Shown: piece after piece, positions 1-64,000 of the stretch | Numbering within the stretch: position 1 is the stretch's first letter | How the letters are laid out: each line of letters starts with the position of its first letter | Origin: Frigoribacterium sp. ACAM 257 | GTDB taxonomy: Bacteria; Actinomycetota; Actinomycetes; Actinomycetales; Microbacteriaceae | Direction: 5' to 3' | DNA: 64,000 bases | NCBI RefSeq assembly: GCF_007954365.1 | Contig: NZ_VOLO01000002.1 | Span: forward strand, 124,001-188,000 | Translations under genes and position numbers: made by a program | The notes under the pieces: generated by a model | Database searches by the model: none | Told to the model about the DNA's origin: nothing | Seen by the model: only the letters and a program-made list of their open reading frames with translations

Positions 1-85
1 GTTCGTGGCGCGGCTGCGCCGCCTCGGGGTGGACGCGGCGACGGCGCGGGGGCTCGTCGACGCCGCCTTCGACGCGTCGGCCTGA
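1..85 (+). CDS. C-terminal end of a gene cut by the window edge
   Basis: An open frame enters from the left edge and ends with TGA at 83-85, leaving 27 residues. They form an Arg/Ala-rich helix-like tail ending in DAAFDASA. Codon use is typical of the neighbouring chromosomal genes. A strong hairpin follows at once, so this is probably the real end of a transcription unit. Nothing in the fragment allows a family assignment. Confidence 0.5.
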   Translation, partial: FVARLRRLGVDAATARGLVDAAFDASA

Positions 86-100
86 GGGCAGCGGGCCGTC

Positions 101-129
101 CTGCAGGAGGTGCGGGGCGCCTCCTGCAG
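101..129 (+). terminator. hairpin downstream of the first gene
   Basis: Thirteen-base arms (101-113 and 117-129, one G-U pair) surround a 3-base loop, 15 bases after the stop codon. No U-tract follows, as is common in high-GC actinobacteria. The left arm carries the 14-mer GCAGGAGGTGCGGG, which recurs at 8837-8850. Confidence 0.6.
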
Positions 130-206
130 TGCGGCTGCGGCGCGAGGTGGTTCGGCCTCGACGCATCCCCAGGTGCGCAGGGGCCGGCAGCGCTTATCCT
201 CGACGC

Positions 207-407
207 ATGCCAGAGACCTTCTTGGGAGCCGCGATCTTCGCCGTGACGCCGACGATCCTCGTGGGCCTGATCTTCTGGTTCGTCGTGCGCTCGCTGCTGC
301 GGGCCGACCGGACCGAGCGGTCCGCCTACGCGAAGATCGAGGCAGAAGAGCGCGAGCGAGCCAAGGCGCTCGAGCGCGGCGAGGCCGGCTCGACCCGCTC
401 CTCCTGA
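207..407 (+). CDS. small single-pass membrane protein (66 aa), paralog of the gene at 59715-59915
   Basis: The 66-residue product starts MPETFLGAAIF, has one hydrophobic segment at about residues 5-29 (including ILVGLIFWFVV), then a strongly charged tail with ADRTER and EERERAK. A second gene of exactly the same length at 59715-59915 (minus strand) shares the layout and many residues, including VGLIFWFVVR. Family conservation therefore supports both as real genes. The start is the ATG at 207; the open frame extends further upstream but without membrane-protein character. Function is unknown; a small membrane-anchored partner with a cytosolic charged helix is an inference from its shape. Confidence 0.75.
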   Translation: MPETFLGAAIFAVTPTILVGLIFWFVVRSLLRADRTERSAYAKIEAEERERAKALERGEAGSTRSS

Positions 408-766
408 GCGTCTCTGCACGCCCGTCGACATCGTCGGCGGGCGTCTGCTGTACCCCGGGGCAGAGGAGCACGCGGCGCGGGGGACGACCCTGTCCCCCGA
501 TCAGGGTCGTCATCTGAACGAGAGGGCGGGCACTGTACCCCAGGACCCGAATCTGCGCCCTACACCCGATGGCGGTGCACGTCAAAGCCTGGTGTCTCTC
601 GTCCCCCGAAAGGCTCGAAACCCTGTACGCGCGCACAGAACTGCCTAACGAAGGCCCGGAGCGACTTCTGCCGGGACCCTGCCTCGCGCCAGACTCGTAC
701 CAACGCCGAAGAGCTTCACGAACTATTCGACATGACACCAGTCAGACCTCGAGCAGGGAGAGAACG
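408..766 (+). other. gene-free leader region of the sigma factor with two hairpins
   Basis: No convincing gene lies in these 359 bases. An imperfect hairpin at 419-443 follows the small membrane protein gene and may end its transcript. A perfect 10-bp hairpin (arms 483-492 and 502-511, loop of 9) lies farther down. The remainder is presumably the promoter and 5' leader of the sigma factor gene; I could not choose a promoter with confidence. Confidence 0.45.
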
Positions 767-1792
767 ATGACGATCACATCCGTCACCACGCGCACCACCA
801 CCACAGACACCACCGACGAGCCCGAGGTCGAGGTCCTGTCCCAGGTCCGCGGTGCGTCCACCGACCAGGTCGGGGACTACCTCCGCCACATCGGCCGCAT
901 GCCGCTGCTGGACGCCGCAGAAGAGACCGAGATCGCACGTCGCATCGAGGTCGGCCTGTTCGCCGGCGAGAAGCTCAAGGAGCTCCAGGCCGCCGACGCC
1001 GTCAAGAAGAACCGCACCAAGGCGCACGCCGAGACGATGCGCGACCTCCGCTGGCTGCAGCACGACGGCGAGCGTGCCAAGGACCGCATGATCACGGCGA
1101 ACCTCCGCCTGGTCGTCAGCATCGCGAAGCGCTACACGCAGCGCGGCCTCCCCTTCATGGACGTCATCCAGGAGGGCAACCTCGGCCTCGTCCGCGCCGT
1201 CGAGAAGTTCGACTACACGCAGGGCTACAAGTTCTCGACCTACGCCACCTGGTGGATCCGCCAGGCGATCGCCCGTGGCCTCGCCGACAAGGCGCGCGCC
1301 ATCCGGATCCCCGTGCACACGGTCGAGCGCATCAACCGCATCTCGCGGGCCGAGCGCGACCTCACCGTCGACCTGGGCCGTGCGCCGACCGTCGACGAGG
1401 TGGCCGAGGAGGTTGCCATGGAGGTCGCCGACCTGGTCGAGCTCAAGTCGCGCTCGCACGAGCCCGTCTCGATCCACACCGTCGTCGGCGACGCCGAGGA
1501 CAGCGAGCTGGGCGACTTCATCGAGGACGAGGAGACGCCGTCCCCCACGGCCGCGACCGAGAACGCCCTGCTGAACCGCGACATGCACGCCCTCGTCGCG
1601 ACGCTGCCCGAGGACGAGGCACGCGTGATCCGCATGCGCTTCGGCCTGGACGACGACCAGCCCATGACCCTCGACGAGATCTCGAAGCGCGTGCACAGCT
1701 CGCGCCAGGCCGTCTCGCGCGTCGAGAGCCGTGCCCGCCTCCGCATGTTCGCCAAGGCCGTCAGCCAGGACCTGCAGCTCTACCTGCAGTAG
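767..1792 (+). CDS. RNA polymerase sigma factor, sigma-70 group (SigB-like)
   Basis: Directs RNA polymerase to promoters. The 341-residue product has the full sigma-70 order: region 1.2 (QVGDYLRHIGRMPLL, about residues 33-47), region 2 with NLRLVVSIAKRYTQRGLPF and the core-binding/-10 segment GYKFSTYATWWIRQAI, region 3, and region 4 with LPEDEARVIRMRFGL plus the -35 reading helix SSRQAVSRVESRAR near the C-terminus. It lacks the long acidic N-terminus of actinobacterial SigA, so it resembles the group 2 SigB/HrdB-like factors. The frame is open from 569, but ATG 767 is preferred: it has a good AGGGAGAG ribosome site and the upstream translation is not sigma-like. It is transcribed alone and ends in a strong terminator. 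Confidence 0.93.
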   Translation: MTITSVTTRTTTTDTTDEPEVEVLSQVRGASTDQVGDYLRHIGRMPLLDAAEETEIARRIEVGLFAGEKLKELQAADAVKKNRTKAHAETMRDLRWLQHDGERAKDRMITANLRLVVSIAKRYTQRGLPFMDVIQEGNLGLVRAVEKFDYTQGYKFSTYATWWIRQAIARGLADKARAIRIPVHTVERINRISRAERDLTVDLGRAPTVDEVAEEVAMEVADLVELKSRSHEPVSIHTVVGDAEDSELGDFIEDEETPSPTAATENALLNRDMHALVATLPEDEARVIRMRFGLDDDQPMTLDEISKRVHSSRQAVSRVESRARLRMFAKAVSQDLQLYLQ

Positions 1793-1814
1793 GTCCCCTC
1801 TCTCTGCGGTGCCC

Positions 1815-1852
1815 GAGGGCCGCCTCCCCGTTCACCGGTGGAGGCGGCCCTC
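1815..1852 (+). terminator. Rho-independent-type terminator of the sigma factor gene
   Basis: A perfect 13-bp stem (1815-1827 with 1840-1852) and 12-base loop lie 22 bases after the stop codon. The right arm is followed by a pyrimidine-rich stretch. Confidence 0.8.
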
Positions 1853-1870
1853 GCTCGTCCCCACCCCTGT

Positions 1871-1980
1871 GTGGTCCCAATTCGGCCCTCATCTCCTCGT
1901 GAACAACGAGATGTGACCCCAGGGCGGCCCGGCATGCCGGCTCACCTGGCATCTCCCCTCAGGTGGTCCCAATTTGGCCC
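1871..1980. repeat. pair of 18-bp direct repeats in the intergenic region
   Basis: GTGGTCCCAATTCGGCCC at 1871-1888 recurs at 1963-1980 with one change, 92 bases apart. Between the copies is an imperfect hairpin (CATCTC near 1890 against GAGATG near 1909). The AT-rich core CAATT stands out in this GC-rich DNA. The rest of the 1793-2118 gap holds only the sigma-factor terminator. Confidence 0.6.
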
Positions 1981-2118
1981 CGCCAGCCGCAGCAAGGACG
2001 AGAACGGACCACTCGACGTCAGGCGGAGAACCCTCCACACCCCAGGAGGCGTGCGTCGTCCCCACAGGACGCCCACGTTCCCGGGCCACCCGCCCTGCAT
2101 CGCCCCGATGCTCGTCGC

Positions 2119-3048
2119 ATGCCCCGCGTCGATCTACCTCCGTCGTTGTCCGCCCGGCCCTTCTCCGTGGCGGAGGCACTCCACGCGGGGCTCGGTCGGG
2201 AGCGACTCCGGGGCCGGGACCTGTTCCGTCCACACCACGGAGTCCGGGCGCCCCTCCGAGCGGCTTCGGCAAGTCACGTCCAGGACGTGGCTCGGCTGTT
2301 CCTGCCTGCGATGCGACCAGGATGGTGCTTCTCCCACGTCACCGCACTCGCCATCTGGGGCCTGCCGCTCCCTTCGTTTCCTGTCCTCAGCGACGCGTCT
2401 GGACCGACCCTGTTGCACGTCTCCGTCTCGGCAGGGCGCGGTCCTCGGCGGGAAGGCATCGTCGGACATCGCGGACTCGGCGTCGACACGGCTCGGACCC
2501 TCAGGGACCTTCCCGTCGTCGACCCGTTGACGGCGTTCGTGCAGGCAGCTTCGCAGGTGCCTCTGGACGCTCTCGTGGCGGTCGGCGACGCCCTCTGCGG
2601 TTCGTGGTCGCCGTGGCCGGAGGCGCGGGAGCGAGCACGGACCGACATCGAGGAGCACCTGGCCGCCTGCGGTCGGGCACGTGGGATCGGATCGGCCCGA
2701 CGAGCGCTCACGCACGTGCGCATCGGCGTCGAGTCCCCGAAGGAGACAGAACTTCGCCTCCTCCTCGTCCGAGCAGGACTCCCCGAGCCCGAGATCAACA
2801 CCAAGACCTATGACGGGGCCGGTCGCTACCTCGGCAAGCCCGACCTCCGCTACCCGGACGAGCGGGTCTCGATCGAGTACGAGGGCGACGAGCACCGACG
2901 CGACCCGGAACGATGGCGCCGCGACATCCGCCGACGGGAGCGCTTCGCGGACGCGGGCTGGCGGACGATCCGAGTCACGGATGCCGACCTGCGGGGGGCG
3001 TCTGCACGCGAGCTCGTCGGTCGGGTCCGGCGTGTCCTCTCTGGCTGA
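2119..3048 (+). CDS. DUF559-type protein with C-terminal PD-(D/E)XK nuclease-like domain
   Basis: A 309-residue protein. The C-terminal hundred residues carry the DUF559 nuclease-like signature: GKPDLRYPDERVSIEYEGDEH (key residues D, E, E and H), then RWRRDIRRRERFADAGWRTI. The N-terminal part, PFSVAEALHAGLGRERLRGRDL, looks like the winged-helix segment seen in many actinobacterial proteins annotated as AbiEi-like or hypothetical nuclease. Family members are common in Microbacteriaceae; their biological role is not established. The frame is open from 1963, but the ATG at 2119 begins the part that resembles the family, and the upstream translation overlaps the repeat region. The gene stands alone between the sigma factor and the RIO kinase. 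Confidence 0.8.
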   Translation: MPRVDLPPSLSARPFSVAEALHAGLGRERLRGRDLFRPHHGVRAPLRAASASHVQDVARLFLPAMRPGWCFSHVTALAIWGLPLPSFPVLSDASGPTLLHVSVSAGRGPRREGIVGHRGLGVDTARTLRDLPVVDPLTAFVQAASQVPLDALVAVGDALCGSWSPWPEARERARTDIEEHLAACGRARGIGSARRALTHVRIGVESPKETELRLLLVRAGLPEPEINTKTYDGAGRYLGKPDLRYPDERVSIEYEGDEHRRDPERWRRDIRRRERFADAGWRTIRVTDADLRGASARELVGRVRRVLSG

Positions 3049-3233
3049 CGACTCCGTCGAGTGGTCTCGTTCTGTCCTTCGCCGCCGCCGGAACGACTGT
3101 TCGTGACCACTCTGCCCGTGGCGAGAGAGGGGAAGAGAGGAGGGGGTGGTGGGGGAGGCGCGGCGGCGGTACCGTGGGCGCGGACGAGCGAGCGCACACC
3201 AGCGCACGCCGCAGGAGCTGCACGAGAGGGGTG

Positions 3234-3293
3234 ATGAGAATGGCCGACGTCATCGCGATCGCGAACCCCCCTCACACCCGGGTCGTCGTCTAG
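3234..3293 (+). CDS. possible 19-residue leader peptide upstream of the RIO kinase gene
   Basis: ATG 3234 opens a 19-codon frame (begins MRMADVIAIANPP, ends HTRVVV) with a GAGGGG ribosome site 5-10 bases upstream. It stops 53 bases before the preferred kinase start. It is too short to prove from sequence alone. Its good ribosome site and position suggest a regulatory upstream ORF; conservation in relatives would decide. Confidence 0.35.
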   Translation: MRMADVIAIANPPHTRVVV

Positions 3294-3346
3294 ACGCTGC
3301 GCCTCGCGCGAGCGCCGGTGAGCGGCCCCCTCCTCAGGAGAACCGC

Positions 3347-4270
3347 TTGTCCTCTCACGCCGACGACTCCGTCGTCCCGCTGCACAGCTCGACCCCCACC
3401 TCCTCGACCCCCACCTCCTCGTCCCCTTTCCCGGCCGACTTCGTCGTCCCTGCCTTCAGCACCGCCGAGCCCGACGACGGCCAGCGCTGGTCGACCTGGC
3501 CCGCGGCCACGCCGACCGAGCGCGGCCCTCGTCCGTGGCCGGGCTGGCTCGTCACCTCGGCAGCCGCCGTCGACACCGAGCTCGGCGTCGTCAAGTCGGG
3601 CAAGGAGGCGGACCTGTTCCTCATCGACCGCACCGTGCCCGACGACGTCGAGCTCGGCCCCCTCGACGGCGGCCGCAGCGCGCTGCTCGCCGCGAAGCGC
3701 TACCGGGGGCCCGAGCAGAGCGACTTCCACCGCTCCGCCCAGTACCGGGAAGGCCGTCGAACCCGCAACACCCGCGACGGTCGCGCCATGGCGCGGGGCT
3801 CCTCCCACGGTCGCCGGGTGCAGGCGGGCCTCTGGGCGGCCGGGGAGTTCGACGCGCTCGGGCGGATGCACGCTCTCGGCCTGCCGGTGCCGTACCCGGT
3901 GCAGATCTCGGACACGGAGGTGCTGATGGAGTTCATCGGCGACGGCACGGCAGCCGCACCTCGCCTGGCGCAGACGCGGGCCGACGGTGCCGACCTCTGG
4001 CCGTTGTACGAGCAGGTCGCCGAGATCGTGCTCGTCCTCGCGCGCGCCGGCTTCGCCCACGGCGACCTCAGTGCCTACAACCTGCTCGTGCACGAGGGGC
4101 GCGTCGTCGTCATCGACGTCCCCCAGCTGGTCGACGTGGCGAGCAATCCCCAGGGCGCCGAGCTGCTCGAGCGCGACTGCCGCAACGTCTGCGACTGGTT
4201 CGCCCGCCGCGGCTTCGAGCGGTCGCACGACCACCTCTTCGCCGAGGCGCTGGGCGAGGTCTTCGGCTAG
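3347..4270 (+). CDS. RIO-family serine/threonine protein kinase
   Basis: A 307-residue atypical protein kinase of the RIO1 family. Visible marks are the nucleotide-binding Lys region (LLAAKRYRGPEQSDFH), the catalytic loop HGDLSAYNLLVH, and the metal-binding segment VVVIDVPQLVDV, which replaces a classical DFG. The Asp in HGDLS and the Asn four residues after it are the expected catalytic pair. The TTG at 3347 is preferred because AGGAG lies 6 bases before it and the sequence upstream of it is low-complexity; a GTG at 3146 keeps the same frame open. Bacterial RIO kinases are widespread in actinobacteria but their substrates are poorly known. The gene converges with the NAD kinase gene. Confidence 0.88.
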   Translation: MSSHADDSVVPLHSSTPTSSTPTSSSPFPADFVVPAFSTAEPDDGQRWSTWPAATPTERGPRPWPGWLVTSAAAVDTELGVVKSGKEADLFLIDRTVPDDVELGPLDGGRSALLAAKRYRGPEQSDFHRSAQYREGRRTRNTRDGRAMARGSSHGRRVQAGLWAAGEFDALGRMHALGLPVPYPVQISDTEVLMEFIGDGTAAAPRLAQTRADGADLWPLYEQVAEIVLVLARAGFAHGDLSAYNLLVHEGRVVVIDVPQLVDVASNPQGAELLERDCRNVCDWFARRGFERSHDHLFAEALGEVFG

Positions 4271-4284
4271 GCCGCCGCCGTGGT

Positions 4285-4365
4285 GAACCGTCGAGAAGCG
4301 CTGCGGCAGCCGTACCCGGCGACAGTTCGTGACGGTTCGCCGAGGCCGAGGCCGAGGCCGAGGCC
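4285..4365. repeat. inverted repeat and GAGGCC hexamer array between convergent genes
   Basis: GAACCGTCGAGAA at 4285-4297 pairs imperfectly with 4326-4338 (11 of 13), forming a large hairpin that could serve as a two-way terminator for the RIO kinase and NAD kinase genes. The second arm, read on the other strand, is identical to 15255-15267. About four tandem copies of a CGAGGC-type hexamer follow at 4341-4365. Confidence 0.5.
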
Positions 4366-4408
4366 GGAACCGGAGGAGGCGGACGTCGCGGAGACGAGGA
4401 GGCGCCCG

Positions 4409-5416
4409 TCAGTCGGTCGCCGAGGTGGGCGAGAGCACCTCGGTCGCCTCGGCGCCGGCCGCCCCGCGACGGTGCGCGGTGCGCGCCTTGAACTTCGCGC
4501 GGACGTCGCTCGGCACGAGCTCGAGCAGCTGGTCCTCACGGAGCGGCAGGTCGAGCAGGCTGAGCTTCAGGCGGCCCTTGGTGGCGTGGCGCCCCGCATC
4601 GAGACGGATCACCTGGCCGGCGTCGGGCCGCAGCGTCATCGACACCACGCAGCCGTCGCTCACGTCGGCGACGACACGGCCGTCGACCTCGAGCGCCGCC
4701 GAGTGCGTGCCGCTGCCGATCTGGAACCGCAGCTGCTCGAGCGGGCCGAGCACCACCGAGCGGTCGATCCCCGACATCGGCGCGACGGGGGTGATCAGCG
4801 TCGCCGCGACCGCCGGCGACAGGATCGGCCCGCCCGCGGCGTAGTTGTAGGCGGTCGAGCCGGCGCTGGTCGCCACGACGACGGCGTCCGCCTTGTAGTA
4901 GCCGTACGGGGTGCCGTCGAGGACGAGGTCGGCCGTGACCACGCCCTCGCCCGGCCGACGCGCCATCGACACGTCGTTGAAGGCGAGGAACCGGTTCTCG
5001 GTGCCCGACGCGGTGTGCACGACCTCGACGGCGTGGTGCGGCTCGAGCGAGAAGTCCTCGGCGGCGAGGCGCTCGAGGGCGGCGGGCAGCTCGTGCGGCT
5101 CGACCTCGACCAGGAACCCGACGTTGCCGTAGTTCACGCCGAGCACGGGCACCGGACGATCGGAGACGAGCCGCATGGCGCCGAGCATCGTGCCGTCGCC
5201 GCCGAGGGCCACGACGACGTCGACCGTGTCGCGGAACTCCTGCTCGCCGATCAGCTCGACGCCGCCCTGCATGCGCGACTCGTCGGCCACCTGCGCGACG
5301 AGGCGGACGTGGCCGCCGGCGGCGTCGCCGCGCTGCTTCCAGCCGCAGAGGATGTCGACGGAGTCGCGGACCGACTTGGTGGGGTGCGGCACGAGACCGA
5401 CGACGAGGTTGCCCAT
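4409..5416 (-). CDS. nadK: NAD kinase
   Basis: Phosphorylates NAD to NADP in the cytosol. The 335-residue product has the NAD kinase signatures in order: GGDGTMLGA at residues 72-80 (diphosphate-binding loop), GVNYGNVGFL, NDVSMARRPGEG, and the conserved SAGSTAYNYAAGGPIL motif of the NAD site. Its length is a little over the usual 290-320 because of a low-complexity tail rich in Ala and Glu. The ATG at 5416 gives the expected N-terminus just before the Rossmann-like start LVVGLVPHP. In many actinobacteria nadK sits near recN and a TlyA-type methylase; here it stands alone, opposite clpC. Confidence 0.95.
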   Translation of the reverse strand: MGNLVVGLVPHPTKSVRDSVDILCGWKQRGDAAGGHVRLVAQVADESRMQGGVELIGEQEFRDTVDVVVALGGDGTMLGAMRLVSDRPVPVLGVNYGNVGFLVEVEPHELPAALERLAAEDFSLEPHHAVEVVHTASGTENRFLAFNDVSMARRPGEGVVTADLVLDGTPYGYYKADAVVVATSAGSTAYNYAAGGPILSPAVAATLITPVAPMSGIDRSVVLGPLEQLRFQIGSGTHSAALEVDGRVVADVSDGCVVSMTLRPDAGQVIRLDAGRHATKGRLKLSLLDLPLREDQLLELVPSDVRAKFKARTAHRRGAAGAEATEVLSPTSATD

Positions 5417-5681
5417 GGGGCGAGGCTAGCCCGCGCCCCTGTCGCCCGGCTGACGCGGTCGACCGGACCCGCGCCTCCTGCGCTCGGCCCCGTGCCCGAG
5501 CCTGCCGAGGCGACCCGCGCCTCCTCGGCTGTCCCCCTGGTTCACAGGCTGTCACGCCCCCAGCGAACAGGGATGACCTGCGGGGGAGGCGCTGGTTACG
5601 CTCTCCGTAGACCGGCGCCGAATGAGGGTGCCGACCGCGTACTGGTGGCGACGACCACCCCGCCACCGAGGGAGTCAAGAG

Positions 5682-8171
<2,490 letters not shown>

Positions 8172-8211
8172 GCGAGAGCCCGCTCGACGGGAGCGTCAGC
8201 TCCCCGTGATC

Positions 8212-8253
8212 CGCCAGAGGGCGGTCCGGCTCAGGCCGGGCCGCCCTCTGGCG
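8212..8253 (+). terminator. terminator of clpC
   Basis: A perfect 13-bp stem (8212-8224 with 8241-8253), loop of 16 bases, begins 41 bases after the clpC stop codon. Confidence 0.8.
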
Positions 8254-8295
8254 TGCGCGGGGCGCTGCGGGCGAGGGGCTGGGTAGGCTCGGGGG

Positions 8296-8832
8296 ATGAC
8301 CTCCGCGGACCAGCACGGCATCACCGTCCGCGACGCCGTGGTCAGCGACGTGCCGCACATCCAGCGCCTCTGCGAGCCCTTCGTGCAGAAGCGGATCCTG
8401 CTCGGCAAGGACCTCGTCACGCTCTACGGCGACGTGCAGGAGTTCCAGGTCGCCGTCGGCCCCGACGGTGTCCCCGTGGGCTGCGGGGCGCTGCACGTCA
8501 TGTGGGACGACCTCGCCGAGATCCGGACGCTCGCCCTCGACCCGGCCTGGATCCGCAAGGGAGTCGGCCACCGCCTCCTCGACTCGCTGGAGGGCGCAGC
8601 CCGTCGCCTCGAGATCGGCCGGCTCTTCTGCCTCACCTTCGAGGTCGACTTCTTCGAGAAGCACGACTACCTCGAGGTGGGCGACGAGGGGCTCGTGCCG
8701 CCGGAGGCCTACGCCGAGCTCGTGCGCTCGACCGACGAGGGCGTCGCCGAGTTCCTCGACCTGGCACGGGTCAAGCCGAACACGCTCGGCAACTCGCGGA
8801 TGCTCAAGGCCCTGCCGCGCCTCGAGGGCTGA
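8296..8832 (+). CDS. argA: amino-acid N-acetyltransferase (ArgA type, N-acetylglutamate synthase)
   Basis: A 178-residue GNAT-fold enzyme expected to acetylate glutamate, the first step of arginine synthesis. The acetyl-CoA-binding segment is visible as LALDPAWIRKGVGHRLLDSLE (key motif RKGVGH), preceded by the beta strand pattern PVGCGALHVMWDDLAEIRTL and followed by LFCLTFEVDFFEKHDY. The protein matches the short stand-alone actinobacterial type of N-acetylglutamate synthase, known from mycobacteria, in length and motifs. The start ATG 8296 is preceded by a GGGGG-type ribosome site. Other GNAT substrates cannot be excluded from sequence alone. Confidence 0.8.
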   Translation: MTSADQHGITVRDAVVSDVPHIQRLCEPFVQKRILLGKDLVTLYGDVQEFQVAVGPDGVPVGCGALHVMWDDLAEIRTLALDPAWIRKGVGHRLLDSLEGAARRLEIGRLFCLTFEVDFFEKHDYLEVGDEGLVPPEAYAELVRSTDEGVAEFLDLARVKPNTLGNSRMLKALPRLEG

Positions 8833-8930
8833 CACCGCAGGAGGTGCGGGTCGGCCGGCGCCCTCGGCGGAAGTTCCCAGGCGCACACGCCGCCAGCATC
8901 CGGGGCGGGACGATGGCCAGCACTTAACCT

Positions 8931-9608
8931 GTGCGCATGTCGACGTTCACGAATCCGACCGGCCCGCAGCCGCCCTCGGTGTACTGGCGCCGCAGAGCCC
9001 TCGTGCTGCTCGGCCTGGTGGTCGCGATCGTGGTCGTCGTGCTGATCGTCGTGCGGCCCGGTGCGTCCGGTGACGAGCCCGGCGCGGCCGCGACGAGCTC
9101 GCCCGCCGCCGACCCTGCTCCCGTCGCGAGCGAGACCGCCACCGCGCCGGCCGCGGACGCGACGCCGGACCCTGCGTCGACGGAGGCCACGACCGAGGAG
9201 GGCGCCCGCTGCGCCGCTGCCTCGATCGAGCTCGTCCCCGTCGTCGACGAGCAGGTCTTCGCCCCCACCGAGCTGCCGCAGATCTCGATGTCGGTGACCA
9301 ACAGCGGGTCGTCGGACTGCGTGATCAACCTCGGCTCCGGCCAGCAGAAGCTGGTCGTTACGAGCGGCGAGGAGCAGTGGTGGTCTTCCGCCGACTGCCA
9401 GGTCGACCCCACCGACCAGGACGTGACCCTCACCGCGGGCCAGACCCTCTCGACGCCGGCCATCTCCTGGGACCGGACGCGCTCGACGCCCGACACCTGT
9501 GACGCCGACTCCCGCCAGGCGGTGCCCGCCGGAGGCGCGACCTACCGCCTGACCGTCAGCGTCGGCGACATCACGTCGGCCGACTCCGCCCCCATGATCC
9601 TGAACTGA
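8931..9608 (+). CDS. membrane-anchored secreted protein of unknown function
   Basis: The product (225 residues from GTG 8931, or 223 from ATG 8937) has a short cytosolic head, one transmembrane segment (VLLGLVVAIVVVVLIVV, about residues 24-40), a long Ala/Thr/Pro-rich linker, and an extracytoplasmic domain with paired cysteines (RCAAAS, DCVI, DCQV, TCDAD). The beta-rich domain, with phrases such as PQISMSVTNSGSSDC, looks immunoglobulin-like. The downstream gene begins four bases after its stop, so the two are probably cotranscribed. No named family is recognised. A role at the outer face of the membrane is inferred from topology only. Confidence 0.75.
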   Translation: MRMSTFTNPTGPQPPSVYWRRRALVLLGLVVAIVVVVLIVVRPGASGDEPGAAATSSPAADPAPVASETATAPAADATPDPASTEATTEEGARCAAASIELVPVVDEQVFAPTELPQISMSVTNSGSSDCVINLGSGQQKLVVTSGEEQWWSSADCQVDPTDQDVTLTAGQTLSTPAISWDRTRSTPDTCDADSRQAVPAGGATYRLTVSVGDITSADSAPMILN

Positions 9609-9611
9609 GCG

Positions 9612-10100
9612 ATGACCGAAGCTGCTTCCCCCCGTTCCGAGGCGTTGGAGCTGGCCCTCGCCAGCCAGGACGTCGCCGCCGTCGCGTTCGCCCTGCGTCA
9701 CGACGTGGTCGTCGTGCCGAAGCTCGTGGTGCCGCCTGCCGGGGCCGCGGGCGAGGGTGCGGGCGACGGCGAGGGAGTCGACGTGGGCGATGCTGCCGCC
9801 GACAGTGCGGCCCTCGCCGACCGCGACTCGGCCGAGCCGGTCTCCGTCGCGGCCGAGCAGGTGCGGGTCTTCGGTCGCGAGAACACCGACAAGCGGATCC
9901 TGCTGCTCTTCTCCTCGGCGGAGGCGTACGCCGCGATGGTGCCGGACGACCCCGACCTCGAGGTGATGCTCTACGACTCCGACGCGCTGCGGGCGTTCAT
10001 GGAGGTGCACCTCGACGTGCTCGAGCAGGTCTTCTTCGACATCGCCGGCCCGCACACGATGGCCGCCGCCCCCGAGGACCTGCTCAGGGCCCTGAAGTAG
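9612..10100 (+). CDS. SseB-like domain protein
   Basis: A 162-residue soluble protein. The second half, with RVFGRENTDKRILLLFSSAEAY (key words ILLLFSSAEA) and MVPDDPDLEVMLYDSDALRAFM, resembles the SseB N-terminal domain, found in actinobacteria in proteins of no settled function. A Gly/Ala/Asp-rich insert (about residues 43-68) interrupts the first strands. It follows the membrane-anchored gene by three bases and converges with radA, with only 14 bases between the stop codons. The family match is my own reading and is not certain. Confidence 0.6.
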   Translation: MTEAASPRSEALELALASQDVAAVAFALRHDVVVVPKLVVPPAGAAGEGAGDGEGVDVGDAAADSAALADRDSAEPVSVAAEQVRVFGRENTDKRILLLFSSAEAYAAMVPDDPDLEVMLYDSDALRAFMEVHLDVLEQVFFDIAGPHTMAAAPEDLLRALK

Positions 10101-10114
10101 CGGGCGTCCGGCGC

Positions 10115-11479
10115 CTAGAAGGCCCCGTCGAGCTCGCGCTCGCGGGGCGTGCTGGCCGCGCTGAAGGCCCGGCGCAGCGCCTCGCGGAGGTTGCCCGACT
10201 CGGCGTCGACGAGCTGGCTGAACCCGAGCCGACGCGCCTCGCTGGCCCGCTGCCGGGGCGACGACACGGGCCGGATCTCGCCCGCCAGGCTGATCTCGCC
10301 GACCGCCGCCATCGTGTGCGGGTAGCTGACGTCTCGGCTCGCGCTCGCCAGGGCCAGCGCGATGGCCAGGTCTGCCCCGGGCTCGGTGATCTTGATTCCG
10401 CCGACCGTCGACACGTAGACGTCCGCGTCGCCGAGGCGGATGCCCGCCCGGCGCTCGAGCACGGCGAGCAGCATCGCCACGCGGGACGAGTCGACGCCGT
10501 TGACGACCCGTCGGGGCTGGGGAGTGCTGCTGGCGACGATCAGCGCCTGGACCTCGACGGGCAGCGCACGCCGCCCCTCCATCGCGATCGTGATGCAGGT
10601 GCCGCTGACCGGCGCGCCGCTGCGCGACATGAAGAGGCCGCTGGGGTCGGCGACCTCGGCGATGCCGTCGCCGGTCATCTCGAAGCAGCCGACCTCGTCG
10701 GTCGGCCCGAAGCGGTTCTTGTGCGCCCGGATGAACCGGAGCGAGGTCTGTCGGTCGCCCTCGAACTGGCAGACGACGTCGACCAGGTGCTCGAGGAGGC
10801 GCGGGCCGGCGATCGTCCCGTCTTTCGTCACGTGCCCCACCAGCAGCACCGGCAGGTTGCGGTCCTTGCTGACGCGGATGAGCGTCGACGCGACCTCGCG
10901 CACCTGTGACGTGCCGCCCGCGATGCCGTCGATCGACGACGACGAGACCGTCTGCACCGAGTCGACGATCACCAGCTGCGGGTCGACCTGCTCGATCTGG
11001 CCGAGGATGACGGCGAGGTCGACCTCGGCCGCCAGGAACAAGTTGTCGTGCATCGCCCCGGTGCGCTCCGCCCGCATCCGCACCTGCTGCGCGCTCTCTT
11101 CTGCGGTGACGTAGAGCACGCGTGCCCCGGTCGCTGCGGCGCGCGACGCGACCTCGAGCAGCAGCGTCGACTTGCCGACCCCCGGCTCGCCGCTCAGCAG
11201 GATGGCCGCGCCCGGGACGATGCCCCCGCCGAGCACCCGGTCGAACTCGGCGATGCCGCTCGGCCAGGAGGCGACGGCGCCGGCCTCGACCTGCGTGATC
11301 GGTCGGGCGACCCGGTCGCCGCCGACCGACACGGGGGCGGTGCCCCGGGCGCTCACGAGCGCGGACGTGACGTCGACCACGGTGCCCCAGCGCTGGCACT
11401 CGCCGCAGCGACCGGCCCACTTGAGGCTGGTCCAGCCGCACTCGGTGCAGCGGAAGGGCGGGGTGGTGGTGCGAGGCAT
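10115..11479 (-). CDS. radA: DNA repair protein RadA
   Basis: A RecA-related ATPase that promotes branch migration in recombinational repair. The 454-residue product has the N-terminal four-cysteine zinc finger (CTECG and CGEC, residues 11-29), Walker A GEPGVGKST, the RadA-specific KNRFG motif, and the C-terminal Lon-protease-like domain (LPVEVQALI through SLAGEIRPV) with its typical GGIKI and GDADVYVS phrases. Length is normal for the family. The ATG at 11479 gives the standard N-terminus just before the zinc finger. The gene is single, convergent with the SseB-like gene. Confidence 0.96.
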   Translation of the reverse strand: MPRTTTPPFRCTECGWTSLKWAGRCGECQRWGTVVDVTSALVSARGTAPVSVGGDRVARPITQVEAGAVASWPSGIAEFDRVLGGGIVPGAAILLSGEPGVGKSTLLLEVASRAAATGARVLYVTAEESAQQVRMRAERTGAMHDNLFLAAEVDLAVILGQIEQVDPQLVIVDSVQTVSSSSIDGIAGGTSQVREVASTLIRVSKDRNLPVLLVGHVTKDGTIAGPRLLEHLVDVVCQFEGDRQTSLRFIRAHKNRFGPTDEVGCFEMTGDGIAEVADPSGLFMSRSGAPVSGTCITIAMEGRRALPVEVQALIVASSTPQPRRVVNGVDSSRVAMLLAVLERRAGIRLGDADVYVSTVGGIKITEPGADLAIALALASASRDVSYPHTMAAVGEISLAGEIRPVSSPRQRASEARRLGFSQLVDAESGNLREALRRAFSAASTPRERELDGAF

Positions 11480-11570
11480 GCTGCGAGCCTAGGCGGGACG
11501 TCCGACAGCAGGGGCGCCTCCTCGTGTGGGCTGTGGAGGGACGGCGTGCTCGGGCCGCCGGGTGCGCCCC

Positions 11571-11629
11571 ACCCGTTGTGGGGGCGGCATGCCCTGGCCG
11601 CTGGGCGAGCCAGACCCGTTGTGGGGGCG
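11571..11629. repeat. pair of 16-bp direct repeats upstream of the metallopeptidase gene
   Basis: ACCCGTTGTGGGGGCG occurs at 11571-11586 and again, identical, at 11614-11629, with a period of 43 bases. It lies in the 326-base gap between the divergent radA and metallopeptidase genes, so it could be a regulator site or a local duplication. Confidence 0.6.
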
Positions 11630-11671
11630 TCCGCGGTCAGATGTGTGTGTTTGCATCGATCTTGCGGTTGA

Positions 11672-11779
11672 CGCGTGGCCCCCCGACGGCCACGCGACGT
11701 CTGCGAGGTCCCGACGGCCTCGCGACGTGCGCGCGGTCCCGACGACCGCGCGCTGAGCGCAGGGTCCCGACGACCCTGC
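11672..11779 (+). ncRNA. array of four tandem hairpins with a constant CCGAC loop
   Basis: Four stem-loops follow one another with a spacing of 28-30 bases: 11672-11696, 11703-11723, 11729-11753 and 11759-11779. The stems differ in sequence (beginning GCGTGGCC, GCGAGGTC, GCGCGGTC and GCAGGGTC) but each is matched by its own complement, while the loop (C)CCGAC stays the same. Changing stems with retained pairing are the mark of a structure kept at the RNA level. The array ends 26 bases before the GTG start of the metallopeptidase, so it should lie in that gene's leader. It matches no riboswitch or leader class I know. Confidence 0.6.
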
Positions 11780-11805
11780 ACGCTCCCGCACGACTGGAGT
11801 TCGCT

Positions 11806-14217
11806 GTGCCCACCCCCCGATCCACCCGTACGTCCGCTGTGCCCGGATCCTGGTTCGTCCGTGCGTCCGCTGTGCTGGTCGCAGCCGTGATCGTGATCGG
11901 CGGCCTCGTCGACGGACAGGCGGTGAACGCGGCCGAGCTCGACCCGGCAGCCGCGTCGGCAGCGCCGCCCGCGCCCGCCGGCGTCGCCGCTCCCGACCTC
12001 TCCGACGACATGCTCGTCGTCCCGTCGACACCCGTGACGCGCCCCCACCTGCACGCGGAGGCCGCCGAGGTCGCGGCCCGCGAGGCCGACGTCGCCGACC
12101 AGACGGCGGCGGACCCCGGAGCCAGGTCGTCGGCCTCGACGGCCGCCGTCGCCGTCGTGCACCGCGTCTCGGTGAGCATCGCGACCGTCACGGCGACCAC
12201 TGCCGACGACGCGGCGACCCCGCCCGACGACGCGTCCGTCACGGCCGCGATCCGGCAGCTGCACGACTTCTGGTGGGAGGAGTCGGGCGGCACGGTCGAC
12301 GTCCAGCTCGGCGGGATCGAGCGCACCTCGCTCGCCGCCGCCACCTGCGACCCGTCGGCCGTGCTCGACTCGGTGCACACGACCGCCTTCGGGGGCGCCT
12401 TCGCGTCGTACCGCTGGGCAGGCACCGACACCCACCTCCTCGTGCTGACGCGCGAGACCTGCGGCTCGTCCGCCTTCGCGACCGTCGGAGGAGGCGGCGG
12501 CGAGATCTTCAGCTCGGTCGGCACGGACACCGCGCTCGGCGTCCCCGTGCTGATGCACGAGCTCGGCCACAACCTCGGCCTCGGCCACGCCGGTGCGGCC
12601 ATGTGCCGCAGCACGACCTCCGTCGACGCTCCCCTCCCGGGCTACGTGCACACGGCGGACACCGACGCCTCCGTGGCCTGCCCGGTGGAGGAGTACGGGG
12701 ACTTCCTCGACATCATGGGCTACTCCGTCTCGGGGGCGCGACCGCACCTGTCGACGCCGCAGCGCCTCCGGGCGGGCTTCCAGGTCGACGCGACGACCCT
12801 CCGCGAGCCGGGCACGCGCCAGCAGGTGACCGTGGGCGCGCTCGACGGCGCGGCGACCACGGCGGGCGGCCGGGCCGTGCAGGTGGTCGACCCGCTGAGT
12901 GGTGACACCTACTGGGTCGAGTACCGCACCGCGAGCGGTCGCGACGCCTCGAGCGCCGAGTTCCGGGGCGCGACGCCGCGGTGCTCGTCCCTCGACGCGA
13001 AGCTGGTGCGCTGCACCCTGAACGGCGACCGCGCCGTCGGCGAGGTGCGCGTGCTGCGGGCGATCCCCCTGTCCGGCTCCGCGGTCTCGACGGCCGTGGT
13101 CGCCGCCGGCCCCGTCGAGGCGGGCGACCTGACCCGCCGGGACACCCACCTCGACGCCGGAGAGAGCTTCACCAGCACGGGCGGGGGCTTCACCGTCGCG
13201 GTCCGCTCGACCTCGCCCTCGGCCGGGGCCGTGCTCGACGTCGCCCTCGCCGGCGGCAGCTCGACCGGCGCCGCGCCCGCCGGCGACACCGCAGGGCGGC
13301 CCGCCCCGAAGCAGGTGGCGGCCGTGACCACGACCGCGCTCGGCACCGACCGCGCCCGCCAGACCTGGGGCACGAACCCGACGGCTGTCCTCACCGCGAC
13401 GGTGGCGGTCGCAGGAGGCGCGGCACCGGCCGGGTCCGTCACGTTCGTCGACGGGACCACGACGCTGGCGACGGTCGCAGTGGCGGCGGGCGGCACCGCG
13501 ACCACCCGCCTCCCCGCCTCGCTGGCGCCGGGGGCCCACTCGCTGAGCGCCGCCTTCACCCCGTCGGTCGCCGACCAGGCGGCGTCGACGTCGGCGGCGA
13601 CGAAGATCACCGTGGACAAGGCCGCGACGACGACGACGCTCCGCCTGAGCGCCGGCTCCCAGGTGCACGGCGCGACCTCGCGCATCACGGCCACCGCCTC
13701 CCTCACCTCGGTCGCGGGATCCGCGGCGACGGGCGCGGGCACCGTCGCGTTCACCGTCGACGGCAAGGTCGCGGCGCGGGTCGCCGCCTCGGGCGGCAGG
13801 GCGACGTGGGTCGTCCCGGCGGGCACGGCTGCGGGCGCGCACAAGCTGACGACGACCTTCACCCCTTCGGTCTCGACTGCGCTGCCCTCGACCAGTGCGA
13901 CGTCGTCGTTCTCGGTCACGAAGGCGGCCTCGACGACGGTGCTCTCGCCCCGCTCGTCCCTCCCGAAGGGCAAGGGCGCCAACGTCGCGGTGAGCGTGAC
14001 CGCTCGGGGCGTCGCCGCGCCGACGGGCACGATCACCGTCCGTCACGGCCGGACCGTCGTCGGCACGGCCACCCTCTCGGCGGCGGCCAAGGGCAAGATG
14101 ACCGTGGGCGTGGCCGGGTTCCGCTCCGCCGGCAGCTACCCGCTCACGGTCACGTACTCGGGCAACGGGAGCGTGGGCGCGAGCACCTCGGCTCCGGTGG
14201 CCTTCAAGGTCAAGTAG
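11806..14217 (+). CDS. secreted zinc metallopeptidase with C-terminal immunoglobulin-like repeats
   Basis: An 803-residue exported protein. A signal peptide (FVRASAVLVAAVIVIGGLVDG, core AVLVAAVIVIGG) ends near AVNAAE. The catalytic zinc motif HELGHNLGLGH lies at residues 251-261, with a likely Met-turn at DIMGY about 56 residues later, as in metzincins of the reprolysin/M12 type. The second half holds about three Ig-like repeats of the Big/bacterial adhesin type (phrases such as GSVTFVDGTTTLATV and AGSYPLTVTYSGNGS), probably for cell-wall or substrate contact. GTG 11806 is chosen over the longer open frame because CTGGAG lies 6 bases upstream and the signal peptide starts there. No sortase motif is present, so the protein should be released. 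Its leader carries the four-hairpin array. Confidence 0.88.
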   Translation: MPTPRSTRTSAVPGSWFVRASAVLVAAVIVIGGLVDGQAVNAAELDPAAASAAPPAPAGVAAPDLSDDMLVVPSTPVTRPHLHAEAAEVAAREADVADQTAADPGARSSASTAAVAVVHRVSVSIATVTATTADDAATPPDDASVTAAIRQLHDFWWEESGGTVDVQLGGIERTSLAAATCDPSAVLDSVHTTAFGGAFASYRWAGTDTHLLVLTRETCGSSAFATVGGGGGEIFSSVGTDTALGVPVLMHELGHNLGLGHAGAAMCRSTTSVDAPLPGYVHTADTDASVACPVEEYGDFLDIMGYSVSGARPHLSTPQRLRAGFQVDATTLREPGTRQQVTVGALDGAATTAGGRAVQVVDPLSGDTYWVEYRTASGRDASSAEFRGATPRCSSLDAKLVRCTLNGDRAVGEVRVLRAIPLSGSAVSTAVVAAGPVEAGDLTRRDTHLDAGESFTSTGGGFTVAVRSTSPSAGAVLDVALAGGSSTGAAPAGDTAGRPAPKQVAAVTTTALGTDRARQTWGTNPTAVLTATVAVAGGAAPAGSVTFVDGTTTLATVAVAAGGTATTRLPASLAPGAHSLSAAFTPSVADQAASTSAATKITVDKAATTTTLRLSAGSQVHGATSRITATASLTSVAGSAATGAGTVAFTVDGKVAARVAASGGRATWVVPAGTAAGAHKLTTTFTPSVSTALPSTSATSSFSVTKAASTTVLSPRSSLPKGKGANVAVSVTARGVAAPTGTITVRHGRTVVGTATLSAAAKGKMTVGVAGFRSAGSYPLTVTYSGNGSVGASTSAPVAFKVK

Positions 14218-14240
14218 GAGGCGCCTCCTCGGCTCGCCCG

Positions 14241-14268
14241 ACCGGCCCGGCCCGGCCCGGCCCGGCCC
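14241..14268. repeat. CCGGC-type pentamer tandem repeat
   Basis: About five copies of a GGCCC pentamer lie in the 99-base gap between the convergent metallopeptidase and SGNH hydrolase genes. A short palindrome (GAGGCGCCTC) directly after the metallopeptidase stop may act as part of the terminator. Confidence 0.6.
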
Positions 14269-14316
14269 AGCATGGCCTGGCCTGCCTGCCGGTGCTGCAG
14301 GTGCCGGTGCCGGTCG

Positions 14317-15192
14317 TCAGCTGCGGGGCAGCGCGTCCGTGCCGCGGGCCGAGGCGCGAGACGCCGCACGCTCGGCGGTGCGGGCCGTCGAGCCCGCGGC
14401 CGCGGCGTCGTGCACGCTGGCGTCGGCGTCCGTGACGGCGTGGTCGGCCGCGATGCGGGCGACCCGGGCGGCGACGGCCGGCTCGAAGGCGCTGGCCCAG
14501 ACGCGGTACCCTCGGTCGTTGGGGTGGAACAGGTCGCCCGCGGAGTTGCGGAAGGTGCGCACCAGGCCCTGCTTCCGCGTCGTGTCGTAGAGGGGGGCGA
14601 CCGTCAGGCCGAACTCGTCGGCGAGGCGCCGCACGATCGCGTTGGCCTCGGCGATGCGGTGCTCGCGCTCGGGGATCCACATCGTCGGCAGGTCGGCCAC
14701 GATCGCGTGGGTCGGCAGCGCCCCGTAGATGTGCCGCAGGTTGCGCTCGAACGTCTCGGCGTCGAAGTCGATGACGTCGTTCGCGCCGATGGCGACGGTG
14801 ACGACGTCGGGCTGGTACTTCTCGAGCTTGGGCAGCTGGTCCTTGCGGCAGAGCCACGTCGTCGCGCCGCTGACGCTGAGGTTGACGACCCGGACGGAGG
14901 AGCGGGTCGCGTGCCGCATCCGCACCGACAGCCTGCCCACGTAGCTGCGCGCCGGGCTCGACGCCCCGATGCCCTGCGCGGTCGAGTCGCCGAGCGCCAC
15001 GTAGAGCAGGGCGCCCTTGCGGTCGAACCGGTCGCGCCACCAGGCGGAGTGCACCGGCAGCAGGTCGTTGAGGGTCGCGGCGGCGGAGCGCTGGCTGCGA
15101 AGGGCACGGCGCCAGACGGCGAAGAGCGCACCGCCCGCGGCGAGGGTGACGCCGACTCCGGAGAGGAAGGCGAGGGGGTGACGGGTGGGCAT
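14317..15192 (-). CDS. SGNH/GDSL-family hydrolase, membrane-anchored or exported
   Basis: A 291-residue esterase or acylhydrolase of the SGNH fold. Block I is GDSTAQG with the nucleophile Ser at residue 70; block III is GAND at 136-139; block V is HPND near residue 243, giving the catalytic Asp/His. An N-terminal hydrophobic stretch (LAFLSGVGVTLAAGGALFAV, core residues 8-27) looks like an uncleaved anchor, and a low-complexity Ala/Arg/Thr tail follows the domain. Substrate is unknown; family members act on lipids or acetylated polysaccharides. It is the last ordinary-looking chromosomal gene before the tRNA. Confidence 0.87.
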   Translation of the reverse strand: MPTRHPLAFLSGVGVTLAAGGALFAVWRRALRSQRSAAATLNDLLPVHSAWWRDRFDRKGALLYVALGDSTAQGIGASSPARSYVGRLSVRMRHATRSSVRVVNLSVSGATTWLCRKDQLPKLEKYQPDVVTVAIGANDVIDFDAETFERNLRHIYGALPTHAIVADLPTMWIPEREHRIAEANAIVRRLADEFGLTVAPLYDTTRKQGLVRTFRNSAGDLFHPNDRGYRVWASAFEPAVAARVARIAADHAVTDADASVHDAAAAGSTARTAERAASRASARGTDALPRS

Positions 15193-15364
15193 GCTGGGAG
15201 CGTACGCCCGGCCGTCCGCCTATCGCCTGTCGCCTGTCGCCGAGGAGGTGCGGTGAACCGTCACGAAGTGCTGGTCGCCAGCCTCGGGGCAGCACTCTCC
15301 GCCGGTCCACGTCGGCCCGAGGCGGGTTTCGACAGGGGCGCGCGGATGTACTAAGCTCTCCCCC

Positions 15365-15455
15365 GGTACCGTGTCCGAGCGGCCGAAGGATCATGTCTCG
15401 AAAACATGTGTGGGGGTTGACTCCACCGTGGGTTCAAATCCCACCGGTACCGCCA
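15365..15455 (+). tRNA. tRNA-Ser (anticodon CGA), CCA encoded
   Basis: Acceptor arms GGTACCG (15365-15371) and CGGTACC (15445-15451) pair perfectly, followed by discriminator G and an encoded CCA. The anticodon stem is CATGT/ACATG around CTCGAAA, giving anticodon CGA, which reads UCG serine codons. A long variable arm typical of tRNA-Ser is present, and the T arm has GGTTCAAATCC. A tRNA-Ser 3' end is a usual integration target, and everything to the right of it here looks accessory. I did not find a second copy of its 3' end in the window. Confidence 0.95.
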
Positions 15456-15504
15456 CAGGGTTGTTTGCGCATCAATCGGAATCCGTTTGCGGAACGCAGC
15501 CCAA

Positions 15505-15539
15505 GAAGAAAGCCCCCGAGTAGTTCGGGGGCTTTCTTC
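15505..15539 (+). terminator. strong terminator after tRNA-Ser
   Basis: A perfect 15-bp stem (15505-15519 with 15525-15539) with a 5-base loop and a T-rich right arm lies 50 bases after the tRNA. It also faces the transposase-like gene, so it may stop transcripts from both sides. Confidence 0.85.
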
Positions 15540-15726
15540 CGTTTGAGGGCCGAGAATCGCTTCCCGGCGAGGGGTTCGGGATCTCTTGGCAGCTCCTTCG
15601 GGGCCACCGGCTGCACAGTCGGCTTAAACGACGAAGCGGCCCGCCCGTCTGGGCGCGCCGAATTGACTCGTGAGCGTTGGGGGAGAGCAGGAAGCTCGCG
15701 TGTCGTGTCTTGGAACGGGCGTGGGC

Positions 15727-17631
15727 CTACGTTCGCGGAGGCGGATCGACAGCGGGTCCACTCGTCGGGAACGGGGACAGTTCGGGCCGAACGTAGTCGG
15801 CGCGGTAGTTGCTCATGCCTTCGGCATCACGACGGCGGGTGCGCTGTGCAGGCACCGGCGTCAGGCCCTTCGCGACGCGGCGGTCGCGGTCCTTCGGCGC
15901 TCGGTGCTTGGCGGCGAGGAAGGTGACGATCTTGCGGATGTTCGCGGCCGTCGTGAGCATGGCGAGAAGGAACTGCTGAGCGGCGAGACCGCGCAGGCGC
16001 CGTGCGCTGGAGTCGGCGATGCGCTCGGGACCGGTCTTGATGAAGGCGTTGAAGCTCTCGATGCTGTTGCGGTCGCGGCGGTAGGTCTTGGACCACTCCT
16101 TGCTGCCATAAGGCAGCATCTGGTTCATCTTCTCGCCGTCCTCCGGGCGCACCGTGATCGAGGTCTGGCAGCAGACCTTGTCTGTCTGCTTGGGGACGTT
16201 GGCGCGCAGCACCTGCCGGCGTTCCTTGTCAGGCGATGCACGCTTGTCGAGCTTGCGGAGCGGGCACTCGACCGTCGCACTCGGGCCGAGGGCTGGGCAG
16301 CGCATCTTCACGTTGCCGTTGGCGTCGGGACCCTCCTTCTTGTGAAGTCGGTATGCGTCACGCTCGTCGATCTGCTGGGACCACTCGACGTTGTCGATCT
16401 CCTTGTTGTTGCGCCGCACCGTTGCATCGAGGAGCCGCTTCGGTGTACCGGGGCAGAACTGACCGCCTTCGACGAGCTTGGCTCCGCCGACCTGGCCCCG
16501 CACACCGGTCTGGTTCGCGCGGTTGTAGTCGAAGACGAGGCCGACGCCGAGCTCTCTCATCGGACGGTGGAAGTCCTCCATCGTGAGACCCGCGGAGTAC
16601 CCAAGGTCGGACGACAGGCGCGCGATGTCGTAGCCGCGTTCCTGGATGTTCTTCACGAGCTCGACGGTGTGGAAGCCGATGCCCTTGTTGGGCGTCGTCA
16701 GGCTCGCCCCGCGGATCAGCTGCGGTGCTTCGGTGGGGTCACCTGTCGGGTCCTCGTTGACGTCGATGATGAGGTTAGCCGTGTAGGCGAGCAGCCACCG
16801 GCTCCGTGCCTGCTTGACGCTCGCCTTGCCGTTCTCCTTGGTGTGCTTGCTGAAGACGCGTTCCTTCTCTCCCTTGTCGATCGGGTAGAGGTCAGCTTCA
16901 AGCTCCATCGCGTACTTCGGCTGTTCCTTGTCCGTGCCCGCGATGAACATGGGCTGCTCGACGCCGTTCTCCCGCGGCCAACGGTTCTTCTGGCTCGGTG
17001 CACGCAGCACTGTCTGGTCGACGGAGAGCGCGAGACGCTGACGTCGCACGGCTCGAGGCAGGTTCTGGGCCGTGGCTTCCAGCAGCGTGTTCGTGAAGGT
17101 CATGCTGCGCTCGTGTGCCCGGCGTTCGATGTTCTTGTCCCGGAGCGCGTCAAGGCTGCTCCGCTCGTCGCGGGTGAGCAGGCGGCGGGGCGCCGGCCAG
17201 GCATCCCAGAGGTCGATGATGCGGTGCATCGCCCGCCATGCCAGGAAGTACCAGTCGTTGGGCTTGTCGTTGTCGTACAGGTGAGCGATGCCGAGCTCGC
17301 GACGGGCTTCATCGTCGAGACGGCGTTCGAAGACGCGGCCCATCTCGCGCACGAAGATCATGGACTGCTCCGATAGGAGCATCATCACCACGGTCAGGAT
17401 GGCCAGGTCGTCGATCTTCGGTTTGACACCGCCCGGGGCTTTCTTCTCGCGGTCCTCCGCGCGCCAGGTCGCGAGGAGCTCGATGACGCCCGATGAACGG
17501 AGGAAGGTCATCCACTCACGGGCGTCGGCGCCGCGGAACCTGGTGGTCTTGGTCGACCCGCTGACGATCCGGTCGGCTGTGTAGATGCCATTGAAGAACT
17601 CCTCGTCGTGGAACGAGGGCTCGCCGGTCAC
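15727..17631 (-). CDS. DDE transposase-like protein
   Basis: A 634-residue protein resembling large actinobacterial transposase-like proteins. Candidate catalytic acids stand in the usual order: Asp in LALSVDQTVL, Asp in LSSDLGYSAGL, and Glu in DRNSIESFNAFIK near the C-terminus. A Cys-bearing zinc-ribbon-like segment lies between them (MRCPALG, VECPLRKL, VCCQTS). The start ATG overlaps the stop of the upstream recombinase-like gene by four bases, so the two are translationally coupled, which is unusual for an insertion sequence. I found no clear terminal inverted repeats around this gene alone. Either it is a transposase using a helper protein or a domesticated protein; sequence does not settle which. 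Confidence 0.7.
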   Translation of the reverse strand: MTGEPSFHDEEFFNGIYTADRIVSGSTKTTRFRGADAREWMTFLRSSGVIELLATWRAEDREKKAPGGVKPKIDDLAILTVVMMLLSEQSMIFVREMGRVFERRLDDEARRELGIAHLYDNDKPNDWYFLAWRAMHRIIDLWDAWPAPRRLLTRDERSSLDALRDKNIERRAHERSMTFTNTLLEATAQNLPRAVRRQRLALSVDQTVLRAPSQKNRWPRENGVEQPMFIAGTDKEQPKYAMELEADLYPIDKGEKERVFSKHTKENGKASVKQARSRWLLAYTANLIIDVNEDPTGDPTEAPQLIRGASLTTPNKGIGFHTVELVKNIQERGYDIARLSSDLGYSAGLTMEDFHRPMRELGVGLVFDYNRANQTGVRGQVGGAKLVEGGQFCPGTPKRLLDATVRRNNKEIDNVEWSQQIDERDAYRLHKKEGPDANGNVKMRCPALGPSATVECPLRKLDKRASPDKERRQVLRANVPKQTDKVCCQTSITVRPEDGEKMNQMLPYGSKEWSKTYRRDRNSIESFNAFIKTGPERIADSSARRLRGLAAQQFLLAMLTTAANIRKIVTFLAAKHRAPKDRDRRVAKGLTPVPAQRTRRRDAEGMSNYRADYVRPELSPFPTSGPAVDPPPRT

Positions 17632-18497
17632 TGAGTCGCTCCCGTTGAACGGAGAAGCGCGTGAAGCTCAACCTCGGGCATGACCTCGGCCAAGGGCGCG
17701 TAGCGAAGGAGGGACGAGACGTTCTTGAAGCCAGCCGCGTAGACGATGCTCGCCAGGGGCAAAACGTTGATCTGGTCCACGATCCAGGTGATGCGGAGGC
17801 GGCGAATAGCAGGACCGTCGTACCGGGCGCCGTAGTGCATGAGCGCGATCTCCCGGGAGGACTCCTTGCGGTGGGGGATGACCGCGTAGTCATCGTCGCC
17901 GAGTCCCTCGAAGGCGATGTCTGCGTACGAATCCCACCCGACACGGATGGGGATGCTTCGCGGCGCCTTTCCGGTCACACGGACGACCCAGCCAGCCGGA
18001 GTGCGCGTCAAGTCGCGGCCACGGACCGCGGCGATCTCGGTTGCGCCGAGGCCTGCACCACCGGCAAGCGCGAGAAGCCCGTAAGAATCCCGGCGGGCTC
18101 GGTCGGTGGACCTCGACGCGGCCCAGCTCTCGAAAGCGGGAAGCTCGGCGTGCGAGAAGGGTCGTATCTCCCGGCTCTGCTTGTTGAGGCGGTGAGGAGA
18201 CGGTTCGTAACCGAGCGCTTCAGCGAGGTTCAGGAGTCTGGTCTCGGCAAGCTGCTGCGTCTTGGCACTGGGGTAGGTGCGGGCGAAGCGGTAGATCATG
18301 GACGGGTAGAAGAGGTCATCGCGGCGCAGCTCCGCACCGGCGTCGTGGAACGCCCACACGACGTACCGACTCGCGAAGGTCAGGAGGATCCTCGTGTAGA
18401 GCATGTCGTGGGGTTTGGCGTCGAGGATGCACGCGAGCGTGAAGTCCCGCACAGGCAACCACTTGGTCGGGGCGATACGGCGCGGGTGGTAGCGCAA
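17628..18497 (-). CDS. degenerate tyrosine-recombinase-like protein, copy 1
   Basis: A 289-residue protein with the layout of a phage-type integrase (N-terminal SAM-like helices, then a C-terminal domain). GLLALAGGAGLGATEIAAVRGRDL matches the stretch that holds the first catalytic Arg in integrases, but the Arg is missing, and the final Tyr region is not recognisable. It is a clear paralog of the gene at 19085-20053 (conserved words GAGL, ITWIV/ATWIV, LRYAP/LLPYVA). TTG 18497 is preferred to GTG 18614: it has AGGAGG 5 bases upstream, and it places an 18-bp operator (18526-18543) before the gene, just as in copy 2. The missing catalytic residues suggest a DNA-binding or accessory role rather than a working recombinase. 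Confidence 0.65.
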   Translation of the reverse strand: MRYHPRRIAPTKWLPVRDFTLACILDAKPHDMLYTRILLTFASRYVVWAFHDAGAELRRDDLFYPSMIYRFARTYPSAKTQQLAETRLLNLAEALGYEPSPHRLNKQSREIRPFSHAELPAFESWAASRSTDRARRDSYGLLALAGGAGLGATEIAAVRGRDLTRTPAGWVVRVTGKAPRSIPIRVGWDSYADIAFEGLGDDDYAVIPHRKESSREIALMHYGARYDGPAIRRLRITWIVDQINVLPLASIVYAAGFKNVSSLLRYAPLAEVMPEVELHALLRSTGATQ

Positions 18498-18525
18498 GAT
18501 CGCCTCCTGAAGCTCCAGCGTGGCG

Positions 18526-18543
18526 TGGTCATTAGATTGACCA
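18526..18543. promoter_or_regulatory. 18-bp palindromic operator, copy 1
   Basis: TGGTCATTAGATTGACCA, with perfect 6-bp arms. Near-identical palindromes lie at 20079-20096 and 21007-21024. Read on the minus strand it contains TCTAATGACCA, so a -10-like TCTAAT overlaps the site, 28 bases before the preferred TTG start of recombinase-like copy 1. Confidence 0.65.
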
Positions 18544-18688
18544 AAGTGTGCTGCGGCACGCTCGAGTTGGGAAGAGGGGGAGGTCGGAGGTTGTGTCTCG
18601 TCAGGGGTGGTCACGAGAGATGGACATGCGACAAGACAAGGCCATCACGCGGTCTGGTGCGCTTTCAGCGCACATCTAGACTGCGGAG

Positions 18689-18997
18689 GTGCCTGATCCA
18701 CGTTTCGAGCCGCGCTCCTACCTACGTGAGCCAGGCCGCTTCGGTCGCGACCCCGAAGCTCAGTGGGTCTCGGCGGTGTCGTTCTCGTCAGGCCAGCTCG
18801 ACCAGTGGGGTGCTGCACGCATTCAGCATCGGCTGGCGTGCAGCATCCGAGTCGAGATAGCGAGACGGTTCCGCTCGGTCGGGACGTACGCGGCTGCCTC
18901 TGGGCAGAGTCCTGAGCGGCTGGGGCGTCTGCTCAGGGGTGAGGTCGTGATGCGTCTGGAAGACGTGGCAAATGCCCGTCGCCATTTGGGCGTCTGA
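18689..18997 (+). CDS. small helix-turn-helix protein, divergent from recombinase-like copy 1
   Basis: A 102-residue protein with a C-terminal XRE-like helix-turn-helix: YAAASGQSPERLGRLLRGEV followed by MRLEDVANARRHLGV (helix pair around residues 63-96). It is transcribed away from the recombinase-like gene, the classical position for a regulator of the operon. The GTG 18689 appears leaderless: a -10-like TAGACT ends six bases upstream. The sequence around it, CTAGACTGCGG, closely matches that before the HTH gene at 20157 (CTAGCCTTGCGG). It is a candidate for the protein that binds the shared 18-bp palindrome; that link is inference. Confidence 0.65.
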   Translation: MPDPRFEPRSYLREPGRFGRDPEAQWVSAVSFSSGQLDQWGAARIQHRLACSIRVEIARRFRSVGTYAAASGQSPERLGRLLRGEVVMRLEDVANARRHLGV

Positions 18998-19084
18998 GGG
19001 AACCTGGCCGACGCGGGAAGTGATCGTCCTGTCCCTATACGGACGTCATGGCCGCAGCCTCGGCTCGCGCCGGGGTGGTAGCTA

Positions 19085-20053
19085 TCACCGAAGTGAGTCC
19101 CGCCGGGGGTCGTCGTCCGCTCTGGCGACGTAGGGCAAGAGCCGGTCGAGCGCTTCGGCTGACTGCAAGCCGGCGACCTCCAGCAATAGGTCGAGGGGCG
19201 TCCCCCGCCGGAGGTGTTCCACGATCCAGGTCGCTCGCATGCGTCGGGACTGCAGCTCGACCGTGGGGCGCGGATTCCGACTGACGAAGTCAGTGACGAG
19301 ATTGATGTTCCCGCCTCGCTGACCGCTCCGGAATGCCCACCGGGAGGCTGCCTTGGACGCCGTTCGGCACTGCAGGAGGGGGGCCCACTGGGCAAGAACC
19401 GGGACGTCTCTCGCATCGTCACCCGACACGCGCACCATGACGCCCCGACTATCTGAGGTGATGTCCACGAGTTCTAGATCGATGATCTCCCGCCCCGTCA
19501 GTCCTGCCCCGAGTCCGAGCGCGAGGAGTGCGCCGGCGCTGGTCGTCCGTTCCTCGTCGTGCTGGCTACCGGCCCACGACAACAACGAAGCCACCTCGCT
19601 CGGGGTGTACGGACGTGACGCCTCAGCCTTGCCCAGGGCCCGGAATGTACCCGCAGCTTCGTCGCCCAGGAGCGCCTCCGACGTGCGTCTCAACCGAGCG
19701 CGCAGGGTGTTCTTGCCGGCCCTGCTGTACTGCCCGAGGTGATGTTGCACGAAGCGGTTGATGAACCGCGGGTCGAAGACGTTGTCATCTTCGAGGGGAA
19801 CGCTCGCTGTCGCCCAGGCGAATAAAGCGAGACGGGAAACGGCCGGGTAGAGCTCCTTCTCGGAGTACGGCGTTCTGTGGGCTGTGTCTCGGACGACGCG
19901 CTGCACGTAGGGGCGGATGGCGGCCCACTGATCAGCAGGCATCTTCGGCGTGTACTGGTAATGAGCCGCAGCCGGCACCTCAGGCTCCCTCTCGGCCATG
20001 CGCCTCACCGCGTCGAGCTGCCGTTCGCGGCGTTCGTCAGCTTCATCGCTCAC
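19085..20053 (-). CDS. degenerate tyrosine-recombinase-like protein, copy 2
   Basis: A 322-residue paralog of the gene at 17628-18497. Shared features, in order, are the YQYTPKM/YHPRRI start of the N-terminal domain, the helix with RLRRTSEALLG, the LALGLGAGLTGREIIDLELVDI core where integrases carry their first catalytic Arg, and RRMRATWIVEHL near the end. The usual Arg, His-x-x-Arg and Tyr set is not complete, so catalysis is doubtful. The start is GTG 20053, with the shared palindrome 26 bases upstream. Unlike copy 1, no transposase-like partner follows. The HTH gene at 20157 is divergent, so the same two-gene arrangement occurs twice. Confidence 0.65.
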   Translation of the reverse strand: MSDEADERRERQLDAVRRMAEREPEVPAAAHYQYTPKMPADQWAAIRPYVQRVVRDTAHRTPYSEKELYPAVSRLALFAWATASVPLEDDNVFDPRFINRFVQHHLGQYSRAGKNTLRARLRRTSEALLGDEAAGTFRALGKAEASRPYTPSEVASLLSWAGSQHDEERTTSAGALLALGLGAGLTGREIIDLELVDITSDSRGVMVRVSGDDARDVPVLAQWAPLLQCRTASKAASRWAFRSGQRGGNINLVTDFVSRNPRPTVELQSRRMRATWIVEHLRRGTPLDLLLEVAGLQSAEALDRLLPYVARADDDPRRDSLR

Positions 20054-20078
20054 CAGCGCTCATCTCCAAGCTCGAAGG

Positions 20079-20096
20079 TGGTCATTACAATGACCA
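20079..20096. promoter_or_regulatory. 18-bp palindromic operator, copy 2
   Basis: TGGTCATTACAATGACCA: 8-bp perfect arms around two bases. It lies between recombinase-like copy 2 (start 20053, minus) and the HTH gene (start 20157, plus). On the minus strand it reads TGTAATGACCA, giving a -10-like TGTAAT inside the site. Confidence 0.75.
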
Positions 20097-20156
20097 ATTT
20101 GTGATACGTTCGACGGGGCGGCCGTGCGTGCGAGCTGGCGCGCCTAGCCTTGCGGC

Positions 20157-20432
20157 ATGGGTAGAACTGCGCGCGCGAAACCAGCCGCGTTGGCCCCGTC
20201 CCCGTGGCCAGACGTTCGCTCGAACGACCCGATCGGGGAAGTGGCTCGCAGATTCGCGCAGAACCTTCGTCAGGCCGTCGGCAGTCGCAGCATCCGGTCG
20301 GTAGCCGAAGCTTCAGGTGTCACCCATACGACCCTGCTGAGCGTCCTTGCGGGCCAGGTGTGGCCGGACCTCGAAACGATCGCGAAGCTCGAGCGGGGGC
20401 TCGGCGTATCCCTCTGGCCGCGCCACAGCTGA
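20157..20432 (+). CDS. XRE-type helix-turn-helix protein, divergent from recombinase-like copy 2
   Basis: A 91-residue protein with a clear XRE helix-turn-helix in its second half: SIRSVAEASGVTHTTLLSVLAG (recognition helix around HTTLLSVL) then DLETIAKLERGLGVSLWP. It has the same position and orientation relative to recombinase-like copy 2 as the gene at 18689 has to copy 1, and the same leaderless look: TAGCCT six bases before ATG 20157. The most economical model is that one or both HTH proteins repress the three promoters that carry the 18-bp palindrome. No toxin partner is visible. Confidence 0.75.
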   Translation: MGRTARAKPAALAPSPWPDVRSNDPIGEVARRFAQNLRQAVGSRSIRSVAEASGVTHTTLLSVLAGQVWPDLETIAKLERGLGVSLWPRHS

Positions 20433-20455
20433 TCGTTCCAACGTGGCGGTCTCGG

Positions 20456-21007
20456 TCATGTCGATTCATCAGGCCTTTGCCCGCCCCCGGGGGCTGTCTG
20501 CGGCGAGGCTCTGTCGGGAACGTCCACCATGGTCACCTCGTCGGCCCTGGGGATTGGTGCGAACCGTTGCTGGTCGGCAGTGGGAAGTTCGTCGAGCCAG
20601 ACTGCTCCTCGCTCTACCAGCCGGGCTCGAAGTGACGTTCCGGTGATGTTCTCTGCGGCGTCAGTGACCGGAGTTGCCTCGAGTTGGAACTCGCCGAGCC
20701 TGAGGCACAGCTCGAGATAGGTCAGATAGGTCTGTCGCACATGGGCCAAGAGCTCGTCGGGGGCATCTTCGGTACTCGTCTCGCGGAGCACGTCCGACGT
20801 CGGTGCCCAGCTGATCGACGCCTCGTGCTCATCTGTGGCTGCTGTGAGGCCCGAGAGTGGGCCGGCAGGATGAGCTCTCCATGTGACGCTGCTGCTTGGC
20901 CGGGCTAGGAGCGAGTCGCTCAGGTCCAGGACTAGCCCTTGAATGGTGATGATGCCGAAGGCCTTGCGCTGCCCCGAGGTCGGCTTCGCTTGTTTGCTTG
21001 CATTCAT
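20456..21007 (-). CDS. hypothetical protein under the shared operator (minus strand)
   Basis: A product of about 183 residues, from the ATG at 21007 (MNASKQAKPTSG) or two codons earlier at 21013. No ribosome site is present, so a leaderless start is likely. The sequence is soluble and looks genuinely coding (for example VRQTYLTYLELCLRLGEFQLE), with an acidic middle and Pro-rich tail, but I recognise no domain. The third copy of the 18-bp palindrome abuts its start, which links it to the two recombinase-like genes. It is divergent from the gene at 21031. Confidence 0.6.
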   Translation of the reverse strand: MNASKQAKPTSGQRKAFGIITIQGLVLDLSDSLLARPSSSVTWRAHPAGPLSGLTAATDEHEASISWAPTSDVLRETSTEDAPDELLAHVRQTYLTYLELCLRLGEFQLEATPVTDAAENITGTSLRARLVERGAVWLDELPTADQQRFAPIPRADEVTMVDVPDRASPQTAPGGGQRPDEST

Positions 21008-21024
21008 GGTCATTACTATTACCA
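21007..21024. promoter_or_regulatory. 18-bp palindromic operator, copy 3
   Basis: TGGTCATTACTATTACCA differs from copy 2 at two positions. It sits in the narrow space between the divergent starts at 21007 (minus) and 21031 (plus), where bound protein would block both. -10-like hexamers lie inside it on both strands (TACTAT on plus, TAGTAAT on minus). Confidence 0.65.
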
Positions 21025-21030
21025 CCATCC

Positions 21031-21501
21031 ATGCGAAGGGTCCAGGATCACGAAAAGTTAGAAGGTGGCGGGGTGGCCGAGGGCGAGCAGGCTGGAGGGC
21101 AACACGCGATTGTCGGATTAGGCGCGAGCCCGCCGCGCGTGGTCGTGTGGGGGGCGGATGTCTCGCGCGAGGCTCCAGGCTGGCGACTTGTTGGAGTCGA
21201 TCTGGGAATGAGGGACGGGAGGCCCTTCGGGTCTCTCCACTTCGAGGCGGTTGACGGATCGCGCCGCGCTCGGGTCGCTGTCCGGTGGGACCACGTGTAC
21301 GACCAGTTGCAGTGCTTCGTCACGGATCGGAGCTTTGCGGCGGAGGGTGAGCGCCTCGAGCGAGATGCTCGGCACCGTGTCGGCACGCTGATGGCCGCGT
21401 ACGCGCAGATCGGGCTTGCAATCGTCGCTGGAACTGTCGCAGAAGGCTCACTGAGGGCCGCTTCGAACCTCGTGCCGATCGGTCCGAGGCATCCCGATTG
21501 A
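21031..21501 (+). CDS. hypothetical protein under the shared operator (plus strand)
   Basis: A 156-residue protein of no recognised family. Central beta-rich phrases are GWRLVGVDLGMRDGRPFG and HFEAVDGSRRARVAVRWDHVY, followed by a helical C-terminal half (YAQIGLAIVAGTVAEGSL). The ATG at 21031 lies seven bases after the third palindrome; a GTG near 21072 is an alternative start. Codon use is less extreme in GC than in the chromosomal genes before the tRNA, in keeping with an accessory origin. Confidence 0.5.
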   Translation: MRRVQDHEKLEGGGVAEGEQAGGQHAIVGLGASPPRVVVWGADVSREAPGWRLVGVDLGMRDGRPFGSLHFEAVDGSRRARVAVRWDHVYDQLQCFVTDRSFAAEGERLERDARHRVGTLMAAYAQIGLAIVAGTVAEGSLRAASNLVPIGPRHPD

Positions 21502-21563
21502 TTGCCACTCGGGGGGTGGCGCGGTGAGCCCAGAACCCTTCGCAGAGCATCGGCCCAAGGTGA

Positions 21564-22079
21564 TCACTCCTCGTAGTCGACTGCGCCTTCGATGACGAGA
21601 AACAGCATGAATAGCTGTTCTGCGAGCACTGCCAGGTCATAGGCGACGTCTTCCACCTGTGCCACGGTCAATGGGCGGTCCACCGTCCCTTTGGCCCTGA
21701 CCCGGCTCGCCGAAGCTGGTCCTTTACCCGGTGTGGTCCACGCCCCGTGCAGCAGGTGGTTCCGGCTCTCCATCGCAACCCTCGAGTCGGCGGACAATCG
21801 CGTGAACATGTCGCGGACCTGCCCCTCGAAGCGGTGCAGCTTCACGAGCTTTGCGCCCAACTCGAGCAGGCCGCTGAAGGAGGCTCCCCGAGTCACCACA
21901 ATTCCTATTTCGTTTGTCTCGCGGTCATCGTCGCTGACGAGGGCCATGACTGTGAACGCCAGCGTGCGCTCCAATCGAGCAGACCAGTACGCGACCTCGC
22001 CCATCGCGACCAGGTGCTCTCGATCGAGGCTGGTGGCGCGTACTCGGGCACGGTGTTCGGGAGAGGGGCGCTCGATCAT
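21564..22079 (-). CDS. all-helical protein with a HEPN-like R-x4-H motif
   Basis: A 171-residue, mostly helical protein. The segment ESRNHLLHGAW contains R-N-x3-H, the form of the R-x4-6-H motif that marks HEPN ribonuclease-type domains. An upstream helix (AYWSARLERTLAFTVMAL) and a downstream one (AYDLAVLAEQLFMLFLV) fit the helical bundle. HEPN proteins occur in toxin-antitoxin and anti-phage systems, but also elsewhere, and no nucleotidyltransferase antitoxin is adjacent. The assignment rests on the motif and on helical content alone. Confidence 0.5.
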   Translation of the reverse strand: MIERPSPEHRARVRATSLDREHLVAMGEVAYWSARLERTLAFTVMALVSDDDRETNEIGIVVTRGASFSGLLELGAKLVKLHRFEGQVRDMFTRLSADSRVAMESRNHLLHGAWTTPGKGPASASRVRAKGTVDRPLTVAQVEDVAYDLAVLAEQLFMLFLVIEGAVDYEE

Positions 22080-22326
22080 GCATCAGCTCCGAGGGAGGCG
22101 GGCACCGATGCTAACGGGGTGACCGTCAACGGCTTGACTGGCGATAGGTGCCCAGGAGCCGACCGGGTGGCCAGGTTTCTTCCTGGCCCGCCCTCGCTTT
22201 TCTGCATCGGCTGGGCCGACCCTCCAAGACCTGCCTGGGCGTCATGCGGGGCTGTGAGGTAGGGAGCGACGATCGGCGAACAGGCGCATTCGAGGAGGGG
22301 CGACGAGGTCATTTCGGCAGTGTCAC
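22080..22326. other. gene-free stretch between the HEPN-like gene and the copper module
   Basis: Together with the site that follows, the gap between genes is 367 bases. I see no coding sequence in it. It contains a terminator-like hairpin at 22169-22188, listed separately, and then the res-like site that borders the copper module. Confidence 0.5.
22169..22188 (+). terminator. hairpin followed by a T-rich tract
   Basis: GGCCAGG pairs with CCTGGCC around a TTTCTT loop, extended by flanking GGG/CCC, and is followed nearby by CTTTT. No plus-strand gene directly precedes it. Confidence 0.5.
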
Positions 22327-22440
22327 ATAGGGGCCCGTCACCGGAATCTGTTTCGGACCACCTATCTGCGACAGTCGGATCAGTGCAGCTCTGAGGAAAT
22401 GGTCGAGGTTGGCGATCGTCCGGTTGACGATCGCTAAGCC
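22327..22440 (+). repeat. res-like site family, copy C (left border of copper module)
   Basis: Starts ATAGGGGCCCGTCACCGG and shares ordered blocks with the sites at 41520-41643 and 54180-54396: GTCACCG, TTTCGGAC, CTATC-GAGACAG-like, AGCT, GACGATCG-CTAA. It also shares CCCGTCACCGG with the reversed site at 38869-38989. It lies directly after the 3' end of the first copper-module gene. Confidence 0.55.
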
Positions 22441-22446
22441 GCTTCT

Positions 22447-23349
22447 CTACTCGTTCTGCTTGAGCGTCAAAGGCACGGGGGTCCAGGTGCGGCCGTTGTC
22501 GTGACTGACGACAATGGCTCGATCATCGACGGCGAACTGCACGGTCTTGTCGCCTATGTCGATGATGTCGAAGGCTTGCGGTTGGCCTTCGAGCTGTCCG
22601 ACCTGTGACCAGGTTGCGCTCCCTGGATCGAGAGACCATACGGTGCCGTCAATGGTTGCGCCAGCGATCGAATATGCAGATGAGGCGACGTGCACAAGTG
22701 GCGGCGCCTCGGGGCTAGGGGTCAGGGTGGCGCCGCGGTCGGTGCTGCGTTCTAGACCATCGGGACCTGCGGCCCAAAGGATCTCGGGGTTGGCCGAGTC
22801 GACGGCCAGTGACAGGGCCGTTGTTGTTGCTTCCGTTGTCCAGGTCGCACCGTCATCGTCGCTCCGAAGGATGGCCTGGGTGGTCGAGTTCAGCCCAAGG
22901 ACGCTATCGGCGGCCGTCGTCAGGTCGTGAAAGTCGGCTTTGCCCTCCAGGCTGATGGTCTGCCACGTTGTCCCCGAGTCCTCACTGCGAAGCAGCCCCC
23001 GGTTGGACGGCGCTGTCGTCGGAGCGGTGACTGCGGGGTGGCCTGAGGCGATGAGTACGTCTTGCGGCGTGGTCGTGAGCCCCATGACGTCGAACCGGTC
23101 GTCACCGACCGGGATCAACGGTGCCTCTCGGGGGCGATCAGGGTCGACCGCGGTCAGGGCGAACTTCCACAGGCCGGTGTGTGTGCCCACGAGGACAACG
23201 GGGGAGTTGTCCACGTGAGCAAACGCGTGGACGTGTTCCAGGGATGCGTCAGCCGTCGGAGGGGCGGTGGTGGCGTTCGTGCACGCGGCCATGCCGAGGA
23301 TCACTGCAGTCGTAGCGGCGAGTCCGGCGAGGGCTTTCGTGGGGCGCAT
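22447..23349 (-). CDS. BNR/Asp-box repeat lipoprotein of the copper module
   Basis: A 300-residue lipoprotein: signal peptide ending LGMAAC with the lipid-modified Cys near residue 23. The mature part has four Asp-box words of the S-x-D-x-G-x-T-W type (SEDSGTTW, SDDDGATW, STDRGATL, SHDNGRTW), which mark a beta-propeller. Such propeller lipoproteins are often annotated as glycosyl-hydrolase-like and commonly sit beside copper genes in actinobacteria. Enzyme activity is not evident. It is the last gene of a minus-strand row that includes two M23 peptidases and the DUF305 gene. Confidence 0.8.
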   Translation of the reverse strand: MRPTKALAGLAATTAVILGMAACTNATTAPPTADASLEHVHAFAHVDNSPVVLVGTHTGLWKFALTAVDPDRPREAPLIPVGDDRFDVMGLTTTPQDVLIASGHPAVTAPTTAPSNRGLLRSEDSGTTWQTISLEGKADFHDLTTAADSVLGLNSTTQAILRSDDDGATWTTEATTTALSLAVDSANPEILWAAGPDGLERSTDRGATLTPSPEAPPLVHVASSAYSIAGATIDGTVWSLDPGSATWSQVGQLEGQPQAFDIIDIGDKTVQFAVDDRAIVVSHDNGRTWTPVPLTLKQNE

Positions 23350-23388
23350 GTGTGACGTGGTGATGGTGATTTCCTGTCGGGCGGGCGG

Positions 23389-24672
23389 TCAGCCGAGTCG
23401 AATGCCGCGGGCGGACATGAAGGGCGCGGGGTCCGTGGAGGTACCTCCTGGTCGCACTTCGTAGTGCAGATGGCAGCCGGTGGACCCGCCTGTCGAACCG
23501 GCACGAGCGATCAGTTGCCCGGCTTCGACCCGCTGGCCGCGGCTGACGAGCAGCCCACCGTTTTCGATGTGGGCGTAGCCGGTCTGAATGCCGTTAGCGT
23601 GTTCGAGGAGGATCCAGTTGCCGTAGCTGCCGTAGACCCCTGAGTAGGCCACGGTGCCGGCCGAAGCGGCGTAGATCGGTACCCCGCATCCCCCAGCGAT
23701 GTCGATCCCGGAGTGCAACTTCCAGACCCGTTGAATGGGGTGAATTCGGTACCCGTAGGCGCTGACCATTCGACCGGTGGTGGGGTTGGCCCATCCGCTC
23801 CCGGCTACTTGACCGGCAGACGTTGCAGCCGCGGCCGCAGCGGCAGCCCGGGCGGCTGCTTCCGCCTGGATGCGTGCCCGTTCTGCGGCGCGGGCAGCTT
23901 CGCCGGCGGCGAAGTCCTGCTCGGTCGCGGCACGCTGATCCGTGAGCACGGCAAGCTGCGCTTGCAGCTCAGCTTGCTTGTCGACTTGCACTGCCAGTGC
24001 CTCATCGGCTGCCGCGGAGGCAGCCTCGGCGTCCCGGCGGGCGTCATCGGCTTCCTGGCGGAGAGCGTCGCGGGCGTCCCGGGCGAGGGCCGCCTGATCG
24101 CCGAGGCCCTGAGCGATGTTCTGATCCTGGCTTGCGTCGACGTAGATGCCTTGGCTTGTTTCAGCGAGCTTGTCGGCAAACCCCAGCTGAGAGAGAAAAT
24201 CGTCCGGGTCCTGGGCGCCGGTGAGCAGGGTGCTGGTCAAGTCCTGGCCGCCGCTGCGTGCTTGCGACGCGATGATCTGAGCTGCCCGGTCTCGAGACTG
24301 GGTGGCGGTGGCCTCGGCTGTGCGGGCCTGCTCCTGGAGTGTGTCTGCTTGGTACGCCGCGTCGAGGAACTGAGCGTCTGCTTCCTCGTACTCGGCGCCA
24401 CGGGTCAGAGCGAGCTCAGCGCTGGCAGTGGCCGCGGAGTCGAGTTCTGCGATCTGCGTCGTGATCTGCGCCACGAGGGCCTGGCCTTCCGTTTCGGAGG
24501 CACGAGCTGCTTCGACCTCGGCCCACGTCGGGTACTCAACTGCGGACGCCTGCCCCACCGGGGTGAGGACGGCAACAACCATCGCCACCACCGTGATGCT
24601 CCCCAGAACGAGCCTCACCCGGAAGGGACGGATGATGTGGCCACGACCGGGTGGCTGTTGTGCGGGCGTCAT
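23389..24672 (-). CDS. M23-family peptidase with long coiled-coil, copy 1
   Basis: A 427-residue exported protein: signal peptide (VRLVLGSITVVAMVVAVL, ending about VGQASAVEY), a long Ala/Glu-rich coiled coil (residues about 50-285), and a C-terminal LytM/M23 domain. The zinc ligands are visible as the His/Asp of HSGIDIAGG and the HLHYEV motif. Proteins of this shape either cut peptidoglycan cross-links or activate cell-wall hydrolases. ATG 24672 is chosen because it follows the stop of the upstream M23 gene by one base; the frame runs 22 codons further back into that gene. It is probably cotranscribed with copy 2. Confidence 0.85.
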   Translation of the reverse strand: MTPAQQPPGRGHIIRPFRVRLVLGSITVVAMVVAVLTPVGQASAVEYPTWAEVEAARASETEGQALVAQITTQIAELDSAATASAELALTRGAEYEEADAQFLDAAYQADTLQEQARTAEATATQSRDRAAQIIASQARSGGQDLTSTLLTGAQDPDDFLSQLGFADKLAETSQGIYVDASQDQNIAQGLGDQAALARDARDALRQEADDARRDAEAASAAADEALAVQVDKQAELQAQLAVLTDQRAATEQDFAAGEAARAAERARIQAEAAARAAAAAAAATSAGQVAGSGWANPTTGRMVSAYGYRIHPIQRVWKLHSGIDIAGGCGVPIYAASAGTVAYSGVYGSYGNWILLEHANGIQTGYAHIENGGLLVSRGQRVEAGQLIARAGSTGGSTGCHLHYEVRPGGTSTDPAPFMSARGIRLG

Positions 24673-24673
24673 G

Positions 24674-25678
24674 TCAGAGCACCCGGCCGGCGTTGGTTTC
24701 GAGCCACAGCTGCGGGTCGATCTGAAGTGTGCCGCCAAGCAAGATGCTCAGGTGCAGGTGCGCACCGGTGCTGACCCCGCTGTTGCCTACCCGGCCCACC
24801 AGGTCCCCGACATTGACACGGTCTCCGACCCGCAGGGGGCTGGAACCGAGGACCATGTGGGCGTAGAGGCTGCTGACGGTCTGGCCATCGATCTGGTGGT
24901 CGATGATGGCGTACTGCCCGTACGCCCCGCCCATCCCCGACACACGAACGGTGCCGGCAGCGATCGCCCCGATGGGGGTGTTCTTGCCCGGGACCATGTC
25001 GATTCCCTCGTGCATGGCCGAACACGCACCGCACGGCCGCGCCCGGGGCCCGAAGTCCGAGCTGAGGGGGGTTACCCCAGGGAAGGGCCACCGAATGTCC
25101 CCGGTCCCGGTATTGACCTGGGCTGCTGCTCCGGCACCTCCCGAGGTAGCACTTTGTGTGGTGGCGAGTACTGGCTCGGTCACGGCGTAGCCGTCTCGAC
25201 CGTCAACGGACAATGCCACCACGGAGGCGGCAAGGGATTGTCCACTGATCGGGGCAACAACACTCGTCGGGGTGGCCCCGCCCGCCAGGTCAGAGGCAGT
25301 AGCCGGGGTCGTGTTTGCGGTGAAGAACATCGTCACCGCCAACGCCCCAAGAACAGGACCCAGGGTGCGGGGCTTGCGGGGACGAGCCGGTACCGACCAG
25401 GCGCTCCCGGGGAGCTGTTCCACAGCCCACGGCCGGGCTCGAGGTGCTGCTGCGGGAGGCGCTGCTCGAAGCTTGCTTCGGGCGGCAGAGGGGAGGGGTT
25501 GTGCTGCTTGGTAGGTGCGTCGGCGCGGGGCCGACGGTGAGGAGGAGCGGCCGGCGGTGCGTTCGCGAGCGAGTGCTTCGCGGCGAGTGAGGGCGGTAGG
25601 AAGCACGGGGGCAGGAAGAATTTGGGGCACCAGGAAGCTTTCGGTGGTGTGAGAAGTACGACGAGTGCGCGGGCGCAA
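24674..25678 (-). CDS. M23-family peptidase, copy 2
   Basis: A 334-residue protein with an Arg/Pro-rich N-terminal region, one hydrophobic segment (LGPVLGALAVTMFFTA, about residues 106-121) and a C-terminal M23 domain. Key words are FGPRARPCG, MHEGIDMVPG (metal-binding His and Asp), and AHLHLSI, the HxH motif. The start is uncertain: TTG 25678 is the longest, and later starts before the hydrophobic segment are possible. The gene is tightly linked to M23 copy 1. Why two cell-wall peptidases belong to a copper module is unclear; adapting the wall for periplasmic-side proteins is one possibility. Confidence 0.82.
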   Translation of the reverse strand: MRPRTRRTSHTTESFLVPQILPAPVLPTALTRREALARERTAGRSSSPSAPRRRTYQAAQPLPSAARSKLRAAPPAAAPRARPWAVEQLPGSAWSVPARPRKPRTLGPVLGALAVTMFFTANTTPATASDLAGGATPTSVVAPISGQSLAASVVALSVDGRDGYAVTEPVLATTQSATSGGAGAAAQVNTGTGDIRWPFPGVTPLSSDFGPRARPCGACSAMHEGIDMVPGKNTPIGAIAAGTVRVSGMGGAYGQYAIIDHQIDGQTVSSLYAHMVLGSSPLRVGDRVNVGDLVGRVGNSGVSTGAHLHLSILLGGTLQIDPQLWLETNAGRVL

Positions 25679-25689
25679 GGCACCGCCCA

Positions 25690-25720
25690 GGGGCGAGGCG
25701 CCTAGTAGGCGCCTCGCCCC
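25690..25720 (-). terminator. terminator after the first DUF305 gene
   Basis: A perfect 14-bp stem (25690-25703 with 25707-25720) and a 3-base loop begins 9 bases after the end of the DUF305 gene on the minus strand. Confidence 0.8.
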
Positions 25721-25729
25721 GTGGAAGGG

Positions 25730-26308
25730 TCAGAGGGAGCTGAGAAGGCTTTCCATCTGATCGATCTGTGCCGTCTGAGACTCGACGATGTTCTTCGCCA
25801 TCTCGACTGCGTCCGGGTTTTCCCCGCCGTCGACTTCCTGCTGCGCCATGTCCACGGCGCCCTTGTGGTGCTCGGTCATCTGCTCGAGGAACAGCCGTGA
25901 CGCGTCCGTACCCTCGGCGTCGTCCAGGGCTGTCATGTCGGATTCGCTCATCATGCCGTCCATGGAGTGATCCATCGACGCGGACGTGTCCTGGCCCCAG
26001 TCGTCCAGCCACGTGGTGAGCTGCTCGATCTCGGGGCCTTGCTCGTCCTTGATGGTTTCCGCCAGGGTGGCAACGTCGGAGTCGACGCTGTCGCCCTTGG
26101 CGATGAAGGTGTCGCTCATCTCGACGGCCTGCTTGTGGTGGGGGAGCATCATCTGGGCGAACATGACGTCCTGGTCGTTGAAGACCGCTGACTCCGATGA
26201 CGCGGACGTGTCGGAGGCGGTGTCACTGGAAGTGTCGGCGCAGCCGGCCAGAGTGAGGGCAGCGACGATGGCTGTGGCGCCGATGAGCAGTGTTTTGGTG
26301 CGGTTCAT
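25730..26308 (-). CDS. DUF305 lipoprotein, probable copper-binding, copy 1
   Basis: A 192-residue lipoprotein; the lipobox LTLAGC ends the signal peptide of MNRTKTLLIG. The mature part has two DUF305 ferritin-like halves, each with a Met/His cluster: VMFAQMMLPHHKQAVEMS and LFLEQMTEHHKGAVDMA (key residues HH and Met). A Met/Asp-rich linker (SMDHSMDGMMS) lies between. DUF305 proteins occur in copper-resistance loci and bind metal outside the membrane. It is a close relative of the gene at 45939-46520. ATG 26308 is used because the signal peptide starts there. It lies in the CsoR-bearing copper module. Confidence 0.88.
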   Translation of the reverse strand: MNRTKTLLIGATAIVAALTLAGCADTSSDTASDTSASSESAVFNDQDVMFAQMMLPHHKQAVEMSDTFIAKGDSVDSDVATLAETIKDEQGPEIEQLTTWLDDWGQDTSASMDHSMDGMMSESDMTALDDAEGTDASRLFLEQMTEHHKGAVDMAQQEVDGGENPDAVEMAKNIVESQTAQIDQMESLLSSL

Positions 26309-26387
26309 GGTTGTCCCTTGGGGTGAGAAAGAAGGCGGCATAAAGGGCCGCGGGTCTCGTGTGGGGAGAAGTCCCCAAGGGGCTGAT

Positions 26388-26840
26388 TTAGACGCGGAGG
26401 ATGCTGAGCTGGTTCAAATTCATCGATCGCCGGGGAATCACGATCGTCGGCAGGGCGGGCAACGCGCCGAGGGTCTTCGAGAGGATGAACAGGGCGCGAG
26501 TGCCACGACTACGCAGCAGCACGGCTGCCGTGACGAGCAACACCATCAGGCACGCCATGCCCATCACGGCGCAGAGCATCGCGCACAGTCCGCCACAATC
26601 ATCCGACGCACCAGCCGCCACCAGCACTGGCGCCTCGGCGGCATGAACGGTGCCCGCTGAGAGCTCCGTGTGAGGGGCGCTGTGGCTGTGCTCGGCGGCC
26701 GTCGGAGCGGCGGCATGGCTGGTGGTGTGCCCGGCGAGGGTGTGCATCAGCACGGTGCTGCCGATGAGCAACAAGATGAGTACGACGGCGGTCCCCAGAC
26801 GTCCCAGCCCCGAGGGGATGCGCGTCGAGTGGGGGGTCAT
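26388..26840 (-). CDS. DUF6153-type small membrane protein
   Basis: A 150-residue protein with two hydrophobic segments (AVVLILLLIGSTVLM near the N-terminus, and CLMVLLVTAAVLL in the second half). A His-rich extracytoplasmic loop (TSHAAA, AEHSHSAPH) and a Cys/Met patch (DDCGGLCAMLCAVMGMACLM) lie between and within them. That pattern matches the DUF6153 family common in actinobacterial copper loci. ATG 26840 has a good GGAGAG site five bases before it. Metal binding is inferred from the His/Cys/Met content and the neighbours CsoR and DUF305. Confidence 0.75.
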   Translation of the reverse strand: MTPHSTRIPSGLGRLGTAVVLILLLIGSTVLMHTLAGHTTSHAAAPTAAEHSHSAPHTELSAGTVHAAEAPVLVAAGASDDCGGLCAMLCAVMGMACLMVLLVTAAVLLRSRGTRALFILSKTLGALPALPTIVIPRRSMNLNQLSILRV

Positions 26841-26987
26841 GGCTCTCCTTGGGCGGTGTCCCGACGAAGTGTACAAGCCCTAGATCCTCGAGCGCAGGGC
26901 CTTAGTTTCGGAGTCCCCAATGGACGAGTGCGCTGGCTCATGAACAATCGCGGGCTGGTAAGCGGGCTGCAGGTCGAGAGCTGAAGA

Positions 26988-27299
26988 TCAGGCCCGCACC
27001 AATCGGGCGATCGCGTCGGACGCTTCCTTGATCTTTTCGGCCGCAGCAGCACCGCCCTCGGTGACAGCGTCGGTGACGCAATGCGTGAGGTGGTCGTTCA
27101 GCAGGCCCAGGGCCACGGACTGCAGCGCCTTCGTCATCGCCGACACCTGGGTGAGGATGTCGATGCAGTACTGCTCCTCGTCGACCATCCGCTGCAATCC
27201 CCGCGCTTGCCCCTCGATGCGCTTGAGGCGCTTGAGGTAGTCGTCCTTGGCGGTGATGTACCCATGGTGGTGATCGTGCTCGGTTGCAGTGTCGGTCAT
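26988..27299 (-). CDS. csoR: copper-sensing repressor CsoR
   Basis: A 103-residue CsoR/RcnR-family repressor that releases DNA on binding Cu(I). The diagnostic Cys-His-Cys ligands are all present at C45, H70 and C74, with exactly the 25- and 4-residue spacing of mycobacterial CsoR. An N-terminal His-rich patch (HDHHHG) adds possible ligands. It is divergent from copZ-copA. CsoR-type boxes (C- and G-runs between TACC and GGTA) lie upstream of copZ, the Nuo-like operon and the third DUF305 gene. No such box was seen before csoR itself. Confidence 0.93.
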   Translation of the reverse strand: MTDTATEHDHHHGYITAKDDYLKRLKRIEGQARGLQRMVDEEQYCIDILTQVSAMTKALQSVALGLLNDHLTHCVTDAVTEGGAAAAEKIKEASDAIARLVRA

Positions 27300-27472
27300 A
27301 GGAACTCCTCCGGGTTACGGGTTGCAGGTCACGTTAGTTGCGACCACGGAGCGGCCAACCAGTCGACCAGGTCAGTGTGATCGGAGCGTAAGCGCCGAGG
27401 AACGAGGAGCTTTGCGATCTCACTTCTCACCCCCCGAGCGATGATCTGGGAACAGATCTCCGCGGCCCGGAG

Positions 27473-27502
27473 CTACACTCACCTAGATACCCCCCTAGGG
27501 TA
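27473..27502 (+). promoter_or_regulatory. copZA promoter with CsoR-type operator
   Basis: TACCCCCCTAGGGTA at 27488-27502 is a typical CsoR box. Just before it, CTACACTCACCT (27473-27484) contains the -10-like TACACT. The same 12-mer precedes the box of the Nuo-like operon at 29981. The box covers the expected transcription start. Confidence 0.85.
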
Positions 27503-27537
27503 CCTGATGAACCGTTGGAACACGAAGGGACACCACG

Positions 27538-27765
27538 ATGGGCGAGCAGTTGACGAAAACGTACGGCATCACCGGCATGACGTGCGGACACTGCGTGGCG
27601 AGCGTCCACGAAGAACTCACCACCGTGCCGGACGTCACGGATGTGGCCATCGACCTCAATGTCGGCGGTGTTTCCACCGTTCAGGTGAGTAGCACCCGCG
27701 ACCTGTCTCAGGAGGAAGTCTCCGCCGCTGTGAAGGAGGCCGGCTACACGTTGGTCGCATCATGA
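27538..27765 (+). CDS. copZ: copper chaperone CopZ (HMA domain)
   Basis: A 75-residue cytosolic metallochaperone that hands Cu(I) to the CopA ATPase. The metal site MTCGHC is at residues 14-19, and the rest follows the ferredoxin-like HMA fold (VTDVAIDLNVGGVSTVQV, then VSAAVKEAGYTLV). ATG 27538 lies 36 bases after the CsoR box. The stop overlaps the start of copA by four bases, so the two are coupled and should be copper-induced through CsoR. Confidence 0.94.
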   Translation: MGEQLTKTYGITGMTCGHCVASVHEELTTVPDVTDVAIDLNVGGVSTVQVSSTRDLSQEEVSAAVKEAGYTLVAS

Positions 27766-29954
27766 CCACCACAACCGCGCCGGTCGAGCTGACGATCCAG
27801 GGGATGACCTGCGCGTCATGCGCGAACCGGATCGAGCGGAAACTGAACAAGCTGCCCGGTGTCACGGCGAGTGTGAACTACGCCACGGAAAGCGCCACCG
27901 TCACCCTCCCCGCAGACCTCGCCGTCGATGATGCGATCCGCACCGTCGAGGCCGCTGGCTACGGCGCCCACCTGCCCGAATCGGGCAGTGAAGACACCGA
28001 CGAGCTCGTGCCGCTGCGGCGACGCTTGATTGTGTCCACCGTGCTCGCCGTCCCGGTGGTAGCGCTGTCGATGGTCCCGGCGCTGCAGTTCCCGGGCTGG
28101 CAGTGGGCCGTCCTGTTGTTGGCGATGCCTGTCGTCGTGTGGGGCGCGTGGCCGTTCCACCGAGCTGCCGTGATCAACGCCCGACATGGTGCCGCGACGA
28201 TGGACACCCTCGTCAGCGTCGGTGTCGCCGCCGCAACCGGGTGGTCTGTGTGGGCGCTCATTTTCGGTGGCGCCGGACACATCGGGATGCGGATGGCGTT
28301 TTCCTGGTTTCCGCACCCCGGCGCTGCGCCGGAACCGTACTTCGAAGTCGCCACCGCGGTGACGGTGTTCCTCCTCGCCGGGAGGTACTTCGAAGCGCGC
28401 GCGAAGGACCGCTCCGGAGCCGCCCTCCAGGCGCTGCTCGCGTTGGGCGCACCAACTGCAACTGTTCTCCGCGACGGCATCGAAGTGGAGCTGCCAAGCT
28501 CGGCATTGCAGGTTGGGGACCGGTTCGTGGTCCGCCCCGGTGAGCGCATCGCCACCGACGGAACCATCAGCGACGGTACGAGCGCGGTCAACACCAGTGT
28601 CATGACGGGGGAAGCGGTGCCCGTCGAGGTCGGCCCCGGCGACACCGTCACCGGAGCGACCGTGAACGTCGGTGGCCGGCTCATCGTCGAAGCCACCCGC
28701 GTCGGACAGGACACCGAGCTGGCGCGCATCGGCCGACTCGTGGTCTCCGCGCAGAGCGGCAAGGCCGAAGTGCAGCGCCTTGCCGACCGTGTCTCCGCCG
28801 TTTTCGTCCCAATTGTCATGGGCTTGGCGGTTCTAACCCTCGTGGGGTGGCTGCTAGTCACCGGAGATGTGCAAGCTGCGTTCACTGCTGCGGTCGCGAC
28901 ACTGGTCATCGCCTGCCCCTGCGCCCTGGGGCTTGCAACACCCACCGCGCTGCTTGTCGGTACCGGCCGCGGCTCCCAACTGGGGATCCTCATCCGCGGC
29001 CCGCAGGTCCTCGAGGCCACCCGCCGGATCGACACCGTCGTGCTCGATAAGACCGGCACGGTCACCACGGGCCGGATGAGCGTCCACCAGGTCACTGCCG
29101 TCCATGGGGGCGCCGAGGCCCGTGTGCTGGCCCTCGCTGCTGCGGCGGAAGCAGGATCGGAACATCCAATCGCCCGCGCCATCACCGGCGCAGCCACCGA
29201 CTATCCGGTAGCAGAGACGTTCCAGTCCACCGCAGGGTTCGGTGTGCAAGCCATCGTCGACGGCGCTCTCGTGCTCGTCGGCCGACCGGCGTGGCTGACC
29301 GGGCAGTGGGCAATCACCATTCCGGAATCGGTCACGGATGCAGTCCGGACCGCCGAACGTGGCGGCGCGACAGCGGTCGTTGTCGCCTGGGACGGCGCCG
29401 CCCGCGGCGTCATCAGCGTTGCGGACACCGTCGCGTCGACCAGCCCAGACGCGGTCCGTCGCCTCCACCAAATGGGGCTGCGCACGATCATGCTCACCGG
29501 CGACGCTGACGACGTCGCTCGGACGGTCGCTGCAGAAATCGGCATCGATGACGTCGAAGCTGAGGTGCGACCCGAAGACAAGTACCAGACCATCATCCGG
29601 CTACAGAAGCAGGGCCGGTCCGTGGCGATGATCGGTGACGGCGTCAACGACGCCGCCGCTCTCGCCGCCGCTGACCTGGGCATCGCGATGGGCAGCGGTT
29701 CCGACGCCGCCATGGAAGCCGCCGACATCACCCTGATCCGCGCCGACCTAAGCGCTGCTGCAGATGCGATCGCGCTCGCCCGCCGCACTCTCGGCACGAT
29801 CAAGGTGAACCTGTTCTGGGCCTTTGCCTACAACGTCGCCGCGATCCCACTCGCGATGGCTGGCTTGCTGAACCCGATGATCGCAGGCGCCGCGATGGCA
29901 CTGTCTTCGGTGTTCGTCGTCAGCAACAGCCTCCGACTCCGCAGGTTTCACTGA
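27762..29954 (+). CDS. copA: copper-translocating P1B-type ATPase CopA
   Basis: A 730-residue inner-membrane pump that exports Cu(I) from the cytosol. It has one N-terminal HMA domain with MTCASC, the actuator word TGE, the copper-specific CPC motif (ACPCALGLATP, about residue 384), the phosphorylation motif DKTGTVT at about 428, and the hinge GDGVNDAAAL at about 625. Eight membrane segments can be placed around these. Length and order are normal for the family. It overlaps copZ and is followed, 82 bases on, by the Nuo-like operon, which has a separate promoter. Confidence 0.96.
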   Translation: MTTTTAPVELTIQGMTCASCANRIERKLNKLPGVTASVNYATESATVTLPADLAVDDAIRTVEAAGYGAHLPESGSEDTDELVPLRRRLIVSTVLAVPVVALSMVPALQFPGWQWAVLLLAMPVVVWGAWPFHRAAVINARHGAATMDTLVSVGVAAATGWSVWALIFGGAGHIGMRMAFSWFPHPGAAPEPYFEVATAVTVFLLAGRYFEARAKDRSGAALQALLALGAPTATVLRDGIEVELPSSALQVGDRFVVRPGERIATDGTISDGTSAVNTSVMTGEAVPVEVGPGDTVTGATVNVGGRLIVEATRVGQDTELARIGRLVVSAQSGKAEVQRLADRVSAVFVPIVMGLAVLTLVGWLLVTGDVQAAFTAAVATLVIACPCALGLATPTALLVGTGRGSQLGILIRGPQVLEATRRIDTVVLDKTGTVTTGRMSVHQVTAVHGGAEARVLALAAAAEAGSEHPIARAITGAATDYPVAETFQSTAGFGVQAIVDGALVLVGRPAWLTGQWAITIPESVTDAVRTAERGGATAVVVAWDGAARGVISVADTVASTSPDAVRRLHQMGLRTIMLTGDADDVARTVAAEIGIDDVEAEVRPEDKYQTIIRLQKQGRSVAMIGDGVNDAAALAAADLGIAMGSGSDAAMEAADITLIRADLSAAADAIALARRTLGTIKVNLFWAFAYNVAAIPLAMAGLLNPMIAGAAMALSSVFVVSNSLRLRRFH

Positions 29955-29980
29955 CTGGCGGACACTGAACTGCCTCCCGC

Positions 29981-30011
29981 CTACACTCACCTGCAGTACC
30001 CCTCCGGGGTA
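29981..30011 (+). promoter_or_regulatory. promoter of the Nuo-like operon with CsoR-type operator
   Basis: CTACACTCACCT at 29981-29992 is identical to the copZ promoter element. It is followed by the palindrome TACCCCTCCGGGGTA at 29997-30011. A strong AAGGAGAT ribosome site and the nuoA-like start come next. The arrangement predicts copper-dependent induction of the operon by CsoR. Confidence 0.8.
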
Positions 30012-30036
30012 TGCCCGTCGGGGAAGGAGATCCTGA

Positions 30037-30387
30037 ATGTCCGCATACGTCACCATTGGCATCGTGCTCGGCGTCGGGCTGCTCGGCATCGCCGCCCTGG
30101 TGCTGGTGTCACGAGCAATGACGGTCGCTCCGGTTCGCAAAGGTGTGCTGCCGTTCGGGTCAGGGTGGGACCTCCAGGAACATGCACTCTCGCGATTCCA
30201 CACCCGCTGGTACCCGATGACGCTGGTGTTCCTTGCCTTCGACGTGGAAATGCTGTTCATGTACCCGTGGGCGGTCGTGGTCGCGCAGATGGGTGCAGAA
30301 GCAGTCATCGAGATGTTCGTCTTCCTCGGGGTCCTTGTGGCAGGGGTGGTTTGGGCCTGGCGGGAAGGCGCCTTCCGATGGGTGTGA
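30037..30387 (+). CDS. nuoA: NuoA-like subunit of an orphan complex I membrane arm
   Basis: A 116-residue membrane protein with three segments, matching NADH-quinone oxidoreductase subunit A. The conserved part is RFHTRWYPMTLVFLAFDVEMLFMYPWA (key words RWYP and FDVEMLF with the acidic residues typical of NuoA), followed by a last helix near FVFLGVLVAG. It is the first gene of an eight-gene operon (A, a B/D-like gene, H, J, K, L, M, N) that has no genes for the NADH-oxidising or full hydrophilic arm. Its promoter carries a CsoR-like box. Confidence 0.9.
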   Translation: MSAYVTIGIVLGVGLLGIAALVLVSRAMTVAPVRKGVLPFGSGWDLQEHALSRFHTRWYPMTLVFLAFDVEMLFMYPWAVVVAQMGAEAVIEMFVFLGVLVAGVVWAWREGAFRWV

Positions 30388-31442
30388 CCGAGGACCGTCG
30401 CCGCCCGCTGCATGTGCTTCTCGTCGAGGTGCCCGGCAACGGCCTGGTTCGGATCGTGTGTGAAGCCACGGCTGCCGCCGCAGGCCACATCCTCGCCGTC
30501 CACCCGGCGGAGAGCGACGTCCTCCTCGTCTGCGGAACACCCGGACCAGAGCTGCAGACCCTCCTCGACCGCGTATGGGATCAGATGCCCTACCCGAAGC
30601 ACCGAGCCACGCTCACCCGACCCGACGAGATCGCCACCGTCCTCGGGGCCGCGCAGGATGCGCTTGCAAACCGACCCGCACAGCGATCCGCCGCACGCGA
30701 GGACCAGGACACGATCCATCATGCTGACGAATCGATGCACCACGACGACATGACAGCGGACGGGCACGACCACACGTCGATGGATCACATGTCGATGAGT
30801 GGTCCAGGCGGCTACCCGCTCGCCGATGGTGCCGATGACCGGGACGGGTTGGAGATGGACGTACTCCACCGGAGGCTCGGCCCGATCCTGCCGGCCTGGC
30901 CCGCTGGTGTGGTCCTGGATGTGACGCTTGCCGGCGACACCATCACCGGCGCTTCCGCCTCGATGATCGACGTCGACGATTACCAGCACGCGGAGCCGCA
31001 GAACGTGGCGGCCATCGCACTCGATCAGGCTGCCCAGGTGCTGGCCGTTGCCGGGTGGGATGCCGCTGCAGCTCGGACACTCCGCGTGCGAGATCTTGCC
31101 GTGACCGGCCGCCGCGATCAGGCGCGAAAGCGCCTTCTCCCGCTGCGCCGCCGGGTCGAACGATCCCTGCTGCTCCGCTGGTCCCTGAACGGACTCCAGG
31201 TCAGGCCTGGCGTCGACGTCCGCACCGTTCTCTTGGCCCGCTTGGAGCGAGCAACCGTCTCGCTCAATGCGGCTCAATTCGAACCGGAGCCGTCAACGAC
31301 GGCGGATGAGATTCCGGCACTAATAGAAGGGCGCGACATCGGCAGCGCCCGCCTCATCGTCGCAGCACTCACCGTGCACCCCGGCCGTCGCACCGACATC
31401 ACCGAACAGGCCGGCACGACGAGACACCCCCACCATGGTTGA
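30378..31442 (+). CDS. degenerate NuoB/NuoD-like protein with Met/His-rich insert
   Basis: A 354-residue soluble protein that overlaps the nuoA-like gene. Near its N-terminus, SDVLLVCGTPGPELQ followed by VWDQMPYPKH resembles the NuoB segment before its Fe-S cysteines, but no cysteine ligands follow. The second half (LHRRLGPILPAWPAGVVLDVTL) recalls NuoD or hydrogenase large-subunit relatives, again without metal-binding cysteines. Between them, at about residues 115-148, is a Met/His/Asp-rich stretch (HHADESMHHDDM, HTSMDHMSMSG) of the kind seen in periplasmic copper proteins, though no signal peptide is present. Homology to B and D is my inference from short motifs. It takes the place of the whole hydrophilic connecting module. 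Confidence 0.6.
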   Translation: MGVTEDRRRPLHVLLVEVPGNGLVRIVCEATAAAAGHILAVHPAESDVLLVCGTPGPELQTLLDRVWDQMPYPKHRATLTRPDEIATVLGAAQDALANRPAQRSAAREDQDTIHHADESMHHDDMTADGHDHTSMDHMSMSGPGGYPLADGADDRDGLEMDVLHRRLGPILPAWPAGVVLDVTLAGDTITGASASMIDVDDYQHAEPQNVAAIALDQAAQVLAVAGWDAAAARTLRVRDLAVTGRRDQARKRLLPLRRRVERSLLLRWSLNGLQVRPGVDVRTVLLARLERATVSLNAAQFEPEPSTTADEIPALIEGRDIGSARLIVAALTVHPGRRTDITEQAGTTRHPHHG

Positions 31443-32364
31443 TATCGAAAGCACCCTTTGGGCTCTCGTTCTGCCCGCCGTCGTCGTCGTGCTCGCCATC
31501 ACGGCTGCCAGCGGCAACGCCGTTCTGGTGGCACGGGACCGCGGGACACCGGTGAGCGCTGCGGTCTTGTCCCCGTTCCATGAAACCCACCGGCTTCTGC
31601 GCCAGCAGCGCCGTTCCGTGCTCGGCGCGGACACCCTCCTGTGGCGGATCGGTGGGTCCGGGCTCATCGTCGCCGCGTTCCTCGCCGCCCTCGCCGTCCC
31701 GGTCGGAAACCTCACGCCGCTGGACGTGCCGGTCGGCGTCGTGTGGTTCAACGCCGTGGACGTCACCCTCTGGGCATTGTGGTGGCTCCTCGGCTGGGGC
31801 AGCAACAGTGTGCATCCGCTGATCGGCGGCTACCGGTTCCTGGCGCAGGCGCTGGCGTACGAAATCCCGCTGATGTTCGCCCTGACCGCACCCGCGATCG
31901 GGGCGCAGAGCCTCCGGCTGACAGACGTGGTCTCGGCGCAGGAACCGATCTGGTTCGCGGTCACCATGCCGGTCGCGTTCGTTGTCTACTGCGCCTCCGT
32001 CACCGCATTCTCCGCGTGGGGTCCGTTCGCCCTCCCTGCCGGTACGGACATCGCCGGCGGTGTCCTCGGAGAACTTTCCGGCGTTGACCGGCTGCTCGTC
32101 CTCGCCGGCAGGTGGTGCCTGCTCGTCGCAGGCGCCGCGTTCGCCGTCCCGATGTTCCTCGGCGGCGGCGCCGGTCCGCTGCTCCCGCCCGCACTGTGGG
32201 TGCTGGTGAAAACGTGTGCGTTGCTCGCCGTGTTCTTGCTGCTCGGACGTGCGATGCCCGCAGTGCGGCCGCAGCGGCTCGCAGAAATCGGATGGGTCGT
32301 CGTGTTGCCGCTGGTGCTGCTGCAGCTGCTGGTCACCTCGGTGCTGGCCGTGACGGGAAATTGA
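31435..32364 (+). CDS. nuoH: NuoH-like subunit
   Basis: A 309-residue membrane protein with about eight segments, resembling NADH-quinone oxidoreductase subunit H. Typical H features are the charged loop after the first helix (FHETHRLLRQQRRS), the GGYRFLAQALAYEIPL segment (compare RAAAQMISYEVPL in ordinary NuoH), and the late acidic loop. It overlaps the preceding gene by eight bases and the next by one. In complete complex I, NuoH forms the quinone-site end; its retention without NuoB, NuoD and NuoI of normal form is unusual. Confidence 0.85.
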   Translation: MVDIESTLWALVLPAVVVVLAITAASGNAVLVARDRGTPVSAAVLSPFHETHRLLRQQRRSVLGADTLLWRIGGSGLIVAAFLAALAVPVGNLTPLDVPVGVVWFNAVDVTLWALWWLLGWGSNSVHPLIGGYRFLAQALAYEIPLMFALTAPAIGAQSLRLTDVVSAQEPIWFAVTMPVAFVVYCASVTAFSAWGPFALPAGTDIAGGVLGELSGVDRLLVLAGRWCLLVAGAAFAVPMFLGGGAGPLLPPALWVLVKTCALLAVFLLLGRAMPAVRPQRLAEIGWVVVLPLVLLQLLVTSVLAVTGN

Positions 32365-32930
32365 TGACCGTGATGGCAACGATCGTGTTCTGGGTCGCGG
32401 CAGTGGTCGCGGTGGTCGCCGCAGCCGCGGTGTTCCGGGTTGATTCGATGGCACGCGCCACGTACGCCCTGGCGGTGTCGTTCATCGCCGTGGGCGCAGC
32501 CGTTCTGGTGCTACACCTGGACTTCATCGGCGTCGTGACGATCCTGATGATGGTGATGGAGATGGCCGTCATGGCCGTGTTCATGGTCTCCTACATGGGT
32601 ATGAACCCGGCGCTGATGCCGATGGATATGACCCACAGCAAACGACCCGCAGCGATGATCGCGGTCGCGGTGTTCGTCGGCCTCGCCGCAGCCGCGCTCC
32701 TCATCCCATGGCCTGACCGCGCCGGTTCGCCGGGGGCGGACACCACCCAAGCGCTCGGAGAAGCGATCATGGGCTCAAAGATGCTGGTGATGCTGACGAT
32801 CAGCCCGATCCTGTTCGCCACGATCGTCGCAGCCCTGGTCCTTGCAAACCCCAGGGGCCGATACGACCGACGCGGCGACGAACTCCGGGACCAACCCTCG
32901 GATCCGGAACCCGGAGGGATCGGACGATGA
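32364..32930 (+). CDS. nuoJ: NuoJ-like subunit
   Basis: A 188-residue membrane protein with about five segments, in NuoJ position and of NuoJ type (ARATYALAVSFIAVGAAVLVL, then LHLDFIGVVTILMMVMEMAVM). A Met-rich patch follows (MGMNPALMPMDM). The ATG at 32364 shares one base with the nuoH stop codon; the frame is open further upstream but that part is in another reading of nuoH. The end overlaps nuoK by four bases. Confidence 0.82.
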   Translation: MTVMATIVFWVAAVVAVVAAAAVFRVDSMARATYALAVSFIAVGAAVLVLHLDFIGVVTILMMVMEMAVMAVFMVSYMGMNPALMPMDMTHSKRPAAMIAVAVFVGLAAAALLIPWPDRAGSPGADTTQALGEAIMGSKMLVMLTISPILFATIVAALVLANPRGRYDRRGDELRDQPSDPEPGGIGR

Positions 32931-33229
32931 CCCTGGAATTGGTCCTGTTGGTTGTTGCCGCACTGTTCGCCATCGGGCTGTACGGGGCGATCTCGCAGCA
33001 GGTGGTCGTGATGGTGATGATGGGTATCGAGGTGATGGTGAACGCCGTCATCCTCGCCGCCGCCGCGTTCTGGTGGTATCTCTCACCAACGGTCGACGGG
33101 CAGGTGCTGCTGCTGGTGATCATCGCAGCGATGACAATCGAAATGGCGATGGGCTTCGCCGTCGCCACCATCCTGCACCGCTCCCGGAACTCCGACATGA
33201 CCGACTCGGCAACGGATCTCACCCAGTGA
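32927..33229 (+). CDS. nuoK: NuoK-like subunit
   Basis: A 100-residue, three-segment membrane protein of the NuoK/MnhC type. The conserved buried acids are visible in VMMGIEVMVNAVIL (first Glu) and IAAMTIEMAMGFAV (second Glu), both needed for proton coupling in ordinary NuoK. It overlaps nuoJ (ATGA) and nuoL (GTGA) by four bases each, so the operon is tightly coupled. Confidence 0.88.
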   Translation: MTLELVLLVVAALFAIGLYGAISQQVVVMVMMGIEVMVNAVILAAAAFWWYLSPTVDGQVLLLVIIAAMTIEMAMGFAVATILHRSRNSDMTDSATDLTQ

Positions 33230-35130
33230 GCGCCGCGCTGATTACCGCCGTCATCCTGCCCGCCCTTGTCGGGGCAGGACTGTCGACTGCTGGACGCCTG
33301 GCCGAACGGATCGCGGTCCCCATCAGCCTCGCCACGGCCGCTGTGACCGCAGTTTTCGCAACCATCGCGGCGGCCACCCGTGCGGAGGTAACCGGCGGGG
33401 TGCCAGCTCTTCTCGCACCCCCCGGCCCGGATCTTCGCGTCGATGCGCTGGCCGCGGTCGTCTTGCCAACCGTGGCGTGGGTCGCGTTCCTCGTGCTTGT
33501 GTTCGCGACCGCGGACCGGACGCGTCCTGCTGCCCGGTTCCATGGGCTGATGTTGCTCTTCCTCGCCGCCGTCGTGGTTACCGTGACCGCGACCGGGCTG
33601 CCGCTGCTGCTCGCCGCCTGGGAGGTGATGGGCGCCACCTCCTACGCCCTCATCGGGTTCCGCTGGCAAGACCGGAACCGCGTCGACGGCGGACTCATCG
33701 CGTTCACCGTCACCCGTGCCGGGGACCTTGGCATGTACCTCGCCGCCGGCGCAGTCATCGCCGGTGGCGGCACCTGGTCGCTCACCGCTCTGCAATCGCT
33801 GCCGGGCCCGTGGGTACACGTTGCGGCCGCGGGGCTGCTTGTTGCCGGCTTAGGGAAGGCGGCGCAGCTGCCGTTCTCGTTCTGGATCTCCCGTGCCATG
33901 GAGGGCCCGAGCGCCGTGAGCGCGCTGCTGCACTCCGCGGCCATGGTCGCCATGGGCGGGTATCTCCTGCTCCGCGTCGAACCGCTTTTGAGCGTGACCA
34001 ATTGGGCAGGCCCGACGGCGGCGTGGGTGGGCGCTACGACCGCGATCGTGCTCGGCTTCATCGCGCTGTCGCAACGGGACCTGAAGCAGGTGCTTGCCGC
34101 ATCAACGGCATCTCAGCTGGGGTTCGTCGTCCTCGCCGCCGGTGTCGGCTCGGTCAGCGGCGGAACCGCGCAGCTCATCACGCACGCCGCCACGAAAGCG
34201 CTGCTGTTCCTCACCGCAGGCGCGTGGCTCACGGCTACCGGGACGAAACAGTTCACCGGTCTCCGCGGCATCGCCGCCCGCTGGCCCGCGATCGGTGTCC
34301 TCGCGACTGTCGGTGCGCTGTCGCTGGCTGGTCTGCCGCCACTGTCACTCTGGTACGCCAAGGACGTCGTCCTCGCCGCCGCACTGGAGGAACAGCCCTG
34401 GTTGTACGCGGCGGGCCTGGCCGGGGCGGCACTTGCGGCGGCCTACTCTGCCCGGATCATCGGGCTGCTGTGGCGACGTGCAGGAACACCGGAAGCATCC
34501 TGGGACGACGAGGAACACGGCACCCGGCGGGTGCCCCGTCTCGTGGTCGTCCCGATGGTGGTACTCGCCGTCGCTGCAGCCGGACTTGCGCTCCTCGGCA
34601 CGCCGCTGCTGCATCCGCTGCTCGACCCGTTGTCCGGGCCTGCGGTGTCGTGGCCGGAGCTCGCCGCGTCGGCGGCGATCGCGGTCGTCGTGGTCCTGCT
34701 GGTCCTGTGGCGCACACCAACAGTCCGCATCGGGATGCACTGGTTCGGGCTAGAGCGGGCAGCCGTCACGGTCATCGTAGCGCCGACCCTGAGACTCGCT
34801 GCAGTCCTTGCGCGGCTGGATGATCGATACGGTACGGCCCTCGACCGGTCGGGACGTGCGCTCGAGAGCACCGCACGCGTCGCACAAGCAATGGATGACC
34901 TCTATGGCACGGCCCTTGATCGGTCGGGACGTGCACTCGAGAGCACCGCACGCGCCGCACGCGTGCTCGATGAGCGCGGACCCGCCGCAGTGACGGGGCA
35001 GCTCGGCTCCGCTGTCGCGGTACTCGGTCGTCTGGCGCGGCGCCCGCAAACCGGCCAGGTGCACCACTACTACATCGGCGCGACTCTAACCGTCGCCGCC
35101 GCCGCCATCCTGCTCTTAGTCGTGAGGTGA
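33226..35130 (+). CDS. nuoL: NuoL-like antiporter subunit
   Basis: A 634-residue antiporter-type subunit with about fifteen membrane segments. Family marks include LLAAWEVMGATSYALIGF (key Glu), LGKAAQLPFSFWISRAMEGPSAVSALLHSA (key Lys and the PVSALLH-type word), and THAATKALLFLTAGA. Start is GTG 33226, overlapping nuoK. The C-terminal region holds a perfect-length tandem duplication of 25 residues (34819-34968) on the linker before the final helix, in the part where normal NuoL carries its long lateral helix. Confidence 0.9.
   Translation: MSAALITAVILPALVGAGLSTAGRLAERIAVPISLATAAVTAVFATIAAATRAEVTGGVPALLAPPGPDLRVDALAAVVLPTVAWVAFLVLVFATADRTRPAARFHGLMLLFLAAVVVTVTATGLPLLLAAWEVMGATSYALIGFRWQDRNRVDGGLIAFTVTRAGDLGMYLAAGAVIAGGGTWSLTALQSLPGPWVHVAAAGLLVAGLGKAAQLPFSFWISRAMEGPSAVSALLHSAAMVAMGGYLLLRVEPLLSVTNWAGPTAAWVGATTAIVLGFIALSQRDLKQVLAASTASQLGFVVLAAGVGSVSGGTAQLITHAATKALLFLTAGAWLTATGTKQFTGLRGIAARWPAIGVLATVGALSLAGLPPLSLWYAKDVVLAAALEEQPWLYAAGLAGAALAAAYSARIIGLLWRRAGTPEASWDDEEHGTRRVPRLVVVPMVVLAVAAAGLALLGTPLLHPLLDPLSGPAVSWPELAASAAIAVVVVLLVLWRTPTVRIGMHWFGLERAAVTVIVAPTLRLAAVLARLDDRYGTALDRSGRALESTARVAQAMDDLYGTALDRSGRALESTARAARVLDERGPAAVTGQLGSAVAVLGRLARRPQTGQVHHYYIGATLTVAAAAILLLVVR
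34819..34968 (+). repeat. tandem 75-bp repeat inside nuoL (25-residue duplication)
   Basis: Repeat 1 is 34819-34893, repeat 2 is 34894-34968. Both translate to DDxYGTALDRSGRALESTAR plus five variable residues. Silent differences between the units indicate that the duplication is not very recent and that the protein sequence is kept. Confidence 0.85.
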
Positions 35131-36614
35131 TCGTGCTCAGTCTGATCGTGTTTCTTCCCGTCACCGTCGCGGCGGTCCTAGCCCTGACACGGGCGATGTC
35201 AGGGCGGGTAGCCGCGTGGGTATGGCTGGCGACGAGCGTGGTGGAGCTCGCTCTGGGAATCCTCGTGGCCCTCCCCGCATCCGATATGCCGGGCCTGCGA
35301 TGGGAGGAGCGGGTCGAGTGGATGCCGAGTGTCGGCACCAGCTATCACGTCGGCATCGACGGCTTGTCAGCACCGTTGGTGCTCCTGACCGACGTTGTGT
35401 TCCTGGCTTGTGCGCTCTGGGCGATCCGGGACACCGATCGGCCCCGTCCGCAGGCTGCGCTCTTCATGTTCCTGCAGACCACCTGCCTCGGGGTGTTCGC
35501 CGCGCAGGACCTGCTGGTGTTCTTCGTGTTCTTCGACCTGTCGATCGTGGGCATGTACTTCGTGATCGCGGGCTGGGGGCATGGTGACCATCACCGGTCG
35601 GCACTGCGGTTCTTCCTCTACACGTTCCTCGGATCGCTGGCGCTGCTGCTCGGATTCATCGGCCTGTACCTCGGATCGGCGCCGCACACATTCGACATGG
35701 TCGAACTCACCCGACACGGTTACACCGGCACACCGCTCGCCGCTGGTGCCGTACTCGCAGCGCTTGTGGTCGGCTTCGCCGTCAAGACCCCCACGGTGCC
35801 GTTCCACTCCTGGCTGCCGCCGGCACACACCGACGCACCGTCCATCGGCTCCGTTGTCCTCGCGGGCGTCCTCCTGAAAATGGGCACTTACGGGTTCCTC
35901 CGCATCGCGATGCCGATGCTGCCCGACGCCTGGCGATCTTGGTCATGGGTAATCGTCATCGTCGGCATCGTGTCAGTGCTTTATGGGGCACTCGTGGCGC
36001 TGGCGCAAACGAACGTGAAGCGGCTGATCGCGTACACCTCGGTCAACCACATGGGCTACGTCGTGCTGGCCGTCGGCGCCGCGGGCGTGACAGGGTCTTC
36101 CTCCGCCCAGGCGCAGCAGTTGGCGATCACCGGCGCGACCGTGCAAATGGTGTCGCATGGGCTCATCACCGGGGCGCTGTTCCTCCTAGCGGGCGTCCTG
36201 TACAACCGGCGGGACAGCTATGAGATCAGCGACTACAGCGGCCTCGCGAAACCCGCACCACGATTCTCTGGGCTCTTTGCTGTCGCCGCGTTCGCGTCGC
36301 TCGGAATCCCCGGCTTCAGCGGGTTTATTGCCGAGTTCCAGATCTTCGCTGGCAGCATCGGCGCAACCGCGGTCGCGGCGATCGCACTGCCAGGGATCTT
36401 GATCACCGCCGCCCTGTTCCTCCGCACCGTGCAGAAGATGCTCACCGGCCCGACGGAACGTCTCGCCGAAGGCTTCACCGACACCACCACCCGGGAGACC
36501 ATGACGATCGGTGCGCTCCTGCTGCTCTCACTGGCCGTCGGCGTGGTTCCAGGACCGCTGCTGCAGCTCATCGCCCCTGCGGCCAGGCAGTTGGCCGCCT
36601 TGGTTGGGGGTTAG
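35127..36614 (+). CDS. nuoM: NuoM-like antiporter subunit
   Basis: A 495-residue antiporter-type subunit with about fourteen membrane segments. It has the M-type signatures VFFVFFDLSIVGMYFVIAGWG, KTPTVPFHSWLPPAHTDAPSIGSVVLAGVLLKMGTYGF (read in parts: the Lys, HSWLPPAH and LLKMGTYG words) and AYTSVNHMGYVVLA. The GTG start overlaps the nuoL stop. All residues expected for proton translocation seem present, so this looks like a working antiporter module rather than a relic. Confidence 0.92.
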   Translation: MIVLSLIVFLPVTVAAVLALTRAMSGRVAAWVWLATSVVELALGILVALPASDMPGLRWEERVEWMPSVGTSYHVGIDGLSAPLVLLTDVVFLACALWAIRDTDRPRPQAALFMFLQTTCLGVFAAQDLLVFFVFFDLSIVGMYFVIAGWGHGDHHRSALRFFLYTFLGSLALLLGFIGLYLGSAPHTFDMVELTRHGYTGTPLAAGAVLAALVVGFAVKTPTVPFHSWLPPAHTDAPSIGSVVLAGVLLKMGTYGFLRIAMPMLPDAWRSWSWVIVIVGIVSVLYGALVALAQTNVKRLIAYTSVNHMGYVVLAVGAAGVTGSSSAQAQQLAITGATVQMVSHGLITGALFLLAGVLYNRRDSYEISDYSGLAKPAPRFSGLFAVAAFASLGIPGFSGFIAEFQIFAGSIGATAVAAIALPGILITAALFLRTVQKMLTGPTERLAEGFTDTTTRETMTIGALLLLSLAVGVVPGPLLQLIAPAARQLAALVGG

Positions 36615-36616
36615 GC

Positions 36617-37996
36617 GTGAACATGGACTACGGCGCCCTTCTGCCGGAGATTGTCCTGATGAGCGGCGCGATCGTTGCGCTCCTTGGCGGCAGCTTCCTG
36701 CCCCGACGCCGGCAGGCGCTCGTGACCTGGTTCGCGATTGCCGCGGCATGCGGCAGTGCGGTCGCGGCCGCAGTGAGCACAGGATCACCGACCGTCTTTA
36801 GTGACAGTTACGCCCTCGACGACGCGACCATGACGATCAGGATTCTCGTTCCGTTGGCGACCGGCGTTGTGATGCTCATCGGACGACGGGAGTCCCAGGG
36901 CTCTGCTCGGGAGAGCGAGACCGCGTCGCTACTGCTCCTGGCCGCACTCGGGACTGTCGTCCTCGCCGGCGCAAACGATCTCCTTATCGTGGCGACGGGG
37001 TTCCTCTTGGCGACAGTGCCGTTGTACGCGCTGATCGGGCTATCCCGATCTGCGATGGCAGCGGAGGCAACGATGAAGACGTACCTACTGGGTGCGGTAT
37101 TCGGCGTCGTGATGCTCTTTGGCATCACCGTCCTCGTCGGTGTTGCCGGTGGCAGCACCTACCCCGAGCTGCAGCGTGCGCTCCCACACGTTCCAGCCGC
37201 AGCGGTCGCGCTCGGGTTCACTGGGGCCCTTGCGGGGCTGCTATTCAAAGCGGGGGCCGTCCCCGGACACTTCTGGGTCCCAGATGCAGCCGAGGGTTCC
37301 GGCATTGGCATCGCCGCGTTTATCACTACCGTCCCGAAGCTCGGCGCCCTGATCGCACTGGCGCGTCTCGTTGGCGTCATGCCCGAGACTCTGAATGCAC
37401 CGCTACTGATCGGTGTGCTCGCCGCGGCAAGTATGACGCTCGGCACCCTCGCCGCGTTCTGGCAGCGCAGCGCCTCACGGCTACTCGGCTGGTCCACCGT
37501 AGGGCAGGTCGGGTTCCTGCTGATGCCCGTCGCTGTGATCGGGGCCGAGCCGTCAGCTCGCCCCGCACTGCTGATATACCTCGTGTTCTACGCCGTGACA
37601 AACCTGGCCCTGTTCGCCGCGATCGCCGCCCTCCCGGCCCGGGCGACGATCCCCTCCTGGCGCGGTGCAGCGCGGGAACATCCAGTCATTACCGGTGTCG
37701 TCGTAGTCGCCTTGTTGAGTCTCGTGGGCACGCCACCGACCGCGGTTTTCGTAGGAAAACTAGCGGTCTTCACGGCCACCTGGCAGGGCGGGATGCCGTG
37801 GCTAGTAGTCATCGCTGCGGTCGTGTCGGTGGCATCGCTGTTCTACGCGCTCCGCTGGGTGTCGACGGCCTTCCAGCGGACGAAGACACCACGGCCGGCC
37901 GTTGTCGCTGTTCGGCTGCAGGCAGCTACCGCCGTAGTACTTGGTGCGCTGGTCATCGTCGCGGCCGTCGGCCTCCCTGCCTTCCCCCTGCTGTGA
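36617..37996 (+). CDS. nuoN: NuoN-like antiporter subunit
   Basis: A 459-residue antiporter-type subunit, the last gene of the operon. N-type words are LYALIGLSRSAMAAEATMKTYLLGA (key YLLGA), FKAGAVPGHFWVPDAAEGS, and RLLGWSTVGQVGFLL. It starts at GTG 36617, or ATG 36623, two bases after nuoM. The following gene is convergent, so the operon ends here. The module A-B/D-H-J-K-L-M-N resembles the second, incomplete nuo clusters known from streptomycetes, but here it stands inside a copper locus. Confidence 0.88.
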   Translation: MNMDYGALLPEIVLMSGAIVALLGGSFLPRRRQALVTWFAIAAACGSAVAAAVSTGSPTVFSDSYALDDATMTIRILVPLATGVVMLIGRRESQGSARESETASLLLLAALGTVVLAGANDLLIVATGFLLATVPLYALIGLSRSAMAAEATMKTYLLGAVFGVVMLFGITVLVGVAGGSTYPELQRALPHVPAAAVALGFTGALAGLLFKAGAVPGHFWVPDAAEGSGIGIAAFITTVPKLGALIALARLVGVMPETLNAPLLIGVLAAASMTLGTLAAFWQRSASRLLGWSTVGQVGFLLMPVAVIGAEPSARPALLIYLVFYAVTNLALFAAIAALPARATIPSWRGAAREHPVITGVVVVALLSLVGTPPTAVFVGKLAVFTATWQGGMPWLVVIAAVVSVASLFYALRWVSTAFQRTKTPRPAVVAVRLQAATAVVLGALVIVAAVGLPAFPLL

Positions 37997-38047
37997 CTCG
38001 ATGACCAGCCGCGACCTCGGCTACATCGATCCTGACTGCTGGGCAAT

Positions 38048-38641
38048 TCAATCCGTTGGGCACTGTCGGTCAGCGGTGTCGTCGTAGGTCGGTGCGGGAC
38101 GTGCCTGTGCTTCCTCGGCGGTCGCGGCGATGCCGTTGCGTTCGATGTCCTCGATGAGCCAATCCATTTCCCGGATCTCCCGACGCTGCGCCTCACTGAT
38201 GTCGACTGCGAGTTCACACACGCGAACGTCTTCGATCTGAGCACGTTCCGAGCGTGTGATCGCCAGGGAGTGGTGGGGGATCATCGCGCTCATCCATCCC
38301 GTGTCGCCTACAAGGATCTGGCTCCGGTCGAGGGCGACGCCTCCTCCGATCAAGACGACGCTGGTCGCGACGACGGCGATGTTCGCCTTGGTGTTCTTGT
38401 ACATGTTCAGCATCCAGGCGAGCATCACGAGGCCCATGGTGCCTCCCATCGTGAGGGCCATAAACACGCGACTCTCGCTGAAACGGACATGCGCCCATTC
38501 CCAAGAGCCGAGGAACATCGTCCAGTACATGACGACCATGGCGGTGAGGATCATGGCGCCGAATCGGAGGTACTGACGCCCTGGGCCAGCTGCGTGCTGC
38601 TGCCCTGCGTCCTTGTGGTTTTGGGAGTCTTCATTCGACAT
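38048..38641 (-). CDS. DUF305-type protein with membrane segments
   Basis: A 197-residue protein with three predicted membrane segments at about residues 27-115 (for example FGAMILTAMVVMYWTMFLG, AWMLNMYKNTK boundary, IAVVATSVVLIGGGV). A short DUF305-type domain follows, with the metal-site phrase MSAMIPHHSLAI (HH pair), and the domain ends in a Cys (RQCPTD). Only one of the two usual HH clusters is retained. ATG 38641 is preferred because the upstream translation is Arg-only. It converges with nuoN and closes the copper module before the res-like site. Confidence 0.75.
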   Translation of the reverse strand: MSNEDSQNHKDAGQQHAAGPGRQYLRFGAMILTAMVVMYWTMFLGSWEWAHVRFSESRVFMALTMGGTMGLVMLAWMLNMYKNTKANIAVVATSVVLIGGGVALDRSQILVGDTGWMSAMIPHHSLAITRSERAQIEDVRVCELAVDISEAQRREIREMDWLIEDIERNGIAATAEEAQARPAPTYDDTADRQCPTD

Positions 38642-38868
38642 TCGATGGTTCCTTCGCCGTCGTGGTGTGAGATTGCGCACTCCTGCGAACGGCAGGGACT
38701 GTGCTGTTCGACCTGCCGCATGCGTGTTGCTTCAGCCCTACCCGTGTGACGGTTCGATGACACGGATCGATTCCGGAAGGAAGGGCCACGGCTCAGATCG
38801 GCCCGCCGGGAACGGATGTTCGAAACAGCTTTCAAATCAAACTGGGCGCCGGGAAAAGGTAACGCGCT

Positions 38869-38989
38869 GCCCGTTAGACGGTCGTTCATCGGGACACCTG
38901 CTTGGGCCCGTTTTATCCGACTGGCATCAAGTGGCGCCTGGCCTGCGGATTCGCGTATGCCTGTCCCGCAAAAATGCCCGGTGACGGGG
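38869..38989 (-). repeat. res-like site family, copy D, directly upstream of the serine recombinase gene
   Basis: Reversed relative to the other copies. Its outer end GCCCGTTAGACGGTCG (38869-38884) is an exact inverted match to 41622-41637 and stays 22/24 identical over 24 bases. Its inner end holds CCCGTCACCGG, shared with copy C. A 120-bp site immediately before a resolvase gene is where a res site is expected. The 38642-39011 gap contains nothing else that I recognise. Confidence 0.6.
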
Positions 38990-39011
38990 GGATGAACGCT
39001 ACAGTCGTCGG

Positions 39012-39578
39012 ATGCTCATCGGATACGCCCGCGTCTCGACGTCAGGACAAGATCTCGCAGCACAACGTGACGGTCTTGCAGCGCTTGGTGTTGACGATCA
39101 ACACGTCCATGTTGACCACGGCTTGTCGGGCACTACTCGAGCCCGGCCGGGCCTGCGCGAGGCCCTCGCTGCGTGCCGTGCCGGCGACGTCCTGGTGGTG
39201 ACGAAGCTCGACCGTCTTGCCCGCTCGCTGCGTGACGCGACCGACATCTCCGACGAGCTCACGAAGAAGGGCGTCGCCCTGAACCTCGGGGGAGCGGTCT
39301 ACGACCCCACCGACCCAGTGGGCCGCCTGCTATTCAACGTCCTCGGAATGGTGGCTGAGTTCGAGGCCGACCTGATCCGTGCCCGCACGCGGGAGGGGAT
39401 GGCGATCGCCAAGGCCGCTGGCAAGCTTCGCGGTCGCAAGCCCAAGCTCACCCCCTCACAGGAGAAGCACCTCGTGCAGCTGCACCGCACCGGCGCCCAC
39501 ACAACCAGCGAGATCGCCGAACTCTTCGGTGTTGCGCGTTCGACGGTCTACCGCGCAATCCAGCGAGCGGCGCCCTGA
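39012..39578 (+). CDS. serine recombinase (resolvase/invertase family)
   Basis: A 188-residue small serine recombinase. The catalytic Ser is residue 9 in YARVSTSGQDLAAQ; other family words are TKLDRLARSLRD and FNVLGMVAEFEADLIRARTREG with the catalytic Arg cluster. A C-terminal helix-turn-helix (TTSEIAELFGVARSTVYRAI) reads the crossover site. Such enzymes recombine res or gix-type sites by double-strand exchange through a Ser-linked intermediate. The probable site lies just upstream (38869-38989), with related copies across the region. No Tn3-type transposase is in the window. Confidence 0.93.
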   Translation: MLIGYARVSTSGQDLAAQRDGLAALGVDDQHVHVDHGLSGTTRARPGLREALAACRAGDVLVVTKLDRLARSLRDATDISDELTKKGVALNLGGAVYDPTDPVGRLLFNVLGMVAEFEADLIRARTREGMAIAKAAGKLRGRKPKLTPSQEKHLVQLHRTGAHTTSEIAELFGVARSTVYRAIQRAAP

Positions 39579-39608
39579 TCCATCGATTCGTGGACGAGGC
39601 TCGGCGGA

Positions 39609-40010
39609 TCAGGGGAACGTTCGGAACACGCACTCGGTCGAGCACCGCTCTGACCGGTCAGGGCACGCGGCTAGGCCGTGTTCGGCACGAGCGAGGCGTG
39701 ACCGGAGCCGGTCGAGCCGGGCCTGCTTCTTCTCGATCTGACGCACCTGCTCTGCCAAGAGCGGCCGCAGCGCCTCCCGGACATCGGTGCAGGACGTCGA
39801 CTCCATGGTGCTGAGGTGCGCGCCGATCTGATCAAGAGGCAATCCGAGTTCTTTGCTGGCTTCAATCAGGTCGAGGCGGCTGAGCAGGTCCGGGCTGTAG
39901 TCGCGGTACCCGTTGTGGGCCCTGGCCGGGGTCAAGAGCCCGATGGACTCGTAGTACCGGAGCGCCGTGGCGGAGACACCGCTGCGTTTACTGACTTCGG
40001 AGATTCGCAC
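39609..40010 (-). CDS. MerR-family regulator of the arsenic permease gene
   Basis: A 133-residue MerR-type activator: N-terminal winged helix (ISEVSKRSGVSATALRYYESIGLL), a coiled-coil dimerisation helix, and a C-terminal sensing tail with cysteines (CPDRSERCSTECVF) suitable for binding a thiophilic ion. It starts with GTG 40010, apparently leaderless (TAGGGT six bases upstream). Its target promoter is the 19-bp-spacer promoter at 40039-40069, between it and the permease gene. The inducer is not proven; the neighbouring ArsC and ACR3-type permease favour arsenite or antimonite. Confidence 0.87.
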   Translation of the reverse strand: MRISEVSKRSGVSATALRYYESIGLLTPARAHNGYRDYSPDLLSRLDLIEASKELGLPLDQIGAHLSTMESTSCTDVREALRPLLAEQVRQIEKKQARLDRLRSRLARAEHGLAACPDRSERCSTECVFRTFP

Positions 40011-40038
40011 ACCGCGACCCTAGAGCCGCCGGTGCCGC

Positions 40039-40069
40039 TTGACCTTCGAGCGGCTCGAACCTCTACGGT
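40039..40069 (+). promoter_or_regulatory. MerR-type promoter with 19-bp spacer
   Basis: -35 TTGACC (40039-40044) and -10 TACGGT (40064-40069) are separated by 19 bases, the overlong spacer of MerR-activated promoters. Centred in the spacer is a perfect dyad, TTCGAGCGGCTCGAA (40045-40059). It drives the permease gene and is read by the MerR protein encoded next to it. Confidence 0.8.
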
Positions 40070-40105
40070 CACTGACGTGCCCTCTTCCCCCACACCTGTC
40101 CTGCC

Positions 40106-41079
40106 GTGAACGCGGTCGTTTCCTGGCGCGAACACCGGCAGATCGGTCTTTACCTGGTCGCTATCCTGGCTGCCGGCGTGGTCGGCCTCACCGTGCCGGG
40201 GGCACACCACCTAGAGGCCGCGATCGAGCCCGTGCTCGCGATGCTGCTGTTCGCGACGTTTCTCGGGGTGCCGTTCGCCGCGATCAGGAGGTCTCTCCGA
40301 GACGGGCGGTTCCTCGCCGCGGTCGGGGTGCTGAACTTCGTCGTCGTCCCCCTCGTCGCGTACGGGCTGTCCCGGTTCGTCGCGGACGAGCCGGCGCTGC
40401 TGTTCGGGGTGCTGCTGGTGCTGTTGACCCCGTGCATCGACTACGTGATCGTGTTCGCCGGTCTTGCCGGCGGCGCGTCAGAACGGCTCCTCGCTGCGGC
40501 ACCGGTTCTGATGCTGGCGCAGATCCTTCTCCTGCCGCTGTACCTGCTGCTGTTCATCGGCCCCGAGGGCGTCGCCGTGGTCGAGGTCGGCCCCTTCGCA
40601 CGGGCGTTCCTCCTCCTAATCGTCGTCCCGCTCACCGCGGCCGCGCTCGTGCAGGCCCTCGCCCGGCGACACCGGTCCGGTGTCGTGATCGAGCGGACGA
40701 TGCTGGGCCTATGGTGCCGCTGATGATGGCAACCCTGTTCACCGTCGTGGCCTCACAAGCCGGAGACGTCGGAGACGCCCTGGGGCAGCTCCTCGTGCTG
40801 GTGCCGATCTATGCCGCGTTCCTCGTCGTCATGGCAGCGCTCGGCATCGGCGTCGGACGCATCTTCCGGCTCGACGTGCCAGCAACACGGGCCCTGGTGT
40901 TCAGCGGTGCGACCAGGAACTCGCTCGTGGTCTTGCCGCTCGCACTCGCCCTCCCGGCGTCGCTGTCGCTTGCTCCGGTCGTCGTCGTCACCCAGACGCT
41001 CATCGAGCTCGTTGGCATGGTGATCTTCGTCCGCCTCGTCCCACGTCTCGTGCGGAGCGATTCAGAGACGGTTGCGTAG
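40106..41079 (+). pseudogene. ACR3-type arsenite permease, split by a frameshift
   Basis: Two adjoining frames make up one ten-segment transporter of the bile-acid:sodium symporter/ACR3 arsenite family. The first runs from GTG 40106 through PLVAYGL and LLTPCIDYVIVFAG, where the Cys in TPC is the expected arsenite-related cysteine. It stops at 40723 after MLGLWCR. The second frame carries on from ATG 40711 (MVPLMMATLFTVVAS) to 41079 with the final segments. A single missing base after 40710 explains the break. Either the gene is inactivated or the assembly has an error there; the intact flanking sequence argues for a recent event. It converges with arsC, overlapping by 18 bases. Confidence 0.8.
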
Positions 41080-41469
41080 GTCTGCGACTCGAGAGCGAAT
41101 GTCGTCTCGGACAAGGCGCATCCGCTCCATGCCTTCGATGCCCCGCTCGGAAGGTTCGTCTGTGATCCACGTCTCGAACCGGACTGTCGGGATCCCTTCA
41201 ACTTTCGCCTCGGTACCGAGAGTCACGAGGACGTCAGCCGTGGCGATCATGTCTGCGGTGAGGGCCTTCGGGTGCTCGTCGCCAACGTCGATGCCCAGCT
41301 CTTGAAGAGACTGGACTGATTGGGCGTTGAGGGCAGCCCCGGGCTTGGTGCCGGCAGAGCGCACGGTGACCTCGTCGCCAGCGAGGTCGCGCATCAGAGC
41401 TGCGGCCATTTGCGACTTGCCCGCGTTCTTCTGACAGACGAAAACGACAGTGGGCTGATGAGTGGTCAT
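41062..41469 (-). CDS. arsC: arsenate reductase, low-molecular-weight phosphatase type
   Basis: A 135-residue enzyme that reduces arsenate to arsenite. The P-loop is VCQKNAGKSQ with Cys12 as nucleophile and Lys where classical phosphatases have Arg, a form I recall from actinobacterial mycothiol-dependent ArsC proteins. The C-terminal VRFETWITDEPSERG carries the expected Asp-Glu-Pro motif. ATG 41469 is used because MTTHQPTVVFVC is the normal family start; the open frame extends 22 codons upstream without family resemblance. It overlaps the end of the permease gene on the opposite strand. Confidence 0.87.
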   Translation of the reverse strand: MTTHQPTVVFVCQKNAGKSQMAAALMRDLAGDEVTVRSAGTKPGAALNAQSVQSLQELGIDVGDEHPKALTADMIATADVLVTLGTEAKVEGIPTVRFETWITDEPSERGIEGMERMRLVRDDIRSRVADLRNRL

Positions 41470-41519
41470 GTGGCGAACCATACTGACGTCGAGAAACGAG
41501 TCACCGCGTTTGCGTCTCG

Positions 41520-41643
41520 ATAGCCGATCCGCCACCGAGAGCGATTTCGGACCGATTTATCGAGACGATCTGGGCCCCGCAACTAAGAGGGAGTGGTCGC
41601 AGCCAACGAGCGTCCGGTGACCGACCGTCTAACGGGCGTCTCG
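41520..41643 (+). repeat. res-like site family, copy A
   Basis: Starts ATAGCCGATCCGCCACCGAG and contains TTTCGGACCGAT, TATCGAGACG, GAGTGG, and GTGACCGACCGTCTAACGGGC. About two thirds of positions match the tandem copies at 54180-54396. Its right end is an exact inverted match to the left end of copy D, so copies D and A bracket the serine recombinase and arsenic genes as inverted repeats. Confidence 0.65.
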
Positions 41644-41654
41644 TTCGGAGGTGC

Positions 41655-42365
41655 TCAGGTGTCTAGCCGAGCCAACGCGACCGTGGATCCCTGCAAGCGG
41701 ATTTCTACACTCGTGATCTTCAGGCTGGGAATAGCCGTCGACGCAGACAGATCTGCGGCACGCGAGCCAGCTGCGTCCCACGTCGCGACGGTAAGCGTGG
41801 TGTTGTCCGTTTGTGTGACCAGGAGCTCGTATCGGGAGTTGTCTGGCGCATCCGCGCCGTAGTCGCAGTTCCAATCGAGCCTCGTGCCCCAAGATTTCTC
41901 CTCGATCTGCAGACCGGCAGTAAGGGTGGTGGAGTCAGTTCCGGGGTCCATGGGCTGGAACGTCATTTGGGCCGTCGCTGGGCCGACGTCGTTTCTTGCG
42001 CCCACGGCGAGCCCCCCGAAGACGGCGGCAGCAACAGCAGCGGCAACTGCGAGAGCCATGACTCCTCGGCGGCGGCGTTGACTCTTGCGGAAGCGGTGGG
42101 CCATCAGCGACAACGTTTCTGATGGCGCCTGAGTTTCATCCATACCCAGAGGTGAATGGATGGCAAGGGCCTCTTCCGGCGAGATTCGGCTCAGGATGCC
42201 TGGGAGACCCGCAAGTTCCGTCACCGCTTCACGGCAGTTGGCGCAGGTACTGAGGTGCTGCTCGTATTCGCGACGTTCATCGGTGGGGAGCGCTCCGAGG
42301 ACGTAGGACGCGTCCCAGTCTTGGTAACGGTCCTCGTTAGCTTGAAGATCGGGATGCTCAGTCAT
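41655..42365 (-). CDS. zinc-finger anti-sigma factor
   Basis: A 236-residue membrane protein that should hold the adjacent ECF sigma factor inactive. The zinc-binding H-x3-C-x2-C motif is HLSTCANC (about residues 37-44). A central membrane segment (GVMALAVAAAVAAAVFGGLAVGA, core MALAVAAAVAAAVFG) separates the cytosolic part from an extracytoplasmic sensor domain of the RskA type, ending in VEIRLQGSTVALARLDT. It overlaps the sigma gene by four bases, the usual coupling for such pairs. Confidence 0.9.
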   Translation of the reverse strand: MTEHPDLQANEDRYQDWDASYVLGALPTDERREYEQHLSTCANCREAVTELAGLPGILSRISPEEALAIHSPLGMDETQAPSETLSLMAHRFRKSQRRRRGVMALAVAAAVAAAVFGGLAVGARNDVGPATAQMTFQPMDPGTDSTTLTAGLQIEEKSWGTRLDWNCDYGADAPDNSRYELLVTQTDNTTLTVATWDAAGSRAADLSASTAIPSLKITSVEIRLQGSTVALARLDT

Positions 42366-42868
42366 CGTGTGACGCCCCTTTCTTGGAGGGCTAGCCTCAG
42401 CCCGCGTAACCCATAGTGGAGCCGCGATTTCGCGGTTCCTTCTGGGATGCCAAGCCGTCTCGAAATTTCAGGAATGCTCTGACCAGCGAAGTACGCATCG
42501 ATGACGATCTGACGGTGGTGGTCGGAGAGCGACGCCAGCGCGTCCGCAACGATGATGCTGTCCAGGACGGCATCAGTGCGATCGAGAGCAGTGCCTTCTA
42601 CCTCGCCAAGGGCTGCCACTTCTCGTCGACTCCGGGCAGATCGTGCGTCGTCGATGACGAGGCGCCGAGCGACCGTGAACAGCCACGCTTGAGCCGCATC
42701 CTTGTCGAGCTCCAGCACCTTAGGACGCTGCCATGCTCTCAGCATCGTCTCTTGAACGATGTCCTCGGTCAGCGCCGCGTTCCGAGTGAGGCTGTGTGTG
42801 TAACGGCGAAGCGCCCCGCCGTGGCACTCGAACAATGTCGACAAAAGCTCGTCACTGGCTCGGGCCAT
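42362..42868 (-). CDS. ECF RNA polymerase sigma factor
   Basis: A 168-residue group 4 sigma factor. Region 2 is visible in LTRNAALTEDIVQETMLRAWQRP and the -10-reading segment AWLFTVARRLVIDDARSARSR. Region 4 follows with LSDHHRQIVIDAYFAGQSIPEIS and the helix GIPEGTAKSRLHYGLRGLR. ATG 42868 (MARASDELLS) begins the conserved region; the frame is open 27 codons upstream. With its anti-sigma partner it resembles the SigK/SigL-RskA type. The lipoprotein gene upstream at 43167-43685, on the same strand, is a plausible target, but I see no proof of that. Confidence 0.9.
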   Translation of the reverse strand: MARASDELLSTLFECHGGALRRYTHSLTRNAALTEDIVQETMLRAWQRPKVLELDKDAAQAWLFTVARRLVIDDARSARSRREVAALGEVEGTALDRTDAVLDSIIVADALASLSDHHRQIVIDAYFAGQSIPEISRRLGIPEGTAKSRLHYGLRGLRLALQERGVTR

Positions 42869-43166
42869 GACCTTCACCGCCTCGCGCCAGTGAAGTCCGG
42901 CTAGTGCCTGATCCAGGACCGCCTCTTGTCGTGCCTGTATCGAGCGCACCGAGGAACGCCGATGCGCACCAGTGATCGAACCTCATGCCATCGACCAGGC
43001 CAGGACATGGGTTCACCGTCTGAGCGGAAGCAGTCGACGTATTCGCACCCACTGTCTCTGCCTTGATGTCGATGAGCACTGCCTTGTGGCTCCTTTGCTC
43101 GGGTGGGGTTGTGGAGCTGCGAGGGCCTGCAACCCGGAGAGTTCTGTCCGGCAGGCACGCGCGCGA

Positions 43167-43685
43167 TCAGGAGGCTGGGGTCGCTGCGCCCTCAGTGGCT
43201 GCTTCCATGTTGATCGTGCCGTCCGGCTGGAGGACGTACCAGGCATCCTTCACGCCCTGTCCGTTGACCTGTCCAGGTTCGGTGTCCTTCGCGAACCGGT
43301 ACACCGGCCAGCCGTCGACGGTCAGCTGGGTTGTCCCGTCCGTGCGGGTGAGGGAACCGATCTCGCCCGTGATGCCTTCTGGGGAGGACGTGTCGGAGGC
43401 TTCAACTGCCGGCCAGGTCGTGGCGCATTCGTCGTAGCAGTTGCTGGTGCCCGAGTCCTGCTCGTCCATCTTGAACGTGTAGATCGTGTACCCGGCGTCG
43501 TCGGTGATGATCTCGCCCAGGGGAGACGTTGCGGTGCCGAGGACTGCCGCTGCCGCGGTGGTCTCGGCGGGGGCCGGCTCGGTGGAGTCGGTCGTCGTGG
43601 ATGATTCGGCAGATGTGGTGCACCCGGAGAGAGCGGCCGCCGCCAAAACGGCCGTCGTGAGGGTGATGGTCATTCGCTTGTGCAT
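43167..43685 (-). CDS. secreted-repeat lipoprotein (COG4315 type)
   Basis: A 172-residue lipoprotein. The signal peptide of MHKRMTITLTTAVL ends in the lipobox LSGC. The mature protein has a Ser/Thr/Ala-rich spacer and then two copies of the Y-x-F/W-x-x-D repeat (YTIYTFKMDEQDSG and WPVYRFAKDTEPG). A Cys pair lies in SNCYDECATTWP. Such proteins are common outer-face lipoproteins in actinobacteria, of unknown role. ATG 43685 follows an AGGAGG site at four bases. Maturation would need Lsp and Lnt enzymes, and extra copies of both are encoded further right. Confidence 0.85.
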   Translation of the reverse strand: MHKRMTITLTTAVLAAAALSGCTTSAESSTTTDSTEPAPAETTAAAAVLGTATSPLGEIITDDAGYTIYTFKMDEQDSGTSNCYDECATTWPAVEASDTSSPEGITGEIGSLTRTDGTTQLTVDGWPVYRFAKDTEPGQVNGQGVKDAWYVLQPDGTINMEAATEGAATPAS

Positions 43686-44101
43686 GATTCCTCCTGCTGG
43701 TACGCCGGCCCAGGTAGCCCGCTTACTACGAACACGATGCAGCTCATCCAGAAGTTCATCCGTGGCCGAAAAAGATTGGCGGTCGCAGGCAGCCGTCCTC
43801 ACTCCCGGCGAAACGGGTGGCAGACGCGAGTGGCAACCCTGCACCGAGGGCACCGCTGTCACACATCATCACTCTGGGCCACTGTTCGCAGCTGCGGCGT
43901 CACGCCCTGCTGGACGACGTGACTATCCATGTTCACGACGTGATCTGGTCTCGAAACATCCCCCGGGACCGGATTACGGCGATCTCAGACGTCGGCCAGG
44001 TCGAGTACAAGGACGCCCGCGGCTACAGCAGCATGGGCGCCTTGGTCAACTTCCACGGCTCATTGGGCTTGACGGTCGCCAGTGTCGCCGGGCTGGTCCT
44101 G
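43686..44101 (+). other. gap between genes, with a possible gene remnant on the plus strand
   Basis: This 416-base stretch holds no intact gene. From about 43817 a plus-strand frame reads DDVTIHVHDVIWSRNIPRD, then SDVGQVEYKDARGYSSMG and VNFHGSLGLTVASVAGLVLS. This looks like part of a real PH-like protein but runs into the end of the exchanger gene at 44101. It may be a remnant cut by recombination. The 299 bases between 42868 and 43167 show nothing that I recognise. Confidence 0.3.
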
Positions 44102-45170
44102 TCAGCCGAGCGTGATGGCGACGAGGCCACCGATGCCGACCGCGTAGAGCACGAGCACGACGAACGAGTCCACGCCCATGCCCGCGATGCGTCGTCGCGG
44201 CCGAAAGAGCAGGCCGACGGCGTAGACGAGCGTGAGGAGCGCGGCGAGGGCGGTCAGGTAGACGTCGCTGGTGTTCGACTGGGGCAGGATCGCCTGCCCG
44301 GAGATGACCGTGGCGACGAGGAAGAGCACGGGCAGGAAGGCGTTGCCGCCGAAGATATCGCTCATGGCCAGGTTGTCGTCGCCCTGCTTGACGGCCTGCA
44401 ACCCGGTCGAGATCTCGGGCAGGCTCGTCGCCAGGGCCAGGACTGTCGCGCCGAACAGCACACCCGACAAGCCGATCTGCGACGCGGCCGCGTCGCCCGC
44501 GCGTTCGAGCACGACGCCGGCGACGAGCGTGGCGAGGGCCGACAGGCCGAAGACGACCGCGGCCTTCTTCGTGCTCATGGTCGTCGGCGATGGGTTCGAG
44601 CGCGTCCGGTGTCCGCGCGGTCGCGGCGTCGACGTGTCAGGTGCCGCTCCGGCCTCGTGCCACGGCAGGCCCTTGCCGGCACGCCGGACGAGGAACAGGC
44701 CCACGAGCCAGATGACGGCGATGAGGACGACGTCCGGCGTCAGGCGCGCCACTGTGAGCGAGGACGGCAGCTGGGTTCCGGCGATGACGACGGCGAGGAC
44801 CGCCACCACGACCAGTGCCTCGAGCAGCAGCCCTAGGGAGGCCGCGCGATAGGTGAGGGGGTGGACACCCTTGCCGCGTTTCCCGAGGGCGTCCAGGACG
44901 ACGAGGACGACCGTCTGAAGGGCGATGCCGCCGAGGATGTTGCCCGCGGCCACCTCGAGCGAGCCCGAGAGGGCGGCGCTGACCGTGATGGCGATCTCGG
45001 GCAGGTTGGTCGCCACCGCGAGGACGATGAGTCCGCCGAGCGCGCTACCGAGGTGGAGTCGGGAGTCGAGGACGTCGGTCGTTTTTCGACAGCTGGATGC
45101 CGGCGACCCAGATGACGGCGGCGCCGGCGACGAAGATGGCGGCTAACAGCCAGAGGGGAAGGGTGTCCAT
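44102..45170 (-). pseudogene. calcium/cation exchanger (CaCA family), frameshifted near the N-terminus
   Basis: A two-repeat exchanger of the Ca2+/cation antiporter superfamily. Repeat words are ATNLPEIAITVSAALSGSLE in the first half and ATSLPEISTGLQAVKQGD in the second, with acidic ion-binding Glu in both. The N-terminal segment MDTLPLWLLAAIFVAGAAV starts at ATG 45170, but after QLSKN the frame runs into a stop. The continuation TDVLDSRLHLGSALGG lies in another frame. Removing one base from a run of five T (45082-45086, plus strand) restores the whole protein. Either it is a young pseudogene or a homopolymer error. From 45016 an intact 304-codon frame remains. Confidence 0.75.
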
Positions 45171-45942
45171 GCGTGCTATGCAACTCCTCGGGGTGCGCCT
45201 CTCGACGCGGGGCGATCGTCGAGACGGATGCCGGCGGCCCCCGGCCGGTCCAGGCGCCTTGCACTCGTCGGCAGCCGTCGCGGGCTGGGAATCGATCAAC
45301 CGCCTCATCGACCCCAGGCCGATCGCGAATCCCTGGCTGCTGGTCGCCGCTGGGCTCATCGGCTTTGCAGACAACGAACTCGTCGCGATCTACCGCATCC
45401 GCGTCGGGCGACGGATCGGATCGGCAGCCCTCGTCGCTGACGGGGTCCACGCCCGCCTGGACGGCTTCACGTCCCTGTCTGTCGTGCTGGGCGCCATCGG
45501 GGTCCTCGCCGGGTTCCCGCTCGCGGACCCCATCATCGGCCTGCTCATCGCAGCCTCGATCATGGTCCTGCCCTGGGGGACGGTGAAATCCATCGGCCGA
45601 CGGCTGATGGACGGCATCGACCCCGACCTCCACAAGCGAGCCGAACACGCCCTGGAACACGCCCTGGGCGTGCGGGGCGTCCACGATCTTTATCTCCGGT
45701 GGATCGGGCACCGTCTCACCGGCTCCGCAACCATCGAGGTCGACGCCGAAGACCTCCTGACGGCGTCCCAGACCGCCGACCAGGCCGAGGCGCATCTGCG
45801 CGCTGCGCTCGGCAACCTCGACGCGTTCACCGTTACACCGATACCACCGGTGCCGGCTCAGAGGCTCTCATCAGCCGTACGCGGCACGATACCTCCGGGG
45901 GGTATCTTTTTTTCGATTCTGATCCTGGAAGAACGACCATGA
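45169..45942 (+). pseudogene. cation diffusion facilitator, 5'-truncated
   Basis: From about residue 40 the frame matches the last two thirds of a CDF-type divalent-metal exporter: GWESINRLIDPRPI, then GFADNELVAIYRIRVGRRIGS, VADGVHARLDGFTSL with the metal-site His and Asp, and the cytosolic domain with a late HxLxGSATIEVD phrase. The first two or three membrane segments, with their own metal-binding motif, are missing. They are replaced by unrelated sequence where the exchanger gene begins on the other strand. At the end the frame reads through a CsoR box into the start of the third DUF305 gene, so its last 25 residues are probably not original. It is best seen as a remnant. Confidence 0.65.
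45890..45904 (+). promoter_or_regulatory. CsoR-type operator before the third DUF305 gene
   Basis: TACCTCCGGGGGGTA matches the boxes at 27488-27502 and 29997-30011 in length and in its TACC/GGTA ends. It lies 34 bases before the ATG of the DUF305 gene. This would place a gene 18 kb away under the same copper repressor. Confidence 0.7.
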
Positions 45943-46520
45943 ACCGCACCGCCACCATCTTCATCAGCGCAACTGCGACCATTGCTGCCCTCGCCCTCGC
46001 GGGGTGCGCCGAGGCGTCGTCGTCCGCAGGCGACACGTCGTCCGCGTCGTCGTCCCAGGCTGCTGCCTTCAACGATCAAGACGTCATGTTCGCCCAGATG
46101 ATGCTCCCGCACCACACCCAGGCCGTCGAGATGAGCGACATGCTCCTCGCGAAAGACGGTATCGACGGGGACGTGATCACCCTTGCCGAGACGATCAAGG
46201 CCGAGCAGGCCCCGGAGATTGATCAGCTCACGACATGGCTCAAGGCTTGGGGGCAGGACACTGAGGCGTCCATGGATCACTCCATGGACGGCATGATGAG
46301 CGACTCCGACATGGACGCCCTCGAGAATGCTGACGGAACCGACGCGGCGCGGCTGTTCCTGGAACAGATGACGACACACCACGAGGGGGCTGTCGAGATG
46401 GCGCAGACCGAGATCGAGGGTGGGCAGAACCCGGACGCGGTCCAGCTGGCGACAGCGATCGTCTCCTCTCAGACTGACCAGATCGACACGATGGAAGACC
46501 TCCTCGCGGTAATCAAGTAG
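45939..46520 (+). CDS. DUF305 lipoprotein, probable copper-binding, copy 3
   Basis: A 193-residue lipoprotein with signal peptide MNRTATIFIS and lipobox LALAGC. It is a close paralog of the gene at 25730-26308: both have VMFAQMMLPHH and SMDHSMDGMMSxSDM, and EQMTxHHxGAV in the second half, supporting a shared metal-binding role outside the membrane. ATG 45939 gives the complete signal peptide; the frame upstream belongs to the CDF remnant. A CsoR box lies 34 bases upstream, so copper induction is expected. Confidence 0.88.
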   Translation: MNRTATIFISATATIAALALAGCAEASSSAGDTSSASSSQAAAFNDQDVMFAQMMLPHHTQAVEMSDMLLAKDGIDGDVITLAETIKAEQAPEIDQLTTWLKAWGQDTEASMDHSMDGMMSDSDMDALENADGTDAARLFLEQMTTHHEGAVEMAQTEIEGGQNPDAVQLATAIVSSQTDQIDTMEDLLAVIK

Positions 46521-46764
46521 CCGTCCTCGTCGCAGGCCAGCGTGCCCCAAGACGGTCACCAGAATCTCGGTCTTGGTAATGCAGTCCCGGGATGGCTCGG
46601 GGAGCCACAAGCAGCGGAATTTTGGTCGCCACCTGGGGTGGCAGCGATACCGGTCGCCGGCCTCGTGGTCGACGTCGCTCCCGCAGTCCTGCTGGTGAGG
46701 ATGTGACCCGTGCTGAAAACGTCCGCCTAGCAATCGGTCACCGGTTGAGGCAGCCCCAGGCATC

Positions 46765-47070
46765 ATGAGGGGCATGAGAGCGGGGACAGCGACCTACGGG
46801 AAGACCCTCGCTGGTGTCTTGGCTGTTCTCAGCGATGTCGATCCGTATGGTCTCGAGCCTGGTCAGCCGGACGGTGCTCCGTCAGATGAGTGCGAGATGG
46901 AGGCGGTCGACCTGGTTCGCATTCTCCTCAGGGCCGATGCCGTCACGATCCTTGATGTCGAGGCGGTGTGGATGCGCTGGTTCTCGGAGTCGCTCGTCCT
47001 TCGACTCGGACCGCCCCGAATGGCGCAACTGGTTGATCGCTTGAACGCACTCGTGGACGGTGCCCGATAG
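46765..47070 (+). CDS. small hypothetical protein
   Basis: A 101-residue acidic, helical protein (EMEAVDLVRILLRADAVTIL, then VWMRWFSESLVLRLGPP). I recognise no domain. It appears to be coding because its codon third-position GC is similar to the neighbours and it begins after a plausible GAGGGG site. It is separated by 244 bases from the DUF305 gene and by 121 bases from the UDG-like gene. Confidence 0.55.
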   Translation: MRGMRAGTATYGKTLAGVLAVLSDVDPYGLEPGQPDGAPSDECEMEAVDLVRILLRADAVTILDVEAVWMRWFSESLVLRLGPPRMAQLVDRLNALVDGAR

Positions 47071-47191
47071 AGGATCGCCCACTGGATCACTTGCTGTGGG
47101 GCGAGTGCACTCGGAGCGGACGCCGTCTTGGTCGTTCCGCGTCGTCGGTGAGCGTGGGCGGAAATGGTCCTCGACGTCGTAGCGTCTAGGG

Positions 47192-47737
47192 ATGCAGCAG
47201 CCGAGGGGCCTCGATCAGCTCGTGTCGGAATGGCGGAGCTCCGGACCAGACCGTGCGCGCTTCGTGCCGGGCTTCGACCCATCAGGTGGAGGAGCAGCGG
47301 CGAAAGTCCTCGTGCTGATGGAATCACCCGGTCCTGCCACGATCAAGCAGGGCGAGGACGCGATCAGCAGTGAGGACAACCCGGGGCCGACGGCGTCTGC
47401 GTTCAAGCGAGCACGAATCGAGTCGGGTCTGGGCAGGAACGTCTACCTGCGATGGAACATCGTCCCGTGGGCCCTGGGCCGGGCGCCGACCGTCACCGAT
47501 CTCGACGACGCACGCCCCGCCCTCGCTCAGCTGCTCGATTCTCTGCCGCAGCTGCGGGCGATCGTGACCTTCGGCACTCCGGCCCTGACGGGCGTGATGA
47601 GGTACTTCACCCTGGAACCGCGTGCCAGGGTCGTGCCCGTGCTCGCAGCACCCCATCTGTCGCCGGCGAACGCCACCCGCGCCGGCGAGAAGCACCTGCG
47701 GGCCGTCACGGCCCTACGGCACGCTTCGCTCCTCTGA
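47192..47737 (+). CDS. uracil-DNA glycosylase superfamily protein
   Basis: A 181-residue protein with the uracil-DNA glycosylase fold. Expected motifs are the first strand and catalytic loop (AKVLVLMESPGPATI), the strand VYLRWNIVPWAL, VTFGTPALTGVM, and the DNA-binding loop APHLSPANATR with the conserved His-x-Ser. The usual catalytic Asp of classical UDG is replaced by Glu-Ser-Pro-Gly, as in several divergent UDG-like families. Its role may be repair of damaged bases or something else. ATG 47192 follows a -10-like TAGCGT closely, so translation could be leaderless. It converges with the LysR gene at zero distance. Confidence 0.75.
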   Translation: MQQPRGLDQLVSEWRSSGPDRARFVPGFDPSGGGAAAKVLVLMESPGPATIKQGEDAISSEDNPGPTASAFKRARIESGLGRNVYLRWNIVPWALGRAPTVTDLDDARPALAQLLDSLPQLRAIVTFGTPALTGVMRYFTLEPRARVVPVLAAPHLSPANATRAGEKHLRAVTALRHASLL

Positions 47738-48673
47738 TCATCTCGGCGCCGAGTCGGGGCTGTGCTGCAACGCGGCGATCACGGCCAGGAGATCCTGCGC
47801 CCCGGCGCTCAGACCGGCCGACCACACAGCGCGAAACGGGCGCCTCAGGTCGACGGCTGCCGGGACGGTGACGAGGCGCCCGGCACGGAGGTCGTCCTCG
47901 ACCAGCAACGAGCTGATGACTCCCGGACCCACACCGCCGGCGATGGCCGCCCGGATGGCCCCCGTCGACGACAACTGCGCAGCGGGTTCTGCCATCAGGG
48001 CAGGGTCGATCCCCAGGGCGAGCTCGAGGGTCCGGCGGGTGCCCGAGCCCGACTCCCGAGACACGAGCGGTGTGGATGCGAGATCCGCTGCCGTCACGGG
48101 TTCGGACTTCGATGCCCATGCGTGCCTCGGCGAGACGACGACGAGCAGTTCGTCGACACCCAGGACGGTCGTGGCGAGCCCGTCGGTCTCATCAGGGGTC
48201 TCCGTGAACCCGAGGTGCGCGCGCCCCGAACGGACCTCGTCGACGACCCAGTCGCTGTTGCCCGATTCCAGGCGCACCCGGACACGATCCGCTGCCGCTG
48301 TCATCCAGCGGGGCATCAGCGCCTCTGACACCGTCTGGCTCGCCGCGACGAGGAGAGCGTCGGAGGCGCCGGCCATCAGGGTGTGCAGCGATCGTTCGAA
48401 GGTGGTCGCCGCCTCGAGCACAGGTCGGCCCCACTCGCACACCAGGAGTCCGTGCTCGGTCAGCGCCGAGCCCGCCCGAGAGCGGACGAGCAACGTGCGA
48501 CCCAGCCGCCGCTCGGCGCCCGTGATGCGAGACGACGCCGCCTGCTGGCTGATGCCCACCGATGTCGCGGCACGGCCCAGACTGCCCGATCTCGAGATCG
48601 CCTCCAGCAGTCGGAGCGTCTCGAGATCAACAGGGAGTCCGGTCACAAGGATCGATTGTGACACCACAAGCAT
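47738..48673 (-). CDS. LysR-family transcriptional regulator of the TDT exporter gene
   Basis: A 311-residue LysR-type regulator: N-terminal winged HTH (LRLLEAISRSGSLGRAATSVGISQQAASSRI) and a C-terminal substrate-binding domain (LLVAASQTVSEALMPRW through VGPGVISSLLVEDDL). It is divergent from the TDT transporter gene with only 42 bases between starts, the classical position for a LysR regulator of its neighbour. ATG 48673 is used; a GTG ten codons downstream is possible. The effector could be a small organic acid or sulfite, by analogy with the transporter family. Confidence 0.9.
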   Translation of the reverse strand: MLVVSQSILVTGLPVDLETLRLLEAISRSGSLGRAATSVGISQQAASSRITGAERRLGRTLLVRSRAGSALTEHGLLVCEWGRPVLEAATTFERSLHTLMAGASDALLVAASQTVSEALMPRWMTAAADRVRVRLESGNSDWVVDEVRSGRAHLGFTETPDETDGLATTVLGVDELLVVVSPRHAWASKSEPVTAADLASTPLVSRESGSGTRRTLELALGIDPALMAEPAAQLSSTGAIRAAIAGGVGPGVISSLLVEDDLRAGRLVTVPAAVDLRRPFRAVWSAGLSAGAQDLLAVIAALQHSPDSAPR

Positions 48674-48715
48674 CCGCCCGTATCGGCAGCCGGACGCACG
48701 TACGAAGATCGAGGC

Positions 48716-49864
48716 ATGCCTGCCGCGATCACACCGACTGTCGCCCCTCCCCGCACGCGCGGTCTGTTCCGCCAGCTCGAGCACCGCGGGCAGATCGTGT
48801 CGAACCTGACCCCGAACTGGTTCGCGTCGATCATGGGGACCGGCATCGTCGCCAACGCCGCGGCGACCCTGCCGTTGCAGTTCCCGGGGCTGCGCCCGGC
48901 CGCGACCATCGTCTGGGCACTGGCCAGCGTGTTGTTGGTCGCTCTCAGCACAGCGACCGTCATGCACTGGGTGCGTTACCGAGCCACCGCGCGGGGGCAT
49001 CATCTCAATCCGGTGATGGCGCACTTCTACGGGGCACCGCCCATGGCGCTGCTGACCGTCGGCGCGGGCACCCTCCTCTTGGGCAAAGACGTCCTCGGTA
49101 CGCCCCTGGCGGTCGGCATCGACTGGGTGTTGTGGACCATCGGCACGGTGCTCGGCCTCGTCAGCGCGATCGCGGTCCCGTACCTGACGTTCACCCGGCA
49201 CGACACGGCCCCCGACAGTGCGTTCGGCGGCTGGCTCATGCCCGTGGTTCCCCCGATGGTGTCTGCCTCGACCGGTGCGCTGCTGCTGCCCTTCCTGCCC
49301 GCGGGGCAGGCCAGGCAGAACATGCTCTGGGGGTGCTACGCGATGTTCGGCTTGTCGTTGCTGGCGTCGATCGTGATCATCACGCTGATCTGGTCACGCC
49401 TGGCCCAGCACAAGATCGGCCCGGCCGGCATGGTCCCGACCCTCTGGATCGTCCTCGGCCCCCTGGGGCAGTCGATCACCGCAGCCAACCTGCTCGGTGG
49501 CAACGCCCACCTCGCCGTCGACCAGGGAACCTCGCACGCCCTGTTCGTCTTCGGGCTCGTCTACGGTGTGCCCACTCTGGGATTCGCCCTGATGTGGGCG
49601 GCACTGGCATCGGCCATCACCCTCCGCACCATCCGCCAGGGGCTCCCTTTCTCACTCACCTGGTGGTCGTTCACCTTCCCCGTCGGCACCTGCGTGACAG
49701 GCCTGAACGGTCTGGCCCTGCACACGGGACTCGTCGCGCTGCAGGTACTGGCGGTCGTGTTCTACGTCGGGCTCGTCGGGGCCTGGATCACGGTCGCCGT
49801 GCGCACCTCCCACGGCAGCGTCATCCGCGGAACGCTCCTCGCGCCTCCCCGTCCTCTGCCCTGA
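48716..49864 (+). CDS. TDT-family transporter (TehA/SLAC1/sulfite exporter type)
   Basis: A 382-residue membrane protein with ten segments. N-terminal NLTPNWFASIMGTGIVANA is the hallmark start of TDT-family members (C4-dicarboxylate, tellurite TehA or sulfite exporter SSU1 type). Further marks are the repeated helical hairpins and SLTWWSFTFPVGTC near the end. Substrate cannot be assigned by sequence; in this ion-resistance region sulfite or tellurite export is attractive. It is regulated, presumably, by the divergent LysR gene. Confidence 0.9.
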   Translation: MPAAITPTVAPPRTRGLFRQLEHRGQIVSNLTPNWFASIMGTGIVANAAATLPLQFPGLRPAATIVWALASVLLVALSTATVMHWVRYRATARGHHLNPVMAHFYGAPPMALLTVGAGTLLLGKDVLGTPLAVGIDWVLWTIGTVLGLVSAIAVPYLTFTRHDTAPDSAFGGWLMPVVPPMVSASTGALLLPFLPAGQARQNMLWGCYAMFGLSLLASIVIITLIWSRLAQHKIGPAGMVPTLWIVLGPLGQSITAANLLGGNAHLAVDQGTSHALFVFGLVYGVPTLGFALMWAALASAITLRTIRQGLPFSLTWWSFTFPVGTCVTGLNGLALHTGLVALQVLAVVFYVGLVGAWITVAVRTSHGSVIRGTLLAPPRPLP

Positions 49865-49897
49865 CCGCGGACGACGAGGGGGGCGTGGGGGAGCGGC

Positions 49898-50341
49898 TCA
49901 GATCGAACAGGCGTCGTTCCAGTCACGATGGGGGGCCTCGGGGTCACTGACGTCGACTATGGCCGAGGCGGCGCCCTTGGGCTCGTCACGCGACCGGTAG
50001 CTCTCGAACGCCACCGCACTGCGGTCGTTGCTCGCCGGATCACGCACCCCGGAGGCCTCCACCCACAGAGTCCAGTTCCACCGCGTCCGGACGCCAGGCT
50101 GCAACGCGCCTTCGCCGACGACCAACACCACGTCCGTGTCGGCGGGCAAGGACTCGAAGTCCTTGCCCGTGAATGCTCGGACGGACGACGTGAGGCCTCT
50201 CGCGCTGATCTCTAGAGCCAACTGACTGCCCATGTCCGAGACTTGCTCGCCAGCATCGCCATCCACAGCCACGACGCCTCCACCGGACGGAAGCCGACTC
50301 AGCATCTCGGAAACCAAGTCATGGATGACGGTGTTGCTCAT
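49898..50341 (-). CDS. hypothetical protein, possibly a degenerate P-loop kinase relative
   Basis: A 147-residue soluble protein. Near the start, RLPSGGGVVAVDGDAGEQVSDMGSQLA has the place and rhythm of a Walker A loop in uridine-kinase-like proteins, but the Lys-Ser pair is missing. DTDVVLVVGEGALQPG and TLWVEASGVRDPAS follow in the order of such kinases. I therefore suspect a degenerate nucleoside-kinase relative. The gene is separated from the fluoride operon by 173 bases with a hairpin, and may be transcribed on its own. Confidence 0.55.
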   Translation of the reverse strand: MSNTVIHDLVSEMLSRLPSGGGVVAVDGDAGEQVSDMGSQLALEISARGLTSSVRAFTGKDFESLPADTDVVLVVGEGALQPGVRTRWNWTLWVEASGVRDPASNDRSAVAFESYRSRDEPKGAASAIVDVSDPEAPHRDWNDACSI

Positions 50342-50383
50342 GATGCTCTCTCCTGCTCACTCGTTCGTCGAAACGGAAAAGGG

Positions 50384-50401
50384 AGTCGGCGGCCGCCGAC
50401 T
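50384..50401. terminator. palindromic hairpin downstream of the fluoride operon
   Basis: AGTCGGCGGCCGCCGACT is an 18-base perfect palindrome in the 173-base gap after the last crcB gene. It can end the fluoride operon transcript. Confidence 0.55.
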
Positions 50402-50514
50402 GAGGTGGTGATCGTCTCACGGACGGAGAAGGAAGGCTCCGGCTGTGACCAGGTCGTCCTGGGCGGTTCCGGGGTGACGCCTGGTCAGTCGTCGCCCCGG
50501 AAGTCAGAAGGGTG

Positions 50515-50892
50515 TCATGACCTGCCGATGATGAGGCCGACGAGCCCGGCAGCGACGGCGAGCAGCAGCATGCCCGCGCCGCTGGCGATCCCAGCGACCC
50601 GTTTCTTCTCGGCTACGAGGCGCACGGTCTCGACGCTCGCGGTGCTGAACGTGGTGTAGCCGCCCATGAGCCCGCCGCCCGCGACGAGCAGCCACTCTCG
50701 GGGCAGCCCCGCGTGGTCGGCAAGACCGGTGAGCAAGCCGAGCACCAACGACCCGCTGACGTTGATGACCAGGGTCGCCAGCGGAATGGGGGCCGACCAC
50801 GTGCTGCGTACGGCGCCGTCGACGACGAGGCGCAGGGCCGCGCCCACACCACCGGCGACCGCGGTCGCGACGAAGAGCCATGGGGCGATCAC
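50515..50892 (-). CDS. crcB: fluoride channel CrcB/Fluc, copy 2
   Basis: A 125-residue, four-segment fluoride channel subunit. It has the family words GGVGAALRLVVDG, LVINVSGSLVLG (the conserved Asn and Gly) and GGGLMGGYTTFSTASVETVRL with the TTFST pore motif. Gram-positive bacteria often carry two adjoining crcB genes whose products form a heterodimer; the gene at 50889 is the partner. The start overlaps the stop of that gene by four bases. Confidence 0.93.
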   Translation of the reverse strand: MIAPWLFVATAVAGGVGAALRLVVDGAVRSTWSAPIPLATLVINVSGSLVLGLLTGLADHAGLPREWLLVAGGGLMGGYTTFSTASVETVRLVAEKKRVAGIASGAGMLLLAVAAGLVGLIIGRS

Positions 50893-51425
50893 GACGCCGC
50901 CTCAGAACGGCGGTGGAGGGCGGCACCGACGGTGATGCCGGCCCAGGAAGCCACGGCGCCGAGCACGACCGATCCCACACCGTAGGCGATGGCGATCGGC
51001 AGCGCGTCACCGAGCAGGGTCGCGGTGTCGACCGCAAGAGCGCTGTAGGTGGTGAATCCGCCGAGAACGCCTGTTCCGATGAGCAGCCGCAGGTCGCGTC
51101 GGCGACCCGCGTCCGGCCCTCGTCGCACCAACGACTCGAGGAGCAGCCCGAGCGCGAACGCACCGACGACATTGATCAGCAGGATCGTCAGCGGGATGCT
51201 GCCCGGGGCTGCGGGGAAGTTCAACGCCAGGCCTTCGCGCAGGCCCGTGCCGATCGTGCCGCCGAGGGTGACGAGTCCGATGAACCGCCACCGCAGGTGC
51301 ACGGGCCGTTCGGTGCCCGTGGAGTCGTCGACATCGAGGTCGGGGTTCTGGCCCAGCCCGTCGAACTCGTCGCCTCTGCTCGAGGGCAGCGGCGGAAACG
51401 GTGTGTCAGGTGAAGGTGAGGTCAT
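50889..51425 (-). CDS. crcB: fluoride channel CrcB/Fluc, copy 1
   Basis: A 178-residue CrcB subunit with a hydrophilic N-terminal extension of about 45 residues. The channel part has LGGTIGTGLREGLAL, LLINVVGAFALG, and GVLGGFTTYSALAVDTATL. It differs from the usual TTFST by TTYSA, as is often the case for one member of a pair. It overlaps the enolase gene and crcB copy 2 by four bases each, so all are coupled and under the riboswitch at 54022-54080. Confidence 0.92.
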   Translation of the reverse strand: MTSPSPDTPFPPLPSSRGDEFDGLGQNPDLDVDDSTGTERPVHLRWRFIGLVTLGGTIGTGLREGLALNFPAAPGSIPLTILLINVVGAFALGLLLESLVRRGPDAGRRRDLRLLIGTGVLGGFTTYSALAVDTATLLGDALPIAIAYGVGSVVLGAVASWAGITVGAALHRRSEAAS

Positions 51426-52774
51426 GCATCGTCCTTCGTGCTGAGGCCGTAGGAAAGTCCGGGCTGATCGGCTTCGATGTCGGTCAGGCGGTTGTACTTG
51501 CAGACCCGTTCCCCGCGTGCGGGGGCACCGGATTTGATCTGGCCGACCCCGGTGCCGACGACGAGGTCGGCGATGAACGTGTCGGTGGTCTCCCCGGAGC
51601 GGTGCGACACCATGCAGGCCATGCCGTGGGACCGGGCCGTCGCGATCGCGTCGAGGGTCTGGCTGACAGAACCGATCTGGTTCGGCTTGATGAGAACGGC
51701 GTCCGACCAGCCCTGCTCCGCGCCTTCGGCGATCCTTCTGGGGTCAGTCACGTAGAGGTCATCGCCGACGAGCTGAACCCGTCCGCCGAACCGCGACGCC
51801 ATCAGCGCCCACCCGTCGTGGTCGTCCTCGTGGAACGCGTCTTCGATGCTCCTGATCGGGTACGCCTCGAGCAGGGCCCCGTACCGGTCCGCGAGACTTC
51901 CACGATCGAGGTCTTGCCCGGCGACTCGGTATCGGCCGTCTCCGTCGCCGAATCCGTTCGCGGCAGGGTCGAGGGCGATGGCGACGTCGTCCAGCGCTGC
52001 CCGGTGGCCAGCGTCGGTGATCGCCTGGACGATGAGGTCGAGGGCCTCCTCGGGGTTGCTGATCGCCGGGGCGAAGCCGCCCTCGTCGCCGAGGCCTGCG
52101 GTGCCGTAGCGGGTCTGTACGAGCGTCTTCAGGGCGTGGTAGACCTCGGCGCCGGTCTGTACCGCCTCCTCCTCGCTGGTCGCTCCGACGGGAGCGATCA
52201 TGAATTCCTGGAAGTCGAGGTCGTTAGCTGCGTGGGCGCCTCCGTTCAGGACGTTGAAGTGCGGGACGGGGAGCGTTTCGTTCGTCCCCGACAGCAGGGC
52301 GATCCACCGGTGCAGGGGCAGGCCGGCTTCGCGGGCCAGCGCCCGGGACGCCGCGATCGAGGTCGCGACGACGGCGTTGGCGCCTAGCCTCGACCAGTTC
52401 GAAGTGCCGTCGAGGTCGGCGAGGGCACGATCGATCTCGCTGATCCCGGCCCAGGGGCGTGAGGTGAGGAGGTCGCCGATCTCGGTGGTGACCATCTGCG
52501 CGGCCTGTCGAACACCTTTGCCGCCGAACGCTGCGCCACCGTCTCGGAGTTCTACAGCTTCATGGGCACCGGTTGACGCTCCGGCAGGGGCGGAGCCTGA
52601 CACGACGGACCCATCGGCGAGTTCGAGGTCGACTTGGACGGTGGGGAAGCCGCGGGAGTCCAAGATCGACCGCCCGAGAGCGGACACGATCTGGACGGGG
52701 TGTGCACCTCCGTGGGTGACGTAGGTGCCGACGTCGTGGGTGTGGATGGTGCGGTTGCTGATGTAGTCGTTCAT
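51422..52774 (-). CDS. eno: enolase, accessory copy in the fluoride operon
   Basis: A 450-residue enolase (2-phosphoglycerate to phosphoenolpyruvate). Family words are ALGRSILDSRGFPTVQVDL, SGAPAGAS-like ASTGAHEAVELRDG, NVLNGGAHAAND, GLGDEGGFAP, YPIRSIEDAFHEDD, LIKPNQIGSVSQT and SHRSGETTD. A 29-residue N-terminal extension precedes them. Fluoride with phosphate inhibits enolase strongly, so a second, possibly less sensitive, enolase placed in a fluoride-induced operon makes sense. A housekeeping eno should exist elsewhere in the genome. The ribosome site GGAGG lies in the end of the upstream gpm gene. Confidence 0.95.
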   Translation of the reverse strand: MNDYISNRTIHTHDVGTYVTHGGAHPVQIVSALGRSILDSRGFPTVQVDLELADGSVVSGSAPAGASTGAHEAVELRDGGAAFGGKGVRQAAQMVTTEIGDLLTSRPWAGISEIDRALADLDGTSNWSRLGANAVVATSIAASRALAREAGLPLHRWIALLSGTNETLPVPHFNVLNGGAHAANDLDFQEFMIAPVGATSEEEAVQTGAEVYHALKTLVQTRYGTAGLGDEGGFAPAISNPEEALDLIVQAITDAGHRAALDDVAIALDPAANGFGDGDGRYRVAGQDLDRGSLADRYGALLEAYPIRSIEDAFHEDDHDGWALMASRFGGRVQLVGDDLYVTDPRRIAEGAEQGWSDAVLIKPNQIGSVSQTLDAIATARSHGMACMVSHRSGETTDTFIADLVVGTGVGQIKSGAPARGERVCKYNRLTDIEADQPGLSYGLSTKDDA

Positions 52775-52775
52775 G

Positions 52776-53522
52776 TCAGGTTCCTCCTTCGTGGGTGATG
52801 ACCGTGGCGGCGAGGGCCGCTGCGGCCGGGTCGAGATACGTGCCGCCCCGCGTCAGCGGATGCCCATCGGAGGCGAGGTCGTACATCAGGGGGTGTCCGG
52901 TCGGGATGTTGAGCGCGGCGACCTCGAGCGGGGTCAACGCGTCGAGCAGCAGGCAGAGTGCGCGGAGGCTGTTGCCATGGCCCACCACGAGCACGGTGCC
53001 GCCGGCGGTCCCGGCCTGGACCGCCTCGGTGACGGGGCGGACCCGGGCGATGACGTCGAGCAGGCTCTCGGCCCTGGTCCGGTTCTCGGGTTCCACATGA
53101 CGGAGGGCATCCTGAGCCCACAGCTTCGCGAACAGCGCGTCAGAGGACGGCGGGGGCGGGGTTTCCAGGGAGCGCCGCCACAGGGTGAAGTCCTCCTCGC
53201 CGTCTGAGCGGCGAACATCCGCCTTGGTCCGTCCGGTCAGGTCGCCGTAATCGCGTTCCCGGAGTCGCACGTCGACGGTGACGGGCACGGGCCACTTGTT
53301 CTCGGCCACCATGACGCGGGCAGTCTCAGTTGCACGGGCCAGCGGTGAGCACAGGATCGATGCCGGGCGGAAACCCGCCTCGTCGAGCAGGTGTGCAGCA
53401 CGGCGGGCCTCTTCCCGGCCTCCGGTCGTGAGGGGTGAGTCGGTGATACCGGTGAACAGCCCGTCGGCATTGGCCTGGCTTTCGCCATGTCGCACGAGGA
53501 CGATCCGGGTCGTCACGGCCAT
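52776..53522 (-). CDS. gpmA: 2,3-bisphosphoglycerate-dependent phosphoglycerate mutase, accessory copy
   Basis: A 248-residue mutase of the acid-phosphatase-like fold. The phospho-His motif is LVRHGESQANADGLFTG (His12), with the second His in VVGHGNSLRAL; RERDYGDLTGRTKADV and ENRTRAESLLDV complete the pattern. It catalyses the step just before enolase in glycolysis. Its place in the fluoride operon suggests that the operon reinforces lower glycolysis when fluoride blocks enolase. It overlaps the end of the USP gene and is followed by eno after one base. Confidence 0.92.
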   Translation of the reverse strand: MAVTTRIVLVRHGESQANADGLFTGITDSPLTTGGREEARRAAHLLDEAGFRPASILCSPLARATETARVMVAENKWPVPVTVDVRLRERDYGDLTGRTKADVRRSDGEEDFTLWRRSLETPPPPSSDALFAKLWAQDALRHVEPENRTRAESLLDVIARVRPVTEAVQAGTAGGTVLVVGHGNSLRALCLLLDALTPLEVAALNIPTGHPLMYDLASDGHPLTRGGTYLDPAAAALAATVITHEGGT

Positions 53523-53983
53523 GCCTTCGAGACCGGCACCACGAGTACCGGCACGGGTTGATGGTGCATGAGGAACGATGCCGTGGACCCGTGCAGTGCA
53601 GCCTTCAGGCCCGCGGCCGGACCGTTCGAGGATCCGACGACGATCATCACGGCGTGCGTGTCGGCGGCGACGCGGGCCAACGCCTTTGCGGGGTCACCGG
53701 CGAGGACACGGACGTCGACCGTGATCTGCACGTCGGTGCGGAGCCGGGCTGCCGTCGCCTCGAGGGCAGATCTGTCGACGGCGTCGTCGTCGTACTCGTC
53801 TGGGTCGAGGGGAACGGTCGCCCCTCGGCCGCTGGCGTCGTCGGGGTCGGCGGGGACGCGGGAGTCGTCGACCTGCACGACGACGAGTTGTGCCGACAAC
53901 CGGGCCGCGAACCGGGCGGCGGTCGAGAGAACGGTGTTGGCCGTCCGGGTATGGGCTCCGACGACGATGGTGTCGGTGGTCAT
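53513..53983 (-). CDS. universal stress protein, first gene of the fluoride operon
   Basis: A 156-residue UspA-fold protein. It starts MTTDTIVVGAHTRTAN and ends with the ATP-loop-like segment MIVVGSSNGPAAGLKAALHGSTASFLMHHQPVPVLVV (key G-x2-G-x9-G-S/T-like spacing visible in parts). ATG 53983 has GAGATAGGAG six to fifteen bases before it, and part of that site can pair with the riboswitch region. The frame upstream of ATG 53983 reads through the riboswitch and is not used. A role in stress survival under fluoride is inferred from position. Confidence 0.88.
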   Translation of the reverse strand: MTTDTIVVGAHTRTANTVLSTAARFAARLSAQLVVVQVDDSRVPADPDDASGRGATVPLDPDEYDDDAVDRSALEATAARLRTDVQITVDVRVLAGDPAKALARVAADTHAVMIVVGSSNGPAAGLKAALHGSTASFLMHHQPVPVLVVPVSKAWP

Positions 53984-54021
53984 CTGGTCTCCTATCTCGG
54001 TATCTGGGCACGCCAGTGGAT

Positions 54022-54080
54022 GAGATAGGGACTGTTGTCGACCTGAGTCGAGGTTGGTGACGGCGAGCCCCACCGCCGTG
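54022..54080 (-). ncRNA. fluoride riboswitch (crcB motif)
   Basis: Read on the minus strand: a first hairpin ACGGCG-GUGGGGCU-CGCCGU, then CACCAACC, a second hairpin UCGAC-UCAG-GUCGA, then CAACAGUCCCUAUC. The loop GGGGCU can pair with AGUCCC (one G-U), making the pseudoknot of the fluoride aptamer, and the order and spacing match the known Thermotoga riboswitch. The last part, CCUAUCUC (54029-54022), is exactly complementary to GAGAUAGG (53998-53991) in the ribosome site of the USP gene. Fluoride binding should therefore free the ribosome site. It controls USP, gpm, eno and two crcB genes. Confidence 0.85.
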
Positions 54081-54179
54081 GCGTCTCCGCCACGCTCAGT
54101 AAAGCACTGATCCGACCAAGCTGCACCTGCTGATACAACATTCGTTCCGACCAAGAAAAGGGTGTGTTGGCCAGTCCCG

Positions 54180-54396
54180 ATAGGGGATCGTTCACCGAGA
54201 TCAGTTTCGGACTGATCTATCGAGACAGCCTGCGCCCCGTAGCTGCGGGGGAGTGGCTAGCGTCCGCCGCTGGTCGGTGACCGATCGTTCACCGAGATCA
54301 GTTTCGGACTGATCTATCGAGACAGCCTGCGCCCCGTAGCTGCGGGGGAGTGGCTAGCGTCCGCCGCTGGTCGGTGACCGATCGTCTAATGAGACG
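54180..54396 (+). repeat. res-like site family, tandem copies B1 and B2 (97-bp exact duplication)
   Basis: Two identical 97-bp units, 54186-54282 and 54283-54379, then the start of a third that leads into GATCGTCTAATGAGACG. Each unit contains GATCAGTTTCGGACTGATC, an inverted repeat, and CTATCGAGACAG. Block order matches copies A (41520) and C (22327). No difference was seen between the two units, so the duplication is recent or maintained. Confidence 0.8.
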
Positions 54397-54486
54397 AACG
54401 GGGAGGGGTGGCGCATGCTCCTCGGTCTCAGATCGCGGGTGTTCCTCAGCTCGCCAAAAATCGGCTGGAATTGATATCATCGGCGC

Positions 54487-54819
54487 GTGCCGATTATTAA
54501 AGAGTTAAGTGCAGCGGTTTCGCTGTTCCATTCGCTGGCAGACCCGAGCCGTCTGCTCATCCTGCGCCGACTCAGCCAAAGCGAAGCGCGTGTACGGGAT
54601 CTCACTGACGAACTTGGTTTAGCCCAGTCCACTGTTTCTGAGCATGTCGCCTGCCTTCGAGACTGCGGCCTTGTCACCGCTCGCGCCGAGGGGCGGCAGA
54701 ACTTTTACTCAGTGGCCACACCGGAAGTCCTTGACGTCCTCGAATCCGCCGAGCAGCTGCTTGCCTCTACCGGGCACAAGGTCGACTTGTGCACGACTTA
54801 CGGAAGCCAGACCCGATGA
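54487..54819 (+). CDS. ArsR/SmtB-family metal-sensing repressor
   Basis: A 110-residue winged-helix repressor: FHSLADPSRLLILRRL, the recognition helix LGLAQSTVSEHVACLRDCGL, and the wing AEGRQNFYSVA. Cysteines in VACLRDCG and near the C-terminus (VDLCTTYG) resemble the CmtR type that senses Cd(II)/Pb(II). The stop overlaps the cadD start by four bases, so this is the likely regulator of the cadD-lspA operon. The start GTG/ATG zone is preceded by a -10-like TATCAT. Confidence 0.9.
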   Translation: MPIIKELSAAVSLFHSLADPSRLLILRRLSQSEARVRDLTDELGLAQSTVSEHVACLRDCGLVTARAEGRQNFYSVATPEVLDVLESAEQLLASTGHKVDLCTTYGSQTR

Positions 54820-55430
54820 TCGGCACCATCGTCGCCGCGGTCGGTCTTTTCGCGGCCACCAACATCGACGACCTCGTCGTCCTGACCGTTCTTTTCGTTG
54901 CGTCAGCACGAGGCGCTCTGCCCGGGTGGAAGGTTGTTGCCGGTCAGTACGCCGGGTTCGTGACCCTCGTCGCCATCAGCGTCGTGGCCGCTGCGGGGCT
55001 CACAATCGTGCCGGATAAGTGGGTTGGATTCCTCGGCCTCATTCCGCTTGCCATCGGCATCTACGGTCTCGTTCGCACCCTTCGGCGCCGAGGCGATGAC
55101 GACGACGATGACGATGACGACGCAATTTCCGCAGTTGGTCTCCTAGGAGTTGCCGGCATCACAATCGCCAACGGTGCCGACAACATCTCGCTCTACACGC
55201 CCGTGTTCCGGACAAACCCCGTGCAGGACACCGTCGTCACAATCATCGTGTTCCTTGTCCTGGTGGCGGTGTGGTGCCTCACCGCTCGCTTCATCGGAAC
55301 GAGCAAAACCGTCAGTGAGCTGCTCGAAAGAGTCGAGCACTGGCTCGTGCCCGCAGTGTTTATCGGCCTCGGGCTCTACATCCTGATCGAGTCCGGTGTC
55401 CTCATTCGGCTCGTCGAGGCCCTCTCATGA
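54816..55430 (+). CDS. cadD: CadD-family cadmium resistance transporter
   Basis: A 204-residue membrane protein with about five segments. The start MIGTIVAAVGLFAATNIDDLVVLTVLFV, with its buried Asp-Asp, and GITIANGADNISLYTPVF match the CadD/LysE-related cadmium permease family. A run of nine Asp lies in the cytosolic loop after RRRGD (about residues 92-101), which could bind metal ions. Overlap with arsR and lspA by four bases each shows a tight operon. Cadmium specificity is from family membership. Confidence 0.85.
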   Translation: MIGTIVAAVGLFAATNIDDLVVLTVLFVASARGALPGWKVVAGQYAGFVTLVAISVVAAAGLTIVPDKWVGFLGLIPLAIGIYGLVRTLRRRGDDDDDDDDDAISAVGLLGVAGITIANGADNISLYTPVFRTNPVQDTVVTIIVFLVLVAVWCLTARFIGTSKTVSELLERVEHWLVPAVFIGLGLYILIESGVLIRLVEALS

Positions 55431-55948
55431 CGGCCGGAGGGCGGGTCGCCGGTGCAGTCGTGATCACTGCGGCTGCGTTCGTTCTTGATCAGGTGTCGAA
55501 GGCATGGGCGCTGTCATTTCTCGGCGCAGAGCGTCAAATCGATTTAGGACTCGGCGCAAGTCTCCGGCTCGTGTTCAACCCCGGTGTCGCGTTTGGTCTC
55601 GGGGCCGAGTTCGGCCCAGCCCTGACCGTCGGCATCATAGCGATCGTTGCGGCCCTCGCCGCCTGGGTCCTTGTTCGGGCACTGAAGGAAAGGAGGACGT
55701 TTGCGACATTCCTTCTCGCGGTCGTTCTCGGCGGAGCCACGGGCAACGTTTGGGACCGCATCTCGCGAGCGGACAAAGGCCCCCTGTCTGGTGAGGTCGT
55801 CGACTTCATCGCGATCGACTGGTTTGCCATCTTCAATGTCGCCGACATCTTCACCACAGTCGGTCTCATCAGCTTCGCGGTTGTATCCGTGGCGTGCGAT
55901 TCGAAGCCCACCCGACGTCACCCGGCTGACACTCCACCGACAACGTAG
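55427..55948 (+). CDS. lspA: signal peptidase II (lipoprotein signal peptidase), accessory copy
   Basis: A 173-residue, four-segment aspartic protease that removes the signal peptide from prolipoproteins. Family words are LDQVSKAWAL, VFNPGVAFGLG, GGATGNVWDRI and FNVADIFTTVG; the two catalytic Asp lie in the last two. Extra lspA genes next to cad genes are known from mobile elements of other Gram-positives. It can serve the many lipoproteins encoded in this region (DUF305, BNR protein, TlpA-like). A housekeeping lspA is expected elsewhere. Confidence 0.94.
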   Translation: MTAGGRVAGAVVITAAAFVLDQVSKAWALSFLGAERQIDLGLGASLRLVFNPGVAFGLGAEFGPALTVGIIAIVAALAAWVLVRALKERRTFATFLLAVVLGGATGNVWDRISRADKGPLSGEVVDFIAIDWFAIFNVADIFTTVGLISFAVVSVACDSKPTRRHPADTPPTT

Positions 55949-56074
55949 AAAATCGGCGACTTACCGCTCAGTCCCGCTTCCGGTCGAGCAGGCCCCAGAA
56001 GATTTGTCTCCATCCGCAAGCTCTTCCTGCTACCCCCTAGTCGAGGGTCTTTATTGGTGTGCGGGCCGGGGGGT

Positions 56075-56092
56075 GTTCATCGACGGTTTACC
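56075..56092 (+). promoter_or_regulatory. PHO box (PhoP-binding direct repeats)
   Basis: GTTCATC (56075-56081) and GTTTACC (56086-56092) are spaced with an 11-base period, the actinobacterial PHO-box form. The site lies 78 bases before the start of the alkaline phosphatase gene, predicting induction by phosphate starvation. Confidence 0.7.
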
Positions 56093-56170
56093 GAGTCGGG
56101 GTCTGCTGGTTCCTGCGCTGTAGCGGCTTCCGCATGGCGCTCACGGATCACGATCACCTGGAGCAGACAC

Positions 56171-58096
56171 GTGTCACTGATGACTTCCGGCCGCGCAGCG
56201 GCCACGACGTTCGGAGCGGTGGCGCTTGCTGCCTCCGTCGCCCTCGTCCCGACCGCAGCCGTCGCCGCAACTCCCGCAGACGTTGCCCAGAACGGTGGTG
56301 CCGCCCGTAGCATCGACGACAGCACCCAGGCGATCCTCGACTCCGTCCAGGGCGGCCCGGCGAAGAACGTCATCCTGCTAATCGGTGACGGCATGGGCGA
56401 CTCCGAAATCACCTCGGCCCGCAACTACGAGTACGGCGCGGGCGGTGTCCTGCCTGGCATCGACGCCCTGCCCCTGACGGGTCAGTACACGACGTACTCG
56501 CTCACGAGAGACGGCAAGGCCGACTACGTACCCGACTCCGCCGCGACCGGCTCCGCGTGGGCCACCGGCACGAAGACGTACGATAACGCCGTCTCGGTCG
56601 ACATCGCCGGCACCCCGCAGGACACCCTGCTCGAGATCGCCAAGGCCAACGGCCTGAAGACCGGCAACGTCACCACCTCCGAGGTCCAGGACGCGACCCC
56701 CGCAGTCCAGGCCGCGCACGTCGCCGCGCGCAGCTGCTACGGCCCCGACAGCGTCACCCAGTGCGGTGCCGACGCTCTCGACCAGGGTGGTCGCGGCTCG
56801 ATCAGCGAGCAGATCATCGGCACGCGCGCCGACCTCACCCTCGGTGGCGGCTCGGCCTCGTTCCGCCAGGCGGCCCGTGCCGGCCAGTACCAGGGCGACA
56901 CGCTCTTCGACCAGGCCGGCGACCGCGGCTACCAGGTCATCGGTGACGCGGCGGGCCTGAGCGGCCTTGCCGCGGCCGACCAGACCGCGCCCGTGCTGGG
57001 CACGTTCACGGACGGCAACTTCCCCACGCGCTTCGCGCCCTCGACGGCCACCGTTGGTGGCGGCGACCTCGCCCCGCAGCGCTGCACGCCGAACCCTGCC
57101 CGCCTCTCGACGGACCTCTCGCTTCAGGCGATGACTGAGAAGTCGATCGACCTGCTCGACAACGAGGACGGCTTCTTCCTCCAGGTCGAGGGCGCCTCGA
57201 TCGACAAGCGCGACCACAGCGCGGACGCTTGTGGCCAGATCGGTGAGGTCCTCGACCTTGACGAGGCCGTCCAGGCCGCGCTCGACTTCGCCAAGGCTGA
57301 CGGAAACACGATGGTCATCGTCACCGCCGACCACGCCCACACCAGCCAGATCGTCGACGGAACCCCTCCTACCTCGCTCAGCACGTCGCTGCTGACCAAC
57401 GAGGGCAGCACCATGAAGATCGCCTACGGCACCGCCGCGGCTGGTGGCTCGCAGCAGCACACCGGCAGCCAACTCCGCGTTGCCGGCTACGGTCCCGGCG
57501 CTGCCAACGTCGTCGGCCTGATCGACCAGACCGATAACTTCTTCACCATCGTCAACGCGCTCGAGCTCGACCGGAACCTCGACGGACTCAGCAATGACGC
57601 CACGATCTCCGCCCCGGCCGAGGTCGCTCCCGGAACAGACTTCACCGTGACCGCCTCCGGGATCGAGGGCGACCGTCAGGTCTCGGGCGTGTTCACCCCT
57701 GCCACCGGTGACCCCGTCGACCTTGGCTACGTCGACGTCATCGACGGAATCGCGACCTTCACGGTCACGGCTCCGACCGCACTGGGCGCTGGAACGGTCA
57801 CCCTGACCGGGGTTCAGTCGGGTGTGGAGCTCACCGCCGCGGTGAACGTCATCGCCGGCGCCGTCACCCCGGCCCCGTCCGCCACCCCGACCCCTGGTGC
57901 TGTGCCCGCTGACGGCGGCAACACCGCCGGTGGTGTCGGGACCGCCGGGTCCGGCAACGGTCCTCTCGCCTTCACTGGCTCCGAGGTCCTGCCGGCGTTG
58001 CTGCTCGCCCTCATGCTGACTGGTGCCGGTGCGGTGCTCGTCGTGCGCCGCCGCCGCCGCGCAGGCATGATCGATCACTCTGGTGTGCAGATGTAA
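56171..58096 (+). CDS. phoA: alkaline phosphatase, sortase-anchored
   Basis: A 641-residue exported phosphatase that releases phosphate from esters outside the cell. The signal peptide (TTFGAVALAASVALVPTAAVAA, core AVALAASVALVP) is followed by the metal-site word LIGDGMGDSEI, the phosphorylated Ser in PDSAATGSAWATGTK, and the second metal site VTADHAHTSQ. An Ig-like domain follows (PAEVAPGTDFTVTASGIEGD). The C-terminus has a sortase signal LAFTG, a membrane segment and RRRRRA, which fits the LAxTG motif of class E sortases. GTG 56171 has GGAG at a good distance; ATG 56180 is the alternative. Confidence 0.93.
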   Translation: MSLMTSGRAAATTFGAVALAASVALVPTAAVAATPADVAQNGGAARSIDDSTQAILDSVQGGPAKNVILLIGDGMGDSEITSARNYEYGAGGVLPGIDALPLTGQYTTYSLTRDGKADYVPDSAATGSAWATGTKTYDNAVSVDIAGTPQDTLLEIAKANGLKTGNVTTSEVQDATPAVQAAHVAARSCYGPDSVTQCGADALDQGGRGSISEQIIGTRADLTLGGGSASFRQAARAGQYQGDTLFDQAGDRGYQVIGDAAGLSGLAAADQTAPVLGTFTDGNFPTRFAPSTATVGGGDLAPQRCTPNPARLSTDLSLQAMTEKSIDLLDNEDGFFLQVEGASIDKRDHSADACGQIGEVLDLDEAVQAALDFAKADGNTMVIVTADHAHTSQIVDGTPPTSLSTSLLTNEGSTMKIAYGTAAAGGSQQHTGSQLRVAGYGPGAANVVGLIDQTDNFFTIVNALELDRNLDGLSNDATISAPAEVAPGTDFTVTASGIEGDRQVSGVFTPATGDPVDLGYVDVIDGIATFTVTAPTALGAGTVTLTGVQSGVELTAAVNVIAGAVTPAPSATPTPGAVPADGGNTAGGVGTAGSGNGPLAFTGSEVLPALLLALMLTGAGAVLVVRRRRRAGMIDHSGVQM

Positions 58097-58123
58097 CGCA
58101 CGGACAGAGTTCGTGTGAATCAG

Positions 58124-58159
58124 GAGGAGGCGTGGCGCCGGTTGGTGCCACGCCTCCTC
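58124..58159. terminator. bidirectional terminator between phoA and lnt
   Basis: A perfect 13-bp stem (58124-58136 with 58147-58159) with a 10-base loop sits between the two convergent genes. Confidence 0.85.
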
Positions 58160-58176
58160 TGTGCGTCGTCCGCCGT

Positions 58177-59718
58177 CTACCGCTCCGCGCCTCTTCTCCG
58201 GGAGAGGACGCCGGCACCGAGCAGGACACTCAGACCAGTGATGCTGATGATCTTTTCGATCTGGCCGCCCCACATCGCCGCCGGCGTCAGATTCGTGGAC
58301 AACGGAACGTCTTCCACCAACACCCCAGGACTGAACCAGGGCAGCTCAGCTGTCACGGAGCCGTCTGGCGCGATTACGGCGCTGCGGCCGACGGTCGAGA
58401 TGTTGACGACACTCCGCCCCAGCTCGATCGCCCGAATCTGGGTGATCGCGAGCTGTTGGGCGCTCTGGTCGGAGCGTCCGAAATCGGCGTTGTTGGACGA
58501 CGAGAACAGCACCTGGGCGCCTTCGGTGACGGACTGACGGAGTACGTCATCGTCGACGATGTCGAAGCAAATGCTGATGCCGACCGAAACCCCGGAGATG
58601 TCGAAGATGGGGTCGGTTGTCCCTGGGGTGTAGTCGCGAGCGACCATGTCGACCAGGTCAGGCGCGAGGGATCGCCAGAACGCCCGGTCGGGGACATACT
58701 CCCCGAACGGGACGGGGTGCTTCTTGTCGTAGAAATCGACAGGGCCACGGCCTGGCTCCCACTGGATTTCCGTGTTGTAGGTCCGTCCGTCCCGTTCCGT
58801 GATGGCCCACCCGATCAGCGGCGCCGCCGTCGCCTGGGCGATCGCATCGAACGTTGCAGCCGTGTCGTCGTCATCGAGGGCGCTTCGGTCCGTGGCGCCT
58901 TCGGGCCAGAGAACAGCATCAAGACGTTCATCGAGAAGGGGTGTGGTGGCGTCTACTTGGGCCTGGGTGAGGTCCCCGGGGTTCCTTTCGTCGAAGTAGC
59001 CCGCTGGACCATTCCCCTGCACAGCGCCCACCCGCATCGTCCCCGTCTGCGCGATGGGCCACGCCGGCAGACCCACGAGTATGGCCGCCGCGGCCACCGG
59101 TGCAATCCACCGGCCGGAGTGTCGAAGTGTTCTGGTGCTGACGATCTGCAGAATCATCGCGACAACGAGGACCATGACGAACCCCACACCCGATATTCCT
59201 AGCCACGCGAAGGCTTCTCGGAGAGGGCTGGTGGATTGTGACATCGCGGCTCGGCCCCAGGAGAACCCGCCATACGGCCAGGTGCTCGACACCGCCTCAC
59301 GGGCACACCACACTGCCGCCACCACGGCCGGGACCCCAAGGCAGGCTCCACACGGGCCTGGCCACAGCTGGGGGAGCCACCGATACGCCAGGGTGATCGC
59401 CACGCATCCCGCCGCGAACAGCAACGCCTGCAAGAGAACTAGCGCTGCGATCGGGACGGGCCCGAGGAAGAGCGCTACCCACTGAATGTGGAAACCGTAG
59501 AACGAAACGCCCGCGACAAGCCCGACAGCGAACGCTGCCCCTGCGCGTCGTCCGGGGAGGGCCGCCAAGATCAACCCGATCCCCAGGAAGGCTAGAGGCC
59601 ACCAGTTCTTGTCGGGAAAGGCGCCATCGAGAATGGCTCCACCTGCTGCCGCGGCCGCGAAAGCAGCAGGCAGCGGCATGACCGCGGGAGCCTTCGATAT
59701 CTCGGCTGGCGGCCTCAT
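58177..59718 (-). CDS. lnt: apolipoprotein N-acyltransferase, accessory copy
   Basis: A 513-residue membrane enzyme that adds the third acyl chain to lipoproteins. Several N-terminal segments are followed by a nitrilase-type domain whose catalytic triad can be placed: Glu in VLWPEGATD, Lys in YDKKHPVPFGEYVP, Cys in SICFDIVDDD. Length is normal. The start overlaps the stop of the 66-residue membrane protein gene by four bases, so the two form an operon. Together with the island lspA it gives the element a private lipoprotein pathway. Confidence 0.95.
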   Translation of the reverse strand: MRPPAEISKAPAVMPLPAAFAAAAAGGAILDGAFPDKNWWPLAFLGIGLILAALPGRRAGAAFAVGLVAGVSFYGFHIQWVALFLGPVPIAALVLLQALLFAAGCVAITLAYRWLPQLWPGPCGACLGVPAVVAAVWCAREAVSSTWPYGGFSWGRAAMSQSTSPLREAFAWLGISGVGFVMVLVVAMILQIVSTRTLRHSGRWIAPVAAAAILVGLPAWPIAQTGTMRVGAVQGNGPAGYFDERNPGDLTQAQVDATTPLLDERLDAVLWPEGATDRSALDDDDTAATFDAIAQATAAPLIGWAITERDGRTYNTEIQWEPGRGPVDFYDKKHPVPFGEYVPDRAFWRSLAPDLVDMVARDYTPGTTDPIFDISGVSVGISICFDIVDDDVLRQSVTEGAQVLFSSSNNADFGRSDQSAQQLAITQIRAIELGRSVVNISTVGRSAVIAPDGSVTAELPWFSPGVLVEDVPLSTNLTPAAMWGGQIEKIISITGLSVLLGAGVLSRRRGAER

Positions 59719-59915
59719 GTGCCGTCGAGATTTTCTGGCGTGTCGCCAAGTTGGTGGGCGGCCCGCTCGCGCTCTTCCTTGTCGATCGCAGCGTAGGCCT
59801 GCCGTTCGTTGCGGTCGGCGCGCACGAGTGCCCGGACGACGAACCAGAAGATGAGCCCCACAACCAGGCTCGGGACGACGGAGAAGATGGCTGAGCCCCA
59901 GAACGATTCAGGCAT
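59715..59915 (-). CDS. small single-pass membrane protein (66 aa), paralog of the gene at 207-407
   Basis: Begins MPESFWGSAIFSV, has one membrane segment including VVGLIFWFVVRAL, then a charged tail with ADRNERQAYAAIDKEERERAA. Length and layout are the same as the product at 207-407, with many identities. Here it is coupled to lnt by a four-base overlap, which may hint at a role near membrane lipids or lipoproteins. Function unknown. Confidence 0.8.
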   Translation of the reverse strand: MPESFWGSAIFSVVPSLVVGLIFWFVVRALVRADRNERQAYAAIDKEERERAAHQLGDTPENLDGT

Positions 59916-59983
59916 GGGTGGCGTCCTTCGTTGTGACGGGTGGCTGAGGGAGACCTGTGGCCCGTGCCGGTGGCCGACGTGTC

Positions 59984-60931
59984 CTAGTCATTTCGGCCGC
60001 CATGGTTGATGTTCCTGAGGTAGGCGTTGTAGTCGTCGAGTTCGGTGTCGCCTTCGACGTCGGCACGCCTCGCCGCTCTTGCGGCTTTTCGGGTGTCCTG
60101 TCGCTGCCAGCGGGCGAGGCTGACGAGGAGGATCACCACGACGGGGAGTTCCCCGTACGTCCACACCAGGGCACCGGCGAGCTGCTGATCGCGGAGGGCA
60201 TCGATGCCAAGGCGGGGTGAAGGGGAGCTGAAGGCTGCTACGAGGGGGGCGCTGCTGAAGATCAGGGTGAGGCCGAAGGCGGCGTGGATCTGCATCTCGA
60301 GGAACGCGTCGAAGACTCGAATGACGTAGGACGTCTGTCGAGGCAGCGGGTCTGTGGACACCAGGGGCACCATGACCACCACCCCGACAGCGACGAAGCC
60401 GATTTGCAGGGCCGCTCGTCCTGTTTCGGTGGCGAGGAGCGCGTCGATGGCGCCGGTCAGGTAGAGCCCGAACAGCGGAACCAGCAGCAGAGGGAACACG
60501 GCGATCGGGTTCACGACTGCACGGGCGAAGCTCGATCTGAGCGCCCCGACAGCTGCCCGAAGTGCGATAAGTCCTACGCCGTGCCGGGGCAGACCCCGCA
60601 GCAGCACCGTTCCTGGTCGTCCGAGGATGAGCAGCGGCGGCACGATCATCAGCAGCGTCAGCTGCTGGAACATGAACGCCGAGAACAGCTCCCGGCTGTA
60701 CGTCTGCACCCCCGTTGCCGTGACCAGGACGATGAGTACGCAACCCAGAACGAACACCGCTGCCTGTCCGACACCAGGGCCACGCCGGCCAGGAGTAAGG
60801 GCCCGGTCCCGGCGTCGCGCCCGGCGAAACAGGAGCACGTAGCCGGCTGCCAACAGGGCGGCGCCGATCGCGACAGGGGACACCGGTCCCTGGGCCCAGC
60901 CCAGCAGAACGGCGAGGTCAAGTGCCGGCAT
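59984..60931 (-). CDS. ctaG: CtaG-family cytochrome c oxidase assembly protein
   Basis: A 315-residue membrane protein with about seven segments, of the caa3-type CtaG family that helps load copper into cytochrome oxidase. Typical words are YSRELFSAFMFQQLTLLMIVPPLLILGRP and DAFLEMQIHAAFGLTL with the conserved His. A soluble charged tail ends the protein. It follows the DUF3093 gene by one base and is the last gene of the copD-tlpA-ccdA-DUF3093-ctaG row, all on the minus strand. Copper delivery is the common theme. Confidence 0.87.
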   Translation of the reverse strand: MPALDLAVLLGWAQGPVSPVAIGAALLAAGYVLLFRRARRRDRALTPGRRGPGVGQAAVFVLGCVLIVLVTATGVQTYSRELFSAFMFQQLTLLMIVPPLLILGRPGTVLLRGLPRHGVGLIALRAAVGALRSSFARAVVNPIAVFPLLLVPLFGLYLTGAIDALLATETGRAALQIGFVAVGVVVMVPLVSTDPLPRQTSYVIRVFDAFLEMQIHAAFGLTLIFSSAPLVAAFSSPSPRLGIDALRDQQLAGALVWTYGELPVVVILLVSLARWQRQDTRKAARAARRADVEGDTELDDYNAYLRNINHGGRND

Positions 60932-60932
60932 C

Positions 60933-61397
60933 TCAGGCGCCCTCGTTCGAGCGGGTCACCGTGGCCAGGGCCGCCGCGAGTTCGTCGGGGTGCCGGGTGG
61001 ACACGAGCCAGTACGGTGCCGGGTCTGTCTCGTCGAGAAGCTCGATCTTCACCACGGGATGCACCCACCCCCGGAACAGCGTCCACGCCCGGGCGTCCAA
61101 GCGGGGCCCGCGTTGCTGTGTGGCGTCTCCGCCGGTGTAGGTGGTGACTGTCCCGATCTCGTCAGGTGTGAGCCGGGCGGCACCGGCGAAGAACCCATCT
61201 GGGGTGACCTGGACGACGGGCGAGGTGCCGATGAAGGCTGCGACAGAGCCGAGGTAGAGCACGGCCGCGACGATGATCCCGGCGGTGACGTTGATGGGCA
61301 GGAACACCAAGAAGGTGGCGGGGATCACGAGCACGATCGCGAGGTAGAACGCCGGCGAGGGGGTGAGTCGTTCGCGGTGCAGAGGGAGGGAAGTCAT
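60933..61397 (-). CDS. DUF3093-type membrane protein
   Basis: A 154-residue protein. Two membrane segments (FYLAIVLVIPATFLVFLPINV and VTAGIIVAAVLYLGSVAAFIG, given in parts) are followed by a small soluble domain ending PAPYWLVSTRHPDELAAALATV. This order matches the DUF3093 family, widespread in actinobacteria and of unknown function. ATG 61397 is used because the longer open frame upstream lies across ccdA. It is part of the copper/oxidase-assembly operon. Confidence 0.8.
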   Translation of the reverse strand: MTSLPLHRERLTPSPAFYLAIVLVIPATFLVFLPINVTAGIIVAAVLYLGSVAAFIGTSPVVQVTPDGFFAGAARLTPDEIGTVTTYTGGDATQQRGPRLDARAWTLFRGWVHPVVKIELLDETDPAPYWLVSTRHPDELAAALATVTRSNEGA

Positions 61398-61411
61398 GGG
61401 TTCCTGGTCGG

Positions 61412-62149
61412 TCAGAGGGGGAGGACGAAGCCGTTGATGAGGCCTTGAAGTTGGTAGATCAGGGCCGTCCAGATGCCGGTGGCCATGGCGATGCCGACGG
61501 CGATGAGGACGGCGCCGCCGGCGAGGTTGATGGCGCGGATGTGGCGTTTGACGAACGCCACAGATCCGGTCACCCAGGACAGGCCCAGGGCGACCAGCAC
61601 GAAGGGCAGCCCGAGACCTATGCAGTACGCCAACCCGAGGAGGGCCCCGCGTCCTGCGGAGCCGCTGCTGAGGCTGAGAGCTGAGATCGCGGCAAGGGTC
61701 GGCCCGAAGCAGGGGGTCCATCCCAGGCCGAAGACGACTCCGAGAAGCGGTGCGCCGGCAAGGCCGGTGACTGGCCGCCACCGCGGTGTCAAGGAGCGTT
61801 GCAGGAAGCTGACCTGCCCGATGAATACCAGCCCCATCAGGATCACGACGATTCCGAGGATGCGGGTGACGAGGCCCTGCCACTGGATCAGCCACACGCT
61901 CAGCGCCCCGAAGAGGGCCCCGTAAGCGATGAACACCGCAGCGAACCCCGCCACGAACAAGCCCACTCCGATCAGGAGACGTCTTTTGCCTGTCTTCGCG
62001 GTGGGGTCGGCAAGACCCCCGACGTAACCGAGGTAGCCGGGGACGAGGGGCAGAACGCAGGGGCTCACGAAAGAGACCAGCCCGGCGAGGAGGGCGATCG
62101 GGACGGCAAGGAGGAGCTGGCCGTCGAAGACGGTGTCGGCGAGGTTCAT
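61412..62149 (-). CDS. ccdA: CcdA-type thiol-disulfide membrane transporter
   Basis: A 245-residue, six-segment protein that passes reducing power across the membrane. The redox Cys pair is in [18 protein letters not shown] (first) and [14 protein letters not shown] (second), each followed by Pro as in the family. It overlaps the TlpA-like gene by four bases and presumably reduces it. Such pairs serve cytochrome c maturation or reduction of copper-site thiols; the CtaG and CopD neighbours point to the latter or to both. Confidence 0.93.
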
Positions 62150-62751
62150 GGGGTCTCGGCGAGAACGGTGGTGATGAGGGAGTTGAGGATGGATTTCTCG
62201 GCTCGGCCGGTGATCCGGGCTGCTGCTCGGCCCTCTCGGTCGACGACGATCGTGGTGGGAACGGCGTTCGGGGACACCTGGCCGGCGAAGGCCAGCTGTA
62301 CGGCGCTGTCGGTGATGTCGATGACGGAGGGGTAGGTGACGTTGAACCGTTCAGCGAAGGCGACCGCGGTGCTCGCCTGGTCGCGGACGTTCACTCCGAT
62401 GAAGGACACGCCCTGGTCTTGGTACTGCTGGTGGAGGGCTTCGAGGTCAGGAGCTTCGGCTCGGCACGGGGGGCAGGCGGCGTACCAGAAGTTGACCACC
62501 ATCACGTCGCCGTCGTAGTCGGCTGAGTCCAGCGGTTCGCCGAGGTCTGTGGTGCTGGTGAAGGAGATCGGTTCACCCCTGTTGGCCGGAGGAATCTCGA
62601 CCACGGTGCCGTCGCCGCCGATGTAGTTCTTCGTGGACCCGTCCGCGTACTGTTCCGCGACAGAACTGCTCGAGCCGCAACCCGACGTGACGATGGCCAT
62701 CGCGGCGACCAGGGCAGCGGCGACAAGGGTTCGGATGGTGGGGCGTGTCAT
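62146..62751 (-). CDS. TlpA/ResA-type thioredoxin-fold lipoprotein
   Basis: A 201-residue exported thioredoxin-like protein with a signal peptide ending VTSGC, a probable though weak lipobox. The active site is [16 protein letters not shown] (Cys-Pro-Pro-Cys), and the cis-Pro loop is [11 protein letters not shown]. It should act at the outer face of the membrane on cytochrome c or copper proteins, with CcdA as electron donor. ATG 62751 begins the signal peptide and overlaps the stop of the copD gene (ATGA). Confidence 0.92.
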
Positions 62752-64000
62752 GAACGTGAGTCCTCCGAGGTAAGGGACGGGGTGGCGGTGCGGGGCCCGG
62801 TGAGCGCACGGAGGGCCAGGACTGTTGCGGTGAGAGCTGTGGCGGCGGCGCTGATGAGGAGGATGACGCTCCCGAGGCGCTGATCGGCGTCGGCGGCGGG
62901 GTGTCCGCCGGGGTTCATCGTCTTGAACCAGTCGAGCATCACGGTCGGCCCCAAAAGGGTTACTGCGGTACCCGCGAGAGCACAGGCGGCGAGGCCGCCG
63001 ATCAGGGCGATGTCGCCAGCTTTGTGGCCGGTCAGTGCCCGTCGGAGAGCGGACCCCAGCACGGCGCCGGCGACAACGACAGCGGTGAGGACGACGACAC
63101 GTCCGAGGGGCTCGGTCACTGCCCAGCGCATGCCCGCCGGGATCATGGCCAGCACCACGGTCACCAGCACGATCAAGCCGACGCCGAGCGGGCTGTCGTC
63201 GAACAGGCCCAGGGGCCGGCGAAGGAGAGACGTCGCCCACTCCCGGGGGCCTCTCGTCCCGTCTTCTCTGAGTCTGAGGGTCGCTCGAGCAAGGGCGCCC
63301 GGGCGTCCCTGAGCGATGCAGGCCCCCGCGAGCAGAAGCGTCACGATCGTCAGCACGTAGGAGCTGAGGAGGTACGTGGCGTAGATCGCCAGTGGACCAC
63401 ACGTCACCCACAGGACGACGAGCAGGCCTGCCAAGAAGGCCGCACTGCGATGCCACGGCCAGGGCGTCCCGGGCCGGTGCTGCGCACGGGTGGCGAGGAG
63501 GTAGGTCGCTGCGGAGAAGAGGATGAGGAGGAGCCAGAAGGGATCTGGTTGACCTTGGAACACGGTGGCCCAGCTCGGTGGTGCAGGGAAGACCGACCCG
63601 GTGAGGGATTCAGCCGCGGTCACTGGACCCGTTTCGTAGATCTCTTGCTCAGCGCCAGGAGGCGCGGTGCGGGCGAGCACGCCGGCAAGACCGGACGCGA
63701 CACCCATGAACGTGACCTCCACGGCAGCTAAAGCCCAGAAGAGACGCGTTCGGCCGGTGTGGATGTGCGGCAGCAGCCACGTGCGGAAGACGGCAGCGAG
63801 GACGCCGACGAGGACCAACACAACGACCTTGCCGAGGACGATGAGGCCGTAGGAGGTGGTGGTGAGCGTTGCGGGGTCGGTGATGCGGATGGTGGCACTG
63901 ACGAGGCCCGAGAGTGCCACGGCGACGAAGGCCGCGAACGCGATTGCCGAGTAGCGGCGGAGGACGACGGGGAACAGGTGCCCGGGGAGGGTTCGTCTGA
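62748..64000 (-). CDS. copD: CopD-family copper resistance membrane protein, 5' end outside the window
   Basis: At least 417 residues, with the start beyond the right edge. Many membrane segments are visible. The CopD-type part reads TLTTTSYGLIVLGKVVVLVLV then AAVEVTFMGVASGLAG, and the second half has more segments. CopD proteins are thought to move copper across or into the membrane; fusions with other domains are usual in actinobacteria. The frame is open to base 64000 with no stop. It is the upstream gene of the tlpA-ccdA-DUF3093-ctaG row seen here. Confidence 0.85.
   Translation of the reverse strand, partial: RRTLPGHLFPVVLRRYSAIAFAAFVAVALSGLVSATIRITDPATLTTTSYGLIVLGKVVVLVLVGVLAAVFRTWLLPHIHTGRTRLFWALAAVEVTFMGVASGLAGVLARTAPPGAEQEIYETGPVTAAESLTGSVFPAPPSWATVFQGQPDPFWLLLILFSAATYLLATRAQHRPGTPWPWHRSAAFLAGLLVVLWVTCGPLAIYATYLLSSYVLTIVTLLLAGACIAQGRPGALARATLRLREDGTRGPREWATSLLRRPLGLFDDSPLGVGLIVLVTVVLAMIPAGMRWAVTEPLGRVVVLTAVVVAGAVLGSALRRALTGHKAGDIALIGGLAACALAGTAVTLLGPTVMLDWFKTMNPGGHPAADADQRLGSVILLISAAATALTATVLALRALTGPRTATPSLTSEDSRS

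Follow-up and report, generated by a model that had tools for sequence, protein, structure and literature searches.

An orphan complex I membrane-arm operon beside copper genes in Frigoribacterium sp. ACAM 257: a candidate proton-driven Cu(I) exporter

What might the membrane arm of complex I be doing directly beside the genes of a copper response, without the electron-input half of the complex? The question is raised by a locus in Frigoribacterium sp. ACAM 257, where an orphan membrane-arm operon adjoins csoR-copZ-copA. The window referred to throughout is the whole stretch of DNA analyzed, 64,000 nucleotides in length, and its relevant features are as follows.

26988..27299, minus strand: csoR, Cu-type CsoR repressor (PF02583, E 2e-30)
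27488..27502, plus strand: CsoR-type box before copZ, TACCCCCCTAGGGTA (TAC-X9-GTA, operator rule of PMC3902906)
27538..27765, plus strand: copZ, copper chaperone (HMA, PF00403, E 6e-11)
27762..29954, plus strand: copA, copper-type P1B ATPase (TIGR01511 and TIGR01525 above cut-off; PF00122)
29981..29992, plus strand: 12-mer CTACACTCACCT, with an identical copy before copZ at 27473-27484
29997..30011, plus strand: predicted CsoR-type operator before nuoA, TACCCCTCCGGGGTA (12 of 12 half-site bases)
30037..30387, plus strand: nuoA (PF00507, E 6e-25; D69, E71 and E92 kept; new conserved Met72 and Met75)
30378..31442, plus strand: BD gene (X), with NuoB-like domain, His/Met-rich linker and probable NuoD-like domain
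31435..32364, plus strand: nuoH (PF00146, E 9e-43)
32364..32930, plus strand: nuoJ (PF00499, E 4e-13)
32927..33229, plus strand: nuoK (PF00420, E 7e-13)
33226..35130, plus strand: nuoL (PF00361, E 7e-49; proton-path residues kept)
35127..36614, plus strand: nuoM (TIGR01972, 459 bits, above cut-off; proton-path residues kept, Glu144 replaced by Asp)
36617..37996, plus strand: nuoN (PF00361, E 5e-42; most lysines kept)
38048..38680, minus strand: DUF305 protein gene, convergent with nuoN (PF03713, E 4e-8; weak CopM match, NF049983, below cut-off)
45890..45904, minus strand: possible second CsoR-like box, 35 bp before the DUF305 gene at 45939-46520 (PF03713, E 7e-45)

The operon (30037-37996) is a tight nuoA-X-H-J-K-L-M-N array whose frames overlap or nearly abut, and NuoA, H, J, K, L, M and N, as read from the window, all scored above Pfam cut-offs. 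An earlier note on this DNA had described an orphan membrane arm in one coupled operon, which is what was found; its count of seven genes becomes eight, the conserved gene at 30378-31442 having been overlooked. Profile searches of the genome (3.33 Mb, 99.89% complete) at E <= 0.001 returned one NuoA-like protein and one NuoH, and no match to NuoB (PF01058), NuoC (PF00329), NuoD (PF00346) or NuoF (PF01512), a marker of the NADH-oxidising module. That the missing parts come from an intact complex I at another locus of this genome, a case which the earlier note had set against its own reading, was rejected, as these NuoB, C, D and F models found nothing. The claim that normal Nuo subunits are absent was upheld for NuoB, C, D and F by these models but has to be qualified, as a NuoB-derived and probably NuoD-derived gene is present. 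No other redox protein and no NADH module is encoded among the operon genes, and between nuoA and nuoN there is no MrpE, MrpF or MrpG. The MrpA/C/D-like frames of this genome sit elsewhere, on contig C6. An Rfam search over 20000-48000 gave nothing at gathering thresholds. The possibility that this copy is a pseudogene or relic was rejected on its intact frames and on many invariant columns across distant loci.

With respect to regulation, the window CsoR has the CsoR/RicR signature R.{13}M.{5}YC.D..H...C taken from PMC4531530, and the promoter test for the CsoR regulon found a TAC-X9-GTA operator with G/C tracts at 29997-30011, following the rule given for S. lividans CsoR in the available text of PMC3902906. 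The pattern TACCCCTNNGGGGTA had its sole genome match at this box, and the reversed control had none; with no more than 3 mismatches, the box pattern gave 7 matches in the window (one box counted on both strands) compared with 1.1 +/- 1.2 in shuffled sequence. Both copies of CTACACTCACCT lie a few bases 5' of a TAC-X9-GTA box, and the 12-mer probably contains a -10 element (TACACT). The 15-bp palindrome and the 12-mer common to the copZ promoter, both reported in the earlier note, were recovered. At the possible second box, TACCNCNNNGNGGTA was found at two places in the genome, one of them 45890-45904, and its reversed control also at one, so that this match alone is at chance level. The locus shares the TAC-X9-GTA operator, the chaperone and the P1B ATPase with the CsoR-copZ-copA operons of S. 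lividans, as described in the available part of PMC3902906, and differs in that an eight-gene complex I derivative joins the presumed regulon.

Relatives of the operon were widespread in Actinomycetota and included 15 plasmid records, with copies in mycobacteria and rhodococci among them. Some plasmid copies look broken or cut (L007, L008, L009 and L010). The earlier note had proposed looking for co-occurrence with csoR and copA in other genomes, and this was observed: CsoR, CopZ, CopA, DUF305 or multicopper-oxidase genes were present at 58 of 91 orphan loci and at 0 of 40 control stretches (0/20 canonical nuo loci, 0/20 random stretches), a comparison in which the canonical stretches consist largely of operon and have little flanking DNA, and in which the CopA profile also picks up other metal ATPases. 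When the flanks of 90 loci were clustered without labels, DUF305 (30), CopA-type (26), multicopper oxidase (19), CopZ (18) and CsoR (16) proteins came up as well. A strong CsoR-like box, with at least 11 half-site bases, preceded nuoA at 26 of 121 loci, while about 0.5 would be expected.

The new observation of this analysis is that NuoJ (15) and NuoK (4) carry near-invariant methionines at positions which ordinary complex I fills with different residues. Residues were compared between 82-87 orphan loci, the number varying by subunit with contigs ending within the operon or frames not picked up, and 21 controls, made up of 20 complex I operons from actinobacteria and E. coli; the public-record copy of the window (L014), the broken or cut copies (L007-L010) and the short loci (L094 onward) were excluded from the counts. 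A column was counted as gained if 90% or more of the orphans, and no more than 2 of the 21 controls, had Met there; by this rule NuoJ had 15 such columns, NuoK 4, NuoM 3, NuoA, NuoH and NuoL 2 each, and NuoN none. Thirteen of the 15 NuoJ columns were Met in 85/85 proteins, a figure which overstates independence since some loci are closely related. The conserved NuoJ residues are Met29, 62, 63, 65, 67, 70, 74, 78, 80, 85, 87, 89, 136, 140 and 143 together with Glu66, and in NuoK the new Met29, 31, 69 and 73 lie beside the kept Glu35 and Glu72. Methionine content was 9.3% in orphan NuoJ versus 2.7% in controls and 8.5% versus 4.6% in NuoK, while that of NuoH, L, M and N was below controls. Among distant relatives, 10 of 15 listed NuoJ frames have a similar core, MM..EM..MA..M through PM.M.H, and the remaining five end at the stretch edge. 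NuoJ residues 78-89 form a Met-rich loop which is predicted to be cytosolic by the positive-inside rule. It is likely that the NuoJ and NuoK methionines bind Cu(I).

The reading frame at 30378-31442 is a genuine, conserved gene that descends from NuoB and probably also from NuoD. Its linker (about residues 105-142) is His/Met-rich, with a median of 10 His and 6 Met, and 8 or more in 71 of the 83 proteins with the anchor motif, which was found in 83/87. Like complex I, the family has the seven membrane subunits, most of the proton-path lysines of L, M and N, the NuoK Glu pair, and a BD protein with NuoB-like and probably NuoD-like folds; unlike complex I, it has no NuoF in the genome, a BD without Fe-S ligands, lost quinone-site residues, the J/K methionines and the His/Met linker of BD. 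The methionine gain, together with this His/Met-rich fused protein, would place copper handling in the complex itself. The earlier note's suggestion, in which proton flow would do no more than restore pH or redox balance, or drive some other copper handler, is unsupported as stated.

Four other readings were weighed. That the complex is a copper-induced Mrp-like antiporter, exchanging H+ for a monovalent cation such as Na+ or K+ and repairing pH or ion balance after copper damage while copper is not moved, is close to the view of the earlier note and seems unlikely. Copper control is indeed no proof of copper transport, and proton-path residues are kept in NuoL (E144, K229, K342, K399) and NuoM (K234, K265, E407). 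Such an activity, however, would leave the NuoJ/NuoK methionine gain and the BD linker unexplained. Mrp antiporters are not known to have NuoA or NuoH. In the available text of PMC7419157, Mrp antiporters use subunits homologous to NuoJ, K, L, M and N for non-redox work, with a cation site proposed at the J/K homologues, but have MrpE, F and G of their own and hard ligands (Glu, His) where the orphan family has Met. The same source equates NuoJ Tyr59 (E. coli numbering) with the Na+-path glutamate MrpA E706, an equivalence also seen by eye against this genome's MrpA; that glutamate is absent from the orphans, the position being Met in 85/85, with a new Glu three residues further on in 85/85. 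A redox pump appears quite unlikely; in it, BD and the NuoH cavity would carry electrons from quinol to copper or back, reducing Cu(II) or oxidising Cu(I), with complex I-like proton pumping. NuoH is retained with E143 (E. coli E157) and K274, BD is similar in fold to NuoB and NuoD, and three fairly common BD cysteine columns (57, 49 and 45 of 73) could bind metal. However, the CC pair of NuoB occurs in 0/73 BD proteins, while 21/21 controls have all four cluster-N2 cysteines, and residue 52, the most frequent cysteine of BD, falls at NuoB position 99 in the alignment, which is not a ligand. The GPQHP histidine of NuoD is replaced by Leu in 71/73 (GPQHPSTH is present in 18/20 canonical NuoD, the other 2 being unmatched by the pattern), the quinone-loop acids E36, E71, E216 and E218 of NuoH are lost or changed, and the operon holds no further redox protein.

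We would give only a slim chance to an importer or loader of Cu(I), supplying extracytoplasmic copper proteins such as DUF305 and multicopper oxidase rather than detoxifying the cytosol. The frequency of DUF305 (37/91) and multicopper oxidase (23/91) neighbours is in keeping with it, but the CsoR-type operator beside copA, and the predicted cytosolic position of both BD and the Met-rich loop, would fit export of excess copper. Very improbable is the published account, in which a 'partial NDH-1' pumps sodium or protons for marine or osmotic adaptation. Such partial nuo-operons, including 'partial NDH-1 operon 2', have been described in Salinispora, Kocuria flava S43 and sponge-derived Streptomyces (available text of PMC3314556, PMC6002675, PMC6676996) with an identical gene order, given in PMC6676996 as nuoA-hypothetical protein-nuoH-J-K-L-M-N. 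Six Salinispora loci in our set have the same methionines, and 6/6 are without copper neighbours in the stretch examined. Against this account, copper-type genes are common neighbours of the family, there is no NADH module in the operon and no NuoF in the genome, and the carriers include Curtobacterium and Arthrobacter, genera which are not regarded as marine. In the text examined, none of the three papers links the operon to copper, relates the 'hypothetical' protein to NuoB or NuoD, or describes the methionines, and the word 'copper' has 0 occurrences in PMC3314556. The earlier note had considered copper control of such an operon new: titles and abstract openings in the open-licence literature, a weak test of absence, yielded no paper on it, but the operon itself is already in print as a marine adaptation.

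Taken together, the comparisons suggest that the orphan family consists of machines that move or handle copper and do not respire, and the operon very probably encodes a copper-linked, non-redox machine. That it is a copper-induced, proton-driven Cu(I) exporter derived from the complex I membrane arm has, in our estimate, about an even chance, and the same holds for outward Cu(I)/proton antiport as its mode of action. In such an exporter, copper excess would release CsoR repression of the operon, and cytosolic BD, occupying the NuoB/NuoD place on NuoH and NuoA, would collect Cu(I) from CopZ or the cytosol. The ion would enter at the NuoJ loop (residues 78-89), and the NuoJ/NuoK methionines around Glu66(J), Glu35(K) and Glu72(K) would conduct it to the outside, driven by inward proton flow through NuoL, M and N as in the Mrp scheme. 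The proton-path residues kept in NuoL and NuoM, and the Met and new Glu at and near the MrpA E706 position of NuoJ, count for the exporter reading as well. Several results count against it. No copper family was found in the stretch examined at 33/91 loci, 27 of which had at least 18 kb, and a box of 11 or more was absent at 95/121 loci. The NuoN TM5 glutamate is lost in 80/82 (E. coli E133 to L), its counterpart in MrpD being part of the Mrp cation/proton coupling point in the available text of PMC7419157; NuoN H305 is Gln in 82/82, and from nuoA to nuoN there are no MrpE/F/G. On a plain alpha helix, the NuoJ TM3 methionines are not significantly one-sided (19% of random draws equal, 5% without Met61). 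CopA already exports Cu(I); a division of labour may be envisaged, with CopA providing high-affinity ATP-driven export and the complex proton-driven export alongside.

Somewhat short of an even chance is the broader proposal of a copper branch of the complex I/Mrp superfamily: a proton-driven Cu(I) transporter of several subunits, whose E-channel would have become a Met-lined Cu(I) path and whose quinone module a His/Met-rich copper collector, wide in Actinomycetota and on plasmids, and at present mistaken for genes of respiration or marine adaptation. If this is so, copper resistance would gain a multi-subunit exporter that runs on protons and differs from P-type ATPases and CusA-type pumps, and a transition-metal-moving member would be added to the complex I superfamily. 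The complex would also offer a natural system, free of electron transfer, for the old question of how an E-channel event is coupled through the J/K/N interface to distant proton pumps. A widely distributed actinobacterial operon, including its mycobacterial and rhodococcal plasmid copies, would be reannotated, and the 'marine adaptation' story would change with it.

Reading frames and Pfam assignments confirmed the orphan complex I membrane arm (NuoA, H, J, K, L, M and N) described in the earlier note, and enlarged it by one further operon gene, BD, whose product combines a NuoB-like domain without Fe-S cysteines, a His/Met-rich linker and a probable NuoD-like domain. The starts and stops of adjacent nuo genes overlap or are separated by gaps of a few bases. 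The features are listed below, genes being assigned by reading frame and Pfam and the DUF305 gene by Pfam.

26988-27299, minus strand, csoR
27538-27765, plus strand, copZ
27762-29954, plus strand, copA
29997-30011, plus strand, CsoR-type box TACCCCTCCGGGGTA before nuoA
30037-30387, plus strand, nuoA
30378-31442, plus strand, BD
31435-32364, plus strand, nuoH
32364-32930, plus strand, nuoJ
32927-33229, plus strand, nuoK
33226-35130, plus strand, nuoL
35127-36614, plus strand, nuoM
36617-37996, plus strand, nuoN
38048-38680, convergent, behind nuoN, DUF305 gene

Past the operon, 39012-49864 encodes a resolvase, an SBF-family transporter, a Na/Ca exchanger, a SLAC1-family channel and a low-molecular-weight phosphatase-like protein, perhaps of ArsC type; together with the copper genes, this region looks like a mobile metal-resistance island.

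The claim that normal NuoB, C, D and F are lacking was borne out, and none of these partners was found that might act with the arm from elsewhere in the genome: models of NuoB, NuoD, NuoC and NuoF gave zero matches at E ≤ 0.001 in the source genome (3.33 Mb, completeness 99.89%), where NuoH and NuoA are each present in one copy by model search. NuoD was present in 112 of 118 genomes of the same class; the six without it were the source genome, three of the same family, one of the same order and one other.

Both promoter elements reported earlier, a CsoR-like palindrome and a 12-mer identical to that of copZ, are present. The box TACCCCTCCGGGGTA at 29997-30011 conforms to the Streptomyces lividans CsoR operator rule, TAC-X9-GTA with G/C tracts (PMC3902906, available text), and the box before nuoA is the single match to TACCCCTNNGGGGTA in the 3.33 Mb searched. 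A looser pattern matched two places, 29997-30011 and 45890-45904, and the reversed control also gave one match, so that the second could be of chance origin. It lies 35 bp before a second DUF305 gene (45939-46520), which may be part of a copper regulon, its box alone being at chance level genome-wide. The copZ promoter carries a related box (27488-27502, three mismatches) and shares the 12-mer CTACACTCACCT with nuoA, within which TACACT is the putative -10 element. The adjoining csoR product carries the copper-type residue signature of PMC4531530, as does a second CsoR-family protein encoded on contig C6 of this genome.

Copper linkage was then examined across orphan loci, i.e., loci carrying relatives of this operon. 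At least one of five copper families was found in 58 of 91 loci (E ≤ 1e-8), and the anticipated co-occurrence with csoR, copA and CsoR boxes was observed: CsoR in 20, CopZ in 35, CopA-type ATPase in 33, DUF305 in 37 and multicopper oxidase in 23. With the same profiles, none of the five was found in 20 canonical nuo loci or in 20 random 20 kb chromosomal stretches. The profiles were built from annotated plasmid genes and the window, with seeds partly from the tested loci themselves; the ATPase profile lacks copper specificity, and operon makes up most of the canonical control stretches. Because of these limits, all flank frames of 90 loci were clustered without labels. DUF305 (30), CopA-type (26), multicopper oxidase (19), CopZ (18) and CsoR (16) were the largest labelled clusters, interspersed with unlabelled clusters of larger or equal size; several of these, in the part checked, were by position opposite-strand or other-frame shadows. 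Another unlabelled cluster is a lipoprotein family flanking 19 of 90 loci (e.g., L025:7359-8285 and L005:8687-9598, the latter annotated as an F510_1955 family glycosylhydrolase and 40% identical to the former), which may be an unrecognised copper-resistance partner. Boxes with 11 or 12 of 12 half-site bases preceded nuoA in 26 of 121 loci, one of which (L014) duplicates the window, versus 0.5 expected from dinucleotide shuffles; 12/12 boxes preceded it in 12 loci versus 0.0.

The earlier interpretation was supported in part. The orphan arm, the CsoR-type box and the copper-gene neighbours stood, and 66 of 91 loci have a box or a copper-type gene, but 33 of 91 loci had none of the five families in the DNA examined, 27 of them with at least 18 kb, and these count against the copper reading. 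All six Salinispora loci lacked the five families in the DNA examined.

With respect to the subunits themselves, orphan sequences were aligned with 20 canonical actinobacterial operons and E. coli, and columns with Met in ≥90% of orphans and ≤2 of 21 controls were counted. Cu(I) favours methionine, a soft ligand. Such columns numbered 15 in NuoJ (13 of them Met in 85/85), 4 in NuoK, 3 in NuoM, 2 each in NuoA, NuoH and NuoL, and 0 in NuoN. Methionine content was 9.3 versus 2.7% in NuoJ, 8.5 versus 4.6% in NuoK and 4.5 versus 2.7% in NuoA, and fell below controls in NuoH, L, M and N. Eleven methionines lie within the NuoJ stretch MMVMEMAVMAVFMVSYMGMNPALMPMDM, and the Met core was common to 10 of 15 NuoJ frames of distant relatives listed, the other five being cut. 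In NuoK (E. coli numbers), new Met69 and Met73 lie on either side of kept Glu72, and Met30 and Met32 ahead of kept Glu36; the position of E. coli NuoJ Ala62 is Glu in 85/85 orphans. The NuoJ TM3 methionines showed no significant one-sidedness, which counts against a simple channel stripe. According to the available text of PMC7419157, NuoJ Tyr59 corresponds to MrpA Glu706 on the proposed Na+ path, which also includes two MrpC histidines and the MrpD TM5 glutamate; unlike Mrp, the Glu706-equivalent position is Met in 85/85 orphans.

Among the residues that we take to carry protons in E. coli, NuoL E144, R175, K229, H254, K342 and K399 and NuoM K234, H241, K265, H322, H348 and E407 were kept in nearly all orphans, NuoM E144 being replaced by Asp. 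NuoN kept K158, K247 and K395; K217 was retained in 63 and replaced by E in 19, H305 was Gln in 82/82 and E133 was lost (L in 80/82). NuoH kept E157, E228 and K274, with E36, E71, E216, E218 and E241 lost or changed. On this residue pattern, proton translocation through NuoL and NuoM is plausible, quinone chemistry is implausible, and the N/K interface is altered.

BD relatives occurred on 15 plasmid records and in at least 286 confirmed stretches in genome_contigs (the best 80 of which were used), including NZ_RKIC01000013.1 of Frigoribacterium sp. PhB24, identical to the window over the tested protein. Within the phylum, 195 of 396 genomes matched BD; among the matches listed, 30 (own included) reached E ~3e-10 or better and the remainder chiefly matched the NuoB-like part. 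Actinobacterial carriers include Curtobacterium, Cryobacterium, Arthrobacter, Tersicoccus, Kocuria, Nocardioides, Rhodococcus, Gordonia, Mycobacterium, Micromonospora, Salinispora and Blastococcus, and the A, BD, H, J, K, L, M, N set recurs in most loci with enough DNA. Outside Actinomycetota the cluster was seen in Lysobacter maris and a MAG labelled Acidobacteria, through either transfer or contamination; proteobacterial relatives are mentioned in the available text of PMC3314556. In a NuoM tree rooted with this genome's MrpD, 82 orphans formed one clade (support 0.82) and 21 canonical sequences another (0.62). Plasmid copies L007, L008, L009 and L010 look broken or cut short, an IS3 element interrupting L009, as would fit a trait that is mobile and dispensable. 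At L013:11956-13368, on a Pseudonocardia alni plasmid, the BD linker consists of a long HGE repeat containing 38 His, a sign that the putative metal-binding stretch may have expanded fast.

The same operon has been described as a 'partial NDH-1' (PMC3314556, PMC6002675, PMC6676996). The available text of these papers holds no link of the operon to copper (the word occurs 0 times in PMC3314556), and no published link was found in the open-licence literature searched, a weak test of absence. In the mechanism we favour, Cu(I) would be moved outward, with protons moving inward as the driving force. The topology of NuoJ as judged from charge, with its basic C-tail and its TM1-2 and TM3-4 loops facing the cytosol, would make the Met-rich loop 78-89 cytosolic, adjoining the presumed position of BD. 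As judged from sequence, the operon belongs to the complex I/Mrp superfamily, probably with a new substrate, copper.
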